DNA of 64,000 bases from Moorella sp. Hama-1 (lineage in GTDB: Bacteria; Bacillota; DSM-521; Neomoorellales; Neomoorellaceae): NCBI RefSeq assembly GCF_023734095.1, contig NZ_AP024620.1, positions 2,042,501 to 2,106,500 on the forward strand, in the 5' to 3' direction. The position numbers were made by a program, and so were the translations under genes. The notes under the pieces are model-generated. The model was not told the DNA's origin. It ran no database searches and was given only the letters and a program-made list of their open reading frames with translations. Positions 1-64,000 of this stretch are shown piece by piece. Every line of letters begins with the position of its first letter. Positions within the stretch are counted from its first letter, which is position 1.

Positions 1-806
1 ATGCCGGCCTCCATGGCTGCCGCAACTGCTGCCGGGGTTACCCCATCGATCACCACCTCCAGGACGGCATTGACTTCGGGGGGCAGAAGGGTGCTGGGGA
101 CCAGGCCCCTGAGGGTAGGACAGAAAGATACATTGGTGGAAGCATTGAGAAATTTATACCGGGAGCCTACCTGGCTGCCGCTGCGTACTATCCCCCCCGG
201 AAAAGGCAGGATGACGCCCCGCAAAGACCTAATGGCGGCGGCAGCAGCTTCGGCTGCTTCCAGGGCCGCCCCGGCCGTCCCGGCCAGGATAAGAAAATTC
301 CCCCCGCCGACAGCCTTAACGACTGTAAAATCCTCCTGAACAAGGAATTCGCCTTCCATAACCGGAATTCGCCAGAAGCGTTTGCCGTCGATAACTTTAC
401 TGGCCTGGTAACCGTCGCCGAAAAAGCGCAGTTTTTTGCCGATACTTAACTTGGCCGGAGATCCTTCCCCGTCTCCCGCCGCTGCAATCCGGCCGTCATA
501 GCACGCTGTTGTGGGGGTTGTCATCACCGCCTGGCCGATACGGTTAATAAGTTGCTTTTCCATAGCGTCTTTGGAAGTAGTGAAAAAGAGGCAATCAATC
601 CCCGGCCGGCCATCGGGGGTCGCAGGTGAGGGACCCTCAATGCCGGCTTCGACCCCGCACCCGATGACGGAGGTGGCAAAACCGGTAGCCGCCACAGCAG
701 CCTCACGGGCCCATTTCTCATTGATAGCCGTAATGGTGACCCGTGTACCGTACATGGTGAAGGCCTCGGCAAAGGTATCCTCGATTTCTACCCCATTTAA
801 GCGCAT
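1..806 (-). CDS. ftr: Formylmethanofuran:tetrahydromethanopterin formyltransferase, C-terminus cut by window edge
   Basis: Transfers the formyl group between formylmethanofuran and H4MPT in the cytoplasm; called Ftr in methanogens and FhcD in methylotrophs. I translated it by hand because it runs off the left edge: about 268 residues are visible of the roughly 300 usual. It begins MRLNGVEIEDTFAEAF and keeps the family blocks ATGFATSVIGCGVEAGIEGP, TPDGRPGID, RIGQAVMTTPT, FFGDGYQ, VMEGEFLVQEDF, FPGGIVRSGSQVGS and FLNASTNVSFCPTL. The ATG overlaps the end of fwdA by 10 bp, so the two are translationally coupled. A subunit C gene probably follows outside the window. Family assignment is firm; the physiological direction is not known. 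Confidence 0.93.
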   Translation of the reverse strand, partial: MRLNGVEIEDTFAEAFTMYGTRVTITAINEKWAREAAVAATGFATSVIGCGVEAGIEGPSPATPDGRPGIDCLFFTTSKDAMEKQLINRIGQAVMTTPTTACYDGRIAAAGDGEGSPAKLSIGKKLRFFGDGYQASKVIDGKRFWRIPVMEGEFLVQEDFTVVKAVGGGNFLILAGTAGAALEAAEAAAAAIRSLRGVILPFPGGIVRSGSQVGSRYKFLNASTNVSFCPTLRGLVPSTLLPPEVNAVLEVVIDGVTPAAVAAAMEAG

Positions 807-2446
807 GGGACCACCTCCGGGTTGGCTACATACTCGTCTTCCACGCCATAATTGGCCAGGGAAACAGTGTAGAATTCAGCGAAATCCCGCTGTAGTTCCA
901 TCGGCAAGGTCGAGGGTGCGGGAGGGGCGACCATGAGGGTCCTGCCGGAGGCACCGGCCACGATCTGGCCTTCCCGGATGATAAGTTTACCGCCCTTAAG
1001 GACATATGCTGCCCTGGCGAACATGGCTTGCTTATCCCTCTGGGGACGATAAATGGCAATATCGGCGTCGGCGCCAGGACCAAGATGCCCCTTCCGGGTC
1101 AAGCCCAGGGCCCGGGCAGGGCCGGCGCGGGTAATGATGGCGATTTCCTCCAGGGTATACTCGCGGTTAAGTTCCGCCAGGCAGGTGTAGCGCTGCACCC
1201 GGGGATTGAGTTTCGCCAGCCATTCCCGGCGGTAATCAGCATCCATAAGCAGATGGATGATCTGGGGATAGGCTGTGAACGGCCCGGCATTGGGGTGGTC
1301 GGTGGTAAGGAAAATTTGCCACGGGTTAGTCACCAGCAAAAGCAGTTCCAGGCCGATGGCCCACTGCACGGCGTTGACCAGGACCTCAGGGCGGTAGTTC
1401 AGGGGAACAACTCCCGATCCGCTTTCCATCTCGATATCGCAGTTGCTCCATTTATTACCTGTTAACCGGTGCAGGTTAAACTGCATGGGGGCGTCGGCCG
1501 TCATGGTAGTAGCCGGTCCGAAGACAATCTGACCTGCATCGCAGGTAAATTCCGGGTGCTGGTTGAGATATTCCGCTACCTGGGGCGCTGCCGACCGGAT
1601 ACCGCCCTTTTTGGTAGCAGCGTAGGAGTGAAATTGCAAATGCGTGAAATGCACCCGGTGGCCGGACAAAAAACGCATCGTTTCCAGGGTGGTCCGGAAA
1701 TTACCCGCCTGGCCGAGATGGTTGGCATGCAGGTGCAGGGAGTGGGGCAGCCGGAGATCTTCCACTGCTTCTACCAGCACCTCTAAAATCCGACGCGGCG
1801 TAACGCCGAAGGGGGGTACGGGCGTATCCAGATCGACTTCGCCCCGGCCCCATTTCCAGTTTTCTACACCCCCGGGGTTGACTGCTTTAACGGCGTAGCC
1901 CTTGCTCGCGCGCAGCAGCCAGGCCACCAGGTCCCGCGTCTGTTCCCGCCGGCGCGGGGCATCGACGTCGCTAATAGTTTTCATCACCAGGTAGTTGTTG
2001 CCCATCAGCGTATAAAACCCCGTATCGAGGAGGGGCATATCCCGGAGTTCCTCATGGACATGGCGCGCCTCGAGGGGAGGTGCGGCAGCTTCGAAGGCGG
2101 TAGTGTAGCCCATCGTGGCATACAGGTAACCGGTATAAAAAGAGGTTGGCGTGGTACAGCCGCTGCCGGAACGGGTCCGGGAAGTCCTGGCCCTAAAATG
2201 CTCATAGTGATCTTCCGGGCATAACAGGCGGCCGCTGTTAACCTTCGGGCCGGCGATGTGGCTGTGGATCTCAACGCCGCCAGGCATGACGACCAGGCCC
2301 GAGGCATCAATTATGTCTATGGGGCTGCCCGCAGACTCGCGGTCGGGACCGGCCACAATCTTATCGCCTTCGATATAGATGTCCTTAACGGCCCCTTTTA
2401 TACCGTTAGCAGGATCATAGACCTGGCCGTTAGCGATTTTGATCAC
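797..2446 (-). CDS. fwdA: Formylmethanofuran dehydrogenase subunit A (amidohydrolase-type)
   Basis: FwdA/FhcA is the binuclear-metal amidohydrolase subunit that interconverts formate and formylmethanofuran. The 549-residue length is normal. The metal-site motifs are visible: GGVEIHSHIAGPKVNSGRL near residue 58, PEDH shortly after, the region with the lysine expected to be carboxylated (GYAVKAVNPGG, about residue 185), LHANHLGQ, THLQFHSY and the aspartate in TTDHPNAGPF (about residue 383). It overlaps fwdB by 17 bp and ftr by 10 bp, so it lies in a tight operon. Methylotrophic bacteria use FhcA as a hydrolase. Here the redox-type subunits B and D next door argue for the archaeal dehydrogenase form. 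Confidence 0.95.
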   Translation of the reverse strand: MIKIANGQVYDPANGIKGAVKDIYIEGDKIVAGPDRESAGSPIDIIDASGLVVMPGGVEIHSHIAGPKVNSGRLLCPEDHYEHFRARTSRTRSGSGCTTPTSFYTGYLYATMGYTTAFEAAAPPLEARHVHEELRDMPLLDTGFYTLMGNNYLVMKTISDVDAPRRREQTRDLVAWLLRASKGYAVKAVNPGGVENWKWGRGEVDLDTPVPPFGVTPRRILEVLVEAVEDLRLPHSLHLHANHLGQAGNFRTTLETMRFLSGHRVHFTHLQFHSYAATKKGGIRSAAPQVAEYLNQHPEFTCDAGQIVFGPATTMTADAPMQFNLHRLTGNKWSNCDIEMESGSGVVPLNYRPEVLVNAVQWAIGLELLLLVTNPWQIFLTTDHPNAGPFTAYPQIIHLLMDADYRREWLAKLNPRVQRYTCLAELNREYTLEEIAIITRAGPARALGLTRKGHLGPGADADIAIYRPQRDKQAMFARAAYVLKGGKLIIREGQIVAGASGRTLMVAPPAPSTLPMELQRDFAEFYTVSLANYGVEDEYVANPEVVPCA

Positions 2447-3725
2447 GGGCTACTCTCTCCTTTAGCCATCGTAATACCTCTTCATCCGATGGAGAGGGAT
2501 AGTCAACCAGTTTCTTCAGGTGCAGGGGAACATTGTCCATGCGGTAGAAAGTGCCTGTCACCCCCACCCCCGCCGGGGATACCGGGATAACGACCCGGGC
2601 CCAGGGGGTTGTCAGGTTGCGATGGGGCTCCAGGACAACTGTCGGTATCCGCCGCAAATATTCCACCGCGGCCCCGGGCAGGTGGGCGCCGGGGTCGGTA
2701 GCGACGATCAGCGCAGCATCCACTTCCCGGCGTCCCAGCATATCCACAACGCTAAACTCACCGGGATTGTAACGCGGGTAACCCCGGCTCAAGTTAACGG
2801 CGAAGGGATAACCGGTCTGCCAGGTCAGCACGTGATTGCTGCCGGTAACATTACCGTGACCGCGCATGGGGATGGCATAAAAGCGGGTATATTCGTTCAG
2901 CTCCTGGACCAGGGTCAGGAGCAGTTCTGTATTTAATTCCCTGCCGCGGCTCATCGTTAAACCGATACCGAAAAAGACAACCCCATATTGACAGGTTTTC
3001 ATTAATTGGGCCAGTTCTCCCCAGGCGGCCAGGGGAATGCCGGCGATAGAGCCGGTGCCCTTCCCCGGCCCGTTTAACGGCAGCCCTTTAACCAGGGCGC
3101 GCAGGATCGTCAAGGCTTCGAAGTCACGACCCGCCTGAACCTGGAGAAAAGTATCGGCGGCCCGGGCCGTAGGCGTGGGCCTGATGTCGATGACTACAAT
3201 TTTTTTACCCTGGCGCCCGGTGGAGGTAAAGAGTCCCCTGGCCAGGGCGGAATAACGGCTAAAATGGCGCATGTGGGCCTCCAGGGGATTACAACCCCAA
3301 AAAATTAAGAGATCGGCCCGGTTTTTCACTTCTCCCAGCGTACATGAGGCCAGCCCTACCTGCTGGCGGGCGATAACGCCCGGCCCGTGTCAATACGAAG
3401 CCGGGTTATCAATGGTAGCACCGATGAGATCGGCAAGGGCTACGGCCTCGCGTTGCGCTTCGGTAGTGGTGCTGCTCAAGCCATAGATCAAAGGAAACCT
3501 GGCCTGGCTTAATATCCGGGCGGCCGCCTCCAGGGCTTCCTCTAGGGAAGCCGGTTGCCCGTTAACTGTTACAGCGCCCAAATTTTTCTGGGCATGCAGA
3601 AGTTTGTTCCTGCCGATGGCGCAGGCCCGTTTGACCTTCTTAATTTGATTATTTTCCACTTCAACCTCAAGGTCGTCGCACAGGCAACTGCAAAAGGTAC
3701 AGACTACATTTTGAATGCTGCTCAT
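2430..3725 (-). CDS. fwdB: Formylmethanofuran dehydrogenase subunit B, probable selenoprotein (UGA at 3390-3392)
   Basis: This is the molybdopterin catalytic subunit that reduces CO2 to formate or oxidises formate. Two open segments (3390-3725 and 2430-3389) lie in one frame, separated by a single TGA at codon 112. Reading through gives 431 residues, the family length. The TGA sits in PASY-U-HGPGV, where archaeal FwdB has catalytic Cys or Sec in front of HGP. The N-terminus carries a 4Fe-4S motif (CTFCSCLCDD, with a further Cys in RACAIGRNK). The downstream half (FWGCNPLEAHMRHFSRY, PMRGHGNVTGSNHV) is intact. Bacterial Fhc B subunits of methylotrophs usually lack a working active site, so this one looks archaeal-type. 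A pseudogene is unlikely because nothing else is damaged. Confidence 0.9.
3349..3392 (-). promoter_or_regulatory. Candidate bacterial SECIS element of fwdB
   Basis: Directly after the in-frame UGA (3392-3390) the mRNA reads CACGGGCC, resembling the start of the E. coli fdhF context. Twenty-two bases on, a perfect 6-bp stem GCCAGC/GCTGGC (3367-3362 with 3354-3349) closes a 7-base loop AGGUAGG. That loop resembles the AGGU loop of the fdhF SECIS. A competing hairpin GGGCG/CGCCC lies at 3381-3368. The loop begins 28 bases after UGA, longer than in fdhF but plausible for a SelB target. The fold is by eye only. Confidence 0.65.
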
Positions 3726-4102
3726 TTTGCTTTCTCCCCCCTTCCGTAGGTTGCGAGATTCTGATCTTGCAAAGGCTCAAGCTTTACTTCCAGCCCCTTA
3801 AAGTCAGGTACCCCGGTCCCTTGCGTATCAGTACCGATAACCTGGTTGGCCACAGGCCCCAGGGGAAGAAAAAACAGGCCCCCCGGCACTTCGGCCGTCC
3901 GGCAGGTTACGATGGCTTCGCCGTAAGTGCTGGTTAAACGCACCCGGTCACCAGGTTCCACGCCCAGGGCAGTCAAATCGTCCGGGTTTATTTGCAACGT
4001 GGCAACCTCCTCCTGGTACTCCGGACTGCTTTTATCGCTGACCATGGCTATTCCTTGCCTGGCAGTCCGGACAGTAATCAATAAGCCACAGATGTTCGAC
4101 AA
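3722..4102 (-). CDS. fwdD: Formylmethanofuran dehydrogenase subunit D (molybdopterin dinucleotide-binding)
   Basis: A 126-residue protein matching the C-terminal molybdopterin-dinucleotide-binding beta-barrel domain that is a separate subunit in archaeal formylmethanofuran dehydrogenases. Characteristic segments are LQINPDDLTALGVEPGDRVRLTSTYGEAIV and GGLFFLPLGPVANQVIG. The last of these, with N near the end, contacts the cofactor in the family. Its stop overlaps the fwdB start by 4 bp (ATGA type) and its start overlaps the ATP-grasp gene by 25 bp. Methylotroph fhc clusters normally lack this subunit, so its presence supports a true redox enzyme with a Mo or W cofactor. Confidence 0.88.
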   Translation of the reverse strand: MSNICGLLITVRTARQGIAMVSDKSSPEYQEEVATLQINPDDLTALGVEPGDRVRLTSTYGEAIVTCRTAEVPGGLFFLPLGPVANQVIGTDTQGTGVPDFKGLEVKLEPLQDQNLATYGRGEKAK

Positions 4103-5373
4103 TCGCCGTCACCTTCTCCTAAAATTCTCCGTGCCCAGGCAGCCCGGGAACCCAGTTGTTGCCGGCAAGAGTTTTCGCTGGCGGCCCGAACTATGACCGT
4201 GCAGACCGGCTGGCCGGCAGAGACCAGCGTTCCCGGCAGCGGGATATCGCGCATTCCCTGCCGGTAAAGAAGCCCGGGGCCTATGAGCGGTGCTACGGTA
4301 AAGGTCTTTTGCGCGTAGACGATGGCCTTTCCCCAAAAGTCGTACTGTACAGTGGGTCGGCAGGCGGGCCTTCCCCGGTCATTGCCCACGCCGCCTCCGG
4401 AAAAAATGAGCTCTGGATTTATTGCGTTCCCAAAACCGCAGGCAGCAATATGCCAGGCAAAAAGGGGCAGATTGAGCTTTTTTTCAATGAGTTCGACTGA
4501 GGCCGACCAGCGTGGATTAACTTCCAGAACCCAGATCCCCCTCGAATTAGCTATAAAATCAATTGTATTCAACCCTTTAAGGCCAAAGGTTGCTGTCAGG
4601 TGCCCGGCTATGCGGTTAAGAAGCCTTTCCAAAACCTGCATTCCGGGCCGAAAGGGAAGGACAAGGGGAACAATATTGCCGGCATAGACAAACGGGCGCG
4701 CCCCCGGTTCACCCGCTCCCACGAGCTGCCGGCTGGCACCGAGCAAGACGGCCCGCCGCCCATCGGCCAGAAAAGTAGCCGAACAAGGTATACCGGGAAT
4801 AAACTGTTGAATTATAAAACCCTCTTTGTCCTGCAAGGCCGTTAATTGGGACCTCGCCTTCACCGGCTCCCGGGATAACAGGCGAATACCGTGGCCGCCG
4901 CCACTGGCCAGGGGTTTCAGCAACCATTGCCTGCCTGTAGCCGGCATTAACCGGCGATCCGCCCTTGTAAAGGGAGGCATAGCAACATTTATCTGCGCCA
5001 GAGCCTTGCGGAGCAGCCAGGGATCTCGAACGCCTTTTAAGGCCGAGGGAGGGTTGCCTGCCAGCAGACCTCGTCTTTCCCAAAATCCCAGCCCTTCCGG
5101 GTGGTTGTCAGGCCCTGACGTATAAACCATTCCCTCGAAGGGATTATCACAGGTATCAATCGCCGGACCTCCGGGGACCAGAGTTATGCTCCTGGCTAGG
5201 GCGAGGAGGTTCTTTACCGAGGGCATAAGGCCAAGATCACTCTTCAAACCAAGCACCGGCCCCTGCTGGCGACTATCCCAGTCGCCATAATAGTCAAGGG
5301 CCAGTACATTAAAGCCGGCCTGAACGGCAGACTCCACCACGGCTCGAGAGCTTATGCCGACTATAAGGAACAA
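4078..5373 (-). CDS. ATP-grasp domain protein of the H4MPT C1 cluster
   Basis: A 431-residue protein with an N-terminal Rossmann-like pre-ATP-grasp segment (MFLIVGISSRAVVESAVQAG). The ATP-grasp core follows (about residues 130-310) with WLLKPLASGGGHGIRLL, a substrate-loop region FIIQQFIPG, and the Mg/ATP-binding IWVLEVNPRWSAS. ATP-grasp proteins of unknown exact substrate are conserved in bacterial methanopterin gene clusters and are thought to act in cofactor assembly. Its place between mtdB (6-bp gap) and fwdD (overlap) fits that. Whether it adds an amino acid to a methanofuran or H4MPT precursor is inference. Confidence 0.8.
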   Translation of the reverse strand: MFLIVGISSRAVVESAVQAGFNVLALDYYGDWDSRQQGPVLGLKSDLGLMPSVKNLLALARSITLVPGGPAIDTCDNPFEGMVYTSGPDNHPEGLGFWERRGLLAGNPPSALKGVRDPWLLRKALAQINVAMPPFTRADRRLMPATGRQWLLKPLASGGGHGIRLLSREPVKARSQLTALQDKEGFIIQQFIPGIPCSATFLADGRRAVLLGASRQLVGAGEPGARPFVYAGNIVPLVLPFRPGMQVLERLLNRIAGHLTATFGLKGLNTIDFIANSRGIWVLEVNPRWSASVELIEKKLNLPLFAWHIAACGFGNAINPELIFSGGGVGNDRGRPACRPTVQYDFWGKAIVYAQKTFTVAPLIGPGLLYRQGMRDIPLPGTLVSAGQPVCTVIVRAASENSCRQQLGSRAAWARRILGEGDGDCRTSVAY

Positions 5374-5379
5374 CCGAGT

Positions 5380-6243
5380 TCAGGCTCCCAACTCTTTGGT
5401 TAAAGTATAAATAGCTTCCAGGTCCAGAACCTGATCGTTACGTTGATATAAGGCCTGCAGGGCAGCACGATGGACCTTCATTTTTAAGTTGCCAATAGCA
5501 ATAGCCCCATAAACGATTTTCCCCTGCCTCTCCTTCCCGTCATCACCCACCTTAATGCCTTCAATGCCCAGGGGTTCCACAGCATTGATATCAGCCATGA
5601 TTTCCAGGCTCTCCTGTTGCGTCCAGGTGGCCTGGTCCAGTAACTGCACCCCCGGGCTGCCGCAGCAGACGGCGATATTGATCCCCTTTGCCAGGGCGGC
5701 ATTTGCATCCTGCTTCCCGGTAACCTGCAGGGGCTCTACCTCCACCCCTCCTTGTTGCTTAAGGTGCTGGCAAACTTCTTGAGCCCGTTCTAATTGGCGT
5801 GAAGATAGTAAGACCTGGCAGCCTTCTCGAAACAATAGTTTGGCAATCCTGGTGCCTACAGGGCCGGTGCCGGCAAGGACCAGGGCTTTCTTGCCGGTAA
5901 GGTTGCGCCCCCGCGCAATTTTTTGTACGGCTGCCGATGCCGTGGTATTGCAGCCGTTGGGATCAAACATCACCGCAACCCTCACCGGGCCGAAAAAGGT
6001 TTTTTGTACTTGGTCGAGGAGTTCCTCCGCCTCAACCACCCGGGTGCCGCCGATAAATATCGCTGAATGGCGTAAATCCTCCCCGCCGCGAGTAAACATA
6101 ACACCATAGACCAGGGGTGCTACTTCCGCCGGCGAAATCCCCCCGTAAGCCATGACGTGATCAACCCCGGCGTCATAGGCTACAACCTGATCAAAGACAC
6201 TGGCTCTAGTATCCCTCTCCAAATGGAGTAAAAGCTTTTTCAT
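5380..6243 (-). CDS. mtdB: NAD(P)-dependent methylene-H4MPT dehydrogenase (MtdA/MtdB family)
   Basis: Oxidises methylene-H4MPT to methenyl-H4MPT with NAD(P). The ATG at 6243 is chosen because the protein then starts MKKLLLHLERDTRASVFDQV, as in the family, with GGAGGAGG six bases upstream; an upstream in-frame extension has no family similarity. The product is 287 residues. Diagnostic blocks are YDAGVDHVMAYGG, VMFTRGGEDLRHSAIFIGG, FFGPVRVAVMFDPNGCNTTA, the nucleotide-binding VLAGTGPVGTRIAKLL, and EIMADINAVEPLGIEG near the end. It is the bacterial enzyme type rather than the F420-dependent archaeal Mtd. Choice between MtdA and MtdB cannot be made by eye. Confidence 0.9.
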   Translation of the reverse strand: MKKLLLHLERDTRASVFDQVVAYDAGVDHVMAYGGISPAEVAPLVYGVMFTRGGEDLRHSAIFIGGTRVVEAEELLDQVQKTFFGPVRVAVMFDPNGCNTTASAAVQKIARGRNLTGKKALVLAGTGPVGTRIAKLLFREGCQVLLSSRQLERAQEVCQHLKQQGGVEVEPLQVTGKQDANAALAKGINIAVCCGSPGVQLLDQATWTQQESLEIMADINAVEPLGIEGIKVGDDGKERQGKIVYGAIAIGNLKMKVHRAALQALYQRNDQVLDLEAIYTLTKELGA

Positions 6244-6614
6244 TGTCAACCTCCTCCGAAAATAGCATTCTACCAAAAATGGTTGCAATTTATAGTAACT
6301 GCTGCGGGGCTGGCGGGCACAGGCTTCAGGCTCCGGTGGTTCTCGGCGAGCAAACTTAGCGCTCAGCCTTCCTCGGCGGCGGGGGTGGCAGAACTCTGTT
6401 CTTTTGATCAAATATGACGGGGAGTGCTACTACTCAATCCTGAAGCCACGTTACGATCCCCATCCCGTTCACCGCCGCCTTGGTGCGGCTTCGCTGAGTT
6501 TGCTCTGCGCCTCGAACCAAGTCGCCTTCAACCTGTACCCGCCAACCCCTGTCTCCACCTGCATTTTCATCTTTCGTAGCGGGGGCTTCAACCCCCATGA
6601 GGGGTTCCTCCATT
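6244..6614. repeat. Intergenic stretch with repeat family A and a piece of repeat B
   Basis: The 371 bases between mtdB and the DUF447 gene contain no convincing gene. From about 6494 to 6548 the sequence TCGCTGAGTTTGCTC ... CTCGAACCAAGTCGCC ... CCTGTACCC repeats with changes at 20128-20169 and 56367-56427 (family A). The end at 6575-6605, with CCCCCATGAGGGG and TTCCTCC, resembles the end of repeat family B at 17870-17889 and 32910-32930. It interrupts an otherwise tight operon. Confidence 0.6.
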
Positions 6615-7253
6615 TCAAGGCAAGGAGATGCCTTGCTCCTGCAAAAATTCACGGATAAGGTTGTAAGCCTGCATCTCCCGCACCCCGCCGGTCTTGTTGA
6701 CTAGCTCCCGCCAGTAAGGCCAGTTTCTTGCCAGCCATTCGGTTTCAATATATTGCCATCGGGTCGCGGCGATGGCGGCCTCCAGTACGGCCATCCGGGC
6801 GCGACAGAAACCGTAAACACCGGTTTCTGCTTCGCAATGCAGGATTTCCGCCTCAACCACAGCCGGTTCGATAGCAGCGTCAAAAGTAGTTACCCTGAAC
6901 TCCCAGAAAGCGCCGGCACCTGCCAGCCGCGGCGGCCGGACCTGCCGGGACTGTGAATACGGAGGGCAGGAAGAAAAAAGGGCCGTCTCCACAAAGAGCA
7001 AGACGTCATCCGTAAAGCAGATTACCCCCTCCCTCGTTGCATACAAATTCTTATAGGTTTGCGAACTGCTATAGGGTCGCAGGCGAAACCCCGGCCGGGT
7101 ATCCCCCGCAGGACCCCTTTGCTCCCGGGGAGCGCTCCGGGGAAAATCATTGCCTTCCTTGCCGGGAGTTTGCTGGAGCAGGTGGACCCCCATGGGAGCA
7201 AAATTGATTGCGCCTGCAGGGCTGATCGTAGAAACTATCGCCTCGAGGATCAT
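6615..7253 (-). CDS. DUF447 family protein of the methanopterin cluster
   Basis: A 212-residue protein of the DUF447 family, found in methanogens and in bacteria with H4MPT-linked C1 metabolism; its reaction is not established, although a flavin-reductase-like fold has been suggested for such proteins. It starts MILEAIVSTISPAGAINFAPMGVH, typical of the family, and continues with CFTDDVLLFVETAL, FWEFRV and a C-terminal helical part VYGFCRARMAVLEAAIAATR. The ATG at 7253 overlaps the previous stop in an ATGA arrangement, which decides the start over an upstream in-frame ATG. Operon membership suggests a role in cofactor synthesis or protection. Confidence 0.82.
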   Translation of the reverse strand: MILEAIVSTISPAGAINFAPMGVHLLQQTPGKEGNDFPRSAPREQRGPAGDTRPGFRLRPYSSSQTYKNLYATREGVICFTDDVLLFVETALFSSCPPYSQSRQVRPPRLAGAGAFWEFRVTTFDAAIEPAVVEAEILHCEAETGVYGFCRARMAVLEAAIAATRWQYIETEWLARNWPYWRELVNKTGGVREMQAYNLIREFLQEQGISLP

Positions 7254-8632
7254 CTTTGGTCCCGCTCCCCGGCCGCGTCGGCGTTCATATAGCCCCACCG
7301 CAAGGGAAAATCCTGCCGGTACCTCTTCCCCAGCCGGGCGGCGAGCTCAGCTTTATCCAGTTCTCGCCCCAGGTAAAAAGCGTGGGCGGGATCAGTCACC
7401 GGTAGCCGGGCAATAAGTTCTTCGGCGCTGGTACCGCGGAGGAAAAGACGGTTATTAAACACATAAATATACCGGCCGGCCACAAAAATCCGGAAGTTTT
7501 TATCTTTAATTTGAGCCTGCATCTCGCGCAGCTCGGTTTCGGTGAAAAGATTGCTCCGGGGGTCTTTAATGGTTAAAAGCCCGTCGTCCAGATGTTTAGG
7601 CAGGCGCCCCTGCGCCAGCGCCCGCTGCATAAGCCTGCGAGCCAGGTCGACCTCTTTAACGGCACCAGCAGCCCGGTGACTGACTTCGGTGGTAAGGACA
7701 TAATCGATATTCAATTCCGTGGCCAAACCCACCAGGAGGGCATTGATACCCGTACTATCGGCATCCACCAGCTCAGTAACATTGCCCAGGCCCATAAGCA
7801 CCGCCCGGTCCGGGAACCTTTTTCTCACTTCCACGTAGCGGCTGATCCCCTCCGCCAGTCCCAGGGTCAACGGCGGCAGGATGGGGTCAATGACATAGGG
7901 CCGGCCCCAGCGCTCCATTTGTTCGATGTTGCGGTACAGGGAAGGCAACCCCTCACCTTCATCGGGGATTATTACGGCAGGACACTCCAGTTCTTTAGCC
8001 AGCTCCAGGTTCTCGGAGTTGAGGCTTAAGACCAGATCCACTCCCGCTTTATTGGCATCGCGAATGTCCTCGGCCCGGTGACTGTCTACGCTGACGGTGA
8101 ACCCTTCTGCTTTTAAGGCCCGCACCGCTTCCCCCAGGTGGGGGAAAGATTGGTCTACATCACAGCCAATATCAATGATATCGGCCCCGCCCTGCCGGTA
8201 GTAACGCGCCCGTTCCACTATTTGCGGCAGGGTCAAGCCGGAGGCTGCCACTATTTCCGCCAGGATTTTGAGCCGCGGCCCGGGACCGGCTTCTTCCGCC
8301 GGAGGAGCGTGGATAGCACCGGGCGTTTTGTACCCGATTAAGCAGGCGGGCAGGTCTTCTAGGTCCGCGGGACCCCGCAGCACCCGGCAGCCTGTGGCTG
8401 CGGTAATGCATTCCAGGGGGCCCTGACACAGGCCGGGGATGATTATTATTTCCGCGCCGGTCTCCTCCCGCACTCCCTGGAGATGCCGGCTGATATACTC
8501 TGTAGTCATCAATGCCGCTACCGATCGCGGCAACACTTTTATGACCCAGCCTCCCGGTAGCTCGAGACCCGCAACGACCTTTTCCAGAGCCCTGCAGGCT
8601 AATTTTCCCGTCACCAGCAAGTACCTGGCCAT
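7250..8632 (-). CDS. Dihydropteroate-synthase-like protein (TIGR00284/DUF6513 type)
   Basis: A 460-residue protein with an N-terminal domain of about 120 residues (MARYLLVTGKLACRALEKVV ... IIIPGLCQGP) followed by a pterin-binding TIM-barrel: LKILAEIVAASGLTLPQI, ADIIDIGCDVDQSFPHL, VSVDSHRAEDIRDANKAGVDLVLSLNSEN, and RPYVIDPILPP. Proteins of this form occur in methanogens and in H4MPT-using methylotrophs and are believed to join the pterin to RFA-phosphate in methanopterin synthesis. It overlaps the DUF447 gene by 4 bp and is 26 bp downstream of the flavoprotein gene. The exact step is inferred from family context. Confidence 0.87.
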   Translation of the reverse strand: MARYLLVTGKLACRALEKVVAGLELPGGWVIKVLPRSVAALMTTEYISRHLQGVREETGAEIIIIPGLCQGPLECITAATGCRVLRGPADLEDLPACLIGYKTPGAIHAPPAEEAGPGPRLKILAEIVAASGLTLPQIVERARYYRQGGADIIDIGCDVDQSFPHLGEAVRALKAEGFTVSVDSHRAEDIRDANKAGVDLVLSLNSENLELAKELECPAVIIPDEGEGLPSLYRNIEQMERWGRPYVIDPILPPLTLGLAEGISRYVEVRKRFPDRAVLMGLGNVTELVDADSTGINALLVGLATELNIDYVLTTEVSHRAAGAVKEVDLARRLMQRALAQGRLPKHLDDGLLTIKDPRSNLFTETELREMQAQIKDKNFRIFVAGRYIYVFNNRLFLRGTSAEELIARLPVTDPAHAFYLGRELDKAELAARLGKRYRQDFPLRWGYMNADAAGERDQR

Positions 8633-8658
8633 AGGATTAACCCTCCCTCGCTACCAGG

Positions 8659-9195
8659 TTAAAGTACCAGGTTTTTTAAGTCCAGGGGGTTCGGTGCTAT
8701 GGTAACTCCCGGCCAGGTTGCCAGCCTGGAAATATTGCCGACGTCGATGGGCCGGGGGAGCAACTGGACCCGGATACCGCCGGGGGCCACGGATACTTCT
8801 TCTCCCGGCATATCGGTTGGCAGAATTATAACCGGCACCCGGCACTTGCCGGCATGGGCGAACAAGTTGGTCACCAGGCTATCGGCTATACCCCAGGCCA
8901 TTTTGGCAACCGAGTTGGAGGTGGCCGGGGCGATAACCACCAAGCGGTAATACCCCCGGTACAGCCCGGTTACCGGCCGGGAAGCCCCGGTATGATCCCA
9001 GTACAACCGGTGGCCGGTGGCTGTTAAGGATTCCAGCAGCCCATAACTCCTTAGCACCTCGCGGCCGGCGCGGGAAATAAAAACGTCGACCGCCTTGAGT
9101 TCTTTTAAAATATCCAGGCACTGGTGGAGAAAATGGCCCGCTCCAGTAATACCCCAGGCAATTCGCCCCTGGTATTCAAATTTTTGTTGCCCCAT
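8659..9195 (-). CDS. Flavoprotein, probable dihydromethanopterin reductase (DmrB/AfpA-like)
   Basis: A 178-residue flavoprotein-fold protein starting MGQQKFEYQGRIAWGITGAG, followed by ISRAGREVLRSYGL, VVIAPATSNSVAKMAWGIADSLVTN, VPVIILPTDMPG and a GGIRVQLLPRPID block. These are features of the archaeoflavoprotein/DmrB family, whose members reduce dihydromethanopterin to H4MPT with FMN. The ATG at 9195 is preferred; it overlaps the beta-RFAP synthase gene by 20 bp. An upstream in-frame start would overlap about 80 bp. The Shine-Dalgarno sequence is weak, consistent with coupled translation. Confidence 0.83.
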   Translation of the reverse strand: MGQQKFEYQGRIAWGITGAGHFLHQCLDILKELKAVDVFISRAGREVLRSYGLLESLTATGHRLYWDHTGASRPVTGLYRGYYRLVVIAPATSNSVAKMAWGIADSLVTNLFAHAGKCRVPVIILPTDMPGEEVSVAPGGIRVQLLPRPIDVGNISRLATWPGVTIAPNPLDLKNLVL

Positions 9196-10207
9196 AGTAC
9201 TCGAACCTGCTGTTACTCTCTTTCTCCGCGACTTTGCACCAGCCCCAACTGGCACCTTGATTCCGCCCCCGGGCTACCCACACGTCCCCTCTACCCGAAA
9301 GATAGGACCGGGCCGCCTTTTCCAGAATGGCCAGTTTTTCTTCAGAGGCAAAGCCGTAAACTGTCGGCCCCCAGGAGCTTTGCCCGACTCCGGCCGCCCC
9401 TGCCGACAGGAGGAGTTCTGCGAGTTCGGCTCCTTCCCGGGTGGCAAAAACCCCTCCCTGGACGGGTGCAAAATATGAACCGATAATTTGCTGCATCTCA
9501 GTGACCCCTTCCCCAAAAAGAGCGAGATTCTTTTCGACCAGGGCCGGCAGGACCTTCATAAGCACCAGGCGGCAAAGCCTGCCGGAGAGCTCCTCAGCCA
9601 TCGGCGGCAGTGATTGAAATGCCAGTTTTTCTTTGCTGCCGCTAATTCTCTCCTGCTTATGGGGTGTTGCCAGGACGATACCCCATTCCCGAGGAAAAGG
9701 TAGACAGGCGACAACCGGGGGCACCTGGAAAGGGGTTTCACCGGCGCCGTTCCGGCGCGCTGCCGGCATACCGCCGTCCACCAGGAAACCGCCCCGGGTG
9801 AAGACGGCCACGCCAATGCCGGAACGGCTGCCTTCCCGGTCCGTAAGCCGGGCCAGTTCCATTATCGCCGGTTGCAAACCGTAAACGCGAGTGAGGGCCA
9901 GGCCAAGGGCCAGGGAAAGCTGGGTTCCTGACCCCAGCCCGCTGTGGGCCGGGAAGGAGCTGGCAATTTGAATCTTTGCGCCGGGTAAACCATAATGCCG
10001 GCAATACTGCCGGGCAATGGCCAGGGCCCTATCCACTTCTTCCTCCGGACCGGCGATATTTAGGTCTTTATCCGGCTGGGCGCTGATTTCCAGGCAGGGC
10101 CGATCTACAGCCAGGCCTATACCCCCGTACAGGCGGCCCATCGAGCCGTTGAGGTCCAGTTGACCCAGGTGCAGGCGGGCGCTGGTCTTAACCCGAAAAA
10201 TCGGCAT
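9176..10207 (-). CDS. mptG: Beta-ribofuranosylaminobenzene 5'-phosphate synthase
   Basis: Catalyses the first committed step of methanopterin synthesis: condensation of PRPP with 4-hydroxybenzoate or p-aminobenzoate with loss of CO2 and PPi. The 343-residue GHMP-kinase-fold protein begins FRVKTSARLHLGQLDLNGSMGRLYGGIGLAVD. It has the glycine-rich GHMP motif in SSFPAHSGLGSGTQLSLALG (about residue 92) and a late GAAGVGQSSWGPTVYGF block, all typical of beta-RFAP synthase. Its presence indicates that the cell makes its own H4MPT-type cofactor rather than borrowing folate. Confidence 0.92.
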   Translation of the reverse strand: MPIFRVKTSARLHLGQLDLNGSMGRLYGGIGLAVDRPCLEISAQPDKDLNIAGPEEEVDRALAIARQYCRHYGLPGAKIQIASSFPAHSGLGSGTQLSLALGLALTRVYGLQPAIMELARLTDREGSRSGIGVAVFTRGGFLVDGGMPAARRNGAGETPFQVPPVVACLPFPREWGIVLATPHKQERISGSKEKLAFQSLPPMAEELSGRLCRLVLMKVLPALVEKNLALFGEGVTEMQQIIGSYFAPVQGGVFATREGAELAELLLSAGAAGVGQSSWGPTVYGFASEEKLAILEKAARSYLSGRGDVWVARGRNQGASWGWCKVAEKESNSRFEYYGATKI

Positions 10208-10251
10208 TTATGCATCACCTGTTGCCCAGAGTATGGCCGGCTATGCCCGGG

Positions 10252-10280
10252 GCAGGCCCCCCTTTGCCGGGAGGGCCTGC
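10252..10280. other. Intergenic inverted repeat between aquaporin and mptG genes
   Basis: GCAGGCCC (10252-10259) and GGGCCTGC (10273-10280) form a perfect 8-bp stem with a 13-base loop. There is no T-run after it on the minus strand, so it is not a clear terminator. It may protect or process the operon mRNA. Confidence 0.5.
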
Positions 10281-10304
10281 CTGCCATTTTTCTCTCCCGG
10301 AAAG

Positions 10305-11051
10305 TTACCCTTCCTTGACAACAGCGTCGTAAATCCAGACGGCAATAATTGCCCCCACGATGGGTGCCAGCAGGTATATCCAGAAGACAGGCCAGTTGTT
10401 GGGCCCGCCAGCCAGGCTGTCAATCAGATAAGGCCCGAAGGTACGGGCGGGGTTAATCCCTTGTCCGGAAACATTACCTAAAGTTGTAATTACGCCTCCC
10501 ACGATAAGTCCGATAATCAATCCCGCCCAACCCTGGGGGGCACGTTTATCGACTGCGATCCCCATGATGGTCAACATCAGGATAAATGTTCCTACTGCTT
10601 CGGCAATAAAAACCTGGCTCAAACTGATACCGGGGAAAGGTCCCGGGGCACCGAGGCCGCCGACTGTAGCCCCTTTCATACCCAGCATAGCCAGTAAGGT
10701 CAGGGCACCGAAGGCCGCACCGCCGAACTGGGCGATTAAATAGGGTATAACTTCAGCCGCCGGGAAGCGCTTGCTGGCCCAGAGGGCGATAGTTACCGCC
10801 GGGTTAAAATGCGCGCCAGATACGGGACCAAAAATATAAATTCCCGCCGCAATTACAATTGCAAAGGCCAGGCCTATGGAAAGCCAGTCTCCCAGCCCCC
10901 CCAGGGCGCCGATACCTATATTGAACTGGGAAGCCGCTTTTTCCCCCTGGGCCAGCATGAGGGTTACAGCGGCAGCCCCGGCGCCGACTACTACCAGCAT
11001 CCAGGTGCCAATGAATTCCGCGCAAAATTTTTTGATCATAGAAGCCTGCAT
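10305..11051 (-). CDS. Aquaporin / MIP-family channel
   Basis: A 248-residue membrane channel with six predicted transmembrane segments and the two half-helix motifs HFNPAVT (about residue 83) and GINPARTFGP (about residue 210). The second includes the selectivity-filter arginine. It conducts water or a small neutral solute. It lies between the DUF2193 gene and mptG on the same strand, with gaps of about 100 bp, so it is probably in the same operon. A C1 compound such as methanol as the physiological cargo would fit the surroundings but is only inference; the sequence alone does not separate water from glycerol channels. Confidence 0.88.
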   Translation of the reverse strand: MQASMIKKFCAEFIGTWMLVVVGAGAAAVTLMLAQGEKAASQFNIGIGALGGLGDWLSIGLAFAIVIAAGIYIFGPVSGAHFNPAVTIALWASKRFPAAEVIPYLIAQFGGAAFGALTLLAMLGMKGATVGGLGAPGPFPGISLSQVFIAEAVGTFILMLTIMGIAVDKRAPQGWAGLIIGLIVGGVITTLGNVSGQGINPARTFGPYLIDSLAGGPNNWPVFWIYLLAPIVGAIIAVWIYDAVVKEG

Positions 11052-11154
11052 CCCAAACCCTCCCCTGAAGAATTAGACAAGGAGAATTCGTGGAGAAAGG
11101 ATGGGCGGGAGCCCCTCCGGGCAACCTGCCCACCCTATTTCGTAATTGTCGAGA

Positions 11155-12636
11155 TCAAACCGATTGCTTCCAATTGCAATAATCATGTCGCTTAATCAAA
11201 GTAGTAACGGCACAATCCTTGCAAACCCTTGCCGGGGAACCAGGTGTTTGGGGATCCAGGGCGATAATATTAGTCATCAAGGTGGCGGTAACCGGCTCGC
11301 TGGTCAGGAGACAGGGGAAATCCGCTAAACGCATCAATGAAGAGAAACGTACCGTAATGGCACAGGCAGGATAAGTATAACGCTGCGGGTTGGTAATAAC
11401 ATCATTGGCGTCAATGGGATCAAGTTGTACCGGAATACCTCGTACTTTACCGCCAGCACCTATCGGGCTTACCTCTAGTATCTTGCTGCCGCGGTGGAGC
11501 ATATCCAGGAAATCACAATTGTGGAGTTCGGCCGCCGCACCGCGGTTGGGATATTTCTGAACATAGTTGAAGAAGCGCTTAGTTAAAAGATCGATAACCA
11601 TGGGAACAGTGAAACCATCTTTTTCTAAAATATAGGCTACGGCAGCGGCCGAAGAGCCCGTGGCCACACTCAGGACATCATACTGGCTCTTAAAGCCCTG
11701 TTCCAAGCCAACGTTCAAAGTTTTCTCCATTACTTCCGTTACGGCCTCGATAATGGCCATGGTCATATCATCTTTAGCCATATTGAACATTGATTGGGCT
11801 ATGTGGTGAGCCACGTCACCGACACAGTAGGCAGGTACGGTGACTATGTTCCCATAATGGACCCCGGCATCTACGGCTGCTTTAACAGCGGGGCGCATCC
11901 TTTCTTTATACATTTCCATGTACTTCTTAACGTCAAAAGAGGAATGCCCTGCTTCAATCATCAACCTGGTTTGGGCTTCAATGGGCCGATCGTAAACCAG
12001 TTGCAGCATGGCAATTTCTTCTTTGACTGCTTCAGACGCCGTCTTACCAGCCTCAATGGCCGCGGCAAAGGCGGCACCAATACCGTATGAGGTATTCATA
12101 CCCCAAGATTTGGCGGAAAGGATGGCCTTCTTGTAGTCCTTATCTATATCCAGTCCCCGCAGAATATCATTAACCACATTACTGGTCGAGCCCGGGCAAT
12201 AGGCAAAGTCTACCACACATGTGGGTCCATAGAAGCCGCCATAGCGGCGGATAGCCTCCCTCCCCACCAGGGCCTCATTGGCAGCAATGGCAGCAATAAA
12301 TTTTTCTACCGCCTGGCGGAAAGCCGGATCTAGTTCGTAGAGAATCTCCAAAATAGCCGGAGTCTGATAATGTTCTACAAAGGGGTCGTCTTCAGGCCGT
12401 ACAGTCTCAGTCAACTGGTTCAAAATATCATAGTGAGCGTTAACCGAATCAACATGCAAACGAATAACTTCAGGGCTCTGTCCCTCTCCTACCTTCATGC
12501 CATTGACGGCGTCAACGTAAGGTTTGGCATCGGTGATTTTGAAAACACCACCTCTTTTGGCCTTGATGACCTCAACGTCTGCCTTCTGAGCAGCCATGGC
12601 TTCGGCCACCATTTTGGCGTATACCGCCTGCGACAT
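11155..12636 (-). CDS. DUF2193 family protein
   Basis: A 493-residue soluble protein of the DUF2193 family, known mainly from methanogenic archaea; no reaction is established. Visible features are a conserved cysteine-bearing block GFYGPTCVVDFAYCPGSTSN (about residue 132), SAKSWGMNTSYGIGAAFAAA, YCVGDVAHHIAQSMFNMAKDD, and a C-terminal CKDCAVTTLIKRHDYC that could bind metal. It is the first gene downstream of a perfect sigma-54 promoter and is followed by the aquaporin and methanopterin genes. A role in handling a C1 substrate or the H4MPT/methanofuran pathway is inferred from context only. Confidence 0.78.
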   Translation of the reverse strand: MSQAVYAKMVAEAMAAQKADVEVIKAKRGGVFKITDAKPYVDAVNGMKVGEGQSPEVIRLHVDSVNAHYDILNQLTETVRPEDDPFVEHYQTPAILEILYELDPAFRQAVEKFIAAIAANEALVGREAIRRYGGFYGPTCVVDFAYCPGSTSNVVNDILRGLDIDKDYKKAILSAKSWGMNTSYGIGAAFAAAIEAGKTASEAVKEEIAMLQLVYDRPIEAQTRLMIEAGHSSFDVKKYMEMYKERMRPAVKAAVDAGVHYGNIVTVPAYCVGDVAHHIAQSMFNMAKDDMTMAIIEAVTEVMEKTLNVGLEQGFKSQYDVLSVATGSSAAAVAYILEKDGFTVPMVIDLLTKRFFNYVQKYPNRGAAAELHNCDFLDMLHRGSKILEVSPIGAGGKVRGIPVQLDPIDANDVITNPQRYTYPACAITVRFSSLMRLADFPCLLTSEPVTATLMTNIIALDPQTPGSPARVCKDCAVTTLIKRHDYCNWKQSV

Positions 12637-12696
12637 ACCATCAACCTCCCGAAGAAAGTTTTTCGTGGTGCGACCCGGGCACCATTATTTTATAAA

Positions 12697-12712
12697 TGCA
12701 AGTACCGTGCCA
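12697..12712 (-). promoter_or_regulatory. Sigma-54 (-24/-12) promoter of the DUF2193-led operon
   Basis: On the minus strand the sequence is TGGCACGGTACTTGCA, a full match to the sigma-54 consensus TGGCAC-N5-TTGC. It lies 60 bases upstream of the DUF2193 start and just beyond the end of the sigma-54 activator gene. Further upstream, GATCAG (12755-12760) and CTGATC (12772-12777) form an inverted repeat that could be the activator's binding site. Confidence 0.88.
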
Positions 12713-12754
12713 AGCATAAAATTAATTGAAAAACGCGCTTCACGTATAAATTTG

Positions 12755-12777
12755 GATCAGCGGGAGTCCTCCTGATC
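12755..12777. promoter_or_regulatory. Inverted repeat, possible upstream activator site
   Basis: GATCAG and CTGATC are separated by 11 bases, about 45-60 bases upstream of the -24 element. The position suits an enhancer-binding protein site, but the repeat is short and could be chance. Confidence 0.35.
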
Positions 12778-12886
12778 GCTCCATAAAGGAACACCCAAGA
12801 TGCAGTCGGAGTTAACCGAAGATATATTCTTCCTCTCTTTATTCTAAATTAAACCATAATAATACATGTTCCAAAACGGATCGGAG

Positions 12887-14869
12887 CTAGCGGCGAGGAA
12901 TGGGAATGGAGTATTTCTTCAATTTACGATAAAGGGTATTACGGCCGATACCTAAGATAGCCGCGCACTGGGAAATATTCCCTCCAGTCTCTTTTAGAGT
13001 TTCCAGTATCAGCTTTTCCTCGTATTTTTCCAGGGATACCAAATTTGTCTCCCTGATCTTGCCGTTGCTTGCAAGTAACTGTAAGGGTTCTGGTAAATGC
13101 TCAAGGGTAATGGTCTTACCCCGGGCCAGGTTGACTGCCCTTTCTATTGCATTAGAGAGTTCCCGTACGTTTCCCGGCCACCAGTAGCTCTCCAAAGCCC
13201 GGGCTGTCGCAGGATCAAGATTGCACGGGGCTAACTTAAGCATGGAGGAAAATTTTTGGATAAAATAATTCGCCAGCAGGATTACATCCCCTTCCCGGTC
13301 CCGTAAGGGGGGAATGGCCAGGCAAATAACGTTGAGGCGATAGTAAAGATCATTACGGAAATTGCCTTTCTCTACCTCTTTTTTTAAATTCCTGTTGGTA
13401 GCGGCAATGACCCTGATATTAACCGGTATAGGCGTAAGGCCGCCGACACGAACAACTTGTTTTTCCTGAAGAACACGGAGCAGGGACACTTGCGTTTCCA
13501 GGGGCATATCGCTAACCTCATCGAGGAAAATGGTGCCTTCATTTGCCAGCTCGAATTTGCCGGGACGACCGCCTCGTTTTGCCCCGGTAAAGGCCCCCTC
13601 TTCATAGCCAAAGAGTTCGCTCTCCAAAAGATCCCGCGGAATAGCCCCGCAGTTGATAGCTACAAAGGGCCCCTTCGCAACCGGACTGGCATTGTGAATA
13701 GCCTGGGCAAACATCTCTTTCCCGGTGCCGCTTTCACCTTCCAGGAGTACGGAAGACATGCTGAGGGCCACTGCTTTAGCGGTTTGAATGGTCCGGCGTA
13801 AAGCAGGGCTATGGCCGAGGATGTCGTCAAAGGTAAACTGGGCCCTGGCTCCTACCATTCTGGTAACCAAACGCTGGACGCTTTTCATGGCGCGTAAGGT
13901 AATAACGCCGCCATAAATTTTTCGTTCCTGATCCATAATCGGTCTACCAGTCAGTAAAAACTGGAGACGTCCATGGTTTGTATCCAAAAAAACTTCCTGG
14001 TCATTTATGGCCCGCTGGCCTGTGAGAAGATTATCAATGATGCCTGGCAACCCGAGAATTTTATTTATAGGTTGTCCCACACAATCTTCAGCCGCAATAC
14101 CCAGCATTTTAACGGCAACATGATTCATCTTGGTTATTTGCCCGTATTTATCAAACGATATGAGGCCTTCGGACATGGAATCAATAATTGCAGTAATATT
14201 ATTGTAGGATCTGGTAATTTCAGCGCCGGCCGCTTCCAACCGCAGTTGGTTTTCGATAGCTTGTACGGCAGCTACTACCATGCCCAGGGTATGAGCATGG
14301 GCGCGACGATAATCACCGGAAACATCGAGGATGCCAAGCATCTCTCCATTTTCGCCATGGATCGGGGCAGCAGAGCAGGTCAGCCAGTGATTGGCGCGGC
14401 AATAATGTTCGGTGGCATATACCTGCAGGTGTTTCTGTTCGATTTTTACTAAACCCATGGCATTGGTTCCTTTGGTTTCTTCGTCCCAAAATTCTCCTAT
14501 TTGAAAATGATAATCCCGGTTTAATATCTCCTGATCCCCCATAAGTTCAAGAATACAGGCTTCTTTATCAAGAAGGACCACGACAAAACCGGAACCCTTA
14601 ACCAGCCGGTAGAGATTTTCCAGAAAAGGCGCGGCGACTTCAATCAATCGCTGATAATGTTTGCGCCGGGCTTTTATCTCTGGTTCGGGCAACCGCATGG
14701 CAATCGGTTTTTCCGGGTTCAATTTTTTTTCAAGGCAACGCTGCCAGGAACGGAAAATCATCGAATTAATATACCCAGCGATTGTTTCCGGGTTTTCGCC
14801 CTTGATCACCATTTTTTCCCAATAAAAATATGTTTCTTTTTCATGCGATTCCCTCATTAGAACATTCAC
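12887..14869 (-). CDS. Sigma-54-dependent activator, GAF-PAS-AAA+-Fis (AcoR-like)
   Basis: A 660-residue enhancer-binding protein. The N-terminal 210 residues are GAF-like and resemble AcoR-type sensors (IFRSWQRCLEKKLNPEKP, FVVVLLDKEACILELMGD, GEFWDEETKGTNAMGL). A PAS domain follows at about 225-330 (IIDSMSEGLISFDKYGQITKMN). The AAA+ domain has Walker A GESGTGKEMFAQ, the sigma-54 contact motif GAFTGA, and Walker B GTIFLDEVSDM. A Fis-type helix-turn-helix is at the end (ISQCAAILGIGRNTLYRKLKK). There is no receiver domain, so it senses a ligand directly. The adjacent perfect sigma-54 promoter makes the DUF2193/H4MPT operon its likely target. Confidence 0.92.
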   Translation of the reverse strand: MNVLMRESHEKETYFYWEKMVIKGENPETIAGYINSMIFRSWQRCLEKKLNPEKPIAMRLPEPEIKARRKHYQRLIEVAAPFLENLYRLVKGSGFVVVLLDKEACILELMGDQEILNRDYHFQIGEFWDEETKGTNAMGLVKIEQKHLQVYATEHYCRANHWLTCSAAPIHGENGEMLGILDVSGDYRRAHAHTLGMVVAAVQAIENQLRLEAAGAEITRSYNNITAIIDSMSEGLISFDKYGQITKMNHVAVKMLGIAAEDCVGQPINKILGLPGIIDNLLTGQRAINDQEVFLDTNHGRLQFLLTGRPIMDQERKIYGGVITLRAMKSVQRLVTRMVGARAQFTFDDILGHSPALRRTIQTAKAVALSMSSVLLEGESGTGKEMFAQAIHNASPVAKGPFVAINCGAIPRDLLESELFGYEEGAFTGAKRGGRPGKFELANEGTIFLDEVSDMPLETQVSLLRVLQEKQVVRVGGLTPIPVNIRVIAATNRNLKKEVEKGNFRNDLYYRLNVICLAIPPLRDREGDVILLANYFIQKFSSMLKLAPCNLDPATARALESYWWPGNVRELSNAIERAVNLARGKTITLEHLPEPLQLLASNGKIRETNLVSLEKYEEKLILETLKETGGNISQCAAILGIGRNTLYRKLKKYSIPIPRR

Positions 14870-15367
14870 CCCCTTTAAAATTACAAGTCAATCTTTCGGT
14901 TTAAGTTTAAGTACTCCCTAGGCATGGAATATGAGTTATATATCCCCCCCGAATTATATTCAAACCAAATGGTGGCATGGCTCTTCCTCCTCCTGTATTA
15001 ATTTTTAAGTATATTTTACCAGGCTCGTCTGTTCCTGACTAGCATCTTCTACCCGGTAGGAAGGCCCCGCATAAGTTTCATTATACCGCTACGGCCAGGG
15101 CTTCGGGCGTGCCCAGACCCCCTGGCCAGGAGCTGCCTCATCCCTGATGTATAGTTAGACCGGCCGCTGTCCTGTTTTGTGTCCACCTTCACAATTAAGT
15201 ATAATTTAACGCAGTCGATATTACCGGGAAAAAGATACTTTTCCCGTAACCCGGACATAAATACTCGTACCGGCATTCCAAAAAGGAATATTAGACATAG
15301 CAGGATTTAATATGGTAACAACGAATCTTTAGATTACGTATCAAAAGAGAAGGAGTGAGGAGTAACA
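14870..15367. other. Intergenic region without recognised gene
   Basis: About 500 bases between the divergently transcribed activator gene (minus) and the yeeE-like gene (plus). It should hold promoters for both. I see no convincing coding frame. TGGCATGGCTCTTCC at 14973 is only a weak sigma-54-like match on the plus strand and lies nearly 400 bases from the next start. Confidence 0.5.
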
Positions 15368-16612
15368 TTGATAACATTGATCAATAAGACGGTTTTAAAT
15401 GGCAGGGACAAACAAATTTATGTATGGCAATATGTATGGCAATCCATAAGGGGCGACTGGTTAAAAGTATTTACTGAACCCTGGCCTATAGGAGCAGGCG
15501 CCGTCGCTCTTACCATTACCAATTTATTTATGTTCATGTATGCCCGGGCCCTGGGCGTCTTTCCCCAAATGGCCATGTGGGGGAGCTGGCTATATAACCT
15601 GGCAGGCCTAAAAACCGAAAGCCCGTTTACCCCCTACCCTGTAAAACCTATTTATCTGGATATGCATAGTATGATCGACATAGGTATAATAGCCGGTGCC
15701 CTGGGAGCTGCTCTCGTGGCCCGCGAGTTTAAAATTCGGAAAGAAGACTGGCGAGGTTATCTCTGGGGCGCTGCCGGTGGTATACTGATGGGTTTCGGTA
15801 CCGTCCTAATGCCCCCATGTAATGTAGGGGGATTCTGGGTAGCTACCATGGCCTTTTCTTTAAGCGGCCCCCTGTCCGCTGTAGGTCTTTTATTGGGTGC
15901 CTATGCAGGCGGCAGTATTCTGCAGCATCAAATACGCACGGCCCTGCAAAAGCTTGATTTCTCTACGGCGCCAAAGGGCGAAAAGAAAGCGGCAGAAAGT
16001 TTTTCCCATCAACCCAGGTGGGGGGGTGCAATATTTTTCCTTACGTTGCTTGTCGCTGTTATTTATTATTTTAAAGGAATGCCCAAAAATGCAGGCCTCT
16101 TTTTATTCGGCATTCTTTTCGGCCTGATTATCCAGCGTTCACGTATTTGTTTTGTAGCGGCCTTCCGTGAAATACTGGTGAGCCGGGATGGGAAAGTGAT
16201 GAAGTGGCTATTATTCAGTATGGCAATAGGAGCCATGGGCTTCGCCCTTCTTAAGGCCCACGGTTACCAGCCTGAACATATGGTTTTCCCTGCTGGATGG
16301 CATAACATTGTAGGCGGCTTCATTTTCGGCATCGGCATGGTCCTGGCCGGAGGATGCGGCGTGGGTGTCCTGGTGCGGAGCGGCGAAGGTTACACCCGTT
16401 CGTGGGTGGCGATTTTAACTGCCATGTTAACTTCCGGTGCCTGGGTCCATATTTATGGCCAGAAGGTCGGAGAGGAATGGCTGTACGGGAAACCGGTGTA
16501 CCTGCCCCAGCTATGGGGCTGGGGAGGAGCCCTGGCCTTTATCTACGGTTTTCTGCTGTTGTTTTACTTATTTATCCTCTGGGTGGAGGCTGGAAAGCAT
16601 GAAAGAGCTTAA
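15368..16612 (+). CDS. YeeE/YedE family thiosulfate/sulfur transporter
   Basis: A 414-residue integral membrane protein of the YeeE/YedE (TsuA) family, which imports thiosulfate or related sulfur species. It shows two similar halves of membrane helices. The conserved cysteines are in GTVLMPPCNVGGFW, in the RSRICFVAAFRE segment, and in VLAGGCGVGVLVRSGEG. The start is a TTG at 15368, preceded by GAAGGAGTGAGGAG at a good distance. It overlaps the following TusA-like gene by 14 bp, the usual pairing for sulfur uptake and relay. The substrate is inferred from the family. Confidence 0.88.
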   Translation: MITLINKTVLNGRDKQIYVWQYVWQSIRGDWLKVFTEPWPIGAGAVALTITNLFMFMYARALGVFPQMAMWGSWLYNLAGLKTESPFTPYPVKPIYLDMHSMIDIGIIAGALGAALVAREFKIRKEDWRGYLWGAAGGILMGFGTVLMPPCNVGGFWVATMAFSLSGPLSAVGLLLGAYAGGSILQHQIRTALQKLDFSTAPKGEKKAAESFSHQPRWGGAIFFLTLLVAVIYYFKGMPKNAGLFLFGILFGLIIQRSRICFVAAFREILVSRDGKVMKWLLFSMAIGAMGFALLKAHGYQPEHMVFPAGWHNIVGGFIFGIGMVLAGGCGVGVLVRSGEGYTRSWVAILTAMLTSGAWVHIYGQKVGEEWLYGKPVYLPQLWGWGGALAFIYGFLLLFYLFILWVEAGKHERA

Positions 16613-16853
16613 AGCAATAAAAATAAACGAAAATCATTTTGAGGTTGATATGCGGGGGTGGATGTGCCCCTATCCCAAATACGCAGTTGAAACTATTCTG
16701 GAAAGACTGCCGGCGGGAGGTTTTTTAGACCTGCTGGTCGACTGCCCCTCCGCAACTAAAGACGTTCCTGACTTGGCGCAAAAGCTGGGTTATGATGTAC
16801 AGAAGGTTGAAATTCTAAGGGATGGAGAATGGAAAATATGTCTGTATAAATGA
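16599..16853 (+). CDS. TusA-like sulfurtransferase (SirA family)
   Basis: An 84-residue protein with the sulfur-relay motif MCPYPKYAVE (about residues 22-31), where the cysteine of CPxP carries the persulfide. It also has the family pattern LDLLVDCPSATKDVPDLAQKLGY. It starts inside the end of the yeeE-like gene (ATG 16599), so the two are coupled. The role is to accept sulfur delivered by the transporter and pass it to a cytoplasmic partner. The start fits the family length of about 75-85 residues. Confidence 0.9.
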   Translation: MKELKAIKINENHFEVDMRGWMCPYPKYAVETILERLPAGGFLDLLVDCPSATKDVPDLAQKLGYDVQKVEILRDGEWKICLYK

Positions 16854-16857
16854 ACCT

Positions 16858-16890
16858 CCGCCGGGACAAACCCGGCGGCTTCTTTAATAG
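16858..16890 (+). terminator. Rho-independent terminator after the tusA-like gene
   Basis: CCGCCGGG (16858-16865), loop ACAAA, CCCGGCGG (16871-16878), then CTTCTTTAAT. The stem begins four bases after the stop codon. Confidence 0.85.
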
Positions 16891-17068
16891 CAACCGGGTT
16901 TGCCCGGACGGTCCAAGGAGTTTTTTTCTTGTAAGACCAGGTTATTCAGGAATTTGACGGATTTTTGGGTGCTATGGCCCTTGACAGATTGATATTGTCT
17001 TTATGCAACGCTAGTGTTCAAATATGGATTATCAGGTTGCGCTTACGGCTCATGTAGGGTCCAACCTC

Positions 17069-17109
17069 TAAAAAAGCCACGGCAACTACCAGTAATAGTA
17101 TGCCGCGGC
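17069..17109 (-). terminator. Terminator of the DUF3842-cooT operon
   Basis: On the minus strand GCCGCGGCA (17109-17101) pairs with TGCCGTGGC (17084-17076) with one G-U pair and is followed by six Ts. It lies just after the cooT stop. Confidence 0.8.
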
Positions 17110-17120
17110 TACATCCTGCT

Positions 17121-17312
17121 TTAAAAGGCTTCGAGAATAATCTTATGGTCCACCAGGGCCATTTCTTTAATCCGGGCCCGCAGGAGTTTACGTTTACCGA
17201 AGATATCCTCCATCAAGATGCCCTCTTCTCCAGGCAGGACCCGGTCGACATTTTCGAAGATCAGTTCCTCCTCGCCGCTCTCCTTAACCAGGTAAGCGTT
17301 GGCTTCACACAT
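17121..17312 (-). CDS. cooT: CooT family nickel-binding protein
   Basis: A 63-residue protein with the CooT signature: it begins MCEANAYLVKESGEEELI, where Cys2 after start-Met removal is the nickel ligand in characterised members. It ends in VDHKIILEAF, a short beta-rich protein. The ATG at 17312 is chosen because it gives the MC- N-terminus and is preceded by AAGGAGGG. CooT proteins are accessories for nickel insertion into carbon monoxide dehydrogenase, an enzyme central to acetogens. It overlaps the DUF3842 gene by 8 bp, so the two are coupled. Confidence 0.85.
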   Translation of the reverse strand: MCEANAYLVKESGEEELIFENVDRVLPGEEGILMEDIFGKRKLLRARIKEMALVDHKIILEAF

Positions 17313-17736
17313 CCTTACTCCCTCCTTCCTGGCAAAAAATCTTGAGGCGGTTAACCAGGGCTTCAATCAAATGGGGCAAAGGTTCGGGGGTAACCCCCAC
17401 TATTTCTACCCCGGACCGGTTGATGGGCAGCAAAAATTTGCGTGCTGCGCTGGCGGCAACGGCCGCCGCCATGGCCGGGGTCAGCTCGCCGAGCATGGCA
17501 TCGGCCAGGATTATGGCCAGGGAGCCGGTTATAGCGTCCACGCGAGGTGCGTTATAGATTATGGCCCTTTCACCGGTAGCACCCTCATTGGCTCCGGCTT
17601 TGAGCATCGCCACGGTGGCTGCAGCGTTGGTCCCCAGGGCCAGGATCTCTACCTGTGGCGGCAGCTCCTGGCGGAGCCGGGCAGTGATATGTTTGCCGAT
17701 ACCACCACCCTGCCCGTCGATAACAGCTATACGCAG
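17305..17736 (-). CDS. DUF3842 family protein with a probable CTG start
   Basis: A 143-residue protein of the DUF3842 family, unknown function, which often accompanies cooT. The family N-terminus RIAVIDGQGGGIGKHITARL is encoded upstream of the first in-frame ATG (17613). The only start-like codon before it is CTG at 17736, preceded by GGAGGAGG eight bases away. The glycine-rich start suggests a nucleotide-binding Rossmann-type fold. Other motifs are MLKAGANEGATGERAIIYNAPRVDAITG and ARKFLLPINRSGVEIVGV. Pairing with CooT hints at metal or CODH maturation; that is inference. Confidence 0.82.
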   Translation of the reverse strand: MRIAVIDGQGGGIGKHITARLRQELPPQVEILALGTNAAATVAMLKAGANEGATGERAIIYNAPRVDAITGSLAIILADAMLGELTPAMAAAVAASAARKFLLPINRSGVEIVGVTPEPLPHLIEALVNRLKIFCQEGGSKDV

Positions 17737-17744
17737 CGAGGCAA

Positions 17745-17889
17745 CCTCCTCCGAAATGGGATGTGTGATGTGGGAGGTGAGAGGTGAGAGGCTTGTCGGA
17801 ACTGGCTACGCCAATTCCTGAATTAAAGCTTGCCGCGCCTCTCATTTTCCACCGTTCGCTGGCGGAGGCTCGTCGCCATGAGGGGCTCC
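17745..17889. repeat. Repeat family B copy 1
   Basis: About 145 bases bounded by CTCCTCCGAAA at both ends. Inside are GATGTGGGAGGTGAGAGG, the near-palindrome GGAACTGGC-TAC-GCCAATTCC (17798-17818), ATTAAAGCTTGCCG, TTCGCTGG, and CCATGAGGGGCTCCTCC. It sits immediately upstream of the Shine-Dalgarno sequence of the DUF3842 gene. Related copies lie at 32787-32930, 41338-41470 and, degraded, 56125-56200. The remaining bases to 18039 show nothing recognisable. Confidence 0.75.
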
Positions 17890-18039
17890 TCCGAAAAATG
17901 CAAAAAGGGCCACAGGGAATCTTACCGGCTCCAACCGGTTCTGACCTCCTCGTGGCCTTCCATCCAGCGCGGTCTCCACACCGCTTTAGTATATTATTCG
18001 CCCTTAATTCCCCGATTCCTGCCTGGTAGACAAGAAAAT

Positions 18040-18723
18040 TTAAAACCCCGGCGCGTGCAGGATGCCCTTTAGCATTTCCGACCCCAGGGAGACATAGGTC
18101 CGGGGTACCGGGCCGACGATAATGGCCTCGGCTACGGGAATGGTGGTGGCCACCTGGACCTTATCCCGGTTGAAGGGAGCGATGACCTGGACTTCGCTCT
18201 CGGCCTGGAGGTAGATGCAATGGCGCGTCTGGTTAATACCGGCGCTTTCAAAGGTATCCCCAACGTTGACTTTCACCGTACCCATGGGCACGAAGCGGAC
18301 CGGTACCGGTGGCCCATAAGCCGCCAGGAGACGGAGGCCCAGGACCTGGCCCAGGGGCAGGTAATAGGTTTGACCCTGCAGCCCGGCCAGGCGTTCCTGG
18401 ATGGCCAGCTGGGCCGCTGCCTGGAGGCGGCTGATACTCAGGGCATCGGCCTGCATGAAGACCACCTGGCCGCCTTCGCTGCTGCCGGGCTGAATCAGGT
18501 TATTATAGCTCACCTGGCCGGCTACTTTGTCCAGGACCGCCTGCTGCATGGCTTCGGTGGCCACCCAGCGGGCCTGGGCGACCGCCAGGGCATCCAGGGC
18601 CGGCCGCAGGCGCCACTCCAGGAGGAGCACTACCAGCAAACCGGTCAAAATTAGCAACACCATCGCTCCCCAGGGACGCTGTCCCGGGCGCCGCCACCGC
18701 CGCCGCAAGGCTATCACCCCCAT
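18040..18723 (-). CDS. yunB: Sporulation protein YunB
   Basis: A 227-residue protein of the YunB family, a mother-cell sporulation protein made under SigE in Bacillus. It has a basic N-terminus, one transmembrane helix (MVLLILTGLLVVLLLEWRL, about residues 21-40), and the conserved extracytoplasmic part with ATEAMQQAV, YNNLIQ, LPLGQVLGL and FESAGINQTRHCIYLQ. The ATG at 18723 removes an unlikely N-terminal extension that overlaps tyrS. It indicates a spore-former. Confidence 0.87.
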   Translation of the reverse strand: MGVIALRRRWRRPGQRPWGAMVLLILTGLLVVLLLEWRLRPALDALAVAQARWVATEAMQQAVLDKVAGQVSYNNLIQPGSSEGGQVVFMQADALSISRLQAAAQLAIQERLAGLQGQTYYLPLGQVLGLRLLAAYGPPVPVRFVPMGTVKVNVGDTFESAGINQTRHCIYLQAESEVQVIAPFNRDKVQVATTIPVAEAIIVGPVPRTYVSLGSEMLKGILHAPGF

Positions 18724-18797
18724 ATAGAAAGTATACTCCGGGGGTGGTGAAAAAGTGAAAAGAAATAGGCGCGAACTCCGGGTGCAACTTTCGTCAG

Positions 18798-20027
18798 TCA
18801 CGGGGCGACACGAAAGCGCAACCGGGCGAATTTACGTTTACCAGCCTGGAGGATCATGCCTTCACTGCTGTCAATCTCCGCCTCGGGATCGGCCAGGCGT
18901 TCACCGTTAATTCTTACGGCGCCCTGGCGGATTAACCGCCGGGCCTCGCTGGTGCTGGGAGCCAGCCCGGCCTGGACCATAAGCCGCGGCAGCCAGATTC
19001 TTGGCTCATTAATATCTATTTCCGGTATGTCCTCCGGCAGTTCGTGCTGCTGGAAGACCTGGCGGAATTCTTTTTCCGCTTCCCGGGCGGCTGTCGGCCC
19101 GTGGTACAGGGTGACAATCTCCCGTGCCAGGCGCATCTTCGCGTCTCGGGGGTGCAGGCTGCCGGCGGCCAGGCCCTTTTTGATGGCTTCTAATTCCTCC
19201 AGGGGCACGGCCGTTACCAGTTCGAAATAGGTGGGCATCAGTTCATCAGGGAGGGACATGGCCTTACCGTACATCTCCCGGGGAGATTCCTTGATACCGA
19301 TATAATTGCCCAGGCTCTTGCTCATTTTCTGGACGCCGTCTAGGCCGGGGAGGATAGGCATCATCATGGCCACCTGGGGCTCCTGGCCGTATTCACGCTG
19401 CAGGTGCCGGCCCATCAGGAGGTTGAACTTCTGGTCTGTTCCCCCCAGTTCCACATCGGCAGCCAGGGCTACCGAGTCATAGCCCTGCATCAAGGGATAA
19501 AAGAATTCGTGGACGCTAATGGGCCGGTTTTCCTGGAAACGACGGGCAAAATCGTCCCGCTCCAGCATCCGGGCCACCGTGGTGCTGGCCGCCAGTTCGA
19601 TAACCTCAGCGAAGGTCAGTTTGGCCAGCCAGCTGCTGTTAAAGGTGACCCTGGTATGGTTCGGATCCAGGATCTTGAAGATCTGTTCTTTATAGGTCTC
19701 CGCGTTGGCCAGGACTTCCGTTTCCGTCAGCTGGCGACGGGTTTCCGACTTGCCGGTGGGGTCGCCGATGCGCCCGGTAAAATCGCCGATGATAATGATC
19801 ACCTGGTGGCCCAGTTCCTGAAACTGGCGCAGTTTCTGGAGTACCACGGTATGGCCCAGGTGAATATCCGGCGCTGTGGGATCCAGGCCTAGTTTGACCT
19901 GCAAAGGCCGGCCGGTGACCAGGGATTTTTTCAGTTTGGCTTGTAAATCTTCCTCCGGGACAATCTCGGCCGTTCCCCGGCGGAGCACCCTCAACTGCCG
20001 TTCTACTTCGTGCTGCAAATGAACCAT
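18798..20027 (-). CDS. tyrS: Tyrosyl-tRNA synthetase
   Basis: Charges tRNA-Tyr with tyrosine. The 409-residue class I synthetase has the HIGH-type motif HLGH ([18 protein letters not shown]), the KMSKS motif ([11 protein letters not shown]), and a C-terminal S4 RNA-binding domain ([21 protein letters not shown]). This is the TyrZ-like form. ATG at 20027 is used; a TTG three codons earlier is possible, and neither has a clear ribosome-binding site. I looked for a T-box leader upstream and did not find its conserved sequence. Confidence 0.95.
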
Positions 20028-20096
20028 CCTTTGCAATTAGACTTCGACTAAATTCGACTAAAAATGATGCTTGCTGGAGCTAAAGCTGTATCTGGA

Positions 20097-20169
20097 GTGA
20101 GGCAGGTTCCCTTCAGGCGCTGGTTGCGCTCGAACCAAGTCGCCCTCCGCCTGTATCCTCCAGCCCCTT
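20097..20169. repeat. Repeat family A copy 2
   Basis: GAGTGAGGCAGGTTCC at 20095-20110 matches the terminal repeat of the element at 42266-42445. CTCGAACCAAGTCGCCCTCC followed by GCCTGTATCCTCCAGCC at 20128-20165 matches the copies at 6511-6548 and 56380-56427. It fills the gap between tyrS and the divergent PBP gene. Confidence 0.65.
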
Positions 20170-20287
20170 ACCTTATAGTGCAACTTTTCCGTTTCCGCAA
20201 CGTCTATTATAAGGAGCTTGCTTAAGTTTAGCATAAGGTGCGGCCGTCCTTCAAGGTGTCAGCATTCCCCTATCGTCCCGGCTATGT

Positions 20288-20293
20288 TATAAT
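20288..20293 (+). promoter_or_regulatory. Candidate -10 box of the PBP gene
   Basis: TATAAT lies 35 bases upstream of the chosen ATG. No good -35 sequence is present at the usual distance. Confidence 0.4.
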
Positions 20294-20327
20294 GAAAAAG
20301 CCGTTGAAAGGAGGTCAATTAGAAATA

Positions 20328-23051
20328 ATGGCTCCAGAGAAAAAACGCCGACGCAAATTGAATATTTTCCGGGCGGCTTTACTAACCCTGGTGGTCCTGG
20401 GGGTAATCCTGGTGGGCGCCGGGGCTGGTTTCGCCATTGGCATCATTCGCTCCATGCCCGACTGGCGACCTGACAACTTCAAACTGGATATGACCACCTT
20501 TGTCTACGATAAAAACAACCAGCTGGTTGATGCCCTTCACGGGGAGCAGAACCGGGTGGTGGTGCCCCTGGATAAAATACCCGTCAACTTGCAGAATGCT
20601 GTCATCGCTACTGAAGACGCCCGCTTTTATCAACATCACGGCATCGATTTAAGGGGCATCCTGCGGGCCGCCTATATCAACCTGCGCCATGGCAGCATCC
20701 AGGAGGGCGCCAGCACCCTGACCCAGCAGCTGGCCCGCAATGCCTTCATCGAAAACCCCCAGCGGACCTTAAAACGCAAAATCCAGGAAGCCCTGATGGC
20801 TATTCAACTGGAACGGATGTATACCAAAAAAGAAATTCTGGAGAAATATCTGAACATCGTCTATCTGGGCCCCGGCACCTACGGGATGGAAGCAGCAGCC
20901 CAATACTATTTCGGCACGGATGTCCAAAACCTGGACCTGGCCCAGTCGGCCGTGCTGGCCGGTATTATCCAGAACCCCGGTCGTTACTCGCCCTTCATCA
21001 AAGGCAATGAACAGGCCACCAAAGAGCGCCAGGCTGCGGTGCTGGACAATATGGTAAGGTATGGTTACATCACCCCGGAACAGGCCAGCCAGGCCAAAGC
21101 GGAGAAGCTTAATTTTAGTCAAGCTAAAAAGACGACAACGGCTAAATACCCCTATTATATCGACGCCGTCGTGGAAGAAGCCAGCCAGCTACTGGAAAGC
21201 AAGGGCATCGAACCTGCCGAGCTCTACCGGGGCGGCCTGAAGATCTATACGGCCCTGGACCCCGGCGTCCAGGAGGAAATGGAAAAGGTCTACCAGGATA
21301 AAAACAACTTCCCCGCCAGTGCCCCGGATCGCCAGATCGAGAGCGCCATGGTGGTCCTGGACCCCCATACCGGGGAGGTACGCGGCCTGGTGGGCGGCCG
21401 CGATTATACCACCCGCCGGGGCTTCAACCGAGCCATCCAGGCTGAACGCCAGCCCGGTTCAACCATCAAGCCCCTGGTAGTCTATGGTCCGGCCCTGGAA
21501 AAGGGTTATCCCCCGGCCTTTGTCATTGATGACGTACCAACAACCTTCCCCAGTACGCCCAAACCCTTTAGCCCCCGCAATTATGACGGTCGTTACCGGG
21601 GCCTGATCAGCATGCGGGAGGCCCTGCGCTGGTCCGTCAATGTGGCCGCTGTCAAGATGCTCAATACCATCGGCGTCGATACTGGTTACGATTTCGGCCA
21701 GCGCCTGGGGTTACCACTAAAACCGGAGGACCGCAACCTGGCCCTGGCCCTGGGCGGCTTGACTACCGGAGTCTCGCCCCTGGAAATGGCGGCCGCCTAT
21801 GGTACCTTTGCTAACCAGGGGATCTATACTCTCCCCCACCTGATTAACCGGATTACCGATCATAATGGCCGGGATCTGGTCGTTGTCAACCCACCTAAAA
21901 AAGCCGTCATGAGCGAGCAATCGGCCTACCTCATGACTGACATGCTGGAAACTGTCGTGTCCTCCGGTACCGGCACCAGGGCCCAGCTCGGCCGCCCGGC
22001 GGCCGGCAAGACAGGTACCACCTCCCTGCCGGAAACGCCGGAGTTCAAAAACCTTAACGGGGAAAAGGACGCCTGGTTCGTCGGCTATACCCCGGAACTG
22101 GTCGGGGCTGTATGGATGGGTTACGATCAGACTGATGCCCACCACTACTTGAAGAGCGTTGCGGGGGGTGGCTACCCGGCCCTGATCTGGAAAAAGGTCA
22201 TCGGCGCTGCCCTGAAGGATAAACCGGTCCAGGATTTCCCCCGGCCGGCGGGGATTATTTACGCCGATGTGGACGCCAAGTCGGGCCTTTTGCCCAGCGA
22301 CCTGACGCCCAAGGAGTTTATCGTGAAAGAGATCTTTACCCAGAGCATGTTGCCGAAAAAGGTTTCCGATGTCTGGGTGCAGGTTCAGATCGATCCTACC
22401 ACCGGAATGCTGGCCTCGCCTAACTGCCCCAACGTGACCACCGGTGTCTTTTTAAAGCGACCCGACGGTTATAACGGCCCGGTTAAACCTGAGGATGCCT
22501 CCCTGGAGGCGCCAAAGGAGATCTGTACCCTCCACAGTGGTGGTAACGGCGCCAAGCAGGGGCTGGTAAGTATCTGTACCGACCCGCGCCACGGCGGTGC
22601 CCTGTTCCTGGCCAACGTCCCGGGCCCGGGCCAGTCCGGCGGCTGCCCGCCCCAGTATGTTAAGCAGGTCCAATTACCCCCGGGCCAGGTGCCTACCCAG
22701 CACTGTGACCTGCCGGACCACCAGCTGGGTCAAAGCGCAAGTGGACCCGGCCAGAACACCGGACCGCCGGCCCCGGACCTCAATGGCCAGCTGGAAGTCG
22801 GCCCCAACGTCAGCCAGCCCCGGGTAATCCTCTCCTGGGACGTCGCCGGCGGTGGCAATTATGTCTTCTCCGTTGAGCGGCGTGCCGGCGGTTCCGGCTA
22901 CCGCAGCCTGGCCATCGTCAAGGATACCAGCTATACCGACACCGGCGTTAAGCCTGGTTTTACCTACCAGTACCGGGTAATCGCCCTGAATGGTGAAGAC
23001 CAATCAGGTACCCCCTCCAACGAAGTAACCATCGCCGTACCCAAGAAATAG
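20328..23051 (+). CDS. Penicillin-binding protein 1A, bifunctional, with C-terminal FN3 domain
   Basis: A 907-residue class A PBP that polymerises and crosslinks peptidoglycan. After a basic cytoplasmic start (MAPEKKRRRK) there is one membrane anchor (about residues 13-38). The GT51 transglycosylase domain has EDARFYQHHGID and GASTLTQQLARN. The transpeptidase has SxxK in QPGSTIKPL, SVN, and KTGTT (GKTGTTSLPE). A proline/glycine-rich linker leads to a fibronectin type III domain over the last 90 residues (ILSWDVAGGGNYVFSVER). The ATG at 20328 is preferred because AAAGGAGG precedes it. Confidence 0.93.
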   Translation: MAPEKKRRRKLNIFRAALLTLVVLGVILVGAGAGFAIGIIRSMPDWRPDNFKLDMTTFVYDKNNQLVDALHGEQNRVVVPLDKIPVNLQNAVIATEDARFYQHHGIDLRGILRAAYINLRHGSIQEGASTLTQQLARNAFIENPQRTLKRKIQEALMAIQLERMYTKKEILEKYLNIVYLGPGTYGMEAAAQYYFGTDVQNLDLAQSAVLAGIIQNPGRYSPFIKGNEQATKERQAAVLDNMVRYGYITPEQASQAKAEKLNFSQAKKTTTAKYPYYIDAVVEEASQLLESKGIEPAELYRGGLKIYTALDPGVQEEMEKVYQDKNNFPASAPDRQIESAMVVLDPHTGEVRGLVGGRDYTTRRGFNRAIQAERQPGSTIKPLVVYGPALEKGYPPAFVIDDVPTTFPSTPKPFSPRNYDGRYRGLISMREALRWSVNVAAVKMLNTIGVDTGYDFGQRLGLPLKPEDRNLALALGGLTTGVSPLEMAAAYGTFANQGIYTLPHLINRITDHNGRDLVVVNPPKKAVMSEQSAYLMTDMLETVVSSGTGTRAQLGRPAAGKTGTTSLPETPEFKNLNGEKDAWFVGYTPELVGAVWMGYDQTDAHHYLKSVAGGGYPALIWKKVIGAALKDKPVQDFPRPAGIIYADVDAKSGLLPSDLTPKEFIVKEIFTQSMLPKKVSDVWVQVQIDPTTGMLASPNCPNVTTGVFLKRPDGYNGPVKPEDASLEAPKEICTLHSGGNGAKQGLVSICTDPRHGGALFLANVPGPGQSGGCPPQYVKQVQLPPGQVPTQHCDLPDHQLGQSASGPGQNTGPPAPDLNGQLEVGPNVSQPRVILSWDVAGGGNYVFSVERRAGGSGYRSLAIVKDTSYTDTGVKPGFTYQYRVIALNGEDQSGTPSNEVTIAVPKK

Positions 23052-23053
23052 TT

Positions 23054-23082
23054 AAAGCCCCGGTTTTATGCCGGGGCTTTTT
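23054..23082. terminator. Terminator between the PBP gene and mutS2 (convergent)
   Basis: AAAGCCCCGG, loop TTTTATG, CCGGGGCTTTTTTT. The stem is nearly symmetrical and probably serves both converging genes. Confidence 0.88.
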
Positions 23083-25482
23083 TTAGCGGCCAATATCAAC
23101 AACCGTAACGCCGCTGCCCCCTTCGCCGGCCCCGCCCAGGCGGAAACCCTTGACCAGGGGGTGCTGGCGCAGGTAGTCCTGGAGGGCCACCCGTAAGGCG
23201 CCGGTACCCTTGCCGTGGATCAGGCTGACCCGGTTCAAACCCGCCAGGATGGCGTCGTCCAGGTATTCGTCCACCCGGAGACAAGCTTCGTCCACGGTCA
23301 GGCCCCGCAGGTCGATCTCCGGCCGCAGGTCATCATTAACCGCCGCCTTGACCGTCCAGCCACCGCTATTAACTCCCCCACCGGCCGGCGCCCTGTCTTT
23401 GCGGCTCTCGGCTTTAACCAGGCGCAGTTCCTTCAAGGGAATATTCACCTTCAAGGCACCGACCTGCACCAGGACCTCGCCCTGCTCGCCGGGGGGGCTG
23501 AGGACCTCGCCGGCCTGGCCCCAGGACGCCAGGTACACCTTATCCCCGGCCTGGAGGTTCTCCGGCGGCCGTCCCGCAATGGCCGGGCGGTAGCGTTCCA
23601 GGGCGGACCCCGTCCCGTCCTCCAGCTCCTTTAACCGCTGGCGGGCTTTGGTCAACTCCCGCTGCTGGCCGCGCAGGTTTTCTTCGGCCAGGGCTTTCTC
23701 AACCCGGGCCATGATCTCCCGGACCTCATACCGGGTCCGGCGCAGGATTGTCCGGGCCTCCTCCCGGGCCTTTTCCAGTTGCCGGGCGGCCTGCTGCTGC
23801 CATTCCTGCTTTTCCTTTTCCAGGGCTGCCCGGGCGGCTTCGGCCTCCTGGCGCAAGGAGGCGGCCGCGGCCCGTTCCCGGGCGCTGGCGCGCCGGTCTT
23901 CCGCCAGGCCGGCAATCAGGCGGCTGACCCGCTGGTTCTCCTCGCTCAAAAGCCCCCGGGCCCGGTCGATTAGTTCCGGGGGCAGGCCCAGGCGGGCGGC
24001 CACAGCAAAGGCATTACTCTCGCCGGGGGCGCCGATGAGCAGGTTATAGGTCGGCTGCAGGGTCTGGCTGTCGAACTCCACGGCGGCGTTTTTCACCCCC
24101 GGCGTGGCGTAGGCGTAGGCCTTGAGTTCACTGTAATGGGTGGTGGCGATGGTCCGGGCGCCCAGGGCCGCCAGGTGATCCAGGAGGGCCATGGCCAGGG
24201 CCGCCCCTTCGGTGGGGTCAGTACCGGCCCCCAGCTCGTCCAGGAGAACCAGGCTTCCCGGCTCCGCGGCCCTGATGATGGTCACGATCTGGGCCATATG
24301 GGAGGAGAAGGTACTCAGGGACTGCTCGATACTCTGCTCGTCGCCGACATCGGCGTAAACGGCGGCCGTAGCGTCGACTTCGGTACCGTCGGCCGCCGGC
24401 AGGTGCAGGCCGCACTGGGCCATGAGGGTAAACAGCCCTACCGTCTTCAGGGTGACGGTCTTACCACCGGTATTGGGTCCGGTAATGACCAGGGTATTAA
24501 AATCCTCCCCCAGGGTCAGGCTGACCGGCACTACCCGCCCCCCCAGTAAGGGGTGGCGGCCCTGGCGGATACGCCAGCAACCGGCGGCATTGAGTCGCGG
24601 TGGCAAGGCCGCCATGGCCTGGCTGAGGCGGCCTTTGGCCAGGGTGAAATCCAGCTCCCCCAGGGTTTCCAGGGTGACCAGCAACTCCTCCTTTTGTCCG
24701 CCGATGAGGTTGCTCAGGTGTTGCAGGATGGCCTCTACCTCCCTGGCTTCGGCCGCCTGGAGGCGCCTGAGTTCATTATTCAGCTCCACCAGGGCCATGG
24801 GCTCGATAAACAGGGTGGCCCCGCTGGCGGACTGGTCGTGGATAAGGCCGGGGACTTGCTGGCGATATTCCTGCTTGACGGGGAGGACATAGCGATCATT
24901 GCGGATGGTAAAGAGGTTGTCCTGGAGGTATTTCTGCATCTCCGCCGAGTGCAGGTAACCATCCAGGCGCTCTTTGATTCTGCCCTGGGCCTGGCGGATC
25001 TGCTGGCGCAGGCTGGCCAGCCGCGGGGTGGCCTGGTCCAGCACCAAACCATCGGGACCAATAGCGGCAGCGATGGCCTTCTCCAGCTGGCGAAAGTCAC
25101 CGATCCCCCCGGCCAGTCCCTGCAGGACGGGCCAGTCACCTTCCAGGCCCAGGAGAAACTGGCGCAGGCGCCTCCCGGCCGCCAAGGTGGCTGCTACCCG
25201 GAGGAGCTCCTGTCCTTCCAGGATGGCCCCGGCCGCCGCCCGGTTAATCTCCGGGCGCAGGTCATGGAAGTTACCCAGGGGCAGATCCGGGTAACGCAGC
25301 AGTACCCGGTCACCCTCGCCAGTGGCTTCCTGGCGCCGGCGCACCACATCCAGGTCCCGGGAAGGTGCCAGGGCCCGGACCCGCTCCGCTCCCAGGGGCG
25401 ACAGGCAGCACCCCTCCAGCCGGGCCAGGACCTTATCCAGTTCTAACTTTAAGTAGGACTTATTCAAAAACCTTTCCCCCAT
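23083..25482 (-). CDS. mutS2: MutS2 family ATPase/endonuclease
   Basis: A 799-residue MutS2 protein with the core clamp region, Walker A GPNTGGKTVTLK (about residue 335), Walker B with SLVLLDELGAGTDPTEG, and a long coiled coil (about 510-640, rich in A, E, R, Q). The C-terminal Smr nuclease domain reads EIDLRGLTVDEACLRVDEYLDDA and SLIHGKGTGALR. MutS2 limits homologous recombination and rescues collided ribosomes in studied Firmicutes. The full domain set and the typical length (about 780-800) indicate an intact gene. Confidence 0.95.
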   Translation of the reverse strand: MGERFLNKSYLKLELDKVLARLEGCCLSPLGAERVRALAPSRDLDVVRRRQEATGEGDRVLLRYPDLPLGNFHDLRPEINRAAAGAILEGQELLRVAATLAAGRRLRQFLLGLEGDWPVLQGLAGGIGDFRQLEKAIAAAIGPDGLVLDQATPRLASLRQQIRQAQGRIKERLDGYLHSAEMQKYLQDNLFTIRNDRYVLPVKQEYRQQVPGLIHDQSASGATLFIEPMALVELNNELRRLQAAEAREVEAILQHLSNLIGGQKEELLVTLETLGELDFTLAKGRLSQAMAALPPRLNAAGCWRIRQGRHPLLGGRVVPVSLTLGEDFNTLVITGPNTGGKTVTLKTVGLFTLMAQCGLHLPAADGTEVDATAAVYADVGDEQSIEQSLSTFSSHMAQIVTIIRAAEPGSLVLLDELGAGTDPTEGAALAMALLDHLAALGARTIATTHYSELKAYAYATPGVKNAAVEFDSQTLQPTYNLLIGAPGESNAFAVAARLGLPPELIDRARGLLSEENQRVSRLIAGLAEDRRASARERAAAASLRQEAEAARAALEKEKQEWQQQAARQLEKAREEARTILRRTRYEVREIMARVEKALAEENLRGQQRELTKARQRLKELEDGTGSALERYRPAIAGRPPENLQAGDKVYLASWGQAGEVLSPPGEQGEVLVQVGALKVNIPLKELRLVKAESRKDRAPAGGGVNSGGWTVKAAVNDDLRPEIDLRGLTVDEACLRVDEYLDDAILAGLNRVSLIHGKGTGALRVALQDYLRQHPLVKGFRLGGAGEGGSGVTVVDIGR

Positions 25483-25531
25483 TTTTTATCTCGTTCCCAT
25501 GATACCTGTAACGGCCGCCGCGGTCAACAGG

Positions 25532-25562
25532 AAAGCCCGGCCTTAGTTGCCAGCCGGGCTTT
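25532..25562 (-). terminator. Terminator after the U32 peptidase gene
   Basis: AAAGCCCGGC and GCCGGGCTTT form a 10-bp stem just after the U32 gene stop on the minus strand and ahead of mutS2. Confidence 0.75.
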
Positions 25563-25565
25563 ACC

Positions 25566-28217
25566 TTAAATAACGCCGCGGAAGTAGTGACCGCGGGTAA
25601 TGCCTGCCGGGGCCAGGTCTTCCGCCTCCCGGGCGGCTGCCGCCAGGATACGCGACTCCTCCTTCGTCCCCAAGGCGGCCAGGGCCTCCCGGTAGAGGCC
25701 GGTAAGGCGGCGGATATAACCGGGAGGCTTTTCCCGGGCCTCCAGGCGCACCCAGTTCAAACCCAGCGCGGCGATGGCTGCCAGGTGATCCACCAGGCTC
25801 ATTTCTTTGGGGTTATAAAGGTAAAAGCGGCACTGCCGGTCCGTGGCTATCGGAAATACCAGACCCAGGCGGTCCTTGAGGCCGTAATACCCCCGGCGGC
25901 AGGGGGCCGTGCAGGCCCGGCCCGTTTTTTTGCCCCCCAGGCGCGCTCCCAGGACGCAATGGGCCGAGACCATCAGGGGCAGGGAACCGTGGACGATGGC
26001 CTCCAGGGGTAGACCTACCGTTCGCGCCCGCAACTCCCGCAACTGCTCCAGGTTTAGTTCCGGCGACAGGGTTACCCCCACCAGCCCGGCGTCAATTAGA
26101 TCCTTCACTGCGGCGGCATTAAAAACATTCAGGGGGTAATCGCCCCACCCCGTCAGGTGGTGCTGCTGCAGAAGCTCCAGCCCGCCCGGGTTGGCTACCA
26201 GGATTAACCCGGCCCCGGCGGCCCGGAGCTGCTCCAGGTGCCGGTTGACCAGCCGGGTTTCCTCCTCATGCCACAGGCGCGGCAGGGCCGGGATAAGCTC
26301 CGCCCCCTTCTCCCGGGCCAGGGCCAGTAATTCCCGCAGGCCGGAGGCGTCCAGGGGTTTTTTACCCTGCCAGACCTCGCCGGCCAGGTAGACCCGTCGG
26401 GCGCCGGCCTCCAGGGCAGTGCGGGCGCCATCCCCATCGCCCACGGCCACTGCCAGGCCGGGGCGTACCTGGGTGGTACACGGGTTCAACGCCGGAGTGG
26501 CACGGGCCAGGCTGCCGCCAACCGCCGCTCCCTTCCTACCCCGACCATTCCCCGTAAACGCCCCGGCCTGCCTTTCTCCTGCCACCAATTGGGGAGTAGC
26601 TGTTGCCTCCACCAGTACCCCCCGGGTGAGGTATCGTTCCCGGGCAGCCCGGAAGGTCTCCCGGTCCGGTACCCGCCGTGGCCAGGCTTGCAAGCGCTCT
26701 TCGCGCAGCAGGGTAATGGCCTCCCGGCGCACCCGGTTTAATTCGCTCAAAGGAACCATCACCGGCCCCTCCAGGGTGGCCTCCAGGTGCTCCAGCTTGT
26801 AGGGAGTGTTGCCCAGGCGACCCAGCTGGGAGCTCAGGGTAGCCTTGTCCAGGGGGTGGCGTTTTGCTACGGCGGCAGCCACTCCTGTCTGCACCGTGAC
26901 CCGGCGGCCCCCCGGATCCCTGACCTCCAGTTCCAGGGGGGCTCCCGGCCGGGCCCTGACGGTCATGGTCAGGGGCACCCGCGGCTCTTCCCGGGGCAAG
27001 GTATAGGTCCGCCGGATCTCCTCCAGGAGCCCCGCATCGCTGGTTTTAAAGATACGGTCCCCCGGTCTGGTGGCCGGCGGCAACTCCAGGGCCACGGTAG
27101 CTCCTGCCGGGGCAGTAGCGATCTCTCGCCCTTCCTGCCAGAGGTGATGGACGACCATTCCCTGGTGGCCGCCCCGGCTGACCCAGACATCCAGGCCGTC
27201 CCCCCGGCTTAAAGGAGCCTCCAGGTGCACCTGCCAGCGCCCTCCCTGGCGTTGGCCGGCCCGGCCCAGGTAAAGGCCCCGGTTGCTGGGCCGGCCGTAC
27301 CCCATGAGATCGGCGCCCGGGTCGCCGGCCAGGTAACCCGGTGTAAAATCGCGGTTAAAAATCTGGGCCACCTCTTCCCCCTCGGCTGGGGAAACTGCAA
27401 ACCCCTCCGGGTCCGCCAGGTAGCGGTCAATAATCCGCCGGTAGGCCCGGGTAACTACGGCCACATACTCCGGCCGCCGCAGGCGGCCTTCAATCTTAAA
27501 GGCCCCCACCCCGGCAGCCAGCAAGGCTGGCACCCGGTCCAGGGTGTAGAGGTCGCGGGTGCTTAAGAGGTGTTCTGGTTTGGCCTCCAGGGGCCGGCCG
27601 TTCTCATCCACCAGGGTGTAAGCCAGGCGGCAGGGCTGGGCGCAGCGGCCGCGGTTGCCGCTGCGGCCTCCCACCATACTGCTCAAAAGGCACTGGCCGG
27701 AATAGGAGAAACACAGGGCGCCATGGACAAAGGCCTCCAGTTCAATCTTCACCTGGCGGCTGATGGCGCTGATGTCGGCCAGGGAGAGCTCCCGGCCCAG
27801 GACGACCCTTTGGAAACCCAGCCCCTGTAAGTACCGGGCACCGGCGGCATTGGTTATGGTCATCTGGGTACTGCCGATGAGGGGTAATTCCGGCAGGATT
27901 CTTCTGGCCAGGGCGACCAGACCCAGGTCCTGAACAATGATACCATCCGCCCGCGCCTCCCCCAGGAAATAGAGGTAATCCAGGGCTGCGGGCAGTTCTT
28001 CATCCGCCAGGAGAATATTTACGGTTACGTAAATACGGCAATCCCTTTCATGGGCGTACTCTATCGCGGCCACCATCTGTTCGCGATCAAAGTTGGCCGC
28101 TCCCGCCCGGGCGTTAAACTGTTGCCCCCCCAGGTAAACGGCGTCAGCCCCGTTGGCAATGGCTGCCTTCAGGGTCTCCGGGTTACCTGCCGGGGCCATG
28201 AGTTCTGGTTTGTGCAT
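25566..28217 (-). CDS. U32 family peptidase / RNA-hydroxylase-like protein (DUF3656)
   Basis: An 883-residue two-part U32 protein. The N-terminal part is a TIM-barrel (MAPAGNPETLKAAIANGADAVYLGG, GSTQMTITNAAGARYL) with the family metal-ligand cysteines in HGALCFSYSGQCLLSSMVGGRSGNRGRCAQPCR. The DUF3656 middle follows. A second barrel-like half repeats the Cys pattern in HGSLPLMVSAHCVLGARLGGKKTGRACTAPCRRGYYGL. U32 proteins include tRNA and rRNA hydroxylases (TrhP, RlhA). RNA modification is therefore at least as likely as proteolysis. Confidence 0.88.
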   Translation of the reverse strand: MHKPELMAPAGNPETLKAAIANGADAVYLGGQQFNARAGAANFDREQMVAAIEYAHERDCRIYVTVNILLADEELPAALDYLYFLGEARADGIIVQDLGLVALARRILPELPLIGSTQMTITNAAGARYLQGLGFQRVVLGRELSLADISAISRQVKIELEAFVHGALCFSYSGQCLLSSMVGGRSGNRGRCAQPCRLAYTLVDENGRPLEAKPEHLLSTRDLYTLDRVPALLAAGVGAFKIEGRLRRPEYVAVVTRAYRRIIDRYLADPEGFAVSPAEGEEVAQIFNRDFTPGYLAGDPGADLMGYGRPSNRGLYLGRAGQRQGGRWQVHLEAPLSRGDGLDVWVSRGGHQGMVVHHLWQEGREIATAPAGATVALELPPATRPGDRIFKTSDAGLLEEIRRTYTLPREEPRVPLTMTVRARPGAPLELEVRDPGGRRVTVQTGVAAAVAKRHPLDKATLSSQLGRLGNTPYKLEHLEATLEGPVMVPLSELNRVRREAITLLREERLQAWPRRVPDRETFRAARERYLTRGVLVEATATPQLVAGERQAGAFTGNGRGRKGAAVGGSLARATPALNPCTTQVRPGLAVAVGDGDGARTALEAGARRVYLAGEVWQGKKPLDASGLRELLALAREKGAELIPALPRLWHEEETRLVNRHLEQLRAAGAGLILVANPGGLELLQQHHLTGWGDYPLNVFNAAAVKDLIDAGLVGVTLSPELNLEQLRELRARTVGLPLEAIVHGSLPLMVSAHCVLGARLGGKKTGRACTAPCRRGYYGLKDRLGLVFPIATDRQCRFYLYNPKEMSLVDHLAAIAALGLNWVRLEAREKPPGYIRRLTGLYREALAALGTKEESRILAAAAREAEDLAPAGITRGHYFRGVI

Positions 28218-28251
28218 CTTTTCACCCCGGGGTTTATCTACCCCAGGATTT

Positions 28252-28257
28252 ATTATA
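28252..28257 (-). promoter_or_regulatory. Candidate -10 box of the U32 gene
   Basis: TATAAT on the minus strand, about 35 bases upstream of the U32 ATG. The -35 region is a poor match. Confidence 0.4.
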
Positions 28258-28291
28258 TCGCTTCCCGCTGCAAATAAAAAACTGGAAGTAA

Positions 28292-28330
28292 AAAACGCCG
28301 GCAGCTTTTCTTAGCCTGCCGGCGTTTTAA
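28292..28330 (-). terminator. Terminator after the small unknown gene
   Basis: AAAACGCCGGCAG and CTGCCGGCGTTTT form a strong stem 3' of the 62-residue gene. Both strands carry T-runs, but the minus-strand gene ends here. Confidence 0.85.
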
Positions 28331-28365
28331 CCTTACCCGCGCTATTTAACATTTTAATTCTACCC

Positions 28366-28554
28366 CTAGTTTTGATCTACCCGCCCCGCTGGATCCGCGG
28401 CTACAGGTGTATAATCAGCCCGGCGAAACCAATCCCAGTTGCTCCGCAGACAGTTATAGCGCTCATCCAGGCGGGCATAGGCCTCATTGAGTTCGGTAGC
28501 CGTCAGGACGGGCAGTACCCCCGTGTAATCTACTTCTGCTAAAACCTTAGCCAT
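28366..28554 (-). CDS. Small protein of unknown function, predicted sigma-54 target
   Basis: A 62-residue acidic protein, MAKVLAEVDYTGVLPVLTAT at the start, then a helical segment LNEAYARLDERYNCLRSNWDWFRRADY. I do not recognise the family. It has one cysteine, no membrane segment and no signal peptide. GGGAGG precedes the ATG at a good distance, and a strong terminator follows, so it is a real single-gene unit. A sigma-54 promoter lies about 160 bases upstream, beside the gene for the hydrogenase-like sigma-54 regulator. That makes it the most likely direct target of that regulator. Confidence 0.72.
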   Translation of the reverse strand: MAKVLAEVDYTGVLPVLTATELNEAYARLDERYNCLRSNWDWFRRADYTPVAADPAGRVDQN

Positions 28555-28712
28555 TTTTTATTCCTCCCTTTAAAATTTCCTTTGGTAGAGTTATTTTACC
28601 ACACTTTTAAAACAGTTGCGTCATTCCCCTGCTACATGGTCATTTTTCTCCTGCCGGTGGTTGAAAATCCCTCCCAAACGGTTTTTTGTTCCCCTTTTCA
28701 CTAATTCCTATA

Positions 28713-28728
28713 TGCAAGTTCTATGCCA
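28713..28728 (-). promoter_or_regulatory. Sigma-54 promoter of the small gene
   Basis: The minus strand reads TGGCATAGAACTTGCA, matching TGGCAY-N5-TTGC in full. It points to the 62-residue gene and lies just downstream of the sigma-54 activator gene. A 10-bp palindrome TTGCGCGCAA at 28793-28802 is a candidate enhancer site about 75 bases upstream. Confidence 0.8.
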
Positions 28729-28792
28729 GCCCATAAAAATACGGCCTTCGCCGGCATGTAATATGCGAAAGCCGCCCCTTGCACAATCAAAC

Positions 28793-28802
28793 TTGCGCGC
28801 AA
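28793..28802. promoter_or_regulatory. Palindrome TTGCGCGCAA, possible enhancer site
   Basis: A perfect 10-base palindrome at a distance from the sigma-54 promoter typical of activator sites. The rest of 28555-28986 shows no gene. Confidence 0.35.
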
Positions 28803-28986
28803 TTATACACCTTTTTGGACACCCTTCGCCTCGATCCCTGGAGAATAAGGGAAAACTGGTAGTCCATATATTTGGATGGGATTCAAATTTTTATACCGCA
28901 GTTCCCTTCTCCCATGTTCGTCCGCTGGCATCATCCTGAAAGGGGATATCTCGGGTGCCCTGTTCGCCGGCCGCCAGCACCGGCGT

Positions 28987-31224
28987 TTACTTCGTACCGT
29001 TTTTCCGGCCCGCCAGCTTATAGCGTTTAATCATTTCGTTCAGAGTACTGCGCTTCAGGCCCAGGATCTCCGCCGCCCGGGCTTGCACTCCCTGGCTCTC
29101 TTCCAGGGCCTGGAGAATAAGACGGGATTCGTAGGCTGAGACAGCCTCTTTGAAACTCATGCCCCGGGTATAGGCCCATCCCGAAGCGCTGGCCGCTATG
29201 TTGCGGAACTGCCGCGGCAGGTCACCCAGTTCAATCTTTTTACCCTCGGTCAGGATAACGGCTCGTTCGATGACATTCTCCAGTTCCCGGACGTTGCCCG
29301 GCCACTCGGCCCGCACCAGGGCGTCCATGGCTTCGTGGGTAAAGCCGTTTACCTCTTTTCCCAGACGCTGGCAGGATTTTTCCAGGAAGTGCCGGGCCAG
29401 CAGGGGGATGTCATCGCGCCGCTCCCGCAGGGGCGGCAGCCAGATGGTGATGACGTTGAGGCGGTACAGGAGTTCCGGCCGGAAGGACCCCTCTTTGACG
29501 GCTTCCTCCAGGTCGCGGTTGGTCGCCGCCAGGACCCGGACATTGACCCGGGTCGGCCGGGTTTCACCCACCCGCAGGAATTCCCCCTCCTGGAGGACCC
29601 GCAGCAGCTTGCCCTGGAGCCCCAGGCTGATATCACCAATCTCATCCAGGAAGATGGTACCTTCATGGGCTTCTTCAAAGAGTCCCTTTTTAGCCGTGAC
29701 CGCCCCGGTAAAAGCGCCCCGGGCGTGGCCGAACAACTCGCTTTCCAACAGGGTCTCCGGCAGGGCGGCGCAGTTGATGCTGACAAAGGGGGCTTCACTG
29801 CGCCAGCTGTTATAATGAATCGCCCGGGCCACCAGTTCCTTACCGGTGCCGCTCTCCCCCCGGATTAACACTGTAGCATCGGTTTTGGCCACCTTTTCAA
29901 TCAGGCGATAGACCTCCTGCATGGCCACGCTATTGCCCACCAACTGGCCGAACTGGCCCTGAAAGGCCTTGAGTTCCTGGCGCAGGTGGAGGTTGCTTTT
30001 TTCCAGCTGGGAGATCAGGTAAGGCAGGCACATCCGGTTTTCCGCCAGGCCGTGGTAGACGGCAATGGCTTTTTCCCGGCAGGAGGGGTAACCGCAGGCG
30101 CCACAGTTGAGTTCATCCTCGGGGGTGTACTTACCCAGCTCGGCCAGGATGGCCCGGATATCCACCTCGCTGGGCCGGGGGAAGAAAGCGCTCCGGTCGT
30201 GGAATTCCCGGCGCAGGTTGATCCCGGTGAGATCCAGGGGCCGGGGTGGGGCTTCCTTCAGGCCCTGGCGGGTAAACTCGGCAACGATCTTCTTGCGGCG
30301 GAAAGTAGAAAAGCTGTTCTCCTGCATGGGGCCGTTGATACACCCTTTGCAGAAGAGCATATCAGCCATCTGGGGGACCATTTTACCCTCGTTGACGGCC
30401 TTTAGGAAATCCAGGCAATCATCCCGGCCTTCCACCACCAGGACCTGGTTGGTCAGGATGTCGGCGTCGATACCGGCGCTCCGGAGGAGGCCGCCGCCAA
30501 CAGGGTATAAGCGTCCCAGGTAAGCTGGTTCATTGTCAAAGTCACTGTCACCACAGGTGGCGATGTCAATCTCCCTGGCGGCCAGCATTTCCTTGATTTC
30601 CGGAAAGGTAAGCACGGCGTCTATGGCCCCGGCCACCTCTTCATCGCCAGCCTCACCTTTTTTGGCCACACAGGGACCGATAAAGACCACCCGGGTATCC
30701 GGTCCCTTACGGATCTTCAGGTAACGCCCCAGGGCGATCATGGGCGAGACCACCGGCACCAGTTGGGGTAGCAGGCAGGGGAAGTATTTGCTTGCCAGGT
30801 TGACTACCGCCGGGCAGGGGGTGCTGATGAGGCCCTGGCGTTCGCCGGCTTCCCGGAGGTATTTCTGGTACTCCAGGGTCACCAGGTGAGCGCCGTAGGC
30901 CACCTCGTGCACCTCGGCAAAGCCCATCTTCTTTAAAGCAGTCACCACCTGCCCGGGCCAGGCGGGGTGAAATTCGGCTACAAAGGAAGGTGCCAGGCAG
31001 GCAATAACCCGGCCGGCGGCCAGATACCCTTCCGTCTTCTCCACTTCGCGTTCTACCAGTTTGGCCTTCTGGGCGCACACCTGGATACAGTGACCACAGG
31101 CAATACAGAGTTCGGGCACTACCCTGGCCTGGCCGTCGACAACCTTAATGGCCTTGACCGGGCAATTACGAATACAGGCGTAACACATCCGGCATTTACC
31201 TGTGATAGTTTTCACTATTTCCAT
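28987..31224 (-). CDS. Ferredoxin / [FeFe]-hydrogenase-like sensor fused to a sigma-54 activator
   Basis: A 745-residue fusion. Residues 1-60 hold two 4Fe-4S ferredoxin motifs (CRMCYACIRNCP, CIACGHCIQVC). Residues 75-330 match the [FeFe]-hydrogenase large-subunit core with altered H-cluster loops: STPCPAVVNL in place of TSCSPGW, IGPCVAKK in place of MPCTAKK, and LFCKGCINGP in place of CPGGCIGG. A further Fe-S motif CGACGYPSC lies at about 385. A sigma-54 AAA+ module follows (GESGTGKELVA, GAFTGA, FLDEIGDI), then a Fis HTH (QARAAEILGLKRSTLNEMIKR). The architecture reads as a one-protein redox or H2 sensor and transcription activator. ATG 31224 is preferred to TTG 31227. Confidence 0.9.
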   Translation of the reverse strand: MEIVKTITGKCRMCYACIRNCPVKAIKVVDGQARVVPELCIACGHCIQVCAQKAKLVEREVEKTEGYLAAGRVIACLAPSFVAEFHPAWPGQVVTALKKMGFAEVHEVAYGAHLVTLEYQKYLREAGERQGLISTPCPAVVNLASKYFPCLLPQLVPVVSPMIALGRYLKIRKGPDTRVVFIGPCVAKKGEAGDEEVAGAIDAVLTFPEIKEMLAAREIDIATCGDSDFDNEPAYLGRLYPVGGGLLRSAGIDADILTNQVLVVEGRDDCLDFLKAVNEGKMVPQMADMLFCKGCINGPMQENSFSTFRRKKIVAEFTRQGLKEAPPRPLDLTGINLRREFHDRSAFFPRPSEVDIRAILAELGKYTPEDELNCGACGYPSCREKAIAVYHGLAENRMCLPYLISQLEKSNLHLRQELKAFQGQFGQLVGNSVAMQEVYRLIEKVAKTDATVLIRGESGTGKELVARAIHYNSWRSEAPFVSINCAALPETLLESELFGHARGAFTGAVTAKKGLFEEAHEGTIFLDEIGDISLGLQGKLLRVLQEGEFLRVGETRPTRVNVRVLAATNRDLEEAVKEGSFRPELLYRLNVITIWLPPLRERRDDIPLLARHFLEKSCQRLGKEVNGFTHEAMDALVRAEWPGNVRELENVIERAVILTEGKKIELGDLPRQFRNIAASASGWAYTRGMSFKEAVSAYESRLILQALEESQGVQARAAEILGLKRSTLNEMIKRYKLAGRKNGTK

Positions 31225-31315
31225 CAAACCTCGCCCCCTGGCGCACCATTTTTCTTAACCTATTATACAATACATCTGGCCGGATGGCGAGACAAAATCT
31301 TGGATTAATGGTATA

Positions 31316-31341
31316 AAAAAGGCAGGGTCTCCCCTGCCTTC
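31316..31341 (-). terminator. Terminator after the ubiD-like gene
   Basis: AAGGCAGGG, loop, CCCTGCCTT. On the minus strand it is followed by TTTTTTAT, after the UbiD-family stop. No other feature is seen in 31228-31433. Confidence 0.75.
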
Positions 31342-31433
31342 AAGCTACCTGGTTAATAATTGACGTCCATGATGGTCTTGGTTATAATAACATAGCTAAT
31401 GCGTCAGCACCGTTTCGGCCCGTAGATAACGGT

Positions 31434-32780
31434 TCACCCCTTCAAGCCGGGCAGGATCTTGTCCAAGTCCACCCGGGGATAGCGAACGCGTTTGTACTCG
31501 TTTTTGAGGTCCAAGGCCAGGGTGGCATCAATGGCCAACTTGGTATGGGTGCCGTCGGGACCGGTGGTGGGGTCGTTCTCCATGCCCTGGGCGTAGGGAA
31601 CGGTAAAGATATCCCTTTTGGCGTCGACACGGGTGGCGATGGCCCAGAGGATATCACTCGGCTGGTAGATGTCAACGTCGGTATCCACCACCACGGCCAC
31701 CTTGATATTGACGTGGGTCATCAAAGCCGCCAGGGCAATATTCTTAGGCTCGCCCTCATTCTTTTTGTCGATGGCGATTACCGCCATAAAACCGCCGCTG
31801 TAGGGGGTGAGGTGAACATTCCGGACATTGGGCGAGGCATGGGTGGTCATATTGCGCAGCATAATTTCCCGGGGTAGGACGTTCCCTAGATAGATATGCT
31901 CAAAGGATCCAGGTACTATGGTGCGGAAAATAGGCTTGTCCCGGTAGCTCAGGGATGTGACCTCGAAAACCGGGTTTTGATAGACCTCGCCAAAGTGGCC
32001 GGTGAACTCGGCCAAGGGGCCCTCCGTCTCCCGGCGGCGGGGCGGTACAAAGCCCTCGATGACGATCTCCGCCCCGGCCGGGGCCAGGAGATCGACTGTA
32101 TGGCATTTACTTACCGGCAGGGGCCGGCCGTCGATAGCGCCGGCCAGGCTAGCTTCGTCCTCTTCAATCCGGAAGCCGGTGGCGATCTCCACGGCCGGGT
32201 CCACGCCAATGGCCACGGCCACGGGCAGGGGCTCGTTCCGTTTCTCTAGTTCCTGGTAAAACCAGGCAATATGGCGCCAGGCGTTCATCATGATGCCGAA
32301 CTTCCGGGGGCCCTTCAACTGCAGGCGGTTGTAGGAGTAGTTCTGCCTGCCGGTAGTCGGGTCTTTACTGATCATGATCCCGGCGGTTACATAGGGACCG
32401 GCATCCCCTTTATTATGCCAGGGAATGGGCAGTTGCTCTTCCAGGTTGATCTCCTCGCCCTGGAAGACATGCTGTTTCCACGGGGGGTTGTCCACTACCA
32501 CCGGGTCAATGAGATTGGCCAGGGCGAGTTCCAGTTTCCGGCTGATCCCGGCCGGTTCCGTGCCCAGGGCCAGGGCGATGCGTTCCATATTCCCCAGCAG
32601 GCCGCCGACAACGGGGATTCCCGAGGGGTGGGCAACGTTCTGGAACAAACCTACGGGCCGGTTTTGCTGCAGCATGGTATCCAGGATGCTGGCCAGCTCG
32701 AAGTTGAGTTGAATCTCTTTATCGATGGTGACCAGTTGACCGGCAGCCTGTAGCTTTTGCAGGTACTCTCTGAACTCCAT
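31434..32780 (-). CDS. UbiD family (prenyl-FMN) decarboxylase
   Basis: A 448-residue UbiD-type decarboxylase that would act on an aromatic or unsaturated acid using prenylated FMN. Family blocks are PVVGGLLGNMERIALALG, YVTAGIMISKDPTTGRQNYSYNRLQ, the catalytic acid region RRRETEGPLAEFTGHFG, and VVVDTDVDIYQPSDILWAIATR with AIDATLALDL near the end. The N-terminus MEFREYLQKLQAAGQL is complete and preceded by GGAGGAGGG. No UbiX-like gene is next to it. The substrate cannot be told from sequence. Confidence 0.88.
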   Translation of the reverse strand: MEFREYLQKLQAAGQLVTIDKEIQLNFELASILDTMLQQNRPVGLFQNVAHPSGIPVVGGLLGNMERIALALGTEPAGISRKLELALANLIDPVVVDNPPWKQHVFQGEEINLEEQLPIPWHNKGDAGPYVTAGIMISKDPTTGRQNYSYNRLQLKGPRKFGIMMNAWRHIAWFYQELEKRNEPLPVAVAIGVDPAVEIATGFRIEEDEASLAGAIDGRPLPVSKCHTVDLLAPAGAEIVIEGFVPPRRRETEGPLAEFTGHFGEVYQNPVFEVTSLSYRDKPIFRTIVPGSFEHIYLGNVLPREIMLRNMTTHASPNVRNVHLTPYSGGFMAVIAIDKKNEGEPKNIALAALMTHVNIKVAVVVDTDVDIYQPSDILWAIATRVDAKRDIFTVPYAQGMENDPTTGPDGTHTKLAIDATLALDLKNEYKRVRYPRVDLDKILPGLKG

Positions 32781-32786
32781 TATTTC

Positions 32787-32930
32787 CCTCCTCCGAAATA
32801 AGATGTGTGAGGTGGGAGGTGAGATGTGGGAGGCTCGTCGAAACTGGCTGCGCCAGTTTCAGATTAAAGCTTACCGAACTCCCATTTCTCCCGTTCGCTG
32901 GTGGAGTTTGCCCCCATGAGGGGCTCCTCC
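32787..32930. repeat. Repeat family B copy 2
   Basis: About 140 bases bounded by CTCCTCCGAAATAA at both ends, inserted directly upstream of the Shine-Dalgarno of the ubiD-like gene. It contains the perfect hairpin GAAACTGGC-TGC-GCCAGTTTC (32840-32860), AGATTAAAGCTTACCG, TTCGCTGGTGGAG and CCCCCATGAGGGGCTCC. Confidence 0.78.
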
Positions 32931-32954
32931 GAAATAATATCCTACCAGGAAGAG

Positions 32955-33593
32955 TTACTGCTGGTTCCCCTGTACCCCGGCTGCACCGGCTTCCTTGCCG
33001 GCCTGCAGGAGCAGGGCCAGTTCGGCAACCCGGCGGGCCAGGCCGCGGACGGTCTCCATACCGATGTTATCCTCCCCGGCCCCCTCAACTCTATCCTGGG
33101 ACCAGACCTTACCGCCGGCGTAACCGCCAATCTCACCGCCTACAACCACCAGGCCGCGGGTAAGGAGGTAATTGATAATTGTATTGACAGTAACCTCCTG
33201 GCCGCCGTTCCTGGTCCCGCCCACGGCGATGGCCCCGCCTACTTTATTGCGCAGGGCGCCGGGAAAGACATGGTGGATAGGCCGCAGGCGGCTGAAAAAG
33301 GCAGCCAGCTGGGGCGTCGGCCCCATTACGTATACCGGCGAGGCCACCAGGAAGGCATCGGCAGCCACAAAGGTATTAAAAAGCGCCTGCATATCGTCCT
33401 GGACATTACAACGGGTCTTATGGCTCTTGCAGTAGTTACACCCGGTACAGGGCTGGACCTTCTTCCCCCGCAGAGTTACCAGCTCGGTCTCGATTCCCGG
33501 CAAGGTTGCCGCTTCCTGCAAAGCTTCCCGGAGGACGGACTCCGTCGCCCCCTTTCGCGGGCTCCCGCACAGGCCTAATATTTTGACTGCCAA
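32955..33593 (-). CDS. Iron-sulfur flavoprotein (Isf-like, flavodoxin fold)
   Basis: A 212-residue flavodoxin-fold protein. The FMN phosphate loop is GLCGSPRKGATESVL, and the compact cysteine motif CTGCNYCKSHKTRC (about residues 49-62) binds the 4Fe-4S cluster in Isf proteins. Further flavin contacts are SPVYVMGPTPQLAAFFSR and AVGGTRNGGQE. Isf proteins carry electrons from ferredoxin to FMN and then to acceptors such as quinones or peroxide. It lies upstream of ubiD on the same strand, separated by a repeat. Confidence 0.88.
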   Translation of the reverse strand: MAVKILGLCGSPRKGATESVLREALQEAATLPGIETELVTLRGKKVQPCTGCNYCKSHKTRCNVQDDMQALFNTFVAADAFLVASPVYVMGPTPQLAAFFSRLRPIHHVFPGALRNKVGGAIAVGGTRNGGQEVTVNTIINYLLTRGLVVVGGEIGGYAGGKVWSQDRVEGAGEDNIGMETVRGLARRVAELALLLQAGKEAGAAGVQGNQQ

Positions 33594-33715
33594 AATATCC
33601 CTTCCCCTATCTATTAAGGTATATGCTGTGATTTTGTTACTTAAAATACATTTTATTTCGTAACTAACTTACTTTATTATTCGCCATAAAACCATTTTTT
33701 CCTGCCGTGCTGTTA

Positions 33716-33748
33716 AATTTAATAAACCCGGCTTTTCACCGGGTTTAC
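33716..33748 (-). terminator. Terminator after the SGNH hydrolase gene
   Basis: AAACCCGGC, loop TTTTCA, and CCGGGTTT form a stem; on the minus strand it ends in T-rich sequence downstream of the hydrolase stop. The rest of 33594-33786 is AT-rich without a gene. Confidence 0.65.
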
Positions 33749-33786
33749 TCCAAGTCACGTAGAAAATGGCCACAAGGAAAAGAGGT

Positions 33787-34380
33787 TTAGCTGGTACCGC
33801 TGCACAATTTCCGGAATAAAGGCACGGCTACGGCGGCCATGGTCCGGTATCCTTCTACACTGGGGTGGGCGTCGTCGGCGAAATATTCCTTACGGCCCCA
33901 GCCGGTAGCCGGGTCCAGGAGGGGGGTATAAAAATCCAGCAGCTTTAGCCTCCGGTCACGGGCCAGATCCTGGCAGGCCGCGCGGTAGGCGGCCAGCAAA
34001 CCCGCCATCTTCTTTAAGAATGATGCCGGTATGTCAGAACCGGTTAGACAAAGGGGCGGTGGCAGGCAGACTACCGGCTCGATACCAGCCTGCAGGGCTT
34101 TTGCGACCATAGTCCGGATGTTACCGCCCACTTCGGCGACGGTATAACCCGCCCAGGCGTCGTTGGTACCGCCCATGATGGTCACCGTCCGGGGTTCTAG
34201 CCGGACTACGTCCCGGTCGAAACGAGCCAGCATCTCCCCCGTCGTCTCCCCGCTAATACCCTGGTTAAGTACCTTAAGGCCGGTTTCCCGGGCCGCCAGC
34301 TCCAGCCAGGAAACCTCCGGCCCGAAGGGGTAACCCCACGTCAGGCTGTCCCCCATACCGATGAGATCGATAGACGGCAT
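33787..34380 (-). CDS. SGNH/GDSL hydrolase family esterase
   Basis: A 197-residue SGNH hydrolase. Block I is GMGDSLTWGYPFG with the serine nucleophile, the block II Gly is in NQGISGETTGEM, block III is MGGTNDAW, and the Asp/His pair is in ADDAHPSVEGY. There is no signal peptide, so it acts inside the cell on an ester or thioester of unknown kind. The ATG at 34380 has GGAGG seven bases upstream; an earlier ATG at 34413 overlaps the HicA-like gene and lacks a site. Confidence 0.86.
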   Translation of the reverse strand: MPSIDLIGMGDSLTWGYPFGPEVSWLELAARETGLKVLNQGISGETTGEMLARFDRDVVRLEPRTVTIMGGTNDAWAGYTVAEVGGNIRTMVAKALQAGIEPVVCLPPPLCLTGSDIPASFLKKMAGLLAAYRAACQDLARDRRLKLLDFYTPLLDPATGWGRKEYFADDAHPSVEGYRTMAAVAVPLFRKLCSGTS

Positions 34381-34405
34381 TGAGTCCTCCACCATATAAT
34401 TACCC

Positions 34406-34642
34406 CTACCCATTTTTACTCAACCATGCTTCAAAGTCCTCTTCACTTATTCCTGCTCTTTTCACCAGTGCTTTAACTAGAACCGGCCACGCCGCCTGAC
34501 TTGGGTGCAGATCAAAAGTAAATTTATGCCCCTTACTGTTCAAGCAGGCATGTTTGGATCCCTTCATCCGGACTATTCTAACACCGAAATCCTGTAATAA
34601 CTGCAAGACCTGGCGATATTTAAGTTCAGGATACTTAGCCAT
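34406..34642 (-). CDS. HicA-like toxin
   Basis: A 78-residue protein with the HicA fold pattern: start KYRQVLQLLQDFGVRIVRMKGSKHACL, where HicA mRNA interferases have their catalytic His after GS, then a short beta strand and KALVKRAGISEEDFEAWL. It pairs with the HicB-like gene upstream (8-bp overlap). The glycine-serine-lysine-His form is somewhat unlike the classical GSHxxY, so activity is uncertain. Confidence 0.75.
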   Translation of the reverse strand: MAKYPELKYRQVLQLLQDFGVRIVRMKGSKHACLNSKGHKFTFDLHPSQAAWPVLVKALVKRAGISEEDFEAWLSKNG

Positions 34643-34877
34643 TACTTACCTCAAAAGTTTCGTAAACAGCCTTCTGAGACTGGATAAATTCCTCCAGGCC
34701 AAAAACTTCAATATGGAATTTTACTGCTTCCTGAAGCAGCTTTCTGGCTTCCTCTAGTGTTTTTCCTTCGACTACTGCATCTATCTCTAGACACTCGCCA
34801 AGATAACCTTCCTTACAAGGAGTAAATTTACCAGTAAACTTAAGGCCGGAGGTTTGTATTTTACCCATAGATGCCAT
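34635..34877 (-). CDS. HicB-like antitoxin
   Basis: An 80-residue HicB-type protein: a partial RNase-H-like fold with GYLGECLEIDAVVEGKTLEEARKLLQEAVKFHIE, typical of short HicB antitoxins. No DNA-binding tail is obvious. AAGGAGG seven bases before the ATG at 34877 fixes the start. It precedes and overlaps the HicA-like gene, the less common antitoxin-first order. Confidence 0.76.
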   Translation of the reverse strand: MASMGKIQTSGLKFTGKFTPCKEGYLGECLEIDAVVEGKTLEEARKLLQEAVKFHIEVFGLEEFIQSQKAVYETFEVSNG

Positions 34878-35002
34878 CTTCGGGCCTCCTTGGACAAGTT
34901 GATTAAATTATCTTTCTTGAATTCTAGTATAACCGCAAATAACGGATAAAACAAGGTGGAACCTCTAATTAAGCCGTCTACAACGATCAAACACCCAGGT
35001 AA

Positions 35003-35043
35003 AAAAACCTCCCGGTCACCCCTTTAAGACCGGGAGGTTTTTC
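35003..35043. terminator. Terminator after the hydrogenase cluster
   Basis: AAAACCTCCCGGTC, loop, GACCGGGAGGTTTTT: a 14-bp stem with T-runs on both strands. It lies after hydA on the minus strand. The remainder of 34878-35137 holds nothing recognisable. Confidence 0.88.
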
Positions 35044-35137
35044 TGCCGGGTGCCACTTCCCTTAGAGGTTGTCACCCGGCCCGCCAGCGGAGCGTTATTT
35101 ATGGTAGTGGGGCCGCAAGGGCGGCAAAGGCGTCCCC

Positions 35138-36859
35138 TTAGTACTTACCCCGGGGCGTATACTTGGTGTGCAGCAGGTGGTGGGACTTCTCACTTAAAGG
35201 TTTACCCAGGAACTCGCGATAGATGGCCTGAATGGACGAGTTCTCGTGGGACTTACGAATGGGCATCTCCTTGTCGGCCTGGTAGATGCCTTTGATGCGC
35301 TCCTCCCGAATTTCGGTGTTGGTCGGGATGGGTTGGCCGCCGCCGCCGATGCAGCCGCCCGGGCAGCACATAATCTCGATAAAATGATACTGCTCCCCGG
35401 CCTTGACCCGTTCCAGGAGCTGCCGGGCATGGCCCAGGCTGTGGGCCACCGCCACCCGGACTTTAGTACCCTTGATGTCTACCGTGGCTTCCTTGATGCC
35501 TTTGAGGCCGCGGACGTCGTAGAAGTCCAGGGCGGGCAGGGTCTCGCCGGTAATGAGTTCATAGGCCGTGCGCAGGGCCGCCTCCATAACCCCGCCGGTG
35601 GCGCCAAAGATGACCGCGGCGCCGGTAGACTCGCCCAGGGGGTCGTCGTATTGCTCTTCCGGGAGGCTCTGGAAGTTAATGCCGGCTTCCTTGATCATCC
35701 GCGCCAGCTCGCGGGTGGTGAGGACGTAGTCCACATCCTGGTAGCCGCTATCCCGCATCTCCGGGCGCTGGCACTCGAACTTCTTGGCCGTGCAGGGCAT
35801 GATGGAGACGACGACCATCTTGGCCGGATCGATCCCAGCCTTCTGGGCGTAGTAGGTCTTGGCCACAGCGCCGAACATCTGCTGGGGCGACTTGCAGGTG
35901 GAGACGTTGGGGATAAACTCCGGGTAGAAGTGTTCCATGAATTTGATCCAGCCCGGGCTGCAGGAGGTGATTAACGGCAACACGCCGCCTTTGGTGAAAC
36001 GCTCGATAAACTCGGAGCCTTCTTCCATAATGGTCAGGTCGGCGCTGAAATCGGTGTCGAAGACCCGGTCAAAGCCCAGGCGCCGCAGGGCCGCCACCAT
36101 CTGGCCGGTGTTGATGCTCCCCGGCGCCAGGCCGAATTCCTGGCCGATGGAGACGCGGGTGGCCGGGGCCGTCTGGACGACGACGAACTTCTCCGGGTCG
36201 GCCAGGGCGGCCCAGACATCGTTGGTATAGTCCTTTTCGTACAGGGCCCCCACCGGGCAGACCAGGGTGCACTGGCCGCACTCCACGCAAGCGATGTCTA
36301 GGAGCTTCTCCTGGAAGGCCGGGGCGATGACGGTGTCAAAACCCCGCCCTATGGGAGCGATGGCTTTTACCCCCTGGACCTTCTCGCACACGGAGACGCA
36401 ACGGCGGCAGAGGATGCATTTGTCGGGCTCGCGGATGAGGGCCGGGGTCGAGTCGTCTACCGGGTGCTCGCTCTTCTGGCCCGCAAAGCGTACCTGGCGG
36501 ATGCCCAGTTCCTGGGCCAGGGTCTGGAGCTCGCAGTTCAGGTTGCGGATGCAGGTGGGGCACTCCATACGGTGGTTGGAAAGGAGTAGTTCTACATTCA
36601 GGCGCCGGGCCATACGCACCCGCGGGCTGTTGGTCTTGACCACCATGCCCTCGGCCACCGGGGCGACGCAGGATGCCATCAAGTTTCTGGCCCCCTCCAC
36701 TTCCACCACGCAGACCCGGCAGGCGCCGATTTCATTGATCCCCTCCAGGTAACACAGGGTGGGTATATGAATACCGGCCTCCTCGGCGGCCTTTAAGATC
36801 GTCGTACCAGCTTCAACCTCGACGGTTACGTTATCGATAGTCAGTTTCACGGTACTCAA
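35138..36859 (-). CDS. hydA: [FeFe]-hydrogenase catalytic subunit HydA
   Basis: A 573-residue catalytic subunit that makes or oxidises H2. In order it has a 2Fe-2S plant-type domain (CYLEGINEIGACRVCVVEV), a His-Cys motif region (HRMECPTCIRNLNCEL), two 4Fe-4S clusters (CILCRRCVSVC, CVECGQCTLVC), and the H-cluster motifs TSCSPGW, MPCTAKKFECQ and CCPGGCIGGGGQP. The C-terminal small-subunit-like tail is present. With the NuoF- and NuoE-like genes upstream it forms a soluble NAD- and ferredoxin-dependent bifurcating hydrogenase, as characterised in Moorella. Confidence 0.96.
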   Translation of the reverse strand: MSTVKLTIDNVTVEVEAGTTILKAAEEAGIHIPTLCYLEGINEIGACRVCVVEVEGARNLMASCVAPVAEGMVVKTNSPRVRMARRLNVELLLSNHRMECPTCIRNLNCELQTLAQELGIRQVRFAGQKSEHPVDDSTPALIREPDKCILCRRCVSVCEKVQGVKAIAPIGRGFDTVIAPAFQEKLLDIACVECGQCTLVCPVGALYEKDYTNDVWAALADPEKFVVVQTAPATRVSIGQEFGLAPGSINTGQMVAALRRLGFDRVFDTDFSADLTIMEEGSEFIERFTKGGVLPLITSCSPGWIKFMEHFYPEFIPNVSTCKSPQQMFGAVAKTYYAQKAGIDPAKMVVVSIMPCTAKKFECQRPEMRDSGYQDVDYVLTTRELARMIKEAGINFQSLPEEQYDDPLGESTGAAVIFGATGGVMEAALRTAYELITGETLPALDFYDVRGLKGIKEATVDIKGTKVRVAVAHSLGHARQLLERVKAGEQYHFIEIMCCPGGCIGGGGQPIPTNTEIREERIKGIYQADKEMPIRKSHENSSIQAIYREFLGKPLSEKSHHLLHTKYTPRGKY

Positions 36860-36884
36860 CTTCTTCGCCTCCTATCTGCTGCCC

Positions 36885-39800
36885 CTATTCCCGCACGTCG
36901 CAGCGCAGGCAACGGGACGCTTCAGCCACGGCTTTTTCCTCATCATAACCCAGCTCTACCTCGACAAAGCCCTGCAGGCGCTCCTCCGGCTCCAGGGCGG
37001 CCGCTACCTCGCGCTCGGTATGATCTTCAATAACCGGCGCCGTCCGCTGGCGCTTGATTTCCATCTCCGGGACAACGCGGCCGTCGCCACCCAGGTAGCG
37101 ATCAATAGCCGCGGCCGCTGCTTTGCCGGCGGCAATGGCGCCGATGACGGTATCCGGCCCGGCCACGCAGTCGCCGCCGGCAAAGATACCGGGAAGGCTG
37201 GTAGCCCCGGTCTTGGCATCAGCGACTACGGTGCCGCCCCGGCCTACCTCTACCCCTTCTGGAATGCCCGTCCGGTCCACCGTCTGGCCGATGGCGGCAA
37301 TGACCACGTCCACGGGCAGGGTGAAGTCGGCTCCCTCAATGGGTACCGGCCGCCGCCGGCCGCTGCGGTCGAATTCGCCCATGGCCATACGGGCGCACTG
37401 CATGGCCGTCACGCGGCCGTTTTCACCCTGGATAGCCACCGGGTTGGCCTGGCAGGTGATCTTGATACCCTCTTTTTCAGCTTCGTGGATCTCCTCGCGG
37501 ATGGCCGGCATGTCGTCCTTCTGGCGCCGGTAGATAATATGCACCTCCCTGGCACCCAGGCGCAGGGCCGAGCGGGCGGCGTCCATGGCCACGTTGCCGC
37601 CGCCGATGACGGCCACTACTTTATCTTTGACGTCCGGAGCCTGGCCCAGGTTGAGCTGGCGCAGGAAGGTGGCGCCGGCGTAAACGCCTTCCAGGTCCTC
37701 GCCCGGCACACCCAGTTTCTGATCCTTATGGGCGCCGATGGCCACAAAGACGGCTTCATACCCTTTAGCCTTCAGGTCATCCAGGCTGAAGTCGCGGCCC
37801 AGGGCTTTGCCTGTCTGCAGTTCTACCCCCAGCTCCAGGATGGTATCAATTTCCGCCTGGAGGGTCTTCTTGGGCAGGCGGTACTCGGGGATGCCAACGG
37901 CCATCATGCCGCCGGCCACCGGCAGGGCCTCGAAGACGGTGACGCCGTAGCCTTTCAGGGCCAGGTAGTAGGCTGCCGTCAGGCCCGCCGGCCCGGCGCC
38001 GATTACGGCTACCTTTTGGCCGTTGGATGGGGCGACAGCCGGCCGCGGCCGCTGACCGTTCAGCTTCATGGCGTAGTCGGCGGCGAAGCGCTTCAATTCG
38101 CGGATGGCCAGGGGCTGGTCGATCTTGGCCCGGTTGCACTTGCCCTCGCAGGGGTGGTTGCAGACCCGGCCGCAGACCACCGGGAAGGGGTTCTCGCGCC
38201 GGATGACCTCGTAGGCCTCGGCAAAGCGCCGTTGGCGGATGAGGTCGATATAAATGGGGACGTCGACATTGGCCGGGCAGGTGTTCTGGCACGGCGAGTT
38301 AAAGAGGGCGGCGCAGACGCTGGCCGGACAATGATGGTCGCGAATGTGAGCCAGGTATTCGTCGCGGAAGTATTTAATAGTGCTCAAGACTGGGTTGGGC
38401 GCCGTCTGGCCCAGGCCGCAGAGGGCCGTGTCCTTAATCTGCTGGCCCAGCTCCACCAGCAGGTCCAGGTCTTCCTCCTTACCCTGGCCTTTGGAAATCC
38501 GGTCCAGGATCTCCAGCATGCGGGTGGTGCCGATGCGGCAGGGGGTACACTTACCGCAGGACTCGTCCTTGACAAAATCCAGGAAGAACTTGGCCAGGTC
38601 CACCATGCAGGTGTCCTCGTCCATAATAATGAGACCGCCGGACCCCATAATAGTACCCAGGGCCGTCAGGGACTCATAGTCAATGGGGGTGTTCAAGTAT
38701 TCTGCCGGGATGCAGCCACCGGAAGGACCACCTGTTTGGGCTGCTTTGAACTTCTTACCGTCGGGGATGCCACCGCCGATGTCGTAGATAACCTCGCCCA
38801 GGGAGGTGCCCATGGGGATCTCCACCAGGCCGTTATTGTTAATCTTCCCGGCCAGGGCAAAGACCTTGGTGCCCTTGCTCTTTTCCGTGCCGATGCCGGC
38901 GAACCATTCCCAGCCCTCGCGGATAATGGTCGGCACGTTAGCCAGGGTCTCAACGTTATTGATGACCGTCGGCTTGCCCCAGAGACCGGATACGGCCGGG
39001 AAGGGTGGCCGCGGCCGCGGTTCGCCCCGGCGGCCCTCGATGGAGGCGAGCAGGGCCGTCTCTTCGCCGCAGACGAAGGCACCGGCACCCAGGCGGATGT
39101 CGATGTCAAAGTCAAAACCGGAGTTAAAGATGTTTTTGCCCAGGAGGCCCTTCTCCCGCGCCTGCTGGATGGCGATCTTCAGGCGGTTGACGGCAATGGG
39201 GTATTCGGCACGGACGTAAATATAACCCTGGCCGGCGCCGATGGCGTAACCGCCGATGGCCAGGCCCTCCAGGACGGCGTGGGGATCGCCTTCCAGGATG
39301 CTGCGGTCCATGAAGGCCCCGGGGTCACCCTCGTCGGCGTTACAGACGATATACTTCACCCGTCCTGGCGAGCGGTGGGCGAACTCCCACTTCAGGCCGG
39401 TGGGGAACCCGCCGCCACCCCGGCCGCGCAGGCCGGCTTTTTTCATGGTATCAATAACTTCACCGGGGGCCATGGTAGTCAGTACCTTGCCCAGGGCCTG
39501 GTAACCGTCCCGGGCGATATATTCGTCGATGGATTCCGGGTTAATGAGGCCGCAGTTGCGCAGGGCGATGCGCACCTGGTGTTTGAAGAAGGGGATATCC
39601 TCAAAGGCCTTGACGGCGGCTTCCGTCTCCGGCTGTTTGTAGAGCTTACGTTCCAGAACCCGGCCCTTGACAAAGTGCTCCTCCACCAGTTCGGGCACGT
39701 CCTCCGGGTGGACCTGGGTGTAGAAGACCCCTTCCGGGTAGACCATCATGTTGGGGCCGAAACGACAGAAACCGAAACAGCCAGTATCAACGACCTGGAT

Positions 39801-39920
39801 CTCTTTATCCAGGCCCCGGGCCTTTATTTCCCGGATAAGGGCTTCCTTGGTGGCCGGGCTTTCCGAGGCCGTACAGCCGGTACCGGCGCAAACCAGGATG
39901 TGGGCACGATATAATTCCAT
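36885..39920 (-). CDS. hydB: HydB: NuoF-like subunit fused to a GltD-like flavin oxidoreductase
   Basis: A 1011-residue subunit. Residues 1-100 are a thioredoxin-like 2Fe-2S domain (CAGTGCTASES, CFGFCRFGP). Residues 120-530 are NuoF-like, with the FMN/NADH site GLRGRGGGGFPTGLKWEF and a 4Fe-4S motif ESCGKCTPCRIGTTRML. From about 560 a glutamate-synthase-small-subunit-like module follows, with Cys clusters (CQNTCPANVD, CGRVCNHPCEGKCNR), FAD motif GAGPAGLTAAYYLALKG and a second dinucleotide site GGGNVAMDAARSALRLGA. The extra module gives a second flavin and pyridine-nucleotide site, relevant to electron bifurcation. Confidence 0.93.
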   Translation of the reverse strand: MELYRAHILVCAGTGCTASESPATKEALIREIKARGLDKEIQVVDTGCFGFCRFGPNMMVYPEGVFYTQVHPEDVPELVEEHFVKGRVLERKLYKQPETEAAVKAFEDIPFFKHQVRIALRNCGLINPESIDEYIARDGYQALGKVLTTMAPGEVIDTMKKAGLRGRGGGGFPTGLKWEFAHRSPGRVKYIVCNADEGDPGAFMDRSILEGDPHAVLEGLAIGGYAIGAGQGYIYVRAEYPIAVNRLKIAIQQAREKGLLGKNIFNSGFDFDIDIRLGAGAFVCGEETALLASIEGRRGEPRPRPPFPAVSGLWGKPTVINNVETLANVPTIIREGWEWFAGIGTEKSKGTKVFALAGKINNNGLVEIPMGTSLGEVIYDIGGGIPDGKKFKAAQTGGPSGGCIPAEYLNTPIDYESLTALGTIMGSGGLIIMDEDTCMVDLAKFFLDFVKDESCGKCTPCRIGTTRMLEILDRISKGQGKEEDLDLLVELGQQIKDTALCGLGQTAPNPVLSTIKYFRDEYLAHIRDHHCPASVCAALFNSPCQNTCPANVDVPIYIDLIRQRRFAEAYEVIRRENPFPVVCGRVCNHPCEGKCNRAKIDQPLAIRELKRFAADYAMKLNGQRPRPAVAPSNGQKVAVIGAGPAGLTAAYYLALKGYGVTVFEALPVAGGMMAVGIPEYRLPKKTLQAEIDTILELGVELQTGKALGRDFSLDDLKAKGYEAVFVAIGAHKDQKLGVPGEDLEGVYAGATFLRQLNLGQAPDVKDKVVAVIGGGNVAMDAARSALRLGAREVHIIYRRQKDDMPAIREEIHEAEKEGIKITCQANPVAIQGENGRVTAMQCARMAMGEFDRSGRRRPVPIEGADFTLPVDVVIAAIGQTVDRTGIPEGVEVGRGGTVVADAKTGATSLPGIFAGGDCVAGPDTVIGAIAAGKAAAAAIDRYLGGDGRVVPEMEIKRQRTAPVIEDHTEREVAAALEPEERLQGFVEVELGYDEEKAVAEASRCLRCDVRE

Positions 39921-40292
39921 TTACGCTTCCCCCCTGTTAACAACCCATTCACTGATCACGATGCCGTTGACTACATGCTGGGCAACGATCTGCCGTGCTT
40001 TACCGGCATCGACCTTGCCGTAGGTCACCCGTGGTTTCCCCGGCAGGATCACGTCTACCAGGGGTTCCTGAGCGCAGAGGCCCACGCAGCCGGTCTGGGT
40101 GACGGCGACATTGGTCAGGCGCCGCTTGCCCAGCTCATCCAGGATGGCGCCCATAACCTCCCGGGCGCCGGCGGCGATGCCGCAGGTACCCATACCGACG
40201 ACGATCTTCGCCTTCTGCCCGGCCTCCCGCAGGCGGATGGCCTCCAGTTCGGCTTCCTTGACTTTCTGCAGTTCTTCCAGGGATTTGATCAT
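39921..40292 (-). CDS. Thioredoxin-like 2Fe-2S ferredoxin of the hydrogenase cluster
   Basis: A 123-residue protein with a thioredoxin-like 2Fe-2S fold: MGTCGIAAGAREVM and TQTGCVGLCAQEP supply the four cysteines. The N-terminal 25 residues are helical. It abuts hydB directly and overlaps the HATPase gene by 4 bp. Small proteins of this kind accompany NAD-linked [FeFe]-hydrogenases and pass electrons or help assembly. Confidence 0.88.
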   Translation of the reverse strand: MIKSLEELQKVKEAELEAIRLREAGQKAKIVVGMGTCGIAAGAREVMGAILDELGKRRLTNVAVTQTGCVGLCAQEPLVDVILPGKPRVTYGKVDAGKARQIVAQHVVNGIVISEWVVNRGEA

Positions 40293-40843
40293 TTAGCGTC
40301 ACCTCCGTACAATTCTGCCAGTCCCTTGTTGATATAGCGCTGCACCCAGTCCAGTACCGGCCCGCAGTTTAAGGGTATTTCCCCCAGGTGGAGCTGCAGC
40401 CAGGCGGAAGAAAACTTAAATTCCCGCGAACCCCGGCGGTGGTGGTAGACTAACTCTACCGGTTCTTCCCGGCTTAGAGCGGTGGCGATGGTCGCCCCCA
40501 TGTCGCCCAGAGGCGGCAGGTCCGGGTGGCTCAGCCTCATGGTGGCCACCGCCCTGGTCCCCTGGCCCGGTTGGGAGTCCAGGGAGAGGGCGCCGTCGCA
40601 CTGGGTGGCTGTAGCCTGAAAAAGGGAAAGTCCCAGGCCCACCTTCCTGGTATTGCGGGTGGTGTAAAAGGGATCCAGAGCTTTTTGCAGGGCTTCCGTT
40701 CCCATGCCGCGGCCGTCGTCCTGGACGGTAATGGTCAACCGGTCACCCTTTTCATCCTCTTCGATGGTTATCAGGATATGGCGGGCGCCGGCGGCCAGGG
40801 CGTTCTCCAGGAGATCGAGGAGATGCAGGGCCAGTTCTTCCAT
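40289..40843 (-). CDS. HATPase-domain protein (histidine-kinase-like ATPase)
   Basis: A 184-residue protein consisting of a GHKL ATPase domain: N box LLDLLENALAAGARHILI, G1 box VQDDGRGMG, F box DPFYTTRNTRKVGLGLSLFQ, and G2 region QPGQGTRAVATM. It lacks the phosphoacceptor histidine helix, so it is not a full kinase. Its C-terminal 70 residues are unique. Such proteins recur in hydrogenase clusters of thermophilic Clostridia together with DRTGG and PHP proteins and probably form a regulatory module. Confidence 0.86.
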   Translation of the reverse strand: MEELALHLLDLLENALAAGARHILITIEEDEKGDRLTITVQDDGRGMGTEALQKALDPFYTTRNTRKVGLGLSLFQATATQCDGALSLDSQPGQGTRAVATMRLSHPDLPPLGDMGATIATALSREEPVELVYHHRRGSREFKFSSAWLQLHLGEIPLNCGPVLDWVQRYINKGLAELYGGDAK

Positions 40844-40850
40844 GGTTGTT

Positions 40851-41324
40851 CTACTGGTACTGCTTGAGGACAGCAGCGGCCTTGTCGGGTTTTAAAAGGC
40901 CGTGGGCGCGCTTGTTGACGGTCATAACGGGCCCCAGGCCGCAGGCCCCCAGGCAGCGGACAACCTCCAGGGAGAACTTGCCGTCGTCGGTGCTGTCGCC
41001 GGCTTTAATCCCCAGCTCCTTCTCCAGGCGCTCCAGGATCTCCGGCGAGCCTTTGACATAGCAGGCCGTGCCCTTACAGACGGATACCTGGTACTTGCCC
41101 TTGGGTTTGACGGTGAAGTGGTGGTAGAAGGAAATAACGCTGTAGACCTCCGTCAGGGACACCCCCAGACCGTCGGCGATGGCGATCTGCACCTGTTTGG
41201 GCAGGTAGCCGATGAGGTCCTGGGCCTGGTGAAGGACCTCGATGAGGGCTGAAGGCTGGCCGCGGTGGGCGGCGAGGATCTGGTCGAGTTCCTCCCATTT
41301 GGCTTCGCATTGACAGGCTTCCAT
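40851..41324 (-). CDS. hydC: NuoE-like 2Fe-2S subunit HydC
   Basis: A 157-residue NuoE-type subunit with 2Fe-2S cysteines in VCKGTACYVKGSPEIL and VRCLGACGLGPVMTVNKRAHG. It has the helical N-terminus LIEVLHQAQDLIGYLPKQVQIAIADGLGVSLTEVYSVISFY. It feeds electrons between NADH/FMN of HydB and HydA. The start follows AAAGGAGG, and a copy of repeat family B lies directly upstream. Confidence 0.93.
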   Translation of the reverse strand: MEACQCEAKWEELDQILAAHRGQPSALIEVLHQAQDLIGYLPKQVQIAIADGLGVSLTEVYSVISFYHHFTVKPKGKYQVSVCKGTACYVKGSPEILERLEKELGIKAGDSTDDGKFSLEVVRCLGACGLGPVMTVNKRAHGLLKPDKAAAVLKQYQ

Positions 41325-41337
41325 GGTAACAAAACCT

Positions 41338-41470
41338 CCTTTATGAGATGTGAGAGGTGAGAGGTTGGAGGTGGGATTCCTGTAGAAACTGGCTACGCCA
41401 GTTTCAAATTAAAGTCTGCCTACCTCTCATTTCTTCCCTTCGTTGGTGGCGTTACCGCCGCTGAACCCGT
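41338..41470. repeat. Repeat family B copy 3
   Basis: Between hydC and the PHP gene: GAGATGTGAGAGGTGAGAGG, the perfect hairpin GAAACTGGC-TAC-GCCAGTTTC (41385-41405), AAATTAAAGTCTGCC, then CTTCGTTGGTGGCG. It again starts next to the Shine-Dalgarno of the downstream gene. Confidence 0.75.
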
Positions 41471-41478
41471 TACGCTCT

Positions 41479-42243
41479 TTACCTGAAATTATTCCTCCCT
41501 GCATCAATCACCACCTTGAAGTGCTGTCGTCGCAGGGCGCGGGTCAGGGCGGCGATACTTACCGCCTCTAGATCATACTCTGTCACCCGCCGCCCAATGT
41601 CACCTGAGTAATGGGCATCGGAAGCGGCCACCAGGGGCCAGCCGGCCAGGGTGGGAAATCTCTTCCTAGCGACCTCCGGGCTGAACAGGCCCAGTTCCAG
41701 GGCAGGTACCGGCAGTCCCGGCGGGATAACCCCCAGGTTGGCCACAAGGCTGTATGAGGGCCTATCTACGTGGGCCGGTATACATAGCCCGCCCCGGTTA
41801 TTTACCTCCCGGACTACTTCTTCTACTGACAGGCTGGCGCTGCCTAAAAGGAGCCGTTTCTCCCGGCCTGTCTCCCACCCGGTGGCATCCATAAGGATTT
41901 GCGGGCCGAAGTAGTCCTCCCGGTTCTCCTCGGCCGGGAGGTGACGATAAACCTCCTCCTGCCAGGCCAGGGCCGCCGCCGCGGTAGCAAAAAGGCAGAC
42001 CAGGTGCACATCCTCCCGGGTCTGAACTTCCATCCCCGCCAGGACCTCAAGTCCGGTACCCCGGGCGGCCTCCTGGACGGCAGCCACGTTACCGGCGCTG
42101 TTGTGGTCGGTCACAGCAATGATCTGCAGGCCGGCCTGGAGGGCGGCAGAGACTATCGCCGGCGGTGTCATCTCTTCCCCGGCGCAGGGAGACAGGGCCG
42201 TATGGATGTGCAGGTCGGCATGGTAAACTGTAATAGGGGCCAC
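41479..42243 (-). CDS. PHP-domain phosphoesterase
   Basis: A 254-residue PHP protein. Metal-binding motifs are visible: YHADLHIHTALSPCAGEEM, AVTDHNSAGN, AGMEVQTREDVHLVCLF, the central IPAHVDRP, and late VAASDAHYSGDIGRR. PHP enzymes hydrolyse phosphate esters or nucleotide signals. Its repeated presence in this type of hydrogenase cluster suggests a signalling or nucleotide-handling job, not yet known. It starts after the MITE-like element at 42266-42445. Confidence 0.88.
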   Translation of the reverse strand: MAPITVYHADLHIHTALSPCAGEEMTPPAIVSAALQAGLQIIAVTDHNSAGNVAAVQEAARGTGLEVLAGMEVQTREDVHLVCLFATAAAALAWQEEVYRHLPAEENREDYFGPQILMDATGWETGREKRLLLGSASLSVEEVVREVNNRGGLCIPAHVDRPSYSLVANLGVIPPGLPVPALELGLFSPEVARKRFPTLAGWPLVAASDAHYSGDIGRRVTEYDLEAVSIAALTRALRRQHFKVVIDAGRNNFR

Positions 42244-42265
42244 CCCCGCAAACAGGCTCCTGCTT

Positions 42266-42445
42266 GGGTAAGGTAGGTTCCATTCAATCCCTGGTTACGC
42301 CCTTATACCTGGATGAGCGCCGCAGGCCGCGGCCACGACATACTTGAGCCCTTCGGGCCGAGAAACTTTGGCCGCGCTTTTTCCTCGGACTGACCCGTTC
42401 TTGATACTTGCGGCGCCAAGGCGCCTTCCGGGAACCTGCCTCACC
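42266..42445. mobile_element. MITE-like element with 16-bp terminal inverted repeats
   Basis: GGGTAAGGTAGGTTCC at 42266-42281 and GGAACCTGCCTCACCC at 42430-42445 are inverted copies matching at 14 of 16 positions. The inside (about 150 bases) is GC-rich with no gene. The left part GGTAGGTTCCATTCA ... CTGGTTACGC also resembles 20101-20130. No transposase is present, so it would be a non-autonomous element or a structured repeat. Confidence 0.6.
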
Positions 42446-42473
42446 CGCATCTACTACCAGCCCTGCTAGTTTT

Positions 42474-42845
42474 CTACCCTTGCTCCCACCTCCCATTTCT
42501 CACCTCGCACTTCCCATGCAGCAACTGATACAGCTGCCCGGCTACCTCAAAGGTGCGGGTAGATGTCGCCAGGAGCGGTAGCCCTTCATCCTCAGCCTTG
42601 CGGCAGACCTCAGGCGCTACTTCTCGCCCCCCGGTAAAAACCACCCCCGCCGCCTCCGCCAGGAGAGCCACGGCCACTACATTCATGTGGGTCTGGAGGG
42701 TCAGCCACAGGCATCCCGGTTTGCCGTTGGCCATGAAGTCGCTGATCAAGTCGGAACAGTAACCGCTGCTCACCTCCCTATCCAGGGCTTCTTCCCCGGC
42801 CAGGACCTGCAGGTTCAGGTTAGTTGCTATTTCCCTGATTTTCAC
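42474..42845 (-). CDS. DRTGG-domain protein
   Basis: A 123-residue DRTGG-fold protein: MKIREIATNLNLQVLAGEEALDREVSSGYCSDLISDFMAN and VVFTGGREVAPEVCRKAEDEGLPLLAT are the domain's usual blocks. The last dozen residues (from about KCEVRNGRWEQG) are encoded by sequence resembling the GGTGAGA...GGGAGGTGGGAG arm of repeat family B, so the native C-terminus may have been replaced. It overlaps the hydrogenase-like gene by 26 bp. DRTGG domains may bind nucleotides; function here is unknown. Confidence 0.84.
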   Translation of the reverse strand: MKIREIATNLNLQVLAGEEALDREVSSGYCSDLISDFMANGKPGCLWLTLQTHMNVVAVALLAEAAGVVFTGGREVAPEVCRKAEDEGLPLLATSTRTFEVAGQLYQLLHGKCEVRNGRWEQG

Positions 42846-44145
42846 TGTTACTCCCCCCTTCCGGTTTAGCCATGGAAGGCGGCAATTTTCGTGCCAGCTC
42901 GACTACCTCTTCCGCCAGCACCCGTACCCGCTCCCGTAGGACGAAGACGCAGTCGGTATCCTGGGCCTCGCCCCGGACAATGTCCTCGGCCAGGGTGCGG
43001 CAACTGGGGGAACCGCAGGAACCGCAGTCCAGGCCCGGCAGCAGGGCCTGAGTGGTCTCCAGGCGGTGCATTTTTTCCAGGGCTGCCGCCAGGTCGGCGT
43101 CCAGTTGCAGTACTGGCCGGGGTTGCACCGGCGTCGTCGCCAGGTTGTTCCCCGGCTCCGGGAGTTCCCCGGCGTTTGCCGGCAGGCACCGGGCCAGTTG
43201 ACGCAGCTCCAGGCGGGCCAGGTAGGGGTTACGGACCATCAGCGCGCCGCCGACACAACCGCCCGGGCAGGCCTGGGCTTCAATATAGTCGATATCCTGG
43301 AAATCACCGGCTTCTATACGGGTCAAAACCTCGATGACGTGGTGAATGCCATCTACCTCCAGTAAACGCTGGCCGCCGATGCTGGCATTCTCGCCCCCGC
43401 TCTGGCCCCACCCATAACCGGCGACCCCGGCCCGGCACGCGTAAGCCGGTGCTGCAGCTAAACCCTTAAGAATATCGCCATAAATCGCCGCCAGGGGGAT
43501 AACGCCATCAGGCCCCGGCACTCCTCCATGCTGCTGGCGACCGGCTGTTATCTTAGCCGGGCAGGGGGAAATAAAGAAGGTGCCGATGGCCTCGTCCGGC
43601 AAGCCAGTATCTGCTCTCCCCTTTTCCCGGGCCAGCCGGGCCGCTAAATCCATAGGCGTGGTCAGGGGCAACAACTGCTCCACCAGGGAAGGAAAGCGCA
43701 CCTGGATCAGGCCCACTACTGCCGGGCAGGCCTGGGAAATCAGCGGCCTTTTACCCCGGTAACCAGCCAGAAAACGGCGGGTCGTCCGGGCCACCACCTC
43801 GGCCGCCCGGGCTACTTCATAAACGTCATCAAAGCCCACGGTCAGCAGGGACCCCAGAATCTGTTCCAGGCCGGCCCGGCCGGCAAACTGGGAAACGAAG
43901 GCCGGCGCCGGTAGGGCAATGCGATAGCGGTAAAGAGCCAGGGTCTCCAGGCCGTCCCCTACGGCGATCTTGGCGTGGTTGGGGCAGATGCGGATACACT
44001 CGCCGCAATCGATGCAGCGTTCCTGGATAATATGCGCCTTACCTTCCCGCACCCGGATGGCTTCGGTCGGACAATGCTTGATACAATTAGTGCAGCCCTT
44101 ACACTTATCCTGTTCAAGGCGCACGGAATGGAAGTACTCCATCAC
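42820..44145 (-). CDS. [FeFe]-hydrogenase-like sensory/accessory protein
   Basis: A 441-residue protein with two 4Fe-4S motifs (CKGCTNCIKHCP, CIDCGECIRICP), a hydrogenase large-subunit core with altered loops (SQACPAVVGL, ISPCPAKITAG, AQACPGGCVGGALMV), and a C-terminal Fe-S motif CGSCGSPSC. It lacks the TSCxPxW form and the small-subunit tail, so it is of the sensory HydS/HsfB type rather than a standard catalytic subunit. Its neighbours, an HATPase and DRTGG proteins, fit a redox or H2 sensing role. It is the domain counterpart of the sensor half of the sigma-54 fusion at 28987-31224. Confidence 0.88.
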   Translation of the reverse strand: MMEYFHSVRLEQDKCKGCTNCIKHCPTEAIRVREGKAHIIQERCIDCGECIRICPNHAKIAVGDGLETLALYRYRIALPAPAFVSQFAGRAGLEQILGSLLTVGFDDVYEVARAAEVVARTTRRFLAGYRGKRPLISQACPAVVGLIQVRFPSLVEQLLPLTTPMDLAARLAREKGRADTGLPDEAIGTFFISPCPAKITAGRQQHGGVPGPDGVIPLAAIYGDILKGLAAAPAYACRAGVAGYGWGQSGGENASIGGQRLLEVDGIHHVIEVLTRIEAGDFQDIDYIEAQACPGGCVGGALMVRNPYLARLELRQLARCLPANAGELPEPGNNLATTPVQPRPVLQLDADLAAALEKMHRLETTQALLPGLDCGSCGSPSCRTLAEDIVRGEAQDTDCVFVLRERVRVLAEEVVELARKLPPSMAKPEGGSNSENQGNSN

Positions 44146-44157
44146 GCCACCGCCTTT

Positions 44158-44592
44158 TTAACGATTATAGATTACCATCTTGATGGTCGTTCCTGCGCCC
44201 GGGGCCGAGTGAATCTCCAGTTCGTCGGTGCAGCGGCGGATATTGGGCAGACCCATACCGGCGCCGAAGCCCATCTCCTGAATCTCCCGGGGGGCGGTAG
44301 AATAGCCCTCCCGCATGGCCAGGTCGATATCGGGGATCCCCGGCCCGGCGTCCCGGGCGATGATGGTGATTACCTCCGGCGTAATCCGCCCTTTGAGTTC
44401 ACCGCCCAGGGAGTGGATAACGATATTCATCTCCGCCTCGTAAGCGGCAATAGCCACCCGCCGGATGACCCCCGGCGGGAAACCCACCTGCTGCAGGACC
44501 TGGCGGATACGCGCCGCCCCGTCCCCGCCGGCCAGGAAATCCCGGGCCCGGACGGGAATGGCCAGTTCCAGGGCGGGCAGGGATTCCTTCAT
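44158..44592 (-). CDS. Anti-sigma-factor-like HATPase (RsbW/SpoIIAB type)
   Basis: A 144-residue serine-kinase-like ATPase domain: EMNIVIHSLGGELKGRI in the N-box region, IIARDAGPGIPDIDLAMREGYSTAP for the G1 box, and EMGFGAGMGLPNIRRCTDELEIHSAPGAGTTIKMVIY for the G2 box. Such proteins phosphorylate or sequester partner proteins. It overlaps the DRTGG gene upstream by 4 bp. In this cluster it probably relays the state of the hydrogenase-like sensor; the partner is not known. Confidence 0.87.
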   Translation of the reverse strand: MKESLPALELAIPVRARDFLAGGDGAARIRQVLQQVGFPPGVIRRVAIAAYEAEMNIVIHSLGGELKGRITPEVITIIARDAGPGIPDIDLAMREGYSTAPREIQEMGFGAGMGLPNIRRCTDELEIHSAPGAGTTIKMVIYNR

Positions 44593-45188
44593 GACAATTT
44601 CTCGGCCGCTACCGGGTCAACTTGCAAGGGCTGGACCGGCAGTTGACAGGATGCCGTCACTCCGTGCCCTGGCGCTGTTATTTTCTGTTCTATGGCTCCC
44701 GGCGCTGCTCCCGCGGGGATCTCACTTTCGGAATTAACCTTTAACGGTTTTCCCCCGGCTAACTTTTGATCCCCCGGTACACCTTCTTGCAGTTTTTTGT
44801 TTCCTGGCTTTTCGCCCCCCGGCTTATCTCCCTCCAGCAGTTCACCGGAACACCCCTTTAAACCGGCCCGGAAGAGACGGCCGCAGCTGTCATACATCAA
44901 CAACCTGGTGCCCAGCAGGGGCAGGGCCAGTTCGGCGGCGGCGTTGATCAGGGTACTGTCCGGCCTCTTACCCCGGACAAAAACCACGGCCCCGGCATCG
45001 ACCATGGCCGCCGTGTGGATGACATGGTGATTGGTTAAACCGGTTAACAAAAGCACCCGGCCCCGGGCAAAGGCCAGGACATCGCTCATGAGGTCGGAGC
45101 CGAAACCGGCCTCGATTTCCAGGTCCAGTTGGTCCGCGCCGGTAAAAACCTCGGCCGCCAGGATGGCCTGTATCTCCCTGAGCTTCAC
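44589..45188 (-). CDS. DRTGG-domain protein with low-complexity C-terminal tail
   Basis: A 199-residue protein whose first 115 residues are a DRTGG domain (MKLREIQAILAAEVFTGADQ, GFGSDLMSDVLAFARG, GAVVFVRGKRPDSTLINAAAELALPLLGT). The last 80 residues are low complexity with repeated GDKPGGEKPGNKK-like and LAGGKPLKV units and no known domain. It is the first gene of the hydrogenase/signalling run. A weak promoter (TTGACG at 45261-45266, TATTTA at 45236-45241, spacing 19) lies upstream. Confidence 0.83.
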   Translation of the reverse strand: MKLREIQAILAAEVFTGADQLDLEIEAGFGSDLMSDVLAFARGRVLLLTGLTNHHVIHTAAMVDAGAVVFVRGKRPDSTLINAAAELALPLLGTRLLMYDSCGRLFRAGLKGCSGELLEGDKPGGEKPGNKKLQEGVPGDQKLAGGKPLKVNSESEIPAGAAPGAIEQKITAPGHGVTASCQLPVQPLQVDPVAAEKLS

Positions 45189-45460
45189 CTCACCGGCACC
45201 TCCAGTGGTGAATTAGTTCACAATTTATGGCAAAATAAATACTCCCCCTTAAGTTTATACCGTCAACTTGCCGCCATGTCCAGGTGATAGCGTGGTTATT
45301 CACTTTAATCAATGGGAAGTATTTGTGATTGTTAACATAGGATGTTTATTCGCCATGGAATCCAATTCTCCTGCCTGCTCTCGTAAAATTCTTATAAGCC
45401 ATTCAATATTTTGTACTGCTATGTCTATAATTTTGGTTTCTGTAGTTTTGGATGCCTGCC

Positions 45461-45682
45461 TCAATAAAAAACGGACCGCAGGAGCTTGTACCCTCCTGCT
45501 GTTTGTACAATATTGTTGGTAATTTTTTTCTTCACCCTTGCAAAGAATGCAAACACTCTGGCTTGAGGGTCTCCAGCCGGTATCTCATGGTACCAAAAGG
45601 CTTCGGTCTCAGGACCGATCACACCTTCTGCCCTGGCGATCTTTTCGTTCCCGGTACCGGGCAGAATTCTTATAATTTTAGA
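45461..45682 (-). pseudogene. Truncated C-terminal gene fragment of unknown origin
   Basis: A 73-codon open stretch on the minus strand without a usual start, reading ...RILPGTGNEKIARAEGV then TEAFWYHEIPAGDPQAR and FAFFARVKKKITNN to a stop. Composition looks like real protein. A second frame from about 45487 down to 45315 reads DIAVQNIEWLIRILREQAGE and also looks like a remnant. I do not recognise either family. The region 45190-45811 otherwise has no intact gene. Confidence 0.4.
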
Positions 45683-45811
45683 TCATAGATCCGCTCCAGC
45701 ATTCTGATCCCCTGCTCGCAGGTCTTATCGGTTTCTCCAGGCATGTGTACTACAAACCTCTGCAGCGGTGAAAAAGTCTACAGACGGGGTCTGAAGGAGT
45801 AAAACGCGCAT
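45670..45811 (-). pseudogene. Frameshifted remnant, possible B12-binding radical-SAM (BzaD/E-like) ends
   Basis: Directly after the chimeric bza/cobT ORF, ATG at 45811 begins MRVLLLQTPSVDFFTAAE, resembling the N-terminus of B12-binding radical-SAM proteins, and then stops. A +1 shift continues as RFVVHMPGETDKTCEQGI and RMLERIYDLKL to a stop at 45670. It looks like the two ends of one gene with the middle deleted. The BzaD/E link is inferred from its place downstream of bza and cobT pieces. Confidence 0.45.
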
Positions 45812-45817
45812 GGCTCA

Positions 45818-47056
45818 TCACTCCAGCAGCAGCAATGCGAAGTATTTGACATAATTCTGCCTATCCTGCAATGTCCTGAAGGAATGGCCGGCTCTTCTTC
45901 CCGTCTCATAGACATCGATGCCGGAGCCCTCCATGGACGGCCTGGCATCCCGGGGATGCCGGCATTGATCTGCTGCGGAACAGGACGGGCAGAGAGCGCA
46001 GGGGCCCGCCCAGAATGCAATAGCCTTGTAGTAACCTGCCTTGAAGGCTTCCCTTTCTGCAGCCAGGACCCTCCGCTGAAAATCCCGCGCCGGGGGCTCA
46101 CCCTCCAGCAGCAAGGCAACGGAAAAATCTCTAAGGACGGCCCTGGTTTTCTCAGGTGGCGGGCTGTTTGGAGGGCAATGGGGCCTGCCGTAGTTTTCAA
46201 GGATGGCGCTGCTCGGGGTGGTGTTGCCGATCCCCATATCCCCTGTTCCCAGCAGTTCAACGCCTTCATTGACCAGGTCTCCGGCGATGTTGATGCCGGT
46301 CTCCAGGGCCTGCACCGCCTGTTGCCTGGTCATGGCAGGGCCCCTGGTCATATTGCGCGTTCCGTAATCCACCTTGCGGGAAAGGATCTTCCCCTGCTCC
46401 ACCAGGTCCTTCAGATCTCCGGCCACGCCCATATCCACAACCACTACCCTGGCCCCGGCCGCCCCGGCCAGGGCATTGATCCCGGCCCCGCCGGCTACAA
46501 AATTGTAAACCATCTGGAGGGTCACTCTCTGGGGACAGGTGCTGACCCCTTCCTCAACAACGCCGTGGTCCCCGGCCATGGTGACGACCACCTTGCTACC
46601 CGTCGAAGGCTTCAGGCTTTCCAAGTCCTCATCTCTCATCTTAACGGAAGAACCGTATTTTCTGCCGGCTTCGGCCATGGCCTGGTATAGGGGCAAGGTA
46701 CCCACGGGCTTGGGGGAAACGGCCAGCGTTTCCGCAAGCATGGCCTCGATGTCCCCGCTGACGCTCAGATCCATGATGGCGTCCGTTCCCGCTTCCACGG
46801 CGGCTTTAATCTTGGCAATCTCCACATCGATGCGTCCCATCTCTCCGTATAAGCCGACGCTGGCGCTGACCTTTGTCCTCAGCCCTTTACCGACACCAAC
46901 TGGAGTGACGTTCTGCCGGCGGGCATTGCGCAGGATGACTATCGTCCCCTCAGCCACACCCTGCCTCACGAATTCCGGAGTTACACCCTCCTGCACGGCC
47001 ACCTGCTCCATTTCGGGAGTGATCACACCGGCCCGGGCGTTTTTTATCAGGTTCAA
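45818..47056 (-). pseudogene. Chimeric ORF: BzaA/B-like N-part, CobT middle, DUF2284 C-part
   Basis: One 412-codon ORF made of three unrelated pieces. Residues 1-145 match the N-terminus of ThiC-like 5-hydroxybenzimidazole synthases BzaA/BzaB/BzaF (MNLIKNARAGVITPEMEQVA, GVGKGLRTKVSASVG, PVGTLPLYQAMAEAGRKYG) and stop before the catalytic barrel and Fe-S cysteines. Residues 146-285 match CobT from the middle (TMAGDHGVVEEGVSTCPQ, FVAGGAGINALAGAAGA, TGDMGIGNTTPSSA) and lack the C-terminal catalytic region. Residues 286-412 match DUF2284 (ENYGRPHCPPNSPPPEKTR, GPCALCPSC, CRHPRDARPSMEGSGIDVY). Two in-frame deletions across a bza-cobT-DUF2284 operon explain it. A functional protein is unlikely. A cobalamin riboswitch remains upstream. 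Confidence 0.85.
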
Positions 47057-47218
47057 CCGTTCTCCCTCCTACTCTATTTTTGCAACTCCAACAGCGGTTT
47101 GCGCCGCAATGTTTGCCTTTCACGATATTTTTTGCTTTCATGATGCTCGGATAAAACAGTACCGGGAAAGCCATGCTCAAGGAACCTTTGCCATAAATCA
47201 TCCTCTCCCTGTGAATTG

Positions 47219-47258
47219 ATAAAAAATAAAGTCCACGCCATATTTCAGCGTGGACTTT
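47219..47258 (-). terminator. Intrinsic terminator downstream of the cobalamin riboswitch
   Basis: On the minus strand AAAGTCCACGC (47258-47248), a short loop, GCGTGGACTTT (47238-47228), then TATTTTTT. It lies between the riboswitch and the chimeric ORF, as expected for transcriptional control. Confidence 0.87.
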
Positions 47259-47306
47259 ACCATCATCCATGCTTACGCCTGCCCCTTCCGCGAGGGCGGC
47301 ATAAAC

Positions 47307-47456
47307 TTTTCAGGCAGGTCTCCTGACTTGGATCATCGCACCTTTGCCCCTTCCCCCGTTGAGGAGTGGTCTGGCAAGTGCTCACCTTCACAGTGGCGGG
47401 TCCGTCCGGGATTCGCACCCGGTTCCCTATTCTCCCTTGCGGGCACCTGAAAAGTA
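47307..47456 (-). promoter_or_regulatory. Cobalamin riboswitch
   Basis: The minus strand carries the B12-box core GCCACTGTG (47397-47389). It is preceded by CAGGTGCCCGCAAGGGAGAATAGG and GGGTGCGAATCCCGG, and followed by AAGTCAGGAGACCTGCCTG. This is the standard order of the class I cobalamin element. It would repress the bza/cobT locus when cobalamin is plentiful. Confidence 0.95.
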
Positions 47457-47527
47457 ACCATATACAACTTTCTATTTTAAATTATAATTGTTCGCCTGTT
47501 TTCTGTAAAGGCCCTTTGTAAAATATG

Positions 47528-47671
47528 TCACCAGACTGTGATATTTTCACCCTGTAAGCGGACTGAAAAAATGTCACTGGGCCCGTTTATCCCCAGCCAT
47601 GTATGGGTGCCGATGCAGTTGTTAATGCAGTAATCGCTGAAGTACGGGTGCGCAAAAAGGGGGACGGCCAT
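47528..47671 (-). pseudogene. hydG-like radical-SAM gene fragment
   Basis: The minus strand from 47671 encodes PLFAHPYFSDYCINNC, nearly the LFAPLYFSDYCINNC of HydG. The DNA at 47615-47658 matches hydG DNA at 59099-59141 with few changes. The reading then leaves the family after the second cysteine. Upstream (about 47672-47790) another frame reads GYLLSLLESSQEYQQALN and may be a further gene scrap. Confidence 0.65.
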
Positions 47672-47806
47672 TTTTACGGGTTGTTTGTTCTATCGCCGCT
47701 AATACCCACTCCCAAACCTTTCCGGCCTAATTCAGGGCCTGCTGATACTCCTGCGAGCTTTCAAGTAAACTCAAAAGATAGCCGATAGAATGGGTGCGGG
47801 GAAAGT

Positions 47807-48499
47807 CTATTCCCCGCCTACCAGGCGGTAGCCGACGCCCGGCTCGGTGATGATGTAGCGGGGCCGGGTGGGATCGGGTTCGAGCTTACGCCGCAGCTGG
47901 CCGATATATACGCGCAGGTAGTGGGTATCATCCTGGTATTCCGGGCCCCAGATGGTACGGAGAAGCTGGCGGTGGGTCAGCACCCGCCCGGCGTTGACGG
48001 CCAGGTTTTTCAAGATCTCGTACTCCGTCGGTGTCAGCTTGACTTCCCGGCCCTCCACCGTTACTAGGCGGCGGGCCAGGTCCACCGTCAACCCGCCCAG
48101 GCTCAGTACCGGTTCTTCTTCACTTCTAGCCGCGTGCCGCAGGGCCGCCCGCATCCGGGCCAGGAGTTCCCCCATGCTGAAGGGCTTGGTGACATAGTCA
48201 TCAGCGCCGGCGTCCAGGGCGGCGATCTTATCCTGCTCGTGCTCGCGCACCGTCAGGATAATAACGGGTACCTGGGACCACTCCCGCAGTCGCTTGATGA
48301 CCTCCAGGCCGTCCAGGTCGGGCAAACCCAGGTCCAGGATGACCAGGTCCGGGTGGAGAAAAGCGGCCTGCTGCAGCCCCTCCTGCCCGCTGGTGGCCTC
48401 AGCCAGGTCGTAGCCGTGGGCTGCCAGGGCTACCTTGAGCAGACGGCGGATGGGGGGCTCATCATCGATAATCAGGATGCGGGCACCCTTAGCGGTCAC
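47807..48499 (-). CDS. kdpE: Response regulator KdpE
   Basis: A 230-residue OmpR/PhoB-type response regulator. The receiver domain has ILIIDDEPPIRRLL, phosphoacceptor Asp in DLVILDLGLPDLDG, and the lysine in DDYVTKPFSMGEL. The winged-helix part includes LTPTEYEILKNLAVNAGRVLTHRQLLRTIWGPEY. The GTG at 48499 is chosen because GGGGAGG precedes it and it overlaps kdpD by 11 bp; an upstream in-frame start adds 42 unrelated residues. With KdpD it switches on kdp genes in response to K+ limitation. Confidence 0.95.
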   Translation of the reverse strand: MTAKGARILIIDDEPPIRRLLKVALAAHGYDLAEATSGQEGLQQAAFLHPDLVILDLGLPDLDGLEVIKRLREWSQVPVIILTVREHEQDKIAALDAGADDYVTKPFSMGELLARMRAALRHAARSEEEPVLSLGGLTVDLARRLVTVEGREVKLTPTEYEILKNLAVNAGRVLTHRQLLRTIWGPEYQDDTHYLRVYIGQLRRKLEPDPTRPRYIITEPGVGYRLVGGE

Positions 48500-51212
48500 C
48501 TTCCTCACCTCCCCTGGCCGAAGGGACCTGCTCCGGAGGCTGTTCATCGAGCGGCAGAGAGAAAGTAAAGACGTTGCCGCCCCCGGGACGGGGTTCGGCC
48601 CAGATTCTCCCCCCGTGGGCCTCAATAATGCCTTTGCAGATGGAGAGGCCCAGGCCGGTGCCGCTCACATGTCGGGGCGACTGCAGGCGGTAAAACTTCT
48701 CGAATACCCTTTCCCGCTCGCCTTCTGGAATGCTGGCACCCCGGTCGGCGATGGCCACCTGCAACTCTTTTCCCTCCCGGCGCACTTCAATGTCAATTTT
48801 ACTCCCGGGAGGAGAATATTTAACGGCATTCTCCAGCAGGTTGACCAGAACCTGTTCAATGAGGGTGAAATCCACCTTCACCAGGGGCAGTTCCGGGGGA
48901 ATGTTAATCTCCAGGGGCCGGTCCTGCAAGGTTTCCCGGAGCTGGCCCAGGGCAACACCAATAATATCTTCTAAATCGCACCATTCCTGTTTTAACTGGA
49001 TCATACCACTTTCCAGGCGAGCCATGTCCAGCAGGTTGCCCACCAGCCTGTTCAGGCGTCGCGCGCCCTCCTTTATAGTCTGAAGGAGAGCCTGCCGCGC
49101 CTCCGGATGATAGACCTCTTCCCCTTCCAGGAGGCCGGTAACGGCGGCCGTGATGGAAGCCAGGGGCGTTCGCAGGTCATGGGAAATAGAGTTGAATAAA
49201 GCAGTACGCAGTTTCTCTGAGGCTGCCAGGCAGCGGGCCTGCTGGGCCTCGACCGCCAACTGCAGGCGTAAGATAGCCAGGGCCGCCAGGTTAGCGAAGG
49301 CTTCCAGTAACCGGCGTTGCTCCGGTCCCAGGCGGCGCTCAGGATATTTAAGTTTTACACCCAGGACGGCCAGGTTATTGTTATCTGTCCTTAAGGGTAG
49401 GTACAGGCCTTCGGCCCCTGCCAGGGTGTCAGTCCCCCTGCCGGCAAATTGACCGTGGGTAAAAACCCACCTGGCCACTGCGCACTCATTATTATCCAAC
49501 CATTTAGCGGGCGGGGAGGGCGATGTCGCCCTGACTACCAACCCGCCGGCGGCATCGGGCATGAAGATGACGGCTTCGCCGTCAATGGTCTCGGCCACCG
49601 TCTCCACAACCGCCTTTAATAAGCCTTCCATATCGGCCGCCGCAGCCATTTTCCGGCTAAGGGCGTAGAGGGCCGCCGTTCGCGTCTCCCGGCGCCTGGC
49701 ATTTTCAGCTTGGGTTTTAAGACGGGTAGCCAGGGTACCGGTGATAACGGCAACTACCAGAAATACGCCGAAGCTGAGCAGGTAACGAAGATCGAACACG
49801 GTAAAGCTTAAGACTGGCGGCACAAAGAAAAAATCAAAAGCAAGGACCCCCAGCACCGATGTGAGAATGGAAGGCCCTCGTCCCAACCCGACGGCACTGA
49901 AGAGTACAGGTAACAGGTAAAGCAGGGCAATATTAGTTAAATCAAAAAATGGTTGTAGGATTTTATTAAGAACAGTAACCATCATGACAGCCGCCACGGC
50001 CCCGGCATAAGGCCAGGAAGCAGGGCCGGGCTGGTAGTGCCTTGCCGCCGGTCGCTGCTCCTGGCGGGGCCCGGTTTTGCCGGGTATGATATGGACGCTA
50101 ATGCCCTCGCTATTCCGGATGATTTTATCCACCAGGGCCCCCCGCCACATCTCCTGCCAGCGCGGGTGCAGGGGCTTGCCGATGACGATCTGGGTGACGT
50201 TCTTGCGCCGGGCCAGGGCGAGCAATTCCTCCGCTGCGTCATCGCTACTTAAGCTGACTACTTCCGCTCCCAGTTCTTCGGCCAAATGCAAGTTTCGTGC
50301 CAGCTGATCCCGCTCGGCTTCATCGGCCGGCGGGCAGCCCGGCGTTTCCACGTAAACGGCCAGCCATTCCGCCTTGAGGCCGGCAGCCATGCGCCTGGCT
50401 GTGCGGATCACCTGGGCGGAGAAGGGACTGGGGCTGACACAGGCCATGACCCGCTCGCCGGCCGGCCAGGGACCGGCAATACCGTGCAGGCGCATATAGT
50501 GATCCAGTTGCCCTTCTACCCGCATGGCCGTGTACCGCAGGGCCATTTCCCGCAGGGCATTGAGATTCCCCGGCCGGAAAAACTTTTGCAAAGCTCGTTC
50601 GGCTTGGGGCGGAACGTAAACCTTGCCCTCCTTGAGACGTTCGATTAGTTCTTCCGGCGGGATGTCGATGAGCTGAACCTGGTCGGCTTCCTCCAGGAGA
50701 CGGTCGGGAACGGTTTCCTGCACCCGGATGCCGGTAATCTGGGCGATGATATCATTGAGGCTCTCCACGTGCTGGATATTTAAGGTCGTATAGACGTTGA
50801 TGCCCGCGGCCAGGAGTTCCTCGACATCCTGGTAGCGCCGGATGTGACGGGAGCCGGGGACATTGGTGTGGGCCAATTCGTCCACCAGGGCCAGTTGGGG
50901 GCGGCGCTGCAAAAGGGCATCTAGGTCCAATTCCCGGAAAACCTTGTCCCGGTAAACCAGCTCCCGGGACGGTATTATAGGTAGTCCCTTAACCAGGGCT
51001 TCAGTCTCCTGCCGGCCATGGGTTTCCACCCAGCCGATGACCACATCGACGCCGTCGGCCTGGCGTTCGTGGGCAGCTTCCAGCATGGCGTAGGTCTTGC
51101 CCACACCAGCGGCAGCCCCCAGGAAAATAGTCAACCGCCCCCGGTTCTCAGCCTTGACCTCGGCCAGCAGGTCGTCCGGGTCGGGCCGCCGGGCTTCGTT
51201 CTCTCTCTCCAT
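48489..51212 (-). CDS. kdpD: Sensor histidine kinase KdpD
   Basis: A 907-residue sensor with the KdpD domain (Walker A LGAAAGVGKTYAML, about residue 33, and ALVDELAHTNVPGSRH), a USP-like domain (about 230-370), four closely spaced membrane helices (about 395-495), a GAF domain, and a kinase core with SISHDLRTPLASITAAVTGLLEG (H box), N box VLVNLLENAVKYSPPG and GTGLGLSICKGIIEAHGG. The ATG at 51212, after GGGAGGTGAG, removes an unlikely upstream extension. It is transcribed with kdpC and kdpE. Confidence 0.95.
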   Translation of the reverse strand: MERENEARRPDPDDLLAEVKAENRGRLTIFLGAAAGVGKTYAMLEAAHERQADGVDVVIGWVETHGRQETEALVKGLPIIPSRELVYRDKVFRELDLDALLQRRPQLALVDELAHTNVPGSRHIRRYQDVEELLAAGINVYTTLNIQHVESLNDIIAQITGIRVQETVPDRLLEEADQVQLIDIPPEELIERLKEGKVYVPPQAERALQKFFRPGNLNALREMALRYTAMRVEGQLDHYMRLHGIAGPWPAGERVMACVSPSPFSAQVIRTARRMAAGLKAEWLAVYVETPGCPPADEAERDQLARNLHLAEELGAEVVSLSSDDAAEELLALARRKNVTQIVIGKPLHPRWQEMWRGALVDKIIRNSEGISVHIIPGKTGPRQEQRPAARHYQPGPASWPYAGAVAAVMMVTVLNKILQPFFDLTNIALLYLLPVLFSAVGLGRGPSILTSVLGVLAFDFFFVPPVLSFTVFDLRYLLSFGVFLVVAVITGTLATRLKTQAENARRRETRTAALYALSRKMAAAADMEGLLKAVVETVAETIDGEAVIFMPDAAGGLVVRATSPSPPAKWLDNNECAVARWVFTHGQFAGRGTDTLAGAEGLYLPLRTDNNNLAVLGVKLKYPERRLGPEQRRLLEAFANLAALAILRLQLAVEAQQARCLAASEKLRTALFNSISHDLRTPLASITAAVTGLLEGEEVYHPEARQALLQTIKEGARRLNRLVGNLLDMARLESGMIQLKQEWCDLEDIIGVALGQLRETLQDRPLEINIPPELPLVKVDFTLIEQVLVNLLENAVKYSPPGSKIDIEVRREGKELQVAIADRGASIPEGERERVFEKFYRLQSPRHVSGTGLGLSICKGIIEAHGGRIWAEPRPGGGNVFTFSLPLDEQPPEQVPSARGGEEGDR

Positions 51213-51315
51213 ATAGCTCACCTCCCCCGTAACCGGGGTCCTACCAAAATGGCGACTGTTTAATCTGTAACCAGCTTTTTTGGGGCTGGAGTCTCCCACG
51301 AAAACGGGATCCTAT

Positions 51316-51894
51316 CTACCGCCCCATCTTATCCAGTTCCAGGTTTAATTGTAACACATTCACCCGGGGTTCCCCCAGGAGGCCGAACTGCCTGCCGGTA
51401 ATATTTTTGGTAACCAGAGCGCGGACCTGCTCCTCGGGGAGGTTCCGGGCCCGGGCCACCCGGGGAACCTGCAGGTAGGCCGCCGCCGGGCTGATGTCCG
51501 GGTCCAGGCCGCTGGCCGAGGCGGTCACCAGGTCGGCCGGCACCGGTGTCCCGGCCGGCAGGCCGTTTTCCGCCCGCACTGTCTCCAGACGCCGGGCAAT
51601 CGCGGCCACCAGTTTGGCATTGGTGGGACCCAGGTTGGAACCGGAGGAGGCAGCGGCGTCGTAGCCGTCCGGGCCGGCCGCCGAGGGACGGCCGTGGAAG
51701 TAACCCGGCCCGGTAAAGTTCTGGCCGATGAGGCTGGAGCCTACCGGCCGGCCGTCCCGGTAGGCCAGGGAGCCGCCGGCCTGGTAGGGAAAGAGCACCC
51801 GGGCCAGGCCGGTGGTCGCCAGGGGATAGATAATCCCCGTCAGGACCGTCATTACCACCAGCATCAAGACCGCCGTCAGGATTTTCCTGGTCAT
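51316..51894 (-). CDS. kdpC: K+-transporting ATPase subunit C (KdpC)
   Basis: A 192-residue subunit with one N-terminal membrane helix (ILTAVLMLVVMTVLTGIIYPLA) and the conserved extracytoplasmic blocks GSLIGQNFTGPGYFHGRPSAAG, SGSNLGPTNAKL, DLVTASASGLDPDISPAAA and a final GEPRVNVLQLNLELDKM. It stabilises the KdpFABC complex. The length is as usual. Confidence 0.95.
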   Translation of the reverse strand: MTRKILTAVLMLVVMTVLTGIIYPLATTGLARVLFPYQAGGSLAYRDGRPVGSSLIGQNFTGPGYFHGRPSAAGPDGYDAAASSGSNLGPTNAKLVAAIARRLETVRAENGLPAGTPVPADLVTASASGLDPDISPAAAYLQVPRVARARNLPEEQVRALVTKNITGRQFGLLGEPRVNVLQLNLELDKMGR

Positions 51895-51922
51895 AGCATG
51901 TTCCCGCCCTTCATCAAAATTT

Positions 51923-52027
51923 TTAACCCATCTGTACAGCCATGAGCAATTTTATAGCTATCGCAGCGGCAATGATCGCCGCCCAGATAACTACTACAAA
52001 GAGGCCCTTTATAAACCGGCCTGCCAT
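51923..52027 (-). CDS. Small single-pass membrane protein between kdpB and kdpC
   Basis: A 34-residue ORF, start MAGRFIKGLFVVVIWAAI, with one hydrophobic helix and a positive N-terminus. GAGG stands eight bases before the ATG at 52027. KdpF, the usual small subunit, is encoded separately at 56256-56342, so this is an additional small membrane protein inside the operon. No family recognised; it could be a second KdpF-like peptide or a different regulator. Confidence 0.55.
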   Translation of the reverse strand: MAGRFIKGLFVVVIWAAIIAAAIAIKLLMAVQMG

Positions 52028-52177
52028 TTCAGTTGCCTCTTTCGTCGATACGATCCCAATCAAAAGGAGCATCCCTGGCAGTAGTATATCCCCATGCCAC
52101 TCAGGCACCCCGCGCCGCGCAGGCTATCGGGGGTATATAGCTGTGCATTTTTCCCCAAGGGGACCCGGCAACGTGTC

Positions 52178-54241
52178 CTACACAATCCCCAGGGCCGTCA
52201 GGAGGAGGTCGATGAGTTTGATACCGATAAAGGGGACCACCAGTCCTCCCAGGCCGTAGATGACCACGTTGCGGCGCAGGATGGCGTTAGCCCCCAGGGG
52301 CCGGTAGGCAACCCCCTTAAGGGCCAGGGGCACCAGGGCGATGATGATCAGGGCGTTGAAGATCACGGCCGAAAGGATGGCGCTCTGGGGCGTGGCCAGG
52401 CGCATGATGTTCAAGGCCTCCAGCTGCGGGTAGGTGACGGTGAATAGGGCCGGGATGATGGCGAAGTACTTGGCCACGTCGTTGGCCACGCTGAAGGTGG
52501 TCAGGGAGCCACGGGTCATGAGCAGCTGTTTACCAATCTCCACAATCTCCATGAGCTTGGTGGGATTGCTGTCCAGGTCGACCATATTGCCGGCCTCCTT
52601 GGCCGCCTGGGTGCCGCTGTTCATGGCCACACCCACGTCGGCCTGGGCCAGGGCCGGGGCGTCGTTTGTGCCGTCGCCGGTCATGGCCACCAGGTGCCCT
52701 TTGGCCTGGTATTCGCGGATGAGTTGCAACTTGGTTTCCGGGGTAGCCTCAGCCAGGAAATCGTCCACCCCCGCCTCCGCCGCAATGGCTGCCGCCGTCA
52801 GGGGGTTGTCGCCGGTGATCATCACCGTCTTGATCCCCATGCGCCGCAGCTCGGCGAAGCGCTCCTTAATGCCGCCCTTAACCACGTCCTTAAGGTAGAT
52901 GACCCCCAGGACCTTAGCCCCTTCGGCCACCACCAGGGGGGTGCCGCCTTCCTTAGCCACCTTCTCCACGGTAGCTTTCACCTCCCCCGGCTGGGAACCG
53001 CCCTTTTCCCGGACGTAGGCCTCAATGGCATCGGCAGCACCCTTGCGGATCTCCCGGCCTTCCATGTCGACGCCGCTCATACGGGTATGGGCGCTGAAGG
53101 GGACAAAGGTGGCTTTAAGGCTGCCCAGGTCCCGCTCGCGAATCTGGAACTTGTTTTTGGCCAGGACTACAATGCTGCGCCCCTCCGGCGTCTCGTCGGC
53201 CAGGGAAGCCAGCTGGGCGGCATCGGCCAGTTGCGCTTCGGTTACCCCCGGGGCCGGGATAAAGGCCGTGGCCATGCGGTTACCCAGGGTAATGGTCCCG
53301 GTCTTATCCAGGAGCAGGACATCAACGTCACCGGCCGCTTCCACCGCCCGGCCGGACATGGCCAGGACGTTACGCTTGAGGAGGCGGTCCATACCAGCGA
53401 TGCCGATGGCCGAGAGCAGCCCGCCGATGGTGGTCGGGATCAGGCACACCAGCAAAGCGATTAGGATAGGTACCGGGGCCAGGGCGCCGGAATAGAGGGC
53501 GAAGGGCTCCAGGGTGGCTACCGCCAGCAGAAAGATAATGGTCAAACCTACCAGGAGGATGGTCAGGGCGATCTCGTTGGGCGTCTTCTGCCGCCGCGCC
53601 CCTTCCACCAGGTTGATCATGCGGTCCAGGAAGGTCTCGCCGGGATTGGCCGTTATCCGCACCTTGATCCAGTCGGAGAGGACGCGGGTGCCGCCGGTGA
53701 CGGCGCTGCGGTCACCCCCCGACTCCCGGATCACCGGCGCCGACTCGCCGGTTACCGCGCTCTCGTCCACCGAGGCAATGCCTGCGATGACCTCGCCGTC
53801 GCCGGGGATGACATCCCCGGCCTCTACCAGGACCACGTCGCCCTTGCGCAGCTGGGAAGCCGGCAGGGACTGGGTTTTGCCGCCCACCAGTTTTTTGGCC
53901 GTCGTTTCGTTGCGGGTACGGCGTAAAGTCTCGGCCTGGGCCTTGCCCCGCCCCTCGGCCAGGGCCTCGGCGAAGTTGGCGAAGAGGACGGTGAGCCACA
54001 GCCAGGCTGCCAGCTGAATATTTAAGGCGACCATGGTACGCCCGCCGGCAGCTATATCCCGCAAAGTAAAAATGGTCGTCAGCGCAGCACCGATTTCCAC
54101 AACAAACATCACCGGGTTGCGCACCTGCACCCGGGGGTCGAGCTTGCGCCAGGCGTCTTTAATGGCCGGGAGGATCAGGGCGCGGTTGAAGCCGCCCCGG
54201 GACCCGGCCAGCTTGTTGGAGAGATTACCTTCGCCGGACAT
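52178..54241 (-). CDS. kdpB: K+-transporting P-type ATPase subunit B (KdpB)
   Basis: A 687-residue P-type ATPase subunit that hydrolyses ATP to drive K+ uptake. Motifs: the phosphorylation site DKTGTIT ([16 protein letters not shown]), [21 protein letters not shown], and [44 protein letters not shown]. The ATG at 54241 ([10 protein letters not shown]) is preferred, after GGGAGG. It is followed by the small membrane ORF and kdpC. Confidence 0.96.
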
Positions 54242-54396
54242 AAAGTTTTTTACCTCCCAAAACAAAGCTTCTATATAAATAAAAAGGGTTCTTGCTAATC
54301 GAGTTCCTACAGGCCGGCGTTACGGACTCCAGGCCCAGACAGCAATATTATCGTTCCTGGAAGGCGGGCCTCAGCCCCCCTTGGCGGCCCCTTAAA

Positions 54397-56112
54397 CTAA
54401 AAGGTTTTGCCGGCCAGCAGGAGCAGGTGCTCCACGATGGGACCCAGGGCCAGGGCCGGGAAGAAGGTCAGGGCGCCGACAATGAGGACCACCGCTGCCA
54501 GCAAGCCGGTAAACAACAGGCTGGTAGTCTGGAAGGTGCCCGGACCGGCCGGTACGGTTTTCTTCGTTACCATGCCGCCGGCAATGGCCAGGACCGGCAG
54601 GATGACCCCGAAGCGGCCGATAAGCATGGCCAGGCCGATAGCGATATTATAAAAGGGTGTGTTAGCGTTTAAACCGGCAAAGGCGCTGCCGTTATTGCCC
54701 GCTCCCGAGGCAAAGGCGTAGAGGATCTCACTCAAGCCGTGGGGGCCGGGATTGGTGATGGCAGAGGTACCGGCGGGCACCACTGTCGCCAGGCCGCTGC
54801 CCAGCAGGATGGTAGCCGCCGGGATGAGGACCGCCAGAGTGGCCATCTTCATCTCTCGAGCTTCGATTTTCTTGCCCAGGTACTCCGGCGTGCGACCCAC
54901 CATCAGGCCGATAATAAACACCGTGAGGATGACAAAAATGAGCATCCCATACAGCCCGGCGCCGACCCCGCCCAGGACCACCTCGCCCAGCATCATCTGC
55001 AGCATGGGGATGAGGCCGCCCAGGGGCGTCAGGCTATCGTGCATGGCATTGACAGCACCGCAAGAGGCGGCAGTGGTGATGGTGGCGAAGAGGGCCGAGT
55101 TGGCGATGCCGAAGCGGACCTCCTTACCCTCCATGGCCGTAGGACCGCTGACGCCGAGGTTAGCCAGCTGGGGATTACCATAGTGCTCGGCACCGTAGAC
55201 TACCCCCAGGCCCAGGACAAAGAGGAGCAGCATGGCGGCCAGGATCACCGTACCCTGGCGGTGGTTGCCCACCATGCGGCCGTAGGTAATGGTCAGCCCC
55301 GCCGGGATCGCGAAGATGGCCAGCATCTCCAGCAAATTGGTCAGGGGCGTTGGATTCTCAAAGGGGTGGGCGGAGTTGGCGTTAAAGAAACCGCCGCCGT
55401 TGGTGCCCAATAGTTTAATGGTTTCCTGGGAAGCCACGGGACCCATGGCCAGGGTCTGCCGGCCCCCTTCCAGGGTGGTTACCGTCAGGTAGGGGCTCAG
55501 ATTCTGGATGACCCCCTGGGACACCAGGACCAGAGCCCAGGCCAGGGCCAGGGGCAGCAGCACCCAGAGGGTGCCCCTGGTGAGATCCACCCAGAAGTTG
55601 CCGATGGTGGTCGCCGTCCGCCGCGCCAGGCAGCGGGTCAAAGCCACGACCACGGCGATGCCCGTTGCGGCAGAGAGGAAGTTCTGCACCGTCAGGCCGG
55701 CCATCTGGGTCAGGTAGCTCATGGTGCTCTCGCCGCCGTAGGCCTGCCAGTTGGTGTTGGTCATGAAACTGGCCGCGGTGTTGAAGGCCAGGTCCGGGGG
55801 CACGGCGCTGAAACCCTGGGGGTTTAACGGCAGCCAGCCCTGGACCCGCTGCAGCAGATAGAGGGCTAGCATACCCAGGAAGTTGAAGAGCAGCAACATA
55901 GCCGCATACTCGCGCCAGTTCATCTCGTGACCGGCGTCCACCCCGGTCAGGCGGTAGACCAACCCCTCCAGGGGATTAAGTACCGGGTCGAGGAAGGTCC
56001 TCTCGCCGCTGAAGACCCGGGCCATGTAGCGGCCCAGGGGTACCGCCAAGAGCAGGAGCAGTACCAGGTACAGGACCATTTGCAGGATATCCATATTCAG
56101 CACGTTGATCAT
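54397..56112 (-). CDS. kdpA: K+-transporting ATPase subunit A (KdpA)
   Basis: A 571-residue channel-like subunit of KdpFABC with about ten membrane helices and the selectivity-filter repeats, e.g. [57 protein letters not shown] and [20 protein letters not shown]. It binds and moves K+. It precedes kdpB by about 155 bp and is preceded by kdpF and a degraded copy of repeat B. Confidence 0.96.
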
Positions 56113-56124
56113 TCACCCCGTTCT

Positions 56125-56200
56125 GTGAAATGAGATGTGCCAAGTGGGAGGTACCAACTGGGCAGTCGCCGGCAGTCCCTCCAAATTAAAATCGTAGCAC
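56125..56200. repeat. Degraded repeat family B copy upstream of kdpA
   Basis: GTGAAATGAGATGTGCCAAGTGGGAGG and CAAATTAAAATCG resemble the start and middle of family B, again just upstream of a start codon. The hairpin is not preserved. Confidence 0.5.
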
Positions 56201-56255
56201 ATAAAGGTTGCAGTACCGCAATAGCGTTACAGGCAGGCCCGTAGCTGTCAGGCCT

Positions 56256-56342
56256 CTAAAGTCTTTCAGCTTGCATCAGGGCATAGACCAGATAGGCCAG
56301 CAAAGCTACGGTAACCAGGCCACCAAGAATGAGATCGAACAC
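56256..56342 (-). CDS. kdpF: K+-transporting ATPase subunit F (KdpF)
   Basis: A 28-residue single-pass membrane peptide, MFDLILGGLVTVALLAYL followed by VYALMQAERL, with the family's LLAYLVYALxxAExL pattern. The start is GTG at 56342 with GGGAGG about ten bases upstream. It stabilises the KdpABC complex. It is the first kdp gene of the operon. Confidence 0.9.
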   Translation of the reverse strand: MFDLILGGLVTVALLAYLVYALMQAERL

Positions 56343-56366
56343 TAACAGTCGCCTCCCTGCGGTATC

Positions 56367-56430
56367 ACTGAGTTTGCTAAACGCTTCAAACCCCAAGTCG
56401 CTCTTCGCCTGTACCCTCCAGCCCTTACTT
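56367..56430. repeat. Repeat family A copy 3
   Basis: TCACTGAGTTTGCTAAACGC and CCAAGTCGCTCTTCGCCTGT ACCCTCCAGCC match, with changes, 6494-6548 and 20128-20169. It lies between kdpF and the TPR gene. Confidence 0.6.
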
Positions 56431-56461
56431 CAGCCTGCTTTCATGTTCTCTGGTTGGGACG

Positions 56462-56785
56462 CTAGCCCCCCTGAGAGATTCCCTTCTCCCCTTTGGTGGC
56501 GTTAACTCCCAGTTCGACATAGCCCAGGTTGGGTAGCCACTGGACCAACCGCTCCAGGTTGATCTGCGCCGGGCGATAGGATGCGTCCAGATCCAGGGCG
56601 ATACGGTACATGCGGCGGGCGGCCTCAAAGTTGCCCCGCTTTTCGTCAATAACCCCCAGGAGATTAAAGATTTCCGGATTCTCCCGGTCTTTGCTGATTG
56701 CTCTTTGCAGGATTTCCTGGGCTGCGGTTAAATTATTGGCCCTGATGAGTTCGATGGCTTTGTTTAAGACATCCTCGCTTACCAT
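56462..56785 (-). CDS. TPR-repeat protein upstream of kdpF
   Basis: A 107-residue protein with about two tetratricopeptide repeats (ALNKAIEL-like start, AAQEILQRAISKDRENPEIFNLLGVIDEKRGNFEAARRMYRIALDLDASYRPAQINLERL). TPR proteins mediate protein contacts. It is on the same strand as kdpF, 120 bases upstream, with repeat A between them, so it may be co-transcribed. A role in potassium uptake is only suggested by position. The last 20 residues are not repeat-like. Confidence 0.78.
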   Translation of the reverse strand: MVSEDVLNKAIELIRANNLTAAQEILQRAISKDRENPEIFNLLGVIDEKRGNFEAARRMYRIALDLDASYRPAQINLERLVQWLPNLGYVELGVNATKGEKGISQGG

Positions 56786-57007
56786 AGCGGCCGACTCTCC
56801 CTTCCAATTTTGCCCGGCACAGGCACGCTAAATTTGCATCTTTTACCGTTTCACCGGTGGGATGCGGGTTATCGCTTTCCCCCGGTGTAGTTTCCTGGTG
56901 CGCGGTGGTGGCGCCGACCTCCGTGCAGGCTTATTTTACCCCTGCCGGTCATTAAATAGGTGTCAAGGAATCATAGCCGGGGGTAAAAAAAGTATAAAAA
57001 TGGGCAT

Positions 57008-57036
57008 AAGAAAACCCCGGGTTTCCCCGGGGGTGC
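57008..57036 (-). terminator. Terminator after the TumE-like gene
   Basis: On the minus strand CCCCGGGGAAACCCGGGGTTTTC forms a G/C stem followed by Ts. It is about 150 bases after the toxin-like gene; the remaining stretch 56786-57186 has no gene. Confidence 0.6.
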
Positions 57037-57186
57037 GGTATTCATGATAAATTTGTAATTACTCAGCCTGCCTGGTCGGTGATGCCTGTGTATTAGCCGG
57101 GCTTCGTGGGACTTATGGCATAGAGCGCTGGCGACACTTAATATCGACGGTGCCTGAGGTAGTTACATCAATTTTTACCTGTGGTG

Positions 57187-57552
57187 CTATGTAATTTTAT
57201 TACGAATAAAGGTTAAAAACTGACGCAACGCCTCTTCCGGGCTCTCGCTTAAATCACTTTCGACAACCTCATCCTCACTACCATTATGGAAATAACGGGG
57301 ATAAGTTTTGACTCTCCGCCAGCGTTTGTGGGGAGCATTATCATGGCGGTATATCTTGCCGTCCAGGGATTTCCTTTCCCAGTGGAAGCTATACCGCCTT
57401 TCAAGTTTTAAAGACCACCAGATGTCGACAAAGCTTCCATCTACTAGTAATATACGCAATTCATTGATATCCGGGTCATAGGCATCATCAACAATATCGG
57501 CAAACTCTACCAGAGCAATATCTATCAACCGGGAAGTATTTACTCGTTTCAT
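57187..57552 (-). CDS. TumE/DUF6516 family toxin-like protein
   Basis: A 121-residue protein with the pattern of the TumE-type toxin family: VDIWWSLKLERRYSFHWERKSLDGKIYRHDNAPHKRW, then TYPRYFHNGSEDEVVESDLS and a helical end. It overlaps the upstream gene by 4 bp as a toxin-antitoxin pair. The biochemical activity of the family is not settled as far as I know. Confidence 0.78.
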   Translation of the reverse strand: MKRVNTSRLIDIALVEFADIVDDAYDPDINELRILLVDGSFVDIWWSLKLERRYSFHWERKSLDGKIYRHDNAPHKRWRRVKTYPRYFHNGSEDEVVESDLSESPEEALRQFLTFIRNKIT

Positions 57553-57848
57553 TTTAGCTCCCCTAACAACTTCTCTAATTGCTCTTTTTTATACTCCAGG
57601 TGGTCCAGACGCTGGAAATCCTCCCAGGTACCTTTTTCCTCCAGGGTCCCTGTTGCGTAGCGAGCCTCCATTTCCTCGACTGATTTAATCCCATACTTAC
57701 CGGTTATATGAAATATTTCAGCCTTAGTCGCACGAAGATGTTTTTCTAGAAAGGCTCTGATCCCTTGTTCTACGATGTTTTCCCGGGGAAGATTTAATTT
57801 CTCGGCTAAAACAGAAATCACTTTTTCAGCCTTGCTGGCTACAGCCAC
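57549..57848 (-). CDS. Antitoxin-like partner of the TumE-type gene
   Basis: A 99-residue, mostly helical acidic protein (VAVASKAEKVISVLAEKLNL, KAEIFHITGKYGIKSVEEME, then a Lys/Glu-rich coiled end). The start is GTG at 57848, seven bases after AAGGAGGG; an overlapping ATG is in another frame. Position and overlap with the next gene mark it as the antitoxin. Confidence 0.75.
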   Translation of the reverse strand: MAVASKAEKVISVLAEKLNLPRENIVEQGIRAFLEKHLRATKAEIFHITGKYGIKSVEEMEARYATGTLEEKGTWEDFQRLDHLEYKKEQLEKLLGELK

Positions 57849-57916
57849 ATGATTTCCCTCCTTCTTGTTGGCAGGATAATATCCGTGCCTCCAGTATATC
57901 ATGCTAAAAAGAAATT

Positions 57917-57952
57917 ATAAACAACCCCCATCCAGGTCGGATGGGGGTTGTT
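57917..57952 (-). terminator. Terminator after hydG
   Basis: AACAACCCCCATCC, loop AGGTC, GGATGGGGGTTGTT: a 14-bp stem just after the hydG stop. Confidence 0.85.
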
Positions 57953-57979
57953 GCCCTTGGAGTACGCTTGTGTATCATA

Positions 57980-59383
57980 TTAAAAATACAAATCCCTCTC
58001 GCCGGCGGCGATACGTTTCAGGCGGCGTTCGGTCTCGGCGCGAACGGCCGTAGCCGGAATCTGGCCCAAATGCTCCCTGATGGCGGCTTCCCCTGCTGCC
58101 CGGGTGGCCGGGCGGGCATAGTCCAGCAGGTACTCCTTAAAGGTCAGGATGGCGTTGGGCTGGCAGCAATTCTGGATGGTTCCGGTTTTGGCCAGGGACA
58201 TGAAGCGGTCCCCCGTCCGTCCCTGGCGGTAACACGCCGTACAGTAACTGGGCAGGTAACCCCGCTGGCAGAGGTCGAGGATGACCTCGTCGGGGTGACG
58301 GTGGTCGCCGACCTCAAACTGGGGGATATCGTCTTCCTGGTCAGCGTAATGGCGGCCGTAACCGCCGACGCCGGTGCAGGAACCGGCGCTGATCTGGGAG
58401 ATGCCCAGTTGCAGGAGCTCGGCCCGCAATTCCGGCGTCTCCCGGGTGGAGATGATCATGCCGGTATAGGGTACGGCCAGGCGGATGATGGCCACCAGCT
58501 TTTTAAAGTCTTCGTCGTCCACCAGGTAAGGGAAATTCTCTAAAGTAATACCAAAGGCCGGCCGCAGGCGGGGGACGGAGATGGTATGGGGGCCGACGCC
58601 GAAGACCTCCTCCAGGTGCCGGGCGTGGTAGAGCAGACCCATGACCTCAAACTTGTAATCGTAGAGGCCGAAGAGGACCCCCAGGCCCACATCGTCGATG
58701 CCCCCCGCCATGGCCCGGTCCATAGCTGTTGTGTGCCAGTCATAGTCAGATTTGGGACCGCCGGGGTGCATATAGGCGTAGGTCGGCCGGTGGTAGGTCT
58801 CCTGGAAGAGGATGTAGGTACCGATGCCGGCGGCTTTGAGCTGCCGGTAGGCATCCACCGTCGTCGCAGCGATATTGACATTCACCCGGCGGATGCTGCC
58901 ATTGGCCTCGGTAATGTGGTAGATACGGTTAATGACATCCAGGACGTAATCCAGGGGGCAGTGGACCGGGTCCTCCCCGGCTTCCAGGGCCAGGCGCTTG
59001 TGGCCCAGGGACTCCAGGATGCGTACCTCCCGCTCCAGCTCCTCCGGCTCCAGGCGATGGCGAGGGAATTCGTTATTCCGGCGGTAGCCGCAGTAGCGGC
59101 AGTTGTTAATGCAGTAGTCGCTGAAATAAAGGGGTGCGAACAAGACGATGCGCTGGCCGTAGATCTTCTCCTTAATCTCCCGGGCTACGGCGAACATCCG
59201 CCGCCGCACATCTACATCGTCGTTCTGGAGTAAGACGGCCACCTCATGGGGCTCCAAACCCTTAGCCTCCCGGGCCTTGGCTACAATCCGGGCCGCCGCA
59301 TCCGTCGAAGCCTGCCGGGCTTCGGCCAGATAACCTTCTATTTCCTCATGGTTGATAAAGTCGGCGCGGTAATCATGTTGCAT
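57980..59383 (-). CDS. hydG: [FeFe]-hydrogenase maturase HydG
   Basis: A 467-residue radical-SAM tyrosine lyase that makes the CO and CN ligands of the H-cluster. The radical-SAM motif is CINNCRYC in APLYFSDYCINNCRYCGYRR (about residue 85-105). The C-terminal second-cluster region is CTACYRQGRTGDRFM with a later CCQPN. Other conserved parts are QETYHRPTYAYMHPGGPKSDYDWH and GSCTGVGGYG. The ATG at 59383 is preferred because GGAGGG precedes it. The hydE and TM1266-type genes lie upstream on the same strand. Confidence 0.95.
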   Translation of the reverse strand: MQHDYRADFINHEEIEGYLAEARQASTDAAARIVAKAREAKGLEPHEVAVLLQNDDVDVRRRMFAVAREIKEKIYGQRIVLFAPLYFSDYCINNCRYCGYRRNNEFPRHRLEPEELEREVRILESLGHKRLALEAGEDPVHCPLDYVLDVINRIYHITEANGSIRRVNVNIAATTVDAYRQLKAAGIGTYILFQETYHRPTYAYMHPGGPKSDYDWHTTAMDRAMAGGIDDVGLGVLFGLYDYKFEVMGLLYHARHLEEVFGVGPHTISVPRLRPAFGITLENFPYLVDDEDFKKLVAIIRLAVPYTGMIISTRETPELRAELLQLGISQISAGSCTGVGGYGRHYADQEDDIPQFEVGDHRHPDEVILDLCQRGYLPSYCTACYRQGRTGDRFMSLAKTGTIQNCCQPNAILTFKEYLLDYARPATRAAGEAAIREHLGQIPATAVRAETERRLKRIAAGERDLYF

Positions 59384-59693
59384 GAAAAACCCTCCCTGAA
59401 CCGCCAACGGCTATTTTGCGTTAATAATACCTTCTACTTGTCGGGGTTTACCCTTCGCCCCTCAGAAACAATAACTCCGTAACTGCTGCTTCACCGATTA
59501 TCTACTGCTTCCGCTTTACTTACCCGGAATTGCCACCCGGGGCGATGATCGTTCCAATAGCACCCTTACATATTAACGACGCCCGCCCTGCAAGCTGCCG
59601 GGATTAAATGTGGCTTAATTCCACCACCAAATCTTCGCCATACCCTCTCCGCTTCCACTCCGTTTTATGGACGTTTGTCGCATAAAGCCAGGG

Positions 59694-60755
59694 TTAAATC
59701 GTCGCGGCCATAAACTGCTTTAAGGTATGTCCCGGCCCCCGGCCCAGGCGCCGGCCTAAGGATCGTACCATGCCCTCCAGGCAGTGGCGGCAGTCCTCCG
59801 GTCCTTCATTGACGCAGATTTTATTGGGGTAAATCTGATAATCAGGTCGGTATTCCGTCGGCGTAATGTTGGGCATGATGACATTGGCGCCCCTGGTCAG
59901 GGCCAGCTGGCGCCCATTGGCGGCCAGGGTGCCCAGAGCGGTGGTGGCCGGCAGGTGGGCGTAAGGGATGACCAGGCGGGCTACAGCCACTACCCGGTAG
60001 GTCAGCTCCGCGCTCCCGGCCGGCTCCCCGCCCAGGGGGGTGTCCGGGTGGGGGATAAAGGGTCCCAAGCCGGCCATCTCCACGTCCAGCTGCCGCAGGA
60101 GGAGCAAATCGTCAGCCAGGTCGGCCAGGGTCTGGCCCGGCAGGCCGATGATATTACCCGAACCCACCTGGTAACCCAGCTCCTTGAGCCAGATAAGACA
60201 CTGCAGGCGCTCCTGCCAGCTCATCCCCGGGTGCAGGCGGGCGTAGAGTTCTTCGTTGGCCGTCTCGTGTTTCAGGAGATAGCGATCGGCCCCCGCCTCC
60301 CGCCAGCGGGCGTATTCCTCCCGGGGGCGCTCGCCGACGCACAGGGTCACCGCCACCCCCAGTTTTTTGATCTCTCGGATTACCCCGGCTAGGATTGGGG
60401 CCGTGTACCAGGGGTCTTCCCCCGACTGGAGGACAACGGTGCCGTAACCCAGTTCTGCCCCCTGGCGGGCCGCAGCAATGATATCCTCGGGCATCAGGCG
60501 GTAGCGGTGCAATTTGGCGTTGTCGGCCCGCAGGCCGCAGTAGTAGCAACGGCGGCGGCAGTAATTTGAAAACTCGATAATCCCGCGCAGGTGGACTTCT
60601 TCCCCGGCCATCCGGGCACGGACATCGTCGGCCTGCCGGAAAAGGGCGTCCGCATCCGCGCCGGGAGCCGCCCCCAGCAAGGCGATGATATCCTCCCGCT
60701 CAAGCTCCCGGCCGGCCGCTGCTCTGGCCAGGCTGGTTGCGAATTCCGGTCGCAC
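59694..60755 (-). CDS. hydE: [FeFe]-hydrogenase maturase HydE
   Basis: A 353-residue radical-SAM protein of H-cluster assembly. The SAM-cluster motif is CRRRCYYC (IIEFSNYCRRRCYYCGLRADN). The second cluster motif CVNEGPEDCRHC (near residue 330) has the C-x7-C-x2-C spacing of Thermotoga HydE. Other marks are LQSGEDPWY, KHETANEELYARLHPGMSW and GSGNIIGLPGQT. GTG at 60755 with AAGGGGG upstream is chosen. A TTG at 60776 overlapping the previous stop (TTGA) is an alternative. Confidence 0.93.
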   Translation of the reverse strand: MRPEFATSLARAAAGRELEREDIIALLGAAPGADADALFRQADDVRARMAGEEVHLRGIIEFSNYCRRRCYYCGLRADNAKLHRYRLMPEDIIAAARQGAELGYGTVVLQSGEDPWYTAPILAGVIREIKKLGVAVTLCVGERPREEYARWREAGADRYLLKHETANEELYARLHPGMSWQERLQCLIWLKELGYQVGSGNIIGLPGQTLADLADDLLLLRQLDVEMAGLGPFIPHPDTPLGGEPAGSAELTYRVVAVARLVIPYAHLPATTALGTLAANGRQLALTRGANVIMPNITPTEYRPDYQIYPNKICVNEGPEDCRHCLEGMVRSLGRRLGRGPGHTLKQFMAATI

Positions 60756-60772
60756 GATCTTACCCCCTTCCC

Positions 60773-61027
60773 TCAACTTCCCTTCCCTGTCAGGGCCGCC
60801 CGCACTTTCACCCCGGGCAAACTACCCAGTTTCCCCGTCAGGGCACCGATAGTATCTGTCGTACCGTCAACAATGAGGGCGATGACGGCCACCCCCCGCT
60901 CCCGGTAGGGGATACCCATGCGGCCGACGATGCAGTGGCCGTAATCGCTCAAGATAGCATTGACCCGGGCGGCGATATATTCCCGGTCTTCGATGACTAT
61001 GCCCACGACGCCGATCCGGTTTTCCAT
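60773..61027 (-). CDS. TM1266-type putative regulator of the iron-only hydrogenase system
   Basis: An 84-residue ACT/ferredoxin-like-fold protein of the TM1266 family: MENRIGVVGIVIEDREYIAA and ILSDYGHCIVGRMGIPYRERGVAVIALIVDGTTDTI. It is always linked to hydE, hydF or hydG. The ATG at 61027 has AAGGAGA upstream. It abuts hydE, so the two form one operon. Its regulatory role is predicted by the family name, not shown. Confidence 0.88.
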   Translation of the reverse strand: MENRIGVVGIVIEDREYIAARVNAILSDYGHCIVGRMGIPYRERGVAVIALIVDGTTDTIGALTGKLGSLPGVKVRAALTGKGS

Positions 61028-61159
61028 AAACGCTCTCTCCTTCAACAAGAAATCTCATCGGCCATAAAGGAAGTTTACGCCGCCGGGCGGAATGTCGCCG
61101 AGCGAACAGGCAACAAGCTCCAACCAAAAAACGCCTGCCAGCTTTAATACGCCGGCAAG

Positions 61160-61300
61160 CGTTAAACGGTTACCTTCATAAGTAATGCCCCCTCCCCAAG
61201 GTTCAGGTTACCCCTCACCGCAGGTTTTACCTGGTACCCCTCCCGGGCCGGTCCGATGACCCCCCCGGTCAGGTTTGTTCAAGATCTATTTTGTACCATT
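61160..61300 (-). other. GC-rich structured leader candidate upstream of the TM1266-hydE operon
   Basis: Within AT-rich surroundings, a GC-rich block on the minus strand folds by eye. CCGGG-GG-GGTC-ATCG-GACC-GG-CCCGG (61268-61242) is a hairpin with a symmetric GG/GG internal loop, followed by CAGGT-AAA-ACCTG (about 61230-61219) and G-runs. It matches no riboswitch class I know. The AACGC...GCGTT stem at about 61128-61164 lies between it and the gene. Confidence 0.35.
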
Positions 61301-61450
61301 TCCGGTTAAAAAGCAAGGGAAATTTTTTAATACGTTTATCCAAAATCCCGCCTGGTAAATTTTATCCTGCCTGCCTCCATACTGGCAGGAATTTATTTGT
61401 CAACGGAGAAATATTATCCTGCTATAATCTTTTTGGAAAGGAAGTACCTA

Positions 61451-61903
61451 ATGGAAGAACTCCTCAAACAGATCCTCCAGGGTCAGGAGGAAATTAAAGA
61501 GGTATTACAGCAACACGGTGAAATCTTACAACGGCATAGTGACATCTTACAAGGACATAGTGAAATCTTACAACGGCATAGTGACATCTTACAAGGACAT
61601 AGTGAAATCTTACAACGGCATAGTGACATCTTACAAGGACATAGTGAAATCTTACAGCAACACAGCAAACAACTAGAAGAGTTACAGCAAAGACAGATCC
61701 GGATCGAAACCAGCATTGAAAATGAAATAACACCCAAAATCAACGCCCTTTTTGATGCCTTTGAACTGCGGGGCGATCAAATCGAAAAGCTGCAAAAGCA
61801 TCTGGATAGACGGCTAGATGCTATCGCCTTCGATGTTAATTACCTGCTCAATAAGACCGCCCGCCAGGAAACGGCTATTATGGAATTAAGGCAGGCCAGG
61901 TAA
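61451..61903 (+). CDS. Coiled-coil protein with heptad DNA repeats
   Basis: A 150-residue coiled-coil protein. After MEELLKQILQGQEEIKEVL it repeats the 7-residue unit H-S/G-D/E-I-L-Q-G/R eight times (residues about 23-75), then RQIRIETSIENEITPKINAL and a C-terminal helical part. There is no membrane segment or signal. The ATG at 61451 follows GGAAAGGA. It is the only gene on the plus strand in this part of the window. Function unknown; the family resembles hypothetical coiled-coil proteins often near toxin genes. Confidence 0.78.
   Translation: MEELLKQILQGQEEIKEVLQQHGEILQRHSDILQGHSEILQRHSDILQGHSEILQRHSDILQGHSEILQQHSKQLEELQQRQIRIETSIENEITPKINALFDAFELRGDQIEKLQKHLDRRLDAIAFDVNYLLNKTARQETAIMELRQAR
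61519..61644 (+). repeat. Three perfect 42-bp tandem repeats
   Basis: Units at 61519-61560, 61561-61602 and 61603-61644 are identical, each TGAAATCTTACAACGGCATA plus GTGACATCTTACAAGGACATAG. A fourth, diverged start follows. The unit is two heptads (14 residues) in frame. Confidence 0.93.
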
Positions 61904-61908
61904 GAAGC

Positions 61909-62172
61909 TTACTCATAATGGGTCCACATCCTTATTATTTTTACTACCCTTTCATCCCTGAGAACCTCATAGACAATTCGATGCTGAATATTTATCCGGC
62001 GCGCATAAGCCCCTTTTAAATCCCCTTTAAGCCCCTCATAGGACGGCGGGGTCTGGAAGGGGTTTTCTTTGATAATTTTTAGTAGCTCTTTGGCTTTTCT
62101 GTCCAGACCTGCCTGTTCCAATTTCCTGGCGTCTTTTTCCGCCTGCCTGGTATAGATTAATTTATATCCCAT
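61909..62172 (-). CDS. RelE/YoeB-family toxin
   Basis: An 87-residue mRNA interferase of the YoeB/Txe type: MGYKLIYTRQAEKDARKLEQ, NPFQTPPSYEGLKGDLKGAYARRINIQHRIVYEV, VVKIIRMWTHYE. The paired arginine-rich strand and terminal HYE are the family's active-site pattern. The ATG at 62172 overlaps the antitoxin end by 16 bp. Confidence 0.9.
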   Translation of the reverse strand: MGYKLIYTRQAEKDARKLEQAGLDRKAKELLKIIKENPFQTPPSYEGLKGDLKGAYARRINIQHRIVYEVLRDERVVKIIRMWTHYE

Positions 62173-62408
62173 CCAATATCCTCTACGCATTCGCTAACAG
62201 GCGTATTCATACCTTTGATAATTGATTCCCTCATGCCCGGAATGGATACTAAATACAGAGTTTCCTGGATGGCCCGCCAATCGGCTTCGGATACCAGGAC
62301 CACATTGCCCTTTTTAGCCGTAATCTGCACCGGCTCGCTGGAAACAATCGTCTCATCAATTAAGCGATATATATTTTGCCTGGCCTGGGTGGCATTTACT
62401 ACCTTCAT
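62157..62408 (-). CDS. Phd/YefM-family antitoxin
   Basis: An 83-residue antitoxin: MKVVNATQARQNIYRLIDET is the DNA-binding N-terminus, SSEPVQITAKKGNVVLVSEADWRAIQETLYL follows, and the flexible tail (MRESIIKGMNTPVSECVEDI) wraps the toxin. The ATG at 62408 has AGGAGGTG upstream; an in-frame GTG three codons earlier is less likely. Confidence 0.9.
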   Translation of the reverse strand: MKVVNATQARQNIYRLIDETIVSSEPVQITAKKGNVVLVSEADWRAIQETLYLVSIPGMRESIIKGMNTPVSECVEDIGWDIN

Positions 62409-62527
62409 ATCACCCACCTCCTGGTACTAATTATATCGTACGTGTCAACGTACGTCAATAAAAGTTCTCTGGCATTCTGGCACCACTCGCATAATCAGCA
62501 GACCGGTATCATTACCTGCTGCTCTTC

Positions 62528-62557
62528 TAAAAAGCCTTCCCAACGGGAAGACTTTTT
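62528..62557. terminator. Terminator downstream of pfkA
   Basis: AAAAGCCTTCCC, loop AAC, GGGAAGACTTTTTT: strong stem with T-runs on both strands. It is about 220 bases after the pfkA stop, with the intron scrap between them. Confidence 0.7.
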
Positions 62558-62559
62558 TA

Positions 62560-62720
62560 GTGCGCCCGGCAGGGGCGCTGACCTGGTGGTGAAAGTCCAC
62601 TACAGGCCAGGCAGCACCAGCCTGCTAGCGTACTCAGTCTGCCAGGCCGGTCGCCCCTTTAACGAAAGCCCAAGAAGCCTGTGCATTATCCAGGCTTGGC
62701 GGGTCCTACAGCATCGTGCA
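62560..62720 (+). mobile_element. Group II intron 5' fragment
   Basis: GTGCGCCCGGCAGGGGCGC followed by GTGGTGAAAGTCCACTAC at about 62590 matches the 5' start of bacterial group II introns (GUGYG, then the GUGGUGAAAGUCCACUAC stem-loop of domain I). The sequence goes on to AACGAAAGCCCAAGAAGCC and then loses similarity. There is no reverse transcriptase gene and no domain V, so only a dead 5' scrap remains. Confidence 0.6.
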
Positions 62721-62773
62721 ATAGCATCGGTTAAGATCGGCGGTGGTCTGAATAGTTACCCTGTATGATTGAG

Positions 62774-63856
62774 CTACTCCCCAAAACTGATGCCAATCGC
62801 CCGGGCCGTGGCCAGGAGCTGGTGGTCCTCGGGGATGGTCCGGGGCTTACCGACGGCGTCCTCCAGGGGTACATGGGCGATGTCATTGCCCCGCAGGCAG
62901 ACCATAACGCCGTGCACACCCTTTACGGCCAGGCCGGCGGCAGCCACACCGAAACGGGTGGCCAGGACCCGGTCGTAGGATGACGGCGAACCGCCCCGTT
63001 GGATATGGCCCAGGACGGTCACCCGGGTTTCAATACCGCTTTGTTCTTCAATCATCTGGCCTACCATCTGGCCGATGCCGCCCAAGCGCACCTTCTCCAC
63101 GCTGCCCTCCACCCGACGCTGGACGACCAGTTCCCCGGCCTGTGACTTAACCCCTTCGGCGACCACGACGATGCTGAAGGGCTTGCCCTCGGCCCGGCGG
63201 GCCTCGATCTTGGCCAGCACGCCCTCAATCCGCCAGGGAATCTCCGGTATTAAAATTACATCGGCACCTCCGGCCAGCCCGCTGTAAAGGGCGATCCAGC
63301 CGGCATAGCGGCCCATGAGCTCCAGGACCATGACCCGGTGGTGGGACTCGGCTGTGGTATGGAGTTTATCCAGGGCGTCGGTGGCCGTCCGGACGGCCGT
63401 GTCGAAGCCGAAGGTCTGGTCGGTGGCCGCCAGGTCATTGTCAATGGTCTTGGGGACGCCGATGACCCGGGCCCCTTTGGCCTTAAAATCCCGTGCCCCG
63501 GCTAGCGTCCCGTCACCGCCGACTACCAGTAAGGCCTCGATGGCCATCTCTTCTAGGCGGGCCACAGCCCGGTCCGACAGGTCCCGGTAAATAATCTCGC
63601 CGTTTTCCCGCACCGGGAAATAAAAGGGATTGCTGCGGTTGTTGGTCCCCAGGATAGTGCCGCCCCGGTGCAGGAGGCCGGAGATAGCCGGCCGGTCCAG
63701 CTTGATGTAACGGCCCTCCACCACGCCGGTATAACCATCCAGGAAGCCAATCATTTCGTAACCGTGGCTGAAGGCCGTTTTGGTGGCCGCGCGGATTACG
63801 GCGTTGAGACCAGGGCAGTCACCGCCGCCGGTGAGGATACCTAAGCGTTTGGGCAA
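62774..63856 (-). CDS. pfkA: 6-phosphofructokinase
   Basis: A 360-residue phosphofructokinase that phosphorylates fructose 6-phosphate in glycolysis. It has the N-terminal GILTGGGDCPGLNAVIRAA, the donor loop VVGGDGTLAGA, and PKTIDNDLAATDQTFGFDTA with the catalytic aspartates, then ELMGRYAGWIAL and HIQRGGSPSSYDR. The donor site has Gly in GGDG (ATP-like) and Lys in PKTIDND, a combination seen in the longer PFK clade, so ATP versus PPi use is not decided by these residues alone. The region 63857-64000 shows no further feature. Confidence 0.92.
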   Translation of the reverse strand: MPKRLGILTGGGDCPGLNAVIRAATKTAFSHGYEMIGFLDGYTGVVEGRYIKLDRPAISGLLHRGGTILGTNNRSNPFYFPVRENGEIIYRDLSDRAVARLEEMAIEALLVVGGDGTLAGARDFKAKGARVIGVPKTIDNDLAATDQTFGFDTAVRTATDALDKLHTTAESHHRVMVLELMGRYAGWIALYSGLAGGADVILIPEIPWRIEGVLAKIEARRAEGKPFSIVVVAEGVKSQAGELVVQRRVEGSVEKVRLGGIGQMVGQMIEEQSGIETRVTVLGHIQRGGSPSSYDRVLATRFGVAAAGLAVKGVHGVMVCLRGNDIAHVPLEDAVGKPRTIPEDHQLLATARAIGISFGE

Positions 63857-64000
63857 GGTTATCCATCCTTCTCTTATTTTGGTAACATCATACCAGCTTT
63901 ACCGGGTGAAAGCAAGCGGGCGGTAAGTTGCCCGGAATGAGGGTAAACCCACCTACCCCAGCGTTCCCCGGAGATCGCGCCTGCCTTACCTGGACAGCGT

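Follow-up and report, generated by a model that had tools for sequence, protein, structure and literature searches.

The window analysed here, the whole stretch of 64,000 nucleotides, contains at its left end part of a minus-strand operon of 21 genes and ~22 kb, to which the genes at positions 1-10207 belong. The features of this locus are as follows.

1 to 806, minus strand: ftr, clipped by the window end and continuing to chromosome position 2042386 (Pfam FTR 186 bits, FTR_C 202 bits)
797 to 2446, minus strand: fwdA, formylmethanofuran-hydrolysing subunit (TIGR03121 735 bits, over the cut-off; 541 bits to 8rja_A)
2430 to 3725, minus strand: fwdB, formylmethanofuran dehydrogenase catalytic subunit, with the TGA read through (TIGR03129 531 bits, residues 6-425)
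3349 to 3367, minus strand: putative SECIS hairpin GCCAGC-AGGTAGG-GCTGGC following the TGA, kept in Bacillota Sec genes
3390 to 3392, minus strand: in-frame TGA, predicted selenocysteine 112, aligning with metal-binding Cys118 of archaeal FwdB
3722 to 4102, minus strand: fwdD, molybdopterin/tungstopterin-binding subunit (PF01568 49 bits; NF042908 FwdD 89 bits)
4078 to 5373, minus strand: ATP-grasp enzyme, an H4MPT-linked ORF conserved in fwd operons (PF02655 81 bits)
5380 to 6243, minus strand: mtdB, NAD(P) methylene-H4MPT dehydrogenase (PF09176 106 bits)
6615 to 7298, minus strand: DUF447 protein (PF04289, PF20766)
7250 to 8632, minus strand: DHPS-like pterin synthase (TIGR00284 216 bits; DUF6513, Pterin_bind)
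8659 to 9255, minus strand: afpA/dmrB-like flavoprotein, dihydromethanopterin reductase candidate (TIGR02699 118 bits, TIGR02700 114 bits)
9176 to 10207, minus strand: mptG, beta-RFAP synthase of H4MPT synthesis (TIGR00144 208.8 bits, cut-off 113.5)
10305 to 11051, minus strand: AqpM-type (archaeal) aquaporin (phmmer to AqpM 3ne2 309 bits, 2evu 301 bits; next best 82)
11155 to 12636, minus strand: DUF2193 protein, leading operon gene (PF09959 845 bits)
12697 to 12712, minus strand: sigma-54 -24/-12 promoter TGGCACGGTACTTGCA, 0 mismatches to TGGCACNNNNNTTGCW
12887 to 14869, minus strand: sigma-54-dependent activator with GAF, PAS, AAA+ and Fis HTH domains (Pfam Sigma54_activat 235 bits, PAS, GAF, HTH_8)

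All ten genes that a first-pass annotation had named on the minus strand between 1 and 10207 are confirmed, nine of them by matches in both libraries or in NCBIfam; the DUF447 protein is present and is matched in Pfam only. The unit extends past 10207, where that annotation had stopped: AqpM, DUF2193, the promoter and the activator gene lie upstream (10305-14869), and the operon runs ~8.8 kb beyond the left end of the window with the remainder of ftr, with fwdC and mch, and with genes for methanofuran/H4MPT cofactors. The two genes expected to the left, fwdC and mch, are indeed the next ones past the window start, where seven further genes are also found; the genomic condition that was to refute the island reading therefore does not hold. 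The Moorella chromosome carrying the window is complete (completeness 99.6%, contamination 0.2%). Misassembly, which had been raised as a concern, is unlikely because the chromosome is a single 3.32-Mb contig and ordinary core genes flank the operon; the block was also found again in an independent Moorella assembly.

Together, the operon genes are predicted to cover the steps from CO2 to methylene-H4MPT. FwdC scores 260 bits, over its cut-off; ftr also matches PRK02114 at 419 bits; and MtdB reaches 250 bits to the solved methylene-H4MPT dehydrogenases 6tge and 1lu9. FwdD, which the first-pass annotation had placed in the island, is borne out by both of its profile matches, and it is in place, but its 89 bits lie below the NF042908 exception cut-off of 175. 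MtdB, Mch and Ftr of methylotrophic H4MPT formaldehyde oxidation are all present, and no FwdF or FwdG electron-transfer subunit was found among the operon genes. The gene content likewise supports the earlier suggestion that this C1 module comes with its own cofactor synthesis: mptG, mptN-like, mfnB, mfnD-like, mfnE-like and mfnF genes were found for H4MPT and methanofuran. Several cofactor proteins score under curated archaeal cut-offs, among them the DHPS-like protein, slightly under the TIGR00284 cut-off of 257, and the afpA/dmrB-like protein, under the cut-offs of both its models.

FwdB had been described as an active-site-bearing catalytic subunit, and that description stands, but the gene is not a single ordinary frame: one in-frame TGA at 3392-3390 divides it into two ORFs (3390-3725 and 2430-3329). 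When the TGA is read through, the match covers the full TIGR03129 model (cut-off 328). The N-terminal [4Fe-4S] cysteines (C9, C12, C16, C35) and H113 are invariant, and the motif around the TGA is conserved. FwdB scores 418 bits to 5t5i_B versus 71 bits to FhcB 6s6y_B; by sequence it is of the genuine dehydrogenase type and not the methylotroph hydrolase type. We predict that fwdB encodes selenocysteine at the TGA, and infer its insertion, because relatives carry TGA at the same codon, the genome has a tRNA-Sec (72 bits, cut-off 47), and both halves of the gene are under equal purifying selection (dN/dS 0.12 before the TGA, 0.10 after). The same-codon TGA occurs in seven related loci from several families, the window's included, with M. 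sulfitireducens, Gracilibacter BRH_c7a, Peptococcaceae AS27, DCMF and D. lacus among the relatives. Across 88 aligned rows, 14 have TGA at this codon and 74 have Cys, and the FwdB tree requires at least 4 changes at the Sec/Cys position. Evidence for a SECIS element is weak: about 97% of synonymous recodings are less stable than the candidate hairpin in the window, but the z-score of the 60-nt stretch is about 0 and there is no Rfam match.

One TGA within the fwdB frame would also be seen if the TGA were a real stop, fwdB a pseudogene and the island decaying. We reject this reading as very improbable, since relatives in several families share the TGA codon and dN/dS is equally low on either side of it; in addition, the TGA falls exactly at the known Sec/Cys position and all operon genes other than fwdB are intact.

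The operon opens with DUF2193, whose start lies at 12636; a perfect sigma-54 promoter and the operon's own activator gene precede it. The promoter is located 60 nt ahead of the DUF2193 start, and in five relatives a comparable site precedes DUF2193 by 43-54 nt. With a -24/-12 site and an enhancer-binding activator gene both present, the operon is predicted to be sigma-54-controlled. The activator gene is also the upstream edge of the conserved block, at which homology with M. sulfitireducens begins. The same block lies at a different chromosomal site in M. sulfitireducens and recurs in several Peptococcaceae-type Bacillota, and within the genus it is sporadic (2 of 11 genomes); the differing sites suggest a transferable block. 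One carrier, Formimonas warabiya DCMF, grows on methanol (PMC8163858).

The DUF2193 protein has no sequence match in PDB, and a Foldseek search with its predicted model (pLDDT 83, pTM 0.86) returned nothing below E 0.1. An assignment of 11155-12636 to the methanol methyltransferase MtaB was rejected, given the lack of a PDB match and the DUF2193 match of 845 bits. Over 398 genomes, DUF2193 and FwdB co-occur (7 shared, Fisher p=3e-10); DUF2193 is present in 25 of 80 fwdB loci, in 14 of which mtdB follows it within 200 bp, and none was found on plasmids. The family also occurs in M. voltae, a methanogen (PMC9431491). Because DUF2193 travels with these operons and often adjoins mtdB, it is probably the best candidate for the entry enzyme of the pathway, a role that rests on position and co-occurrence. 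Possible, and on balance doubtful, is the more specific proposal that it is an undescribed enzyme, with a fold lacking a solved relative, that loads formaldehyde-level C1 onto H4MPT and replaces Fae in anaerobic bacteria. The loaded C1 would come from methanol, formaldehyde or some other small uncharged molecule admitted by AqpM.

Textbooks present acetogens as the prime example of C1 chemistry that relies on folate alone. A folate Wood-Ljungdahl branch alongside the island had been proposed, and Fhs, MetF and AcsB in the host bear it out. The accompanying idea of a CO2 route beside that branch holds for the set of genes from CO2 to methylene-H4MPT but not for a full second methyl branch to acetyl-CoA, since no methylene-H4MPT reductase was found (Mer, TIGR03555, no match). 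Fae (PF08714), which the first-pass annotation had advised looking for, had no match in this genome or in 14 others (15 genomes). MetF is single-copy and lies in the folate/ACS cluster, 15 kb from AcsB. With no Fae, no Mer and this one MetF, the branch therefore appears to stop at the formaldehyde level.

We consider it somewhat likelier right than wrong that the operon provides a second C1 pathway, an inducible route oxidising formaldehyde-level C1 units to CO2 and encoded by a sigma-54-controlled transferable operon with DUF2193 probably at its entry. Moorella would then make its own H4MPT- and methanofuran-type carriers beside the folate Wood-Ljungdahl pathway. DUF2193 leads the operon and is its most conserved gene; it would probably generate or load the formaldehyde-level unit, and the AqpM channel may pass its substrate or a product. 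MtdB would interconvert methylene- and methenyl-H4MPT, coupled to NAD(P)H, Mch methenyl- and formyl-H4MPT, and Ftr formyl-H4MPT and formyl-methanofuran, with Fwd (the predicted Sec-FwdB plus FwdA, FwdC and FwdD) interconverting formyl-methanofuran and CO2. Oxidation to CO2 would bypass the ATP-dependent formyl-folate step and yield NAD(P)H and low-potential electrons; we infer the direction, the substrate and the electron partner.

All of these steps are reversible in principle and gene evidence does not fix the direction, so the pathway might instead run reductively, as an ATP-sparing second CO2-fixing branch from CO2 and reduced ferredoxin through formyl-methanofuran to methylene-H4MPT and on to acetyl-CoA or biosynthesis. 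FwdA, FwdB, FwdC and FwdD of archaeal CO2-reducing types, AcsB and Fhs in the host, and a Sec active site, which suits low-potential CO2 chemistry as in archaeal FwdB, all speak for this. Nevertheless, the lack of Mer, with the single MetF lying in the folate/ACS neighbourhood, together with an operon without FwdF/G and a sporadic, sigma-54-controlled occurrence unlike that of a core autotrophic route, makes it unlikely, if not negligibly so. The lack of FwdF/FwdG in the operon also counts against the oxidative reading, as do the weak SECIS evidence, the cofactor proteins scoring under archaeal cut-offs, and the occurrence of DUF2193 in methanogens such as M. voltae that are not known to use methanol. 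Mainly detoxifying formaldehyde, by combining it with H4MPT spontaneously or via DUF2193 and burning it to CO2 for little energy, would fit a complete MtdB-Mch-Ftr-Fwd set without Fae, an inducible-type promoter and a sporadic, transferable operon. For that purpose alone, however, 21 genes, dedicated cofactors, an aquaporin and a predicted selenoenzyme would be costly, and FwdB is of the dehydrogenase type, whereas aerobic methylotrophs have the Fhc hydrolase type; we regard this explanation as decidedly improbable.

If DUF2193 does load C1 in the oxidative pathway that we favour, it would provide a way into anaerobic C1 oxidation that was not known before. Acetogens bearing the block would then use two C1 carriers that are chemically distinct, and the route on the second would end in a bacterial seleno-formylmethanofuran dehydrogenase. 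More generally, with a self-contained methanogen-type module in the genus of the model acetogen, complete with carriers of its own and a predicted seleno-Fwd, an anaerobic thermophile whose related species are routinely grown on methanol and CO can serve to test how both C1 systems coexist. The module also offers a concrete case of H4MPT chemistry spreading between lineages, and it points to the highly conserved DUF2193 family as the likely step still missing from many H4MPT pathways of anaerobic bacteria.

The module shares FwdA, B, C and D, the Cys/Sec motif xHGP and the N-terminal [4Fe-4S] cysteines with archaeal W/Mo Fwd/Fmd (5t5i, 8rja), from which it differs in its bacterial host, its gene order fwdDBA-ftr-fwdC-mch, the absence of FwdF/FwdG polyferredoxins from the operon, and the expectation of a bacterial in-frame SECIS rather than the archaeal untranslated-region type. 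With the Fhc pathway of Methylobacterium it has in common Ftr, Mch, MtdB, FwdA/C homologues and orf-type cofactor genes; unlike that pathway it lacks fae and has FwdD, and its FwdB has both the N-terminal cluster and the active-site position that FhcB (71 bits) lacks. Sec FwdB has already been published for planctomycetes, and the genes of Methanopyrus kandleri and planctomycete P2 carry TGA at the same active-site codon (PMC4807772); the Bacillota Sec genes fall in a different clade of the FwdB tree (SH-aLRT 99) from the planctomycete and acidobacterial ones, and they belong to a full H4MPT operon. The first-pass annotation knew of no described case in this group, yet H4MPT/MF genes with fwdD and Afp had been noted in Firmicutes in 2016 (PMC5020050). 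Gene sets from Firmicutes, Synergistetes, NC10 and Actinobacteria (PMC5020050, PMC7325909) resemble the Moorella operon in fwdD, Afp, the order fwdDBA-ftr-fwdC and a genuine Cys FwdB, and the text consulted in these two papers makes no mention of Sec FwdB, DUF2193, AqpM or sigma-54 control. The literature consulted contained no example from Moorella. What appears to be new is the predicted Sec enzyme in Bacillota, together with the unit of DUF2193, AqpM and sigma-54 control and the transfer of that unit. Unassigned ORFs clustered across 41 loci were mainly antisense ORFs, and the few genuine recurrent ones resembled, by eye, folate/pterin enzymes and a hydantoinase-like protein.

All ten genes named by the first-pass annotation are present on the minus strand of the window, and the run continues past the window's left end for nine more genes on the neighbouring stretch L002 (L002 position n is genome position 2026000+n). 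Leftward extension, suggested there for fwdC, mch and fae, recovered fwdC and mch; Fae is absent from the Moorella genome (a single contig of 3,324,617 bases, 99.6% complete, with the window at G000:C1:2042501-2106500) and from each of the 15 tested Bacillota genomes that have FwdB or DUF2193.

Same-strand genes upstream of mptG (window) and in the continuation of the run outside the window (L002)
window 12887-14869, minus: sigma-54 activator
window 11155-12636, minus: DUF2193
window 10305-11051, minus: aquaporin
L002 15508-16389, minus: fwdC
L002 14549-15526, minus: mch
L002 13559-14506, minus: MptN-like ATP-grasp ligase
L002 12576-13607, minus: CitG-like protein
L002 11810-12646, minus: mfnB
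L002 10645-11802, minus: MfnD-like ATP-grasp
L002 9356-10609, minus: mfnF
L002 8678-9331, minus: MfnE-like kinase
L002 7747-8571, minus: HisA/HisF-like protein

From DUF2193 to the HisA/HisF-like gene, beyond which lie cysteine synthase and ruvA/ruvC genes, the operon comprises 21 genes in ~21.4 kb. DUF2193 is preceded, at a distance of 60 nt, by a perfect -24/-12 element, and good matches occur 43-54 nt upstream of DUF2193 in five relatives, each with an activator gene of the same family; these elements and activators make sigma-54 control, and with it inducibility, very probable for the operon. Just outside the activator gene lies a YedE/FdhT-like gene for a selenium or sulfur membrane protein (window 15368-16853, plus; 147 bits, below the cut-off of 350), followed, by eye, by a TusA/SirA-like ORF.

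The Fwd encoded here is of the dehydrogenase type and not the methylotroph hydrolase. Its FwdB matches archaeal FwdB at 418 bits but the Methylobacterium FhcB chain 6s6y_B at only 71, its FwdA matches 8rja_A at 541 bits, and a FwdD gene is present; neither FwdF nor FwdG is among the operon genes.

The catalytic subunit FwdB is a predicted selenoprotein. Its gene consists of two ORFs separated by one TGA and, when this is read through, matches the FwdB model end to end (531 bits). The TGA aligns to Cys118 of the tungsten FwdB structure 5t5i, directly before a conserved His, and all 11 aligned Bacillota FwdB have Cys (Sec written as Cys) in this column. Furthermore, dN/dS against M. sulfitireducens is similar on either side of the TGA (0.12 before, 0.10 after), the pattern of a single translated product, and the genome encodes tRNA-Sec. 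Genomes of the named collection that share this TGA are M. sulfitireducens, Gracilibacter BRH_c7a, Peptococcaceae AS27, Candidatus Formimonas warabiya DCMF, Desulfosporosinus lacus and one Actinomycetota MAG; two further members of the same clade have Cys. A conserved hairpin 3' of the TGA, more stable in the window copy than ~97% of synonymous recodings, is a weakly supported candidate SECIS, since the full 60-nt fold is ordinary (z -0.07) and an Rfam search gave no match.

The active-site codon is TGA in 14 and Cys in 74 of 88 FwdB sequences, and the TGA cases fall in two distinct regions of the tree (at least four changes). The second region comprises one acidobacterium (L119) and Rubripirellula-like planctomycetes (fwdB loci L109, L114, L121, L127, L128 and L132); the post-TGA hairpin of this group is unlike that of Bacillota. 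Sec FwdB was known before in archaea and is published for a planctomycete (PMC4807772). H4MPT/MF genes with fwdD and Afp have been described in Firmicutes (PMC5020050), as has fwdDBA-ftr-fwdC in WL Actinobacteria (PMC7325909). Outside subscription journals, we found no paper that describes Moorella with an H4MPT operon, Bacillota with Sec FwdB, or DUF2193 as a partner. Part of the distribution may be described in the 2019 H4MPT survey by Adam and colleagues, which PMC7325909 cites.

Genomic association assigns DUF2193, named without function in PMC9431491, to the H4MPT/Fwd system. In a phylum sample of 398 genomes, FwdB occurs in 12 and DUF2193 in 10, together in 7, where chance would give 0.3 (Fisher p = 3e-10, or 7e-9 when the window's own genome is left out), values that overstate independence because the sampled genomes share kinship. 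The three genomes with DUF2193 but without FwdB are assemblies 79-87% complete. Across 80 bacterial and archaeal fwdB loci (flanks up to 10 kb), DUF2193 is found in 25, from Chloroflexota, Halanaerobium, Synergistota, Actinomycetota, Thermodesulfobacteriota and Bacillota, and in no planctomycete or Methylomirabilota locus; mtdB starts <200 bp after it in 14 of the 25. Of the proteins compared between the window and M. sulfitireducens, DUF2193 is the most constrained (dN/dS 0.03). AlphaFold models it as a helical protein (pLDDT 83, pTM 0.86), and neither model nor sequence found a counterpart among solved structures.

Fwd, Ftr, Mch and MtdB would link CO2 and methylene-H4MPT, in either direction. 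The branch stops at methylene-H4MPT: Mer was not found in the Moorella genome, and the single MetF lies 15 kb from AcsB. Fhs is present, so the acetogens' usual folate route exists in parallel. Our best reading is that a formaldehyde-level C1 unit is oxidised to CO2, because no methyl-level enzyme was found for the branch, DUF2193, elsewhere adjoining mtdB, is the first gene, and the operon is sporadic and very probably inducible. Run this way, the pathway would release NAD(P)H from the MtdB step and low-potential electrons from the Fwd step without using the folate route; the module may instead run reductively. By its best match (309 bits to 3ne2; best non-AqpM 82), the aquaporin belongs to the archaeal AqpM type. 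Methanol is a plausible ultimate source for the oxidative route, since small neutral molecules pass aquaporins and the block carrier DCMF grows on methanol (PMC8163858). The link is weak, since methanol is a general isolation substrate of Moorella (PMC11328732) and the methanogen M. voltae also has DUF2193.

Homology to M. sulfitireducens runs from window 14836, in the activator gene, to L002 7763, in the HisA-like gene, and is absent from the flanking stretches compared, so the block occupies different chromosomal sites in the two species. Within the genus, only 2 of 11 genomes have FwdB, whereas Peptococcaceae AS27, Formimonas DCMF and Desulfosporosinus lacus share the gene order. This distribution fits horizontal spread as a single block, although loss could also have left it patchy. 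Synonymous divergence from M. sulfitireducens is low in mch (pS 0.38, against 0.5-0.75 in other genes compared), and the six-frame match pattern suggests that this reaches into mptN, hinting at recent recombination of L002 13567-15500.

On the left flank of the island, a c-di-AMP riboswitch (L002 5520-5720, plus; 87 bits) precedes a CAP-domain secreted protein. Elsewhere in the window, a cobalamin riboswitch (window 47296-47465, minus; 107 bits) lies, by eye, upstream of a nicotinate-nucleotide-dimethylbenzimidazole phosphoribosyltransferase-like gene. An [FeFe]-hydrogenase (window 35138-39920, minus) includes a 1011-aa NuoF-like subunit with a fused GltD-type NAD(P)-binding domain; the maturases HydG and HydE lie beyond it at window 57980-60776.

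Follow-up and report, generated by a model that had tools for sequence, protein, structure and literature searches.

Sigma-54-dependent regulons of Clostridiales were described by Nie et al. (2019; PMC6615313). In the available part of that paper, the promoter consensus is TTGGCATN5TTGCT, and GAFTGA activators are encoded beside their target operons. The clostridial enhancers are TGT and ACA repeats with a 10–12 bp spacer. One of the groups, XhpR, is linked to hyp-memP in Desulfosporosinus, Carboxydocella, and Desulfotomaculum, and is given there with its function unknown. Firmicutes are named among the carriers of bacterial H4MPT/methanofuran C1 islands in the available text of Chistoserdova (2016; PMC5020050), where H4MPT/methanofuran reactions outside methanogens and methylotrophs are termed enigmatic. 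For AqpM, a review gives the physiological role as 'None identified' (PMC6912568).

We analyzed a 64-kb stretch of the Moorella sp. Hama-1 genome (the window). A DUF2193 gene and an aqpM gene head a run of H4MPT/methanofuran genes there, and a sigma-54-type site precedes the run. Sequence comparison gave a probability of about 85% that this site, 12697–12712, is a sigma-54 promoter worked by the adjacent activator.

A predicted sigma-54 promoter before the DUF2193 gene

The original prediction placed an exact sigma-54 site 60 bases before the DUF2193 gene. The site was present at that position on the minus strand (TGGCACGGTACTTGCA, 12712–12697), 60 nt before the ATG of ORF 11155–12636. It carries GG at −24 and GC at −12 with the fixed spacing, near TGGCAC-N5-TTGCW. 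From this spacing, the transcription start is predicted near 12686. Exact TGGCACN5TTGCW sites occurred twice in the window, at 12697–12712 and 50287–50302, so exactness alone is weak evidence. The second site lies inside a kdpD-like ORF (48489–51299) on the same strand and was judged a chance match.

The whole genome (3.32 Mb, a single contig) contained seven exact sites, and 0.0003 exact sites are expected per 250-nt intergenic region on one strand. Sites with at most one mismatch numbered 96, versus 45 for a reversed-pattern control. An exact site at genome position 620094, in a stretch rich in repeats, was also judged a chance match. Around it (about 612000–624000), many ORFs start with the same repeated peptides, like a CRISPR-like repeat array (L127). 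The genome had one rpoN match (E 2.2e-19) and nine strong activator domains among the 14 matches listed. Eight of the 14 genomic TGGCAYN5TTGCW sites were at most 3.5 kb from one of the nine activators, versus a mean of 0.28 and a maximum of 4 in 20,000 random placements. Another sigma-54-type site, TGGCATAGAACTTGCA, was seen at 28713–28728, between a different activator gene (28987–31227) and a U32 peptidase gene.

Conservation was analyzed in 16 Bacillota loci, namely L046–L058 (outside Halanaerobium), L149, L152, and the window. L149 and L152 were fetched once the consensus had been set. TGGCAYN5TTGC preceded DUF2193 in 15 loci, the window among them; L050 was one base off (TGGCCT). The −12 TTGC was retained in all 16. 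The distance from the site to DUF2193 was 56 to 147 nt; for L052 and L057, where the tblastn match begins at query residue 4, it was counted to that match and not to the start codon. The majority frequency averaged 0.98 over the ten core columns and was 0.47 and 0.42 in the flanks, whose median pairwise identity was 0.29. A conserved core with divergent flanks indicated that the conservation was not general sequence similarity. Across 219 kb from the loci of the 15 relatives, exact TGGCAYN5TTGC occurred 16 times: 14 were DUF2193 promoters and two stood before the activator gene. Among the loci listed, the closest DUF2193 was that of Moorella sulfitireducens (86%).

Four Halanaerobium loci had a looser TGGNAYN5ATGCA before DUF2193, as read from the sequences. 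In the 300 nt scanned before DUF2193 in 61 archaeal and other bacterial loci, the motif was not found at 0–1 mismatches, and the best match had two; L086 and L120 were excluded because their upstream DNA was too short. We found rpoN in 14 of the 16 Bacillota genomes with DUF2193 that were tested (the exceptions were L083 and L056, whose genome is 1.2 Mb; L048, the same isolate as L047, was omitted). None of four archaeal genomes and three of eight other bacteria had rpoN, and these three had no site before DUF2193. Conservation, rpoN, and the adjacency of the activator together backed the predicted sigma-54 promoter.

The activator and its predicted binding sites

Beside the promoter, a GAF-PAS activator without a receiver domain had been predicted. 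The domain search agreed, finding GAF, PAS, Sigma54_activat, and HTH_8 and no receiver domain. The best NCBIfam match was DhaR (NF008485; 446 bits, below the cut-off of 551). The GAF-PAS architecture suggests that the activator may sense a ligand. In a phylogenetic tree, DUF2193-linked activators (19 rows, including that of the window) were split from the other eight of this genome by a branch with 99/97 support. An activator of this one clade was upstream of DUF2193 in 13 of 13 Bacillota loci (L046–L058) and in three of four Halanaerobium loci, the fourth being cut. The GAFTGA loop was also present in the activators that precede DUF2193 in the Bacillota relatives. This adjacency supported a dedicated regulator. 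In the adjacency table, ORFs below 70 aa were dropped and other small ORFs were retained, of which spurious ones break some adjacencies; five loci in it had no DUF2193 cluster member.

XhpR could be a related precedent for the DUF2193-linked activator. Neither Carboxydocella nor Desulfotomaculum was among the 80 DUF2193 loci listed. Within these 80 loci, the absence of two of its three genera speaks against identity with XhpR.

The two closest relatives had exact sigma-54 sites 228 nt (L046:5500–5515) and 234 nt (L149:1611–1626) before the activator gene. These sites suggest that the activator is autoregulated in L046 and L149. The window had no zero-mismatch site before its activator gene, so autoregulation is not claimed for it.

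A motif search of the regions between activator and promoter gave TGY-N11-RCA. Of the 16 regions, 13 contained it, with 30 occurrences in all; 500 shuffles averaged 3.4 and never exceeded 10, a comparison that somewhat favours the motif since it was chosen after the search. Alternative spacers of 6 to 17 gave 1 to 10 occurrences. The motif agrees with the TGT/ACA class with a 10–12 bp spacer in the available part of PMC6615313. In L047, L048, L049, L051, and L053, sites were located 164–171, 146–153, and 80–83 nt before the −24 element.

The window region contained no full TGY-N11-RCA dyad, and each site had one good half; the regions of L050 and L149 were also without a full one. With half-dyads only, activation may be weak or altered in the window. 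We scored the window with an enhancer matrix built from the relatives only. The match at 12777–12793 is 81 nt upstream of the −24 element and ranked second in the 64-kb window. That at 12867–12883 is 171 nt upstream and ranked sixth. Both half-dyads thus stand where they would be expected from the relatives, activating sites of this kind lying about 80–200 nt from the promoter. The top match of the whole window, 11348–11364, lies inside the DUF2193 coding sequence.

The palindrome at 12755–12777 had been proposed as the footprinting target. An inverted-repeat search found no visible counterpart of it in the regions of the relatives, where the motif search gave TGY-N11-RCA instead, and it was rejected as the activator site. 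The conserved motif moves the place for footprinting to 12777–12793 and 12867–12883.

Gene run downstream of the promoter

The genes from DUF2193 to ftr are all on one strand, as the original prediction had described. Their coordinates are given in Table 1.

Table 1. Predicted features of the DUF2193 locus (positions in the window)
Feature	Position	Strand	Basis or remark
Activator (enhancer-binding protein): GAF, PAS, AAA+ with GAFTGA, Fis-type HTH	12887..14869	minus	start codon uncertain
Distal upstream activating site CGATCCGTTTTGGAACA, one good half-site	12867..12883	minus	6.3 bits
Possible weak middle activating site TGTATTATTATGGTTTA	12850..12866	minus	1.9 bits; included because its position is in phase
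Proximal upstream activating site TGTTCCTTTATGGAGCG, one good half-site	12777..12793	minus	10.9 bits
Sigma-54 −24/−12 promoter TGGCACGGTACTTGCA	12697..12712	minus	exact match and conservation before DUF2193 in relatives
DUF2193 protein, 493 aa	11155..12636	minus	Pfam PF09959, E 2e-254
AqpM-type aquaporin	10305..11051	minus	PDB 3ne2, E 2.6e-91; 2evu/2f2b, E 8.6e-89
Beta-RFAP synthase (H4MPT biosynthesis)	9176..10207	minus	TIGR00144, above cut-off
AfpA/DmrB-like flavoprotein (dihydromethanopterin reductase-like)	8659..9255	minus	below NCBIfam cut-offs
Dihydropteroate synthase-like protein (H4MPT biosynthesis)	7250..8632	minus	–
DUF447 protein	6615..7298	minus	–
Methylene-H4MPT dehydrogenase (Mtd-type)	5380..6243	minus	PF09176
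ATP-grasp protein, weakly MfnD-like	4078..5373	minus	–
Formylmethanofuran dehydrogenase subunit D-like	3722..4102	minus	Molydop_binding
Formylmethanofuran dehydrogenase subunit B	2430..3725	minus	TIGR03129 on both halves; in-frame TGA at 3390–3392
Formylmethanofuran dehydrogenase subunit A	797..2446	minus	TIGR03121, 735 bits, cut-off 393
Formyltransferase Ftr, truncated at the window edge	1..806	minus	–

AqpM was the closest solved relative of the aquaporin, the next-best aquaporin match having an E value of 7e-22. The true start of the flavoprotein is probably downstream of 9255. The Mtd ORF reaches 6411, and its domain starts near 6243. Past the window, the run led by DUF2193 continues with fwdC, mch, RimK-like, CitG-like, 4-HFC-P synthase, ATP-grasp, hydantoinase-like, AA_kinase, and HisA-like genes, in this order.

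Mtd, Mch, Ftr, and Fwd occurred together with cofactor biosynthesis genes, consistent with an H4MPT/methanofuran C1 pathway. Fae (PF08714) had no match in the genome and was found in two control genomes; by this test, the pathway does not match the H4MPT-dependent formaldehyde oxidation of methylotrophs. A divergent mch-like pair (L154) was seen at genome positions 1442931–1444609, outside the island, and the other pathway proteins compared had no match there. Elsewhere in the window, a 412-aa ORF (45818–47056) matched, one after another, parts of ThiC, the CobT-type phosphoribosyltransferase family, and DUF2284, an odd fusion.

The in-frame TGA of fwdB stands where relatives have cysteine (SY-TGA-HGPG). 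The same TGA was found in L046, L047, L050, and L051, and cysteine in L048, L055, L066, L079, and L084. The genome has a tRNA-Sec gene (72 bits). The RNA after the TGA folded no better than shuffles did. The product is probably a bacterial selenocysteine formylmethanofuran dehydrogenase subunit.

DUF2193 and AqpM in other genomes

We know of no function for DUF2193. Its predicted structure (AF2, pLDDT 83.7) had no match at E ≤ 0.001 in a Foldseek search of the PDB and none with Z ≥ 5 in VIA-align, and no PDB relative was found by sequence; weak or missing structural matches do not imply a new fold. A full-text search gave no mention of DUF2193 besides work on FeS2-grown Methanococcus voltae, and the part of that work available links DUF2193 to this growth without fixing its function.

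AqpM-like genes were present in 46 of 52 archaeal DUF2193 loci, 10 of 13 Bacillota loci, none of four Halanaerobium loci, and three of 11 other bacterial loci. At least two H4MPT/methanofuran genes were present in 2/52, 10/13, 4/4, and 5/11 of these loci, respectively. Among 398 genomes of the phylum, DUF2193 was found in 10, Mch in 25, and both in seven. The three DUF2193 genomes lacking Mch were 79–87% complete. With the count restricted to genomes of ≥90% completeness and ≤5% contamination, DUF2193 occurred in six of 356, all six with Mch. These counts associate bacterial DUF2193 with H4MPT metabolism and archaeal DUF2193 with AqpM. The archaeal pairing (loci among L059–L125) was not found in print by our literature search, and the available part of a DCMF metaproteome paper (PMC9768040) mentions no aquaporin, formylmethanofuran, or methanopterin.

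Tentatively, and with more doubt than confidence, we propose that DUF2193 and AqpM may form an unrecognized entry module of H4MPT-linked C1 metabolism common to archaea and bacteria. A small neutral substrate would enter through AqpM, and DUF2193, perhaps replacing the absent Fae, would convert it to methylene-H4MPT or load it in that form. Bacillota would have added the substrate-sensing sigma-54 activator. If this is true, a reporter on the promoter would reveal the substrate of both protein families.

Proposed mechanism and alternative readings

From the promoter, activator, enhancer motif, gene order, and conservation seen in the sequences, we infer induction of the run, its co-transcription as far as the last gene, the roles of DUF2193 and AqpM, and the direction of carbon flow as follows. 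RNA polymerase with RpoN would be held closed at 12697–12712 until the activator opens the promoter. On a signal received by GAF-PAS, activator oligomers would bind the TGT-N11-ACA-type sites around 12777–12793 and 12867–12883. Transcription would pass DUF2193 and aqpM and probably continue through the H4MPT/methanofuran genes, producing a substrate-induced C1 module. AqpM would let in a small neutral compound, and DUF2193 would act on it or hand on a C1 unit. Mtd, Mch, Ftr, and Fwd would then carry the C1 unit between methylene-H4MPT and CO2. Our preferred, tentative reading is a substrate-induced module through which C1 units would enter.

Alternatively, the sigma-54 motif could be coincidental and the operon could use a housekeeping sigma-A promoter, TTGGCA/AATAAT, that would overlap the site at 12713–12684. 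TTGGCA and AATAAT, separated by 18 nt, matched at 10/12 and ranked in the top two sigma-70-like pairs on the minus strand of 1–15500, a region with 10 such matches versus 12.0 in shuffles. The would-be −10 region was not conserved (majority frequency 0.42), whereas the sigma-54 TTGC was kept in every Bacillota locus and an activator of one clade always adjoined, which makes a sigma-A promoter very improbable. How far sigma-54 control reaches is a separate matter. The promoter and activator might govern DUF2193 and aqpM only, the H4MPT/methanofuran genes having their own promoter or promoters, for example in 6244–6614. In three of 13 relatives (L052, L054, and L057), the H4MPT core genes did not directly follow: DUF2193-aqpM stood alone after the promoter, and H4MPT-type genes were elsewhere in the locus (all three had HisA-like genes, and L052 also had ATP-grasp and CitG-type genes). 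L046 has a 710-nt stretch in which DUF447 went unrecognized; this stretch and the archaeal loci, in which AqpM-like genes are common and pathway genes rare, also favour a short unit. The gaps named in the original prediction were correctly placed (11052–11154, 103 nt; 10208–10304, 97 nt; 6244–6614, about 370 nt). A simple scan found no terminator-like or sigma-70-like match on their minus strand, but the 370-nt gap before mtd could hide a promoter that such a scan misses. L047, L048, L050, and L051 had no gap above 168 nt from DUF2193 to fwd, and we consider the short unit the less probable arrangement. From the shorter units and the gaps together, promoter control of DUF2193-aqpM appears well supported, and control to the end of the run likely.

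The signal could also be of another kind. Haem, flavin, and metals are among the ligands that PAS and GAF domains can bind, and through one of these domains the activator might answer a general state (redox, energy, or the supply of nitrogen or selenium) instead of a pathway substrate. The one Halanaerobium activator scanned (L066) had no recognized GAF or PAS, which fits this view. Against it, in all Bacillota loci seen the activator gene was linked to this one operon, as expected for a pathway-specific regulator, and its closest curated models, DhaR and PrdR (all below cut-off), are pathway-specific activators. A general-state signal seems rather unlikely.

Comparison with known systems

We regard the locus as a genuine case of sigma-54 catabolic control, a well-known type of switch, and as undescribed within the literature searched. 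The main text of PMC6615313 had no match for aquaporin, methanopterin, or Moorella, and that of another sigma-54 regulon study (PMC12316311) had none for aquaporin, methanopterin, or formylmethanofuran. The DUF2193-AqpM head and sigma-54 control are unmentioned in the available text of PMC5020050. With a dedicated, conserved activator and promoter, the questions of H4MPT role, AqpM role, and DUF2193 function turn into an inducer screen.

The locus shares its promoter type and activator adjacency, and its relatives the TGT/ACA enhancer class, with the sigma-54 catabolic regulons of Clostridiales, as far as these are described in the available part of PMC6615313. The activator has the same order of GAF, PAS, AAA+, and Fis HTH as DhaR/AcoR-type activators, but its target operon differs. 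Mtd, Mch, Ftr, Fwd, and cofactor genes are the same as those of bacterial H4MPT/methanofuran islands in the available text of PMC5020050. A difference from these islands is that fae is absent here and FwdB probably contains selenocysteine. As with archaeal AqpM (PDB 2f2b/2evu and 3ne2), the aquaporin is paired with DUF2193; here the pair is bacterial and under a predicted sigma-54 promoter.
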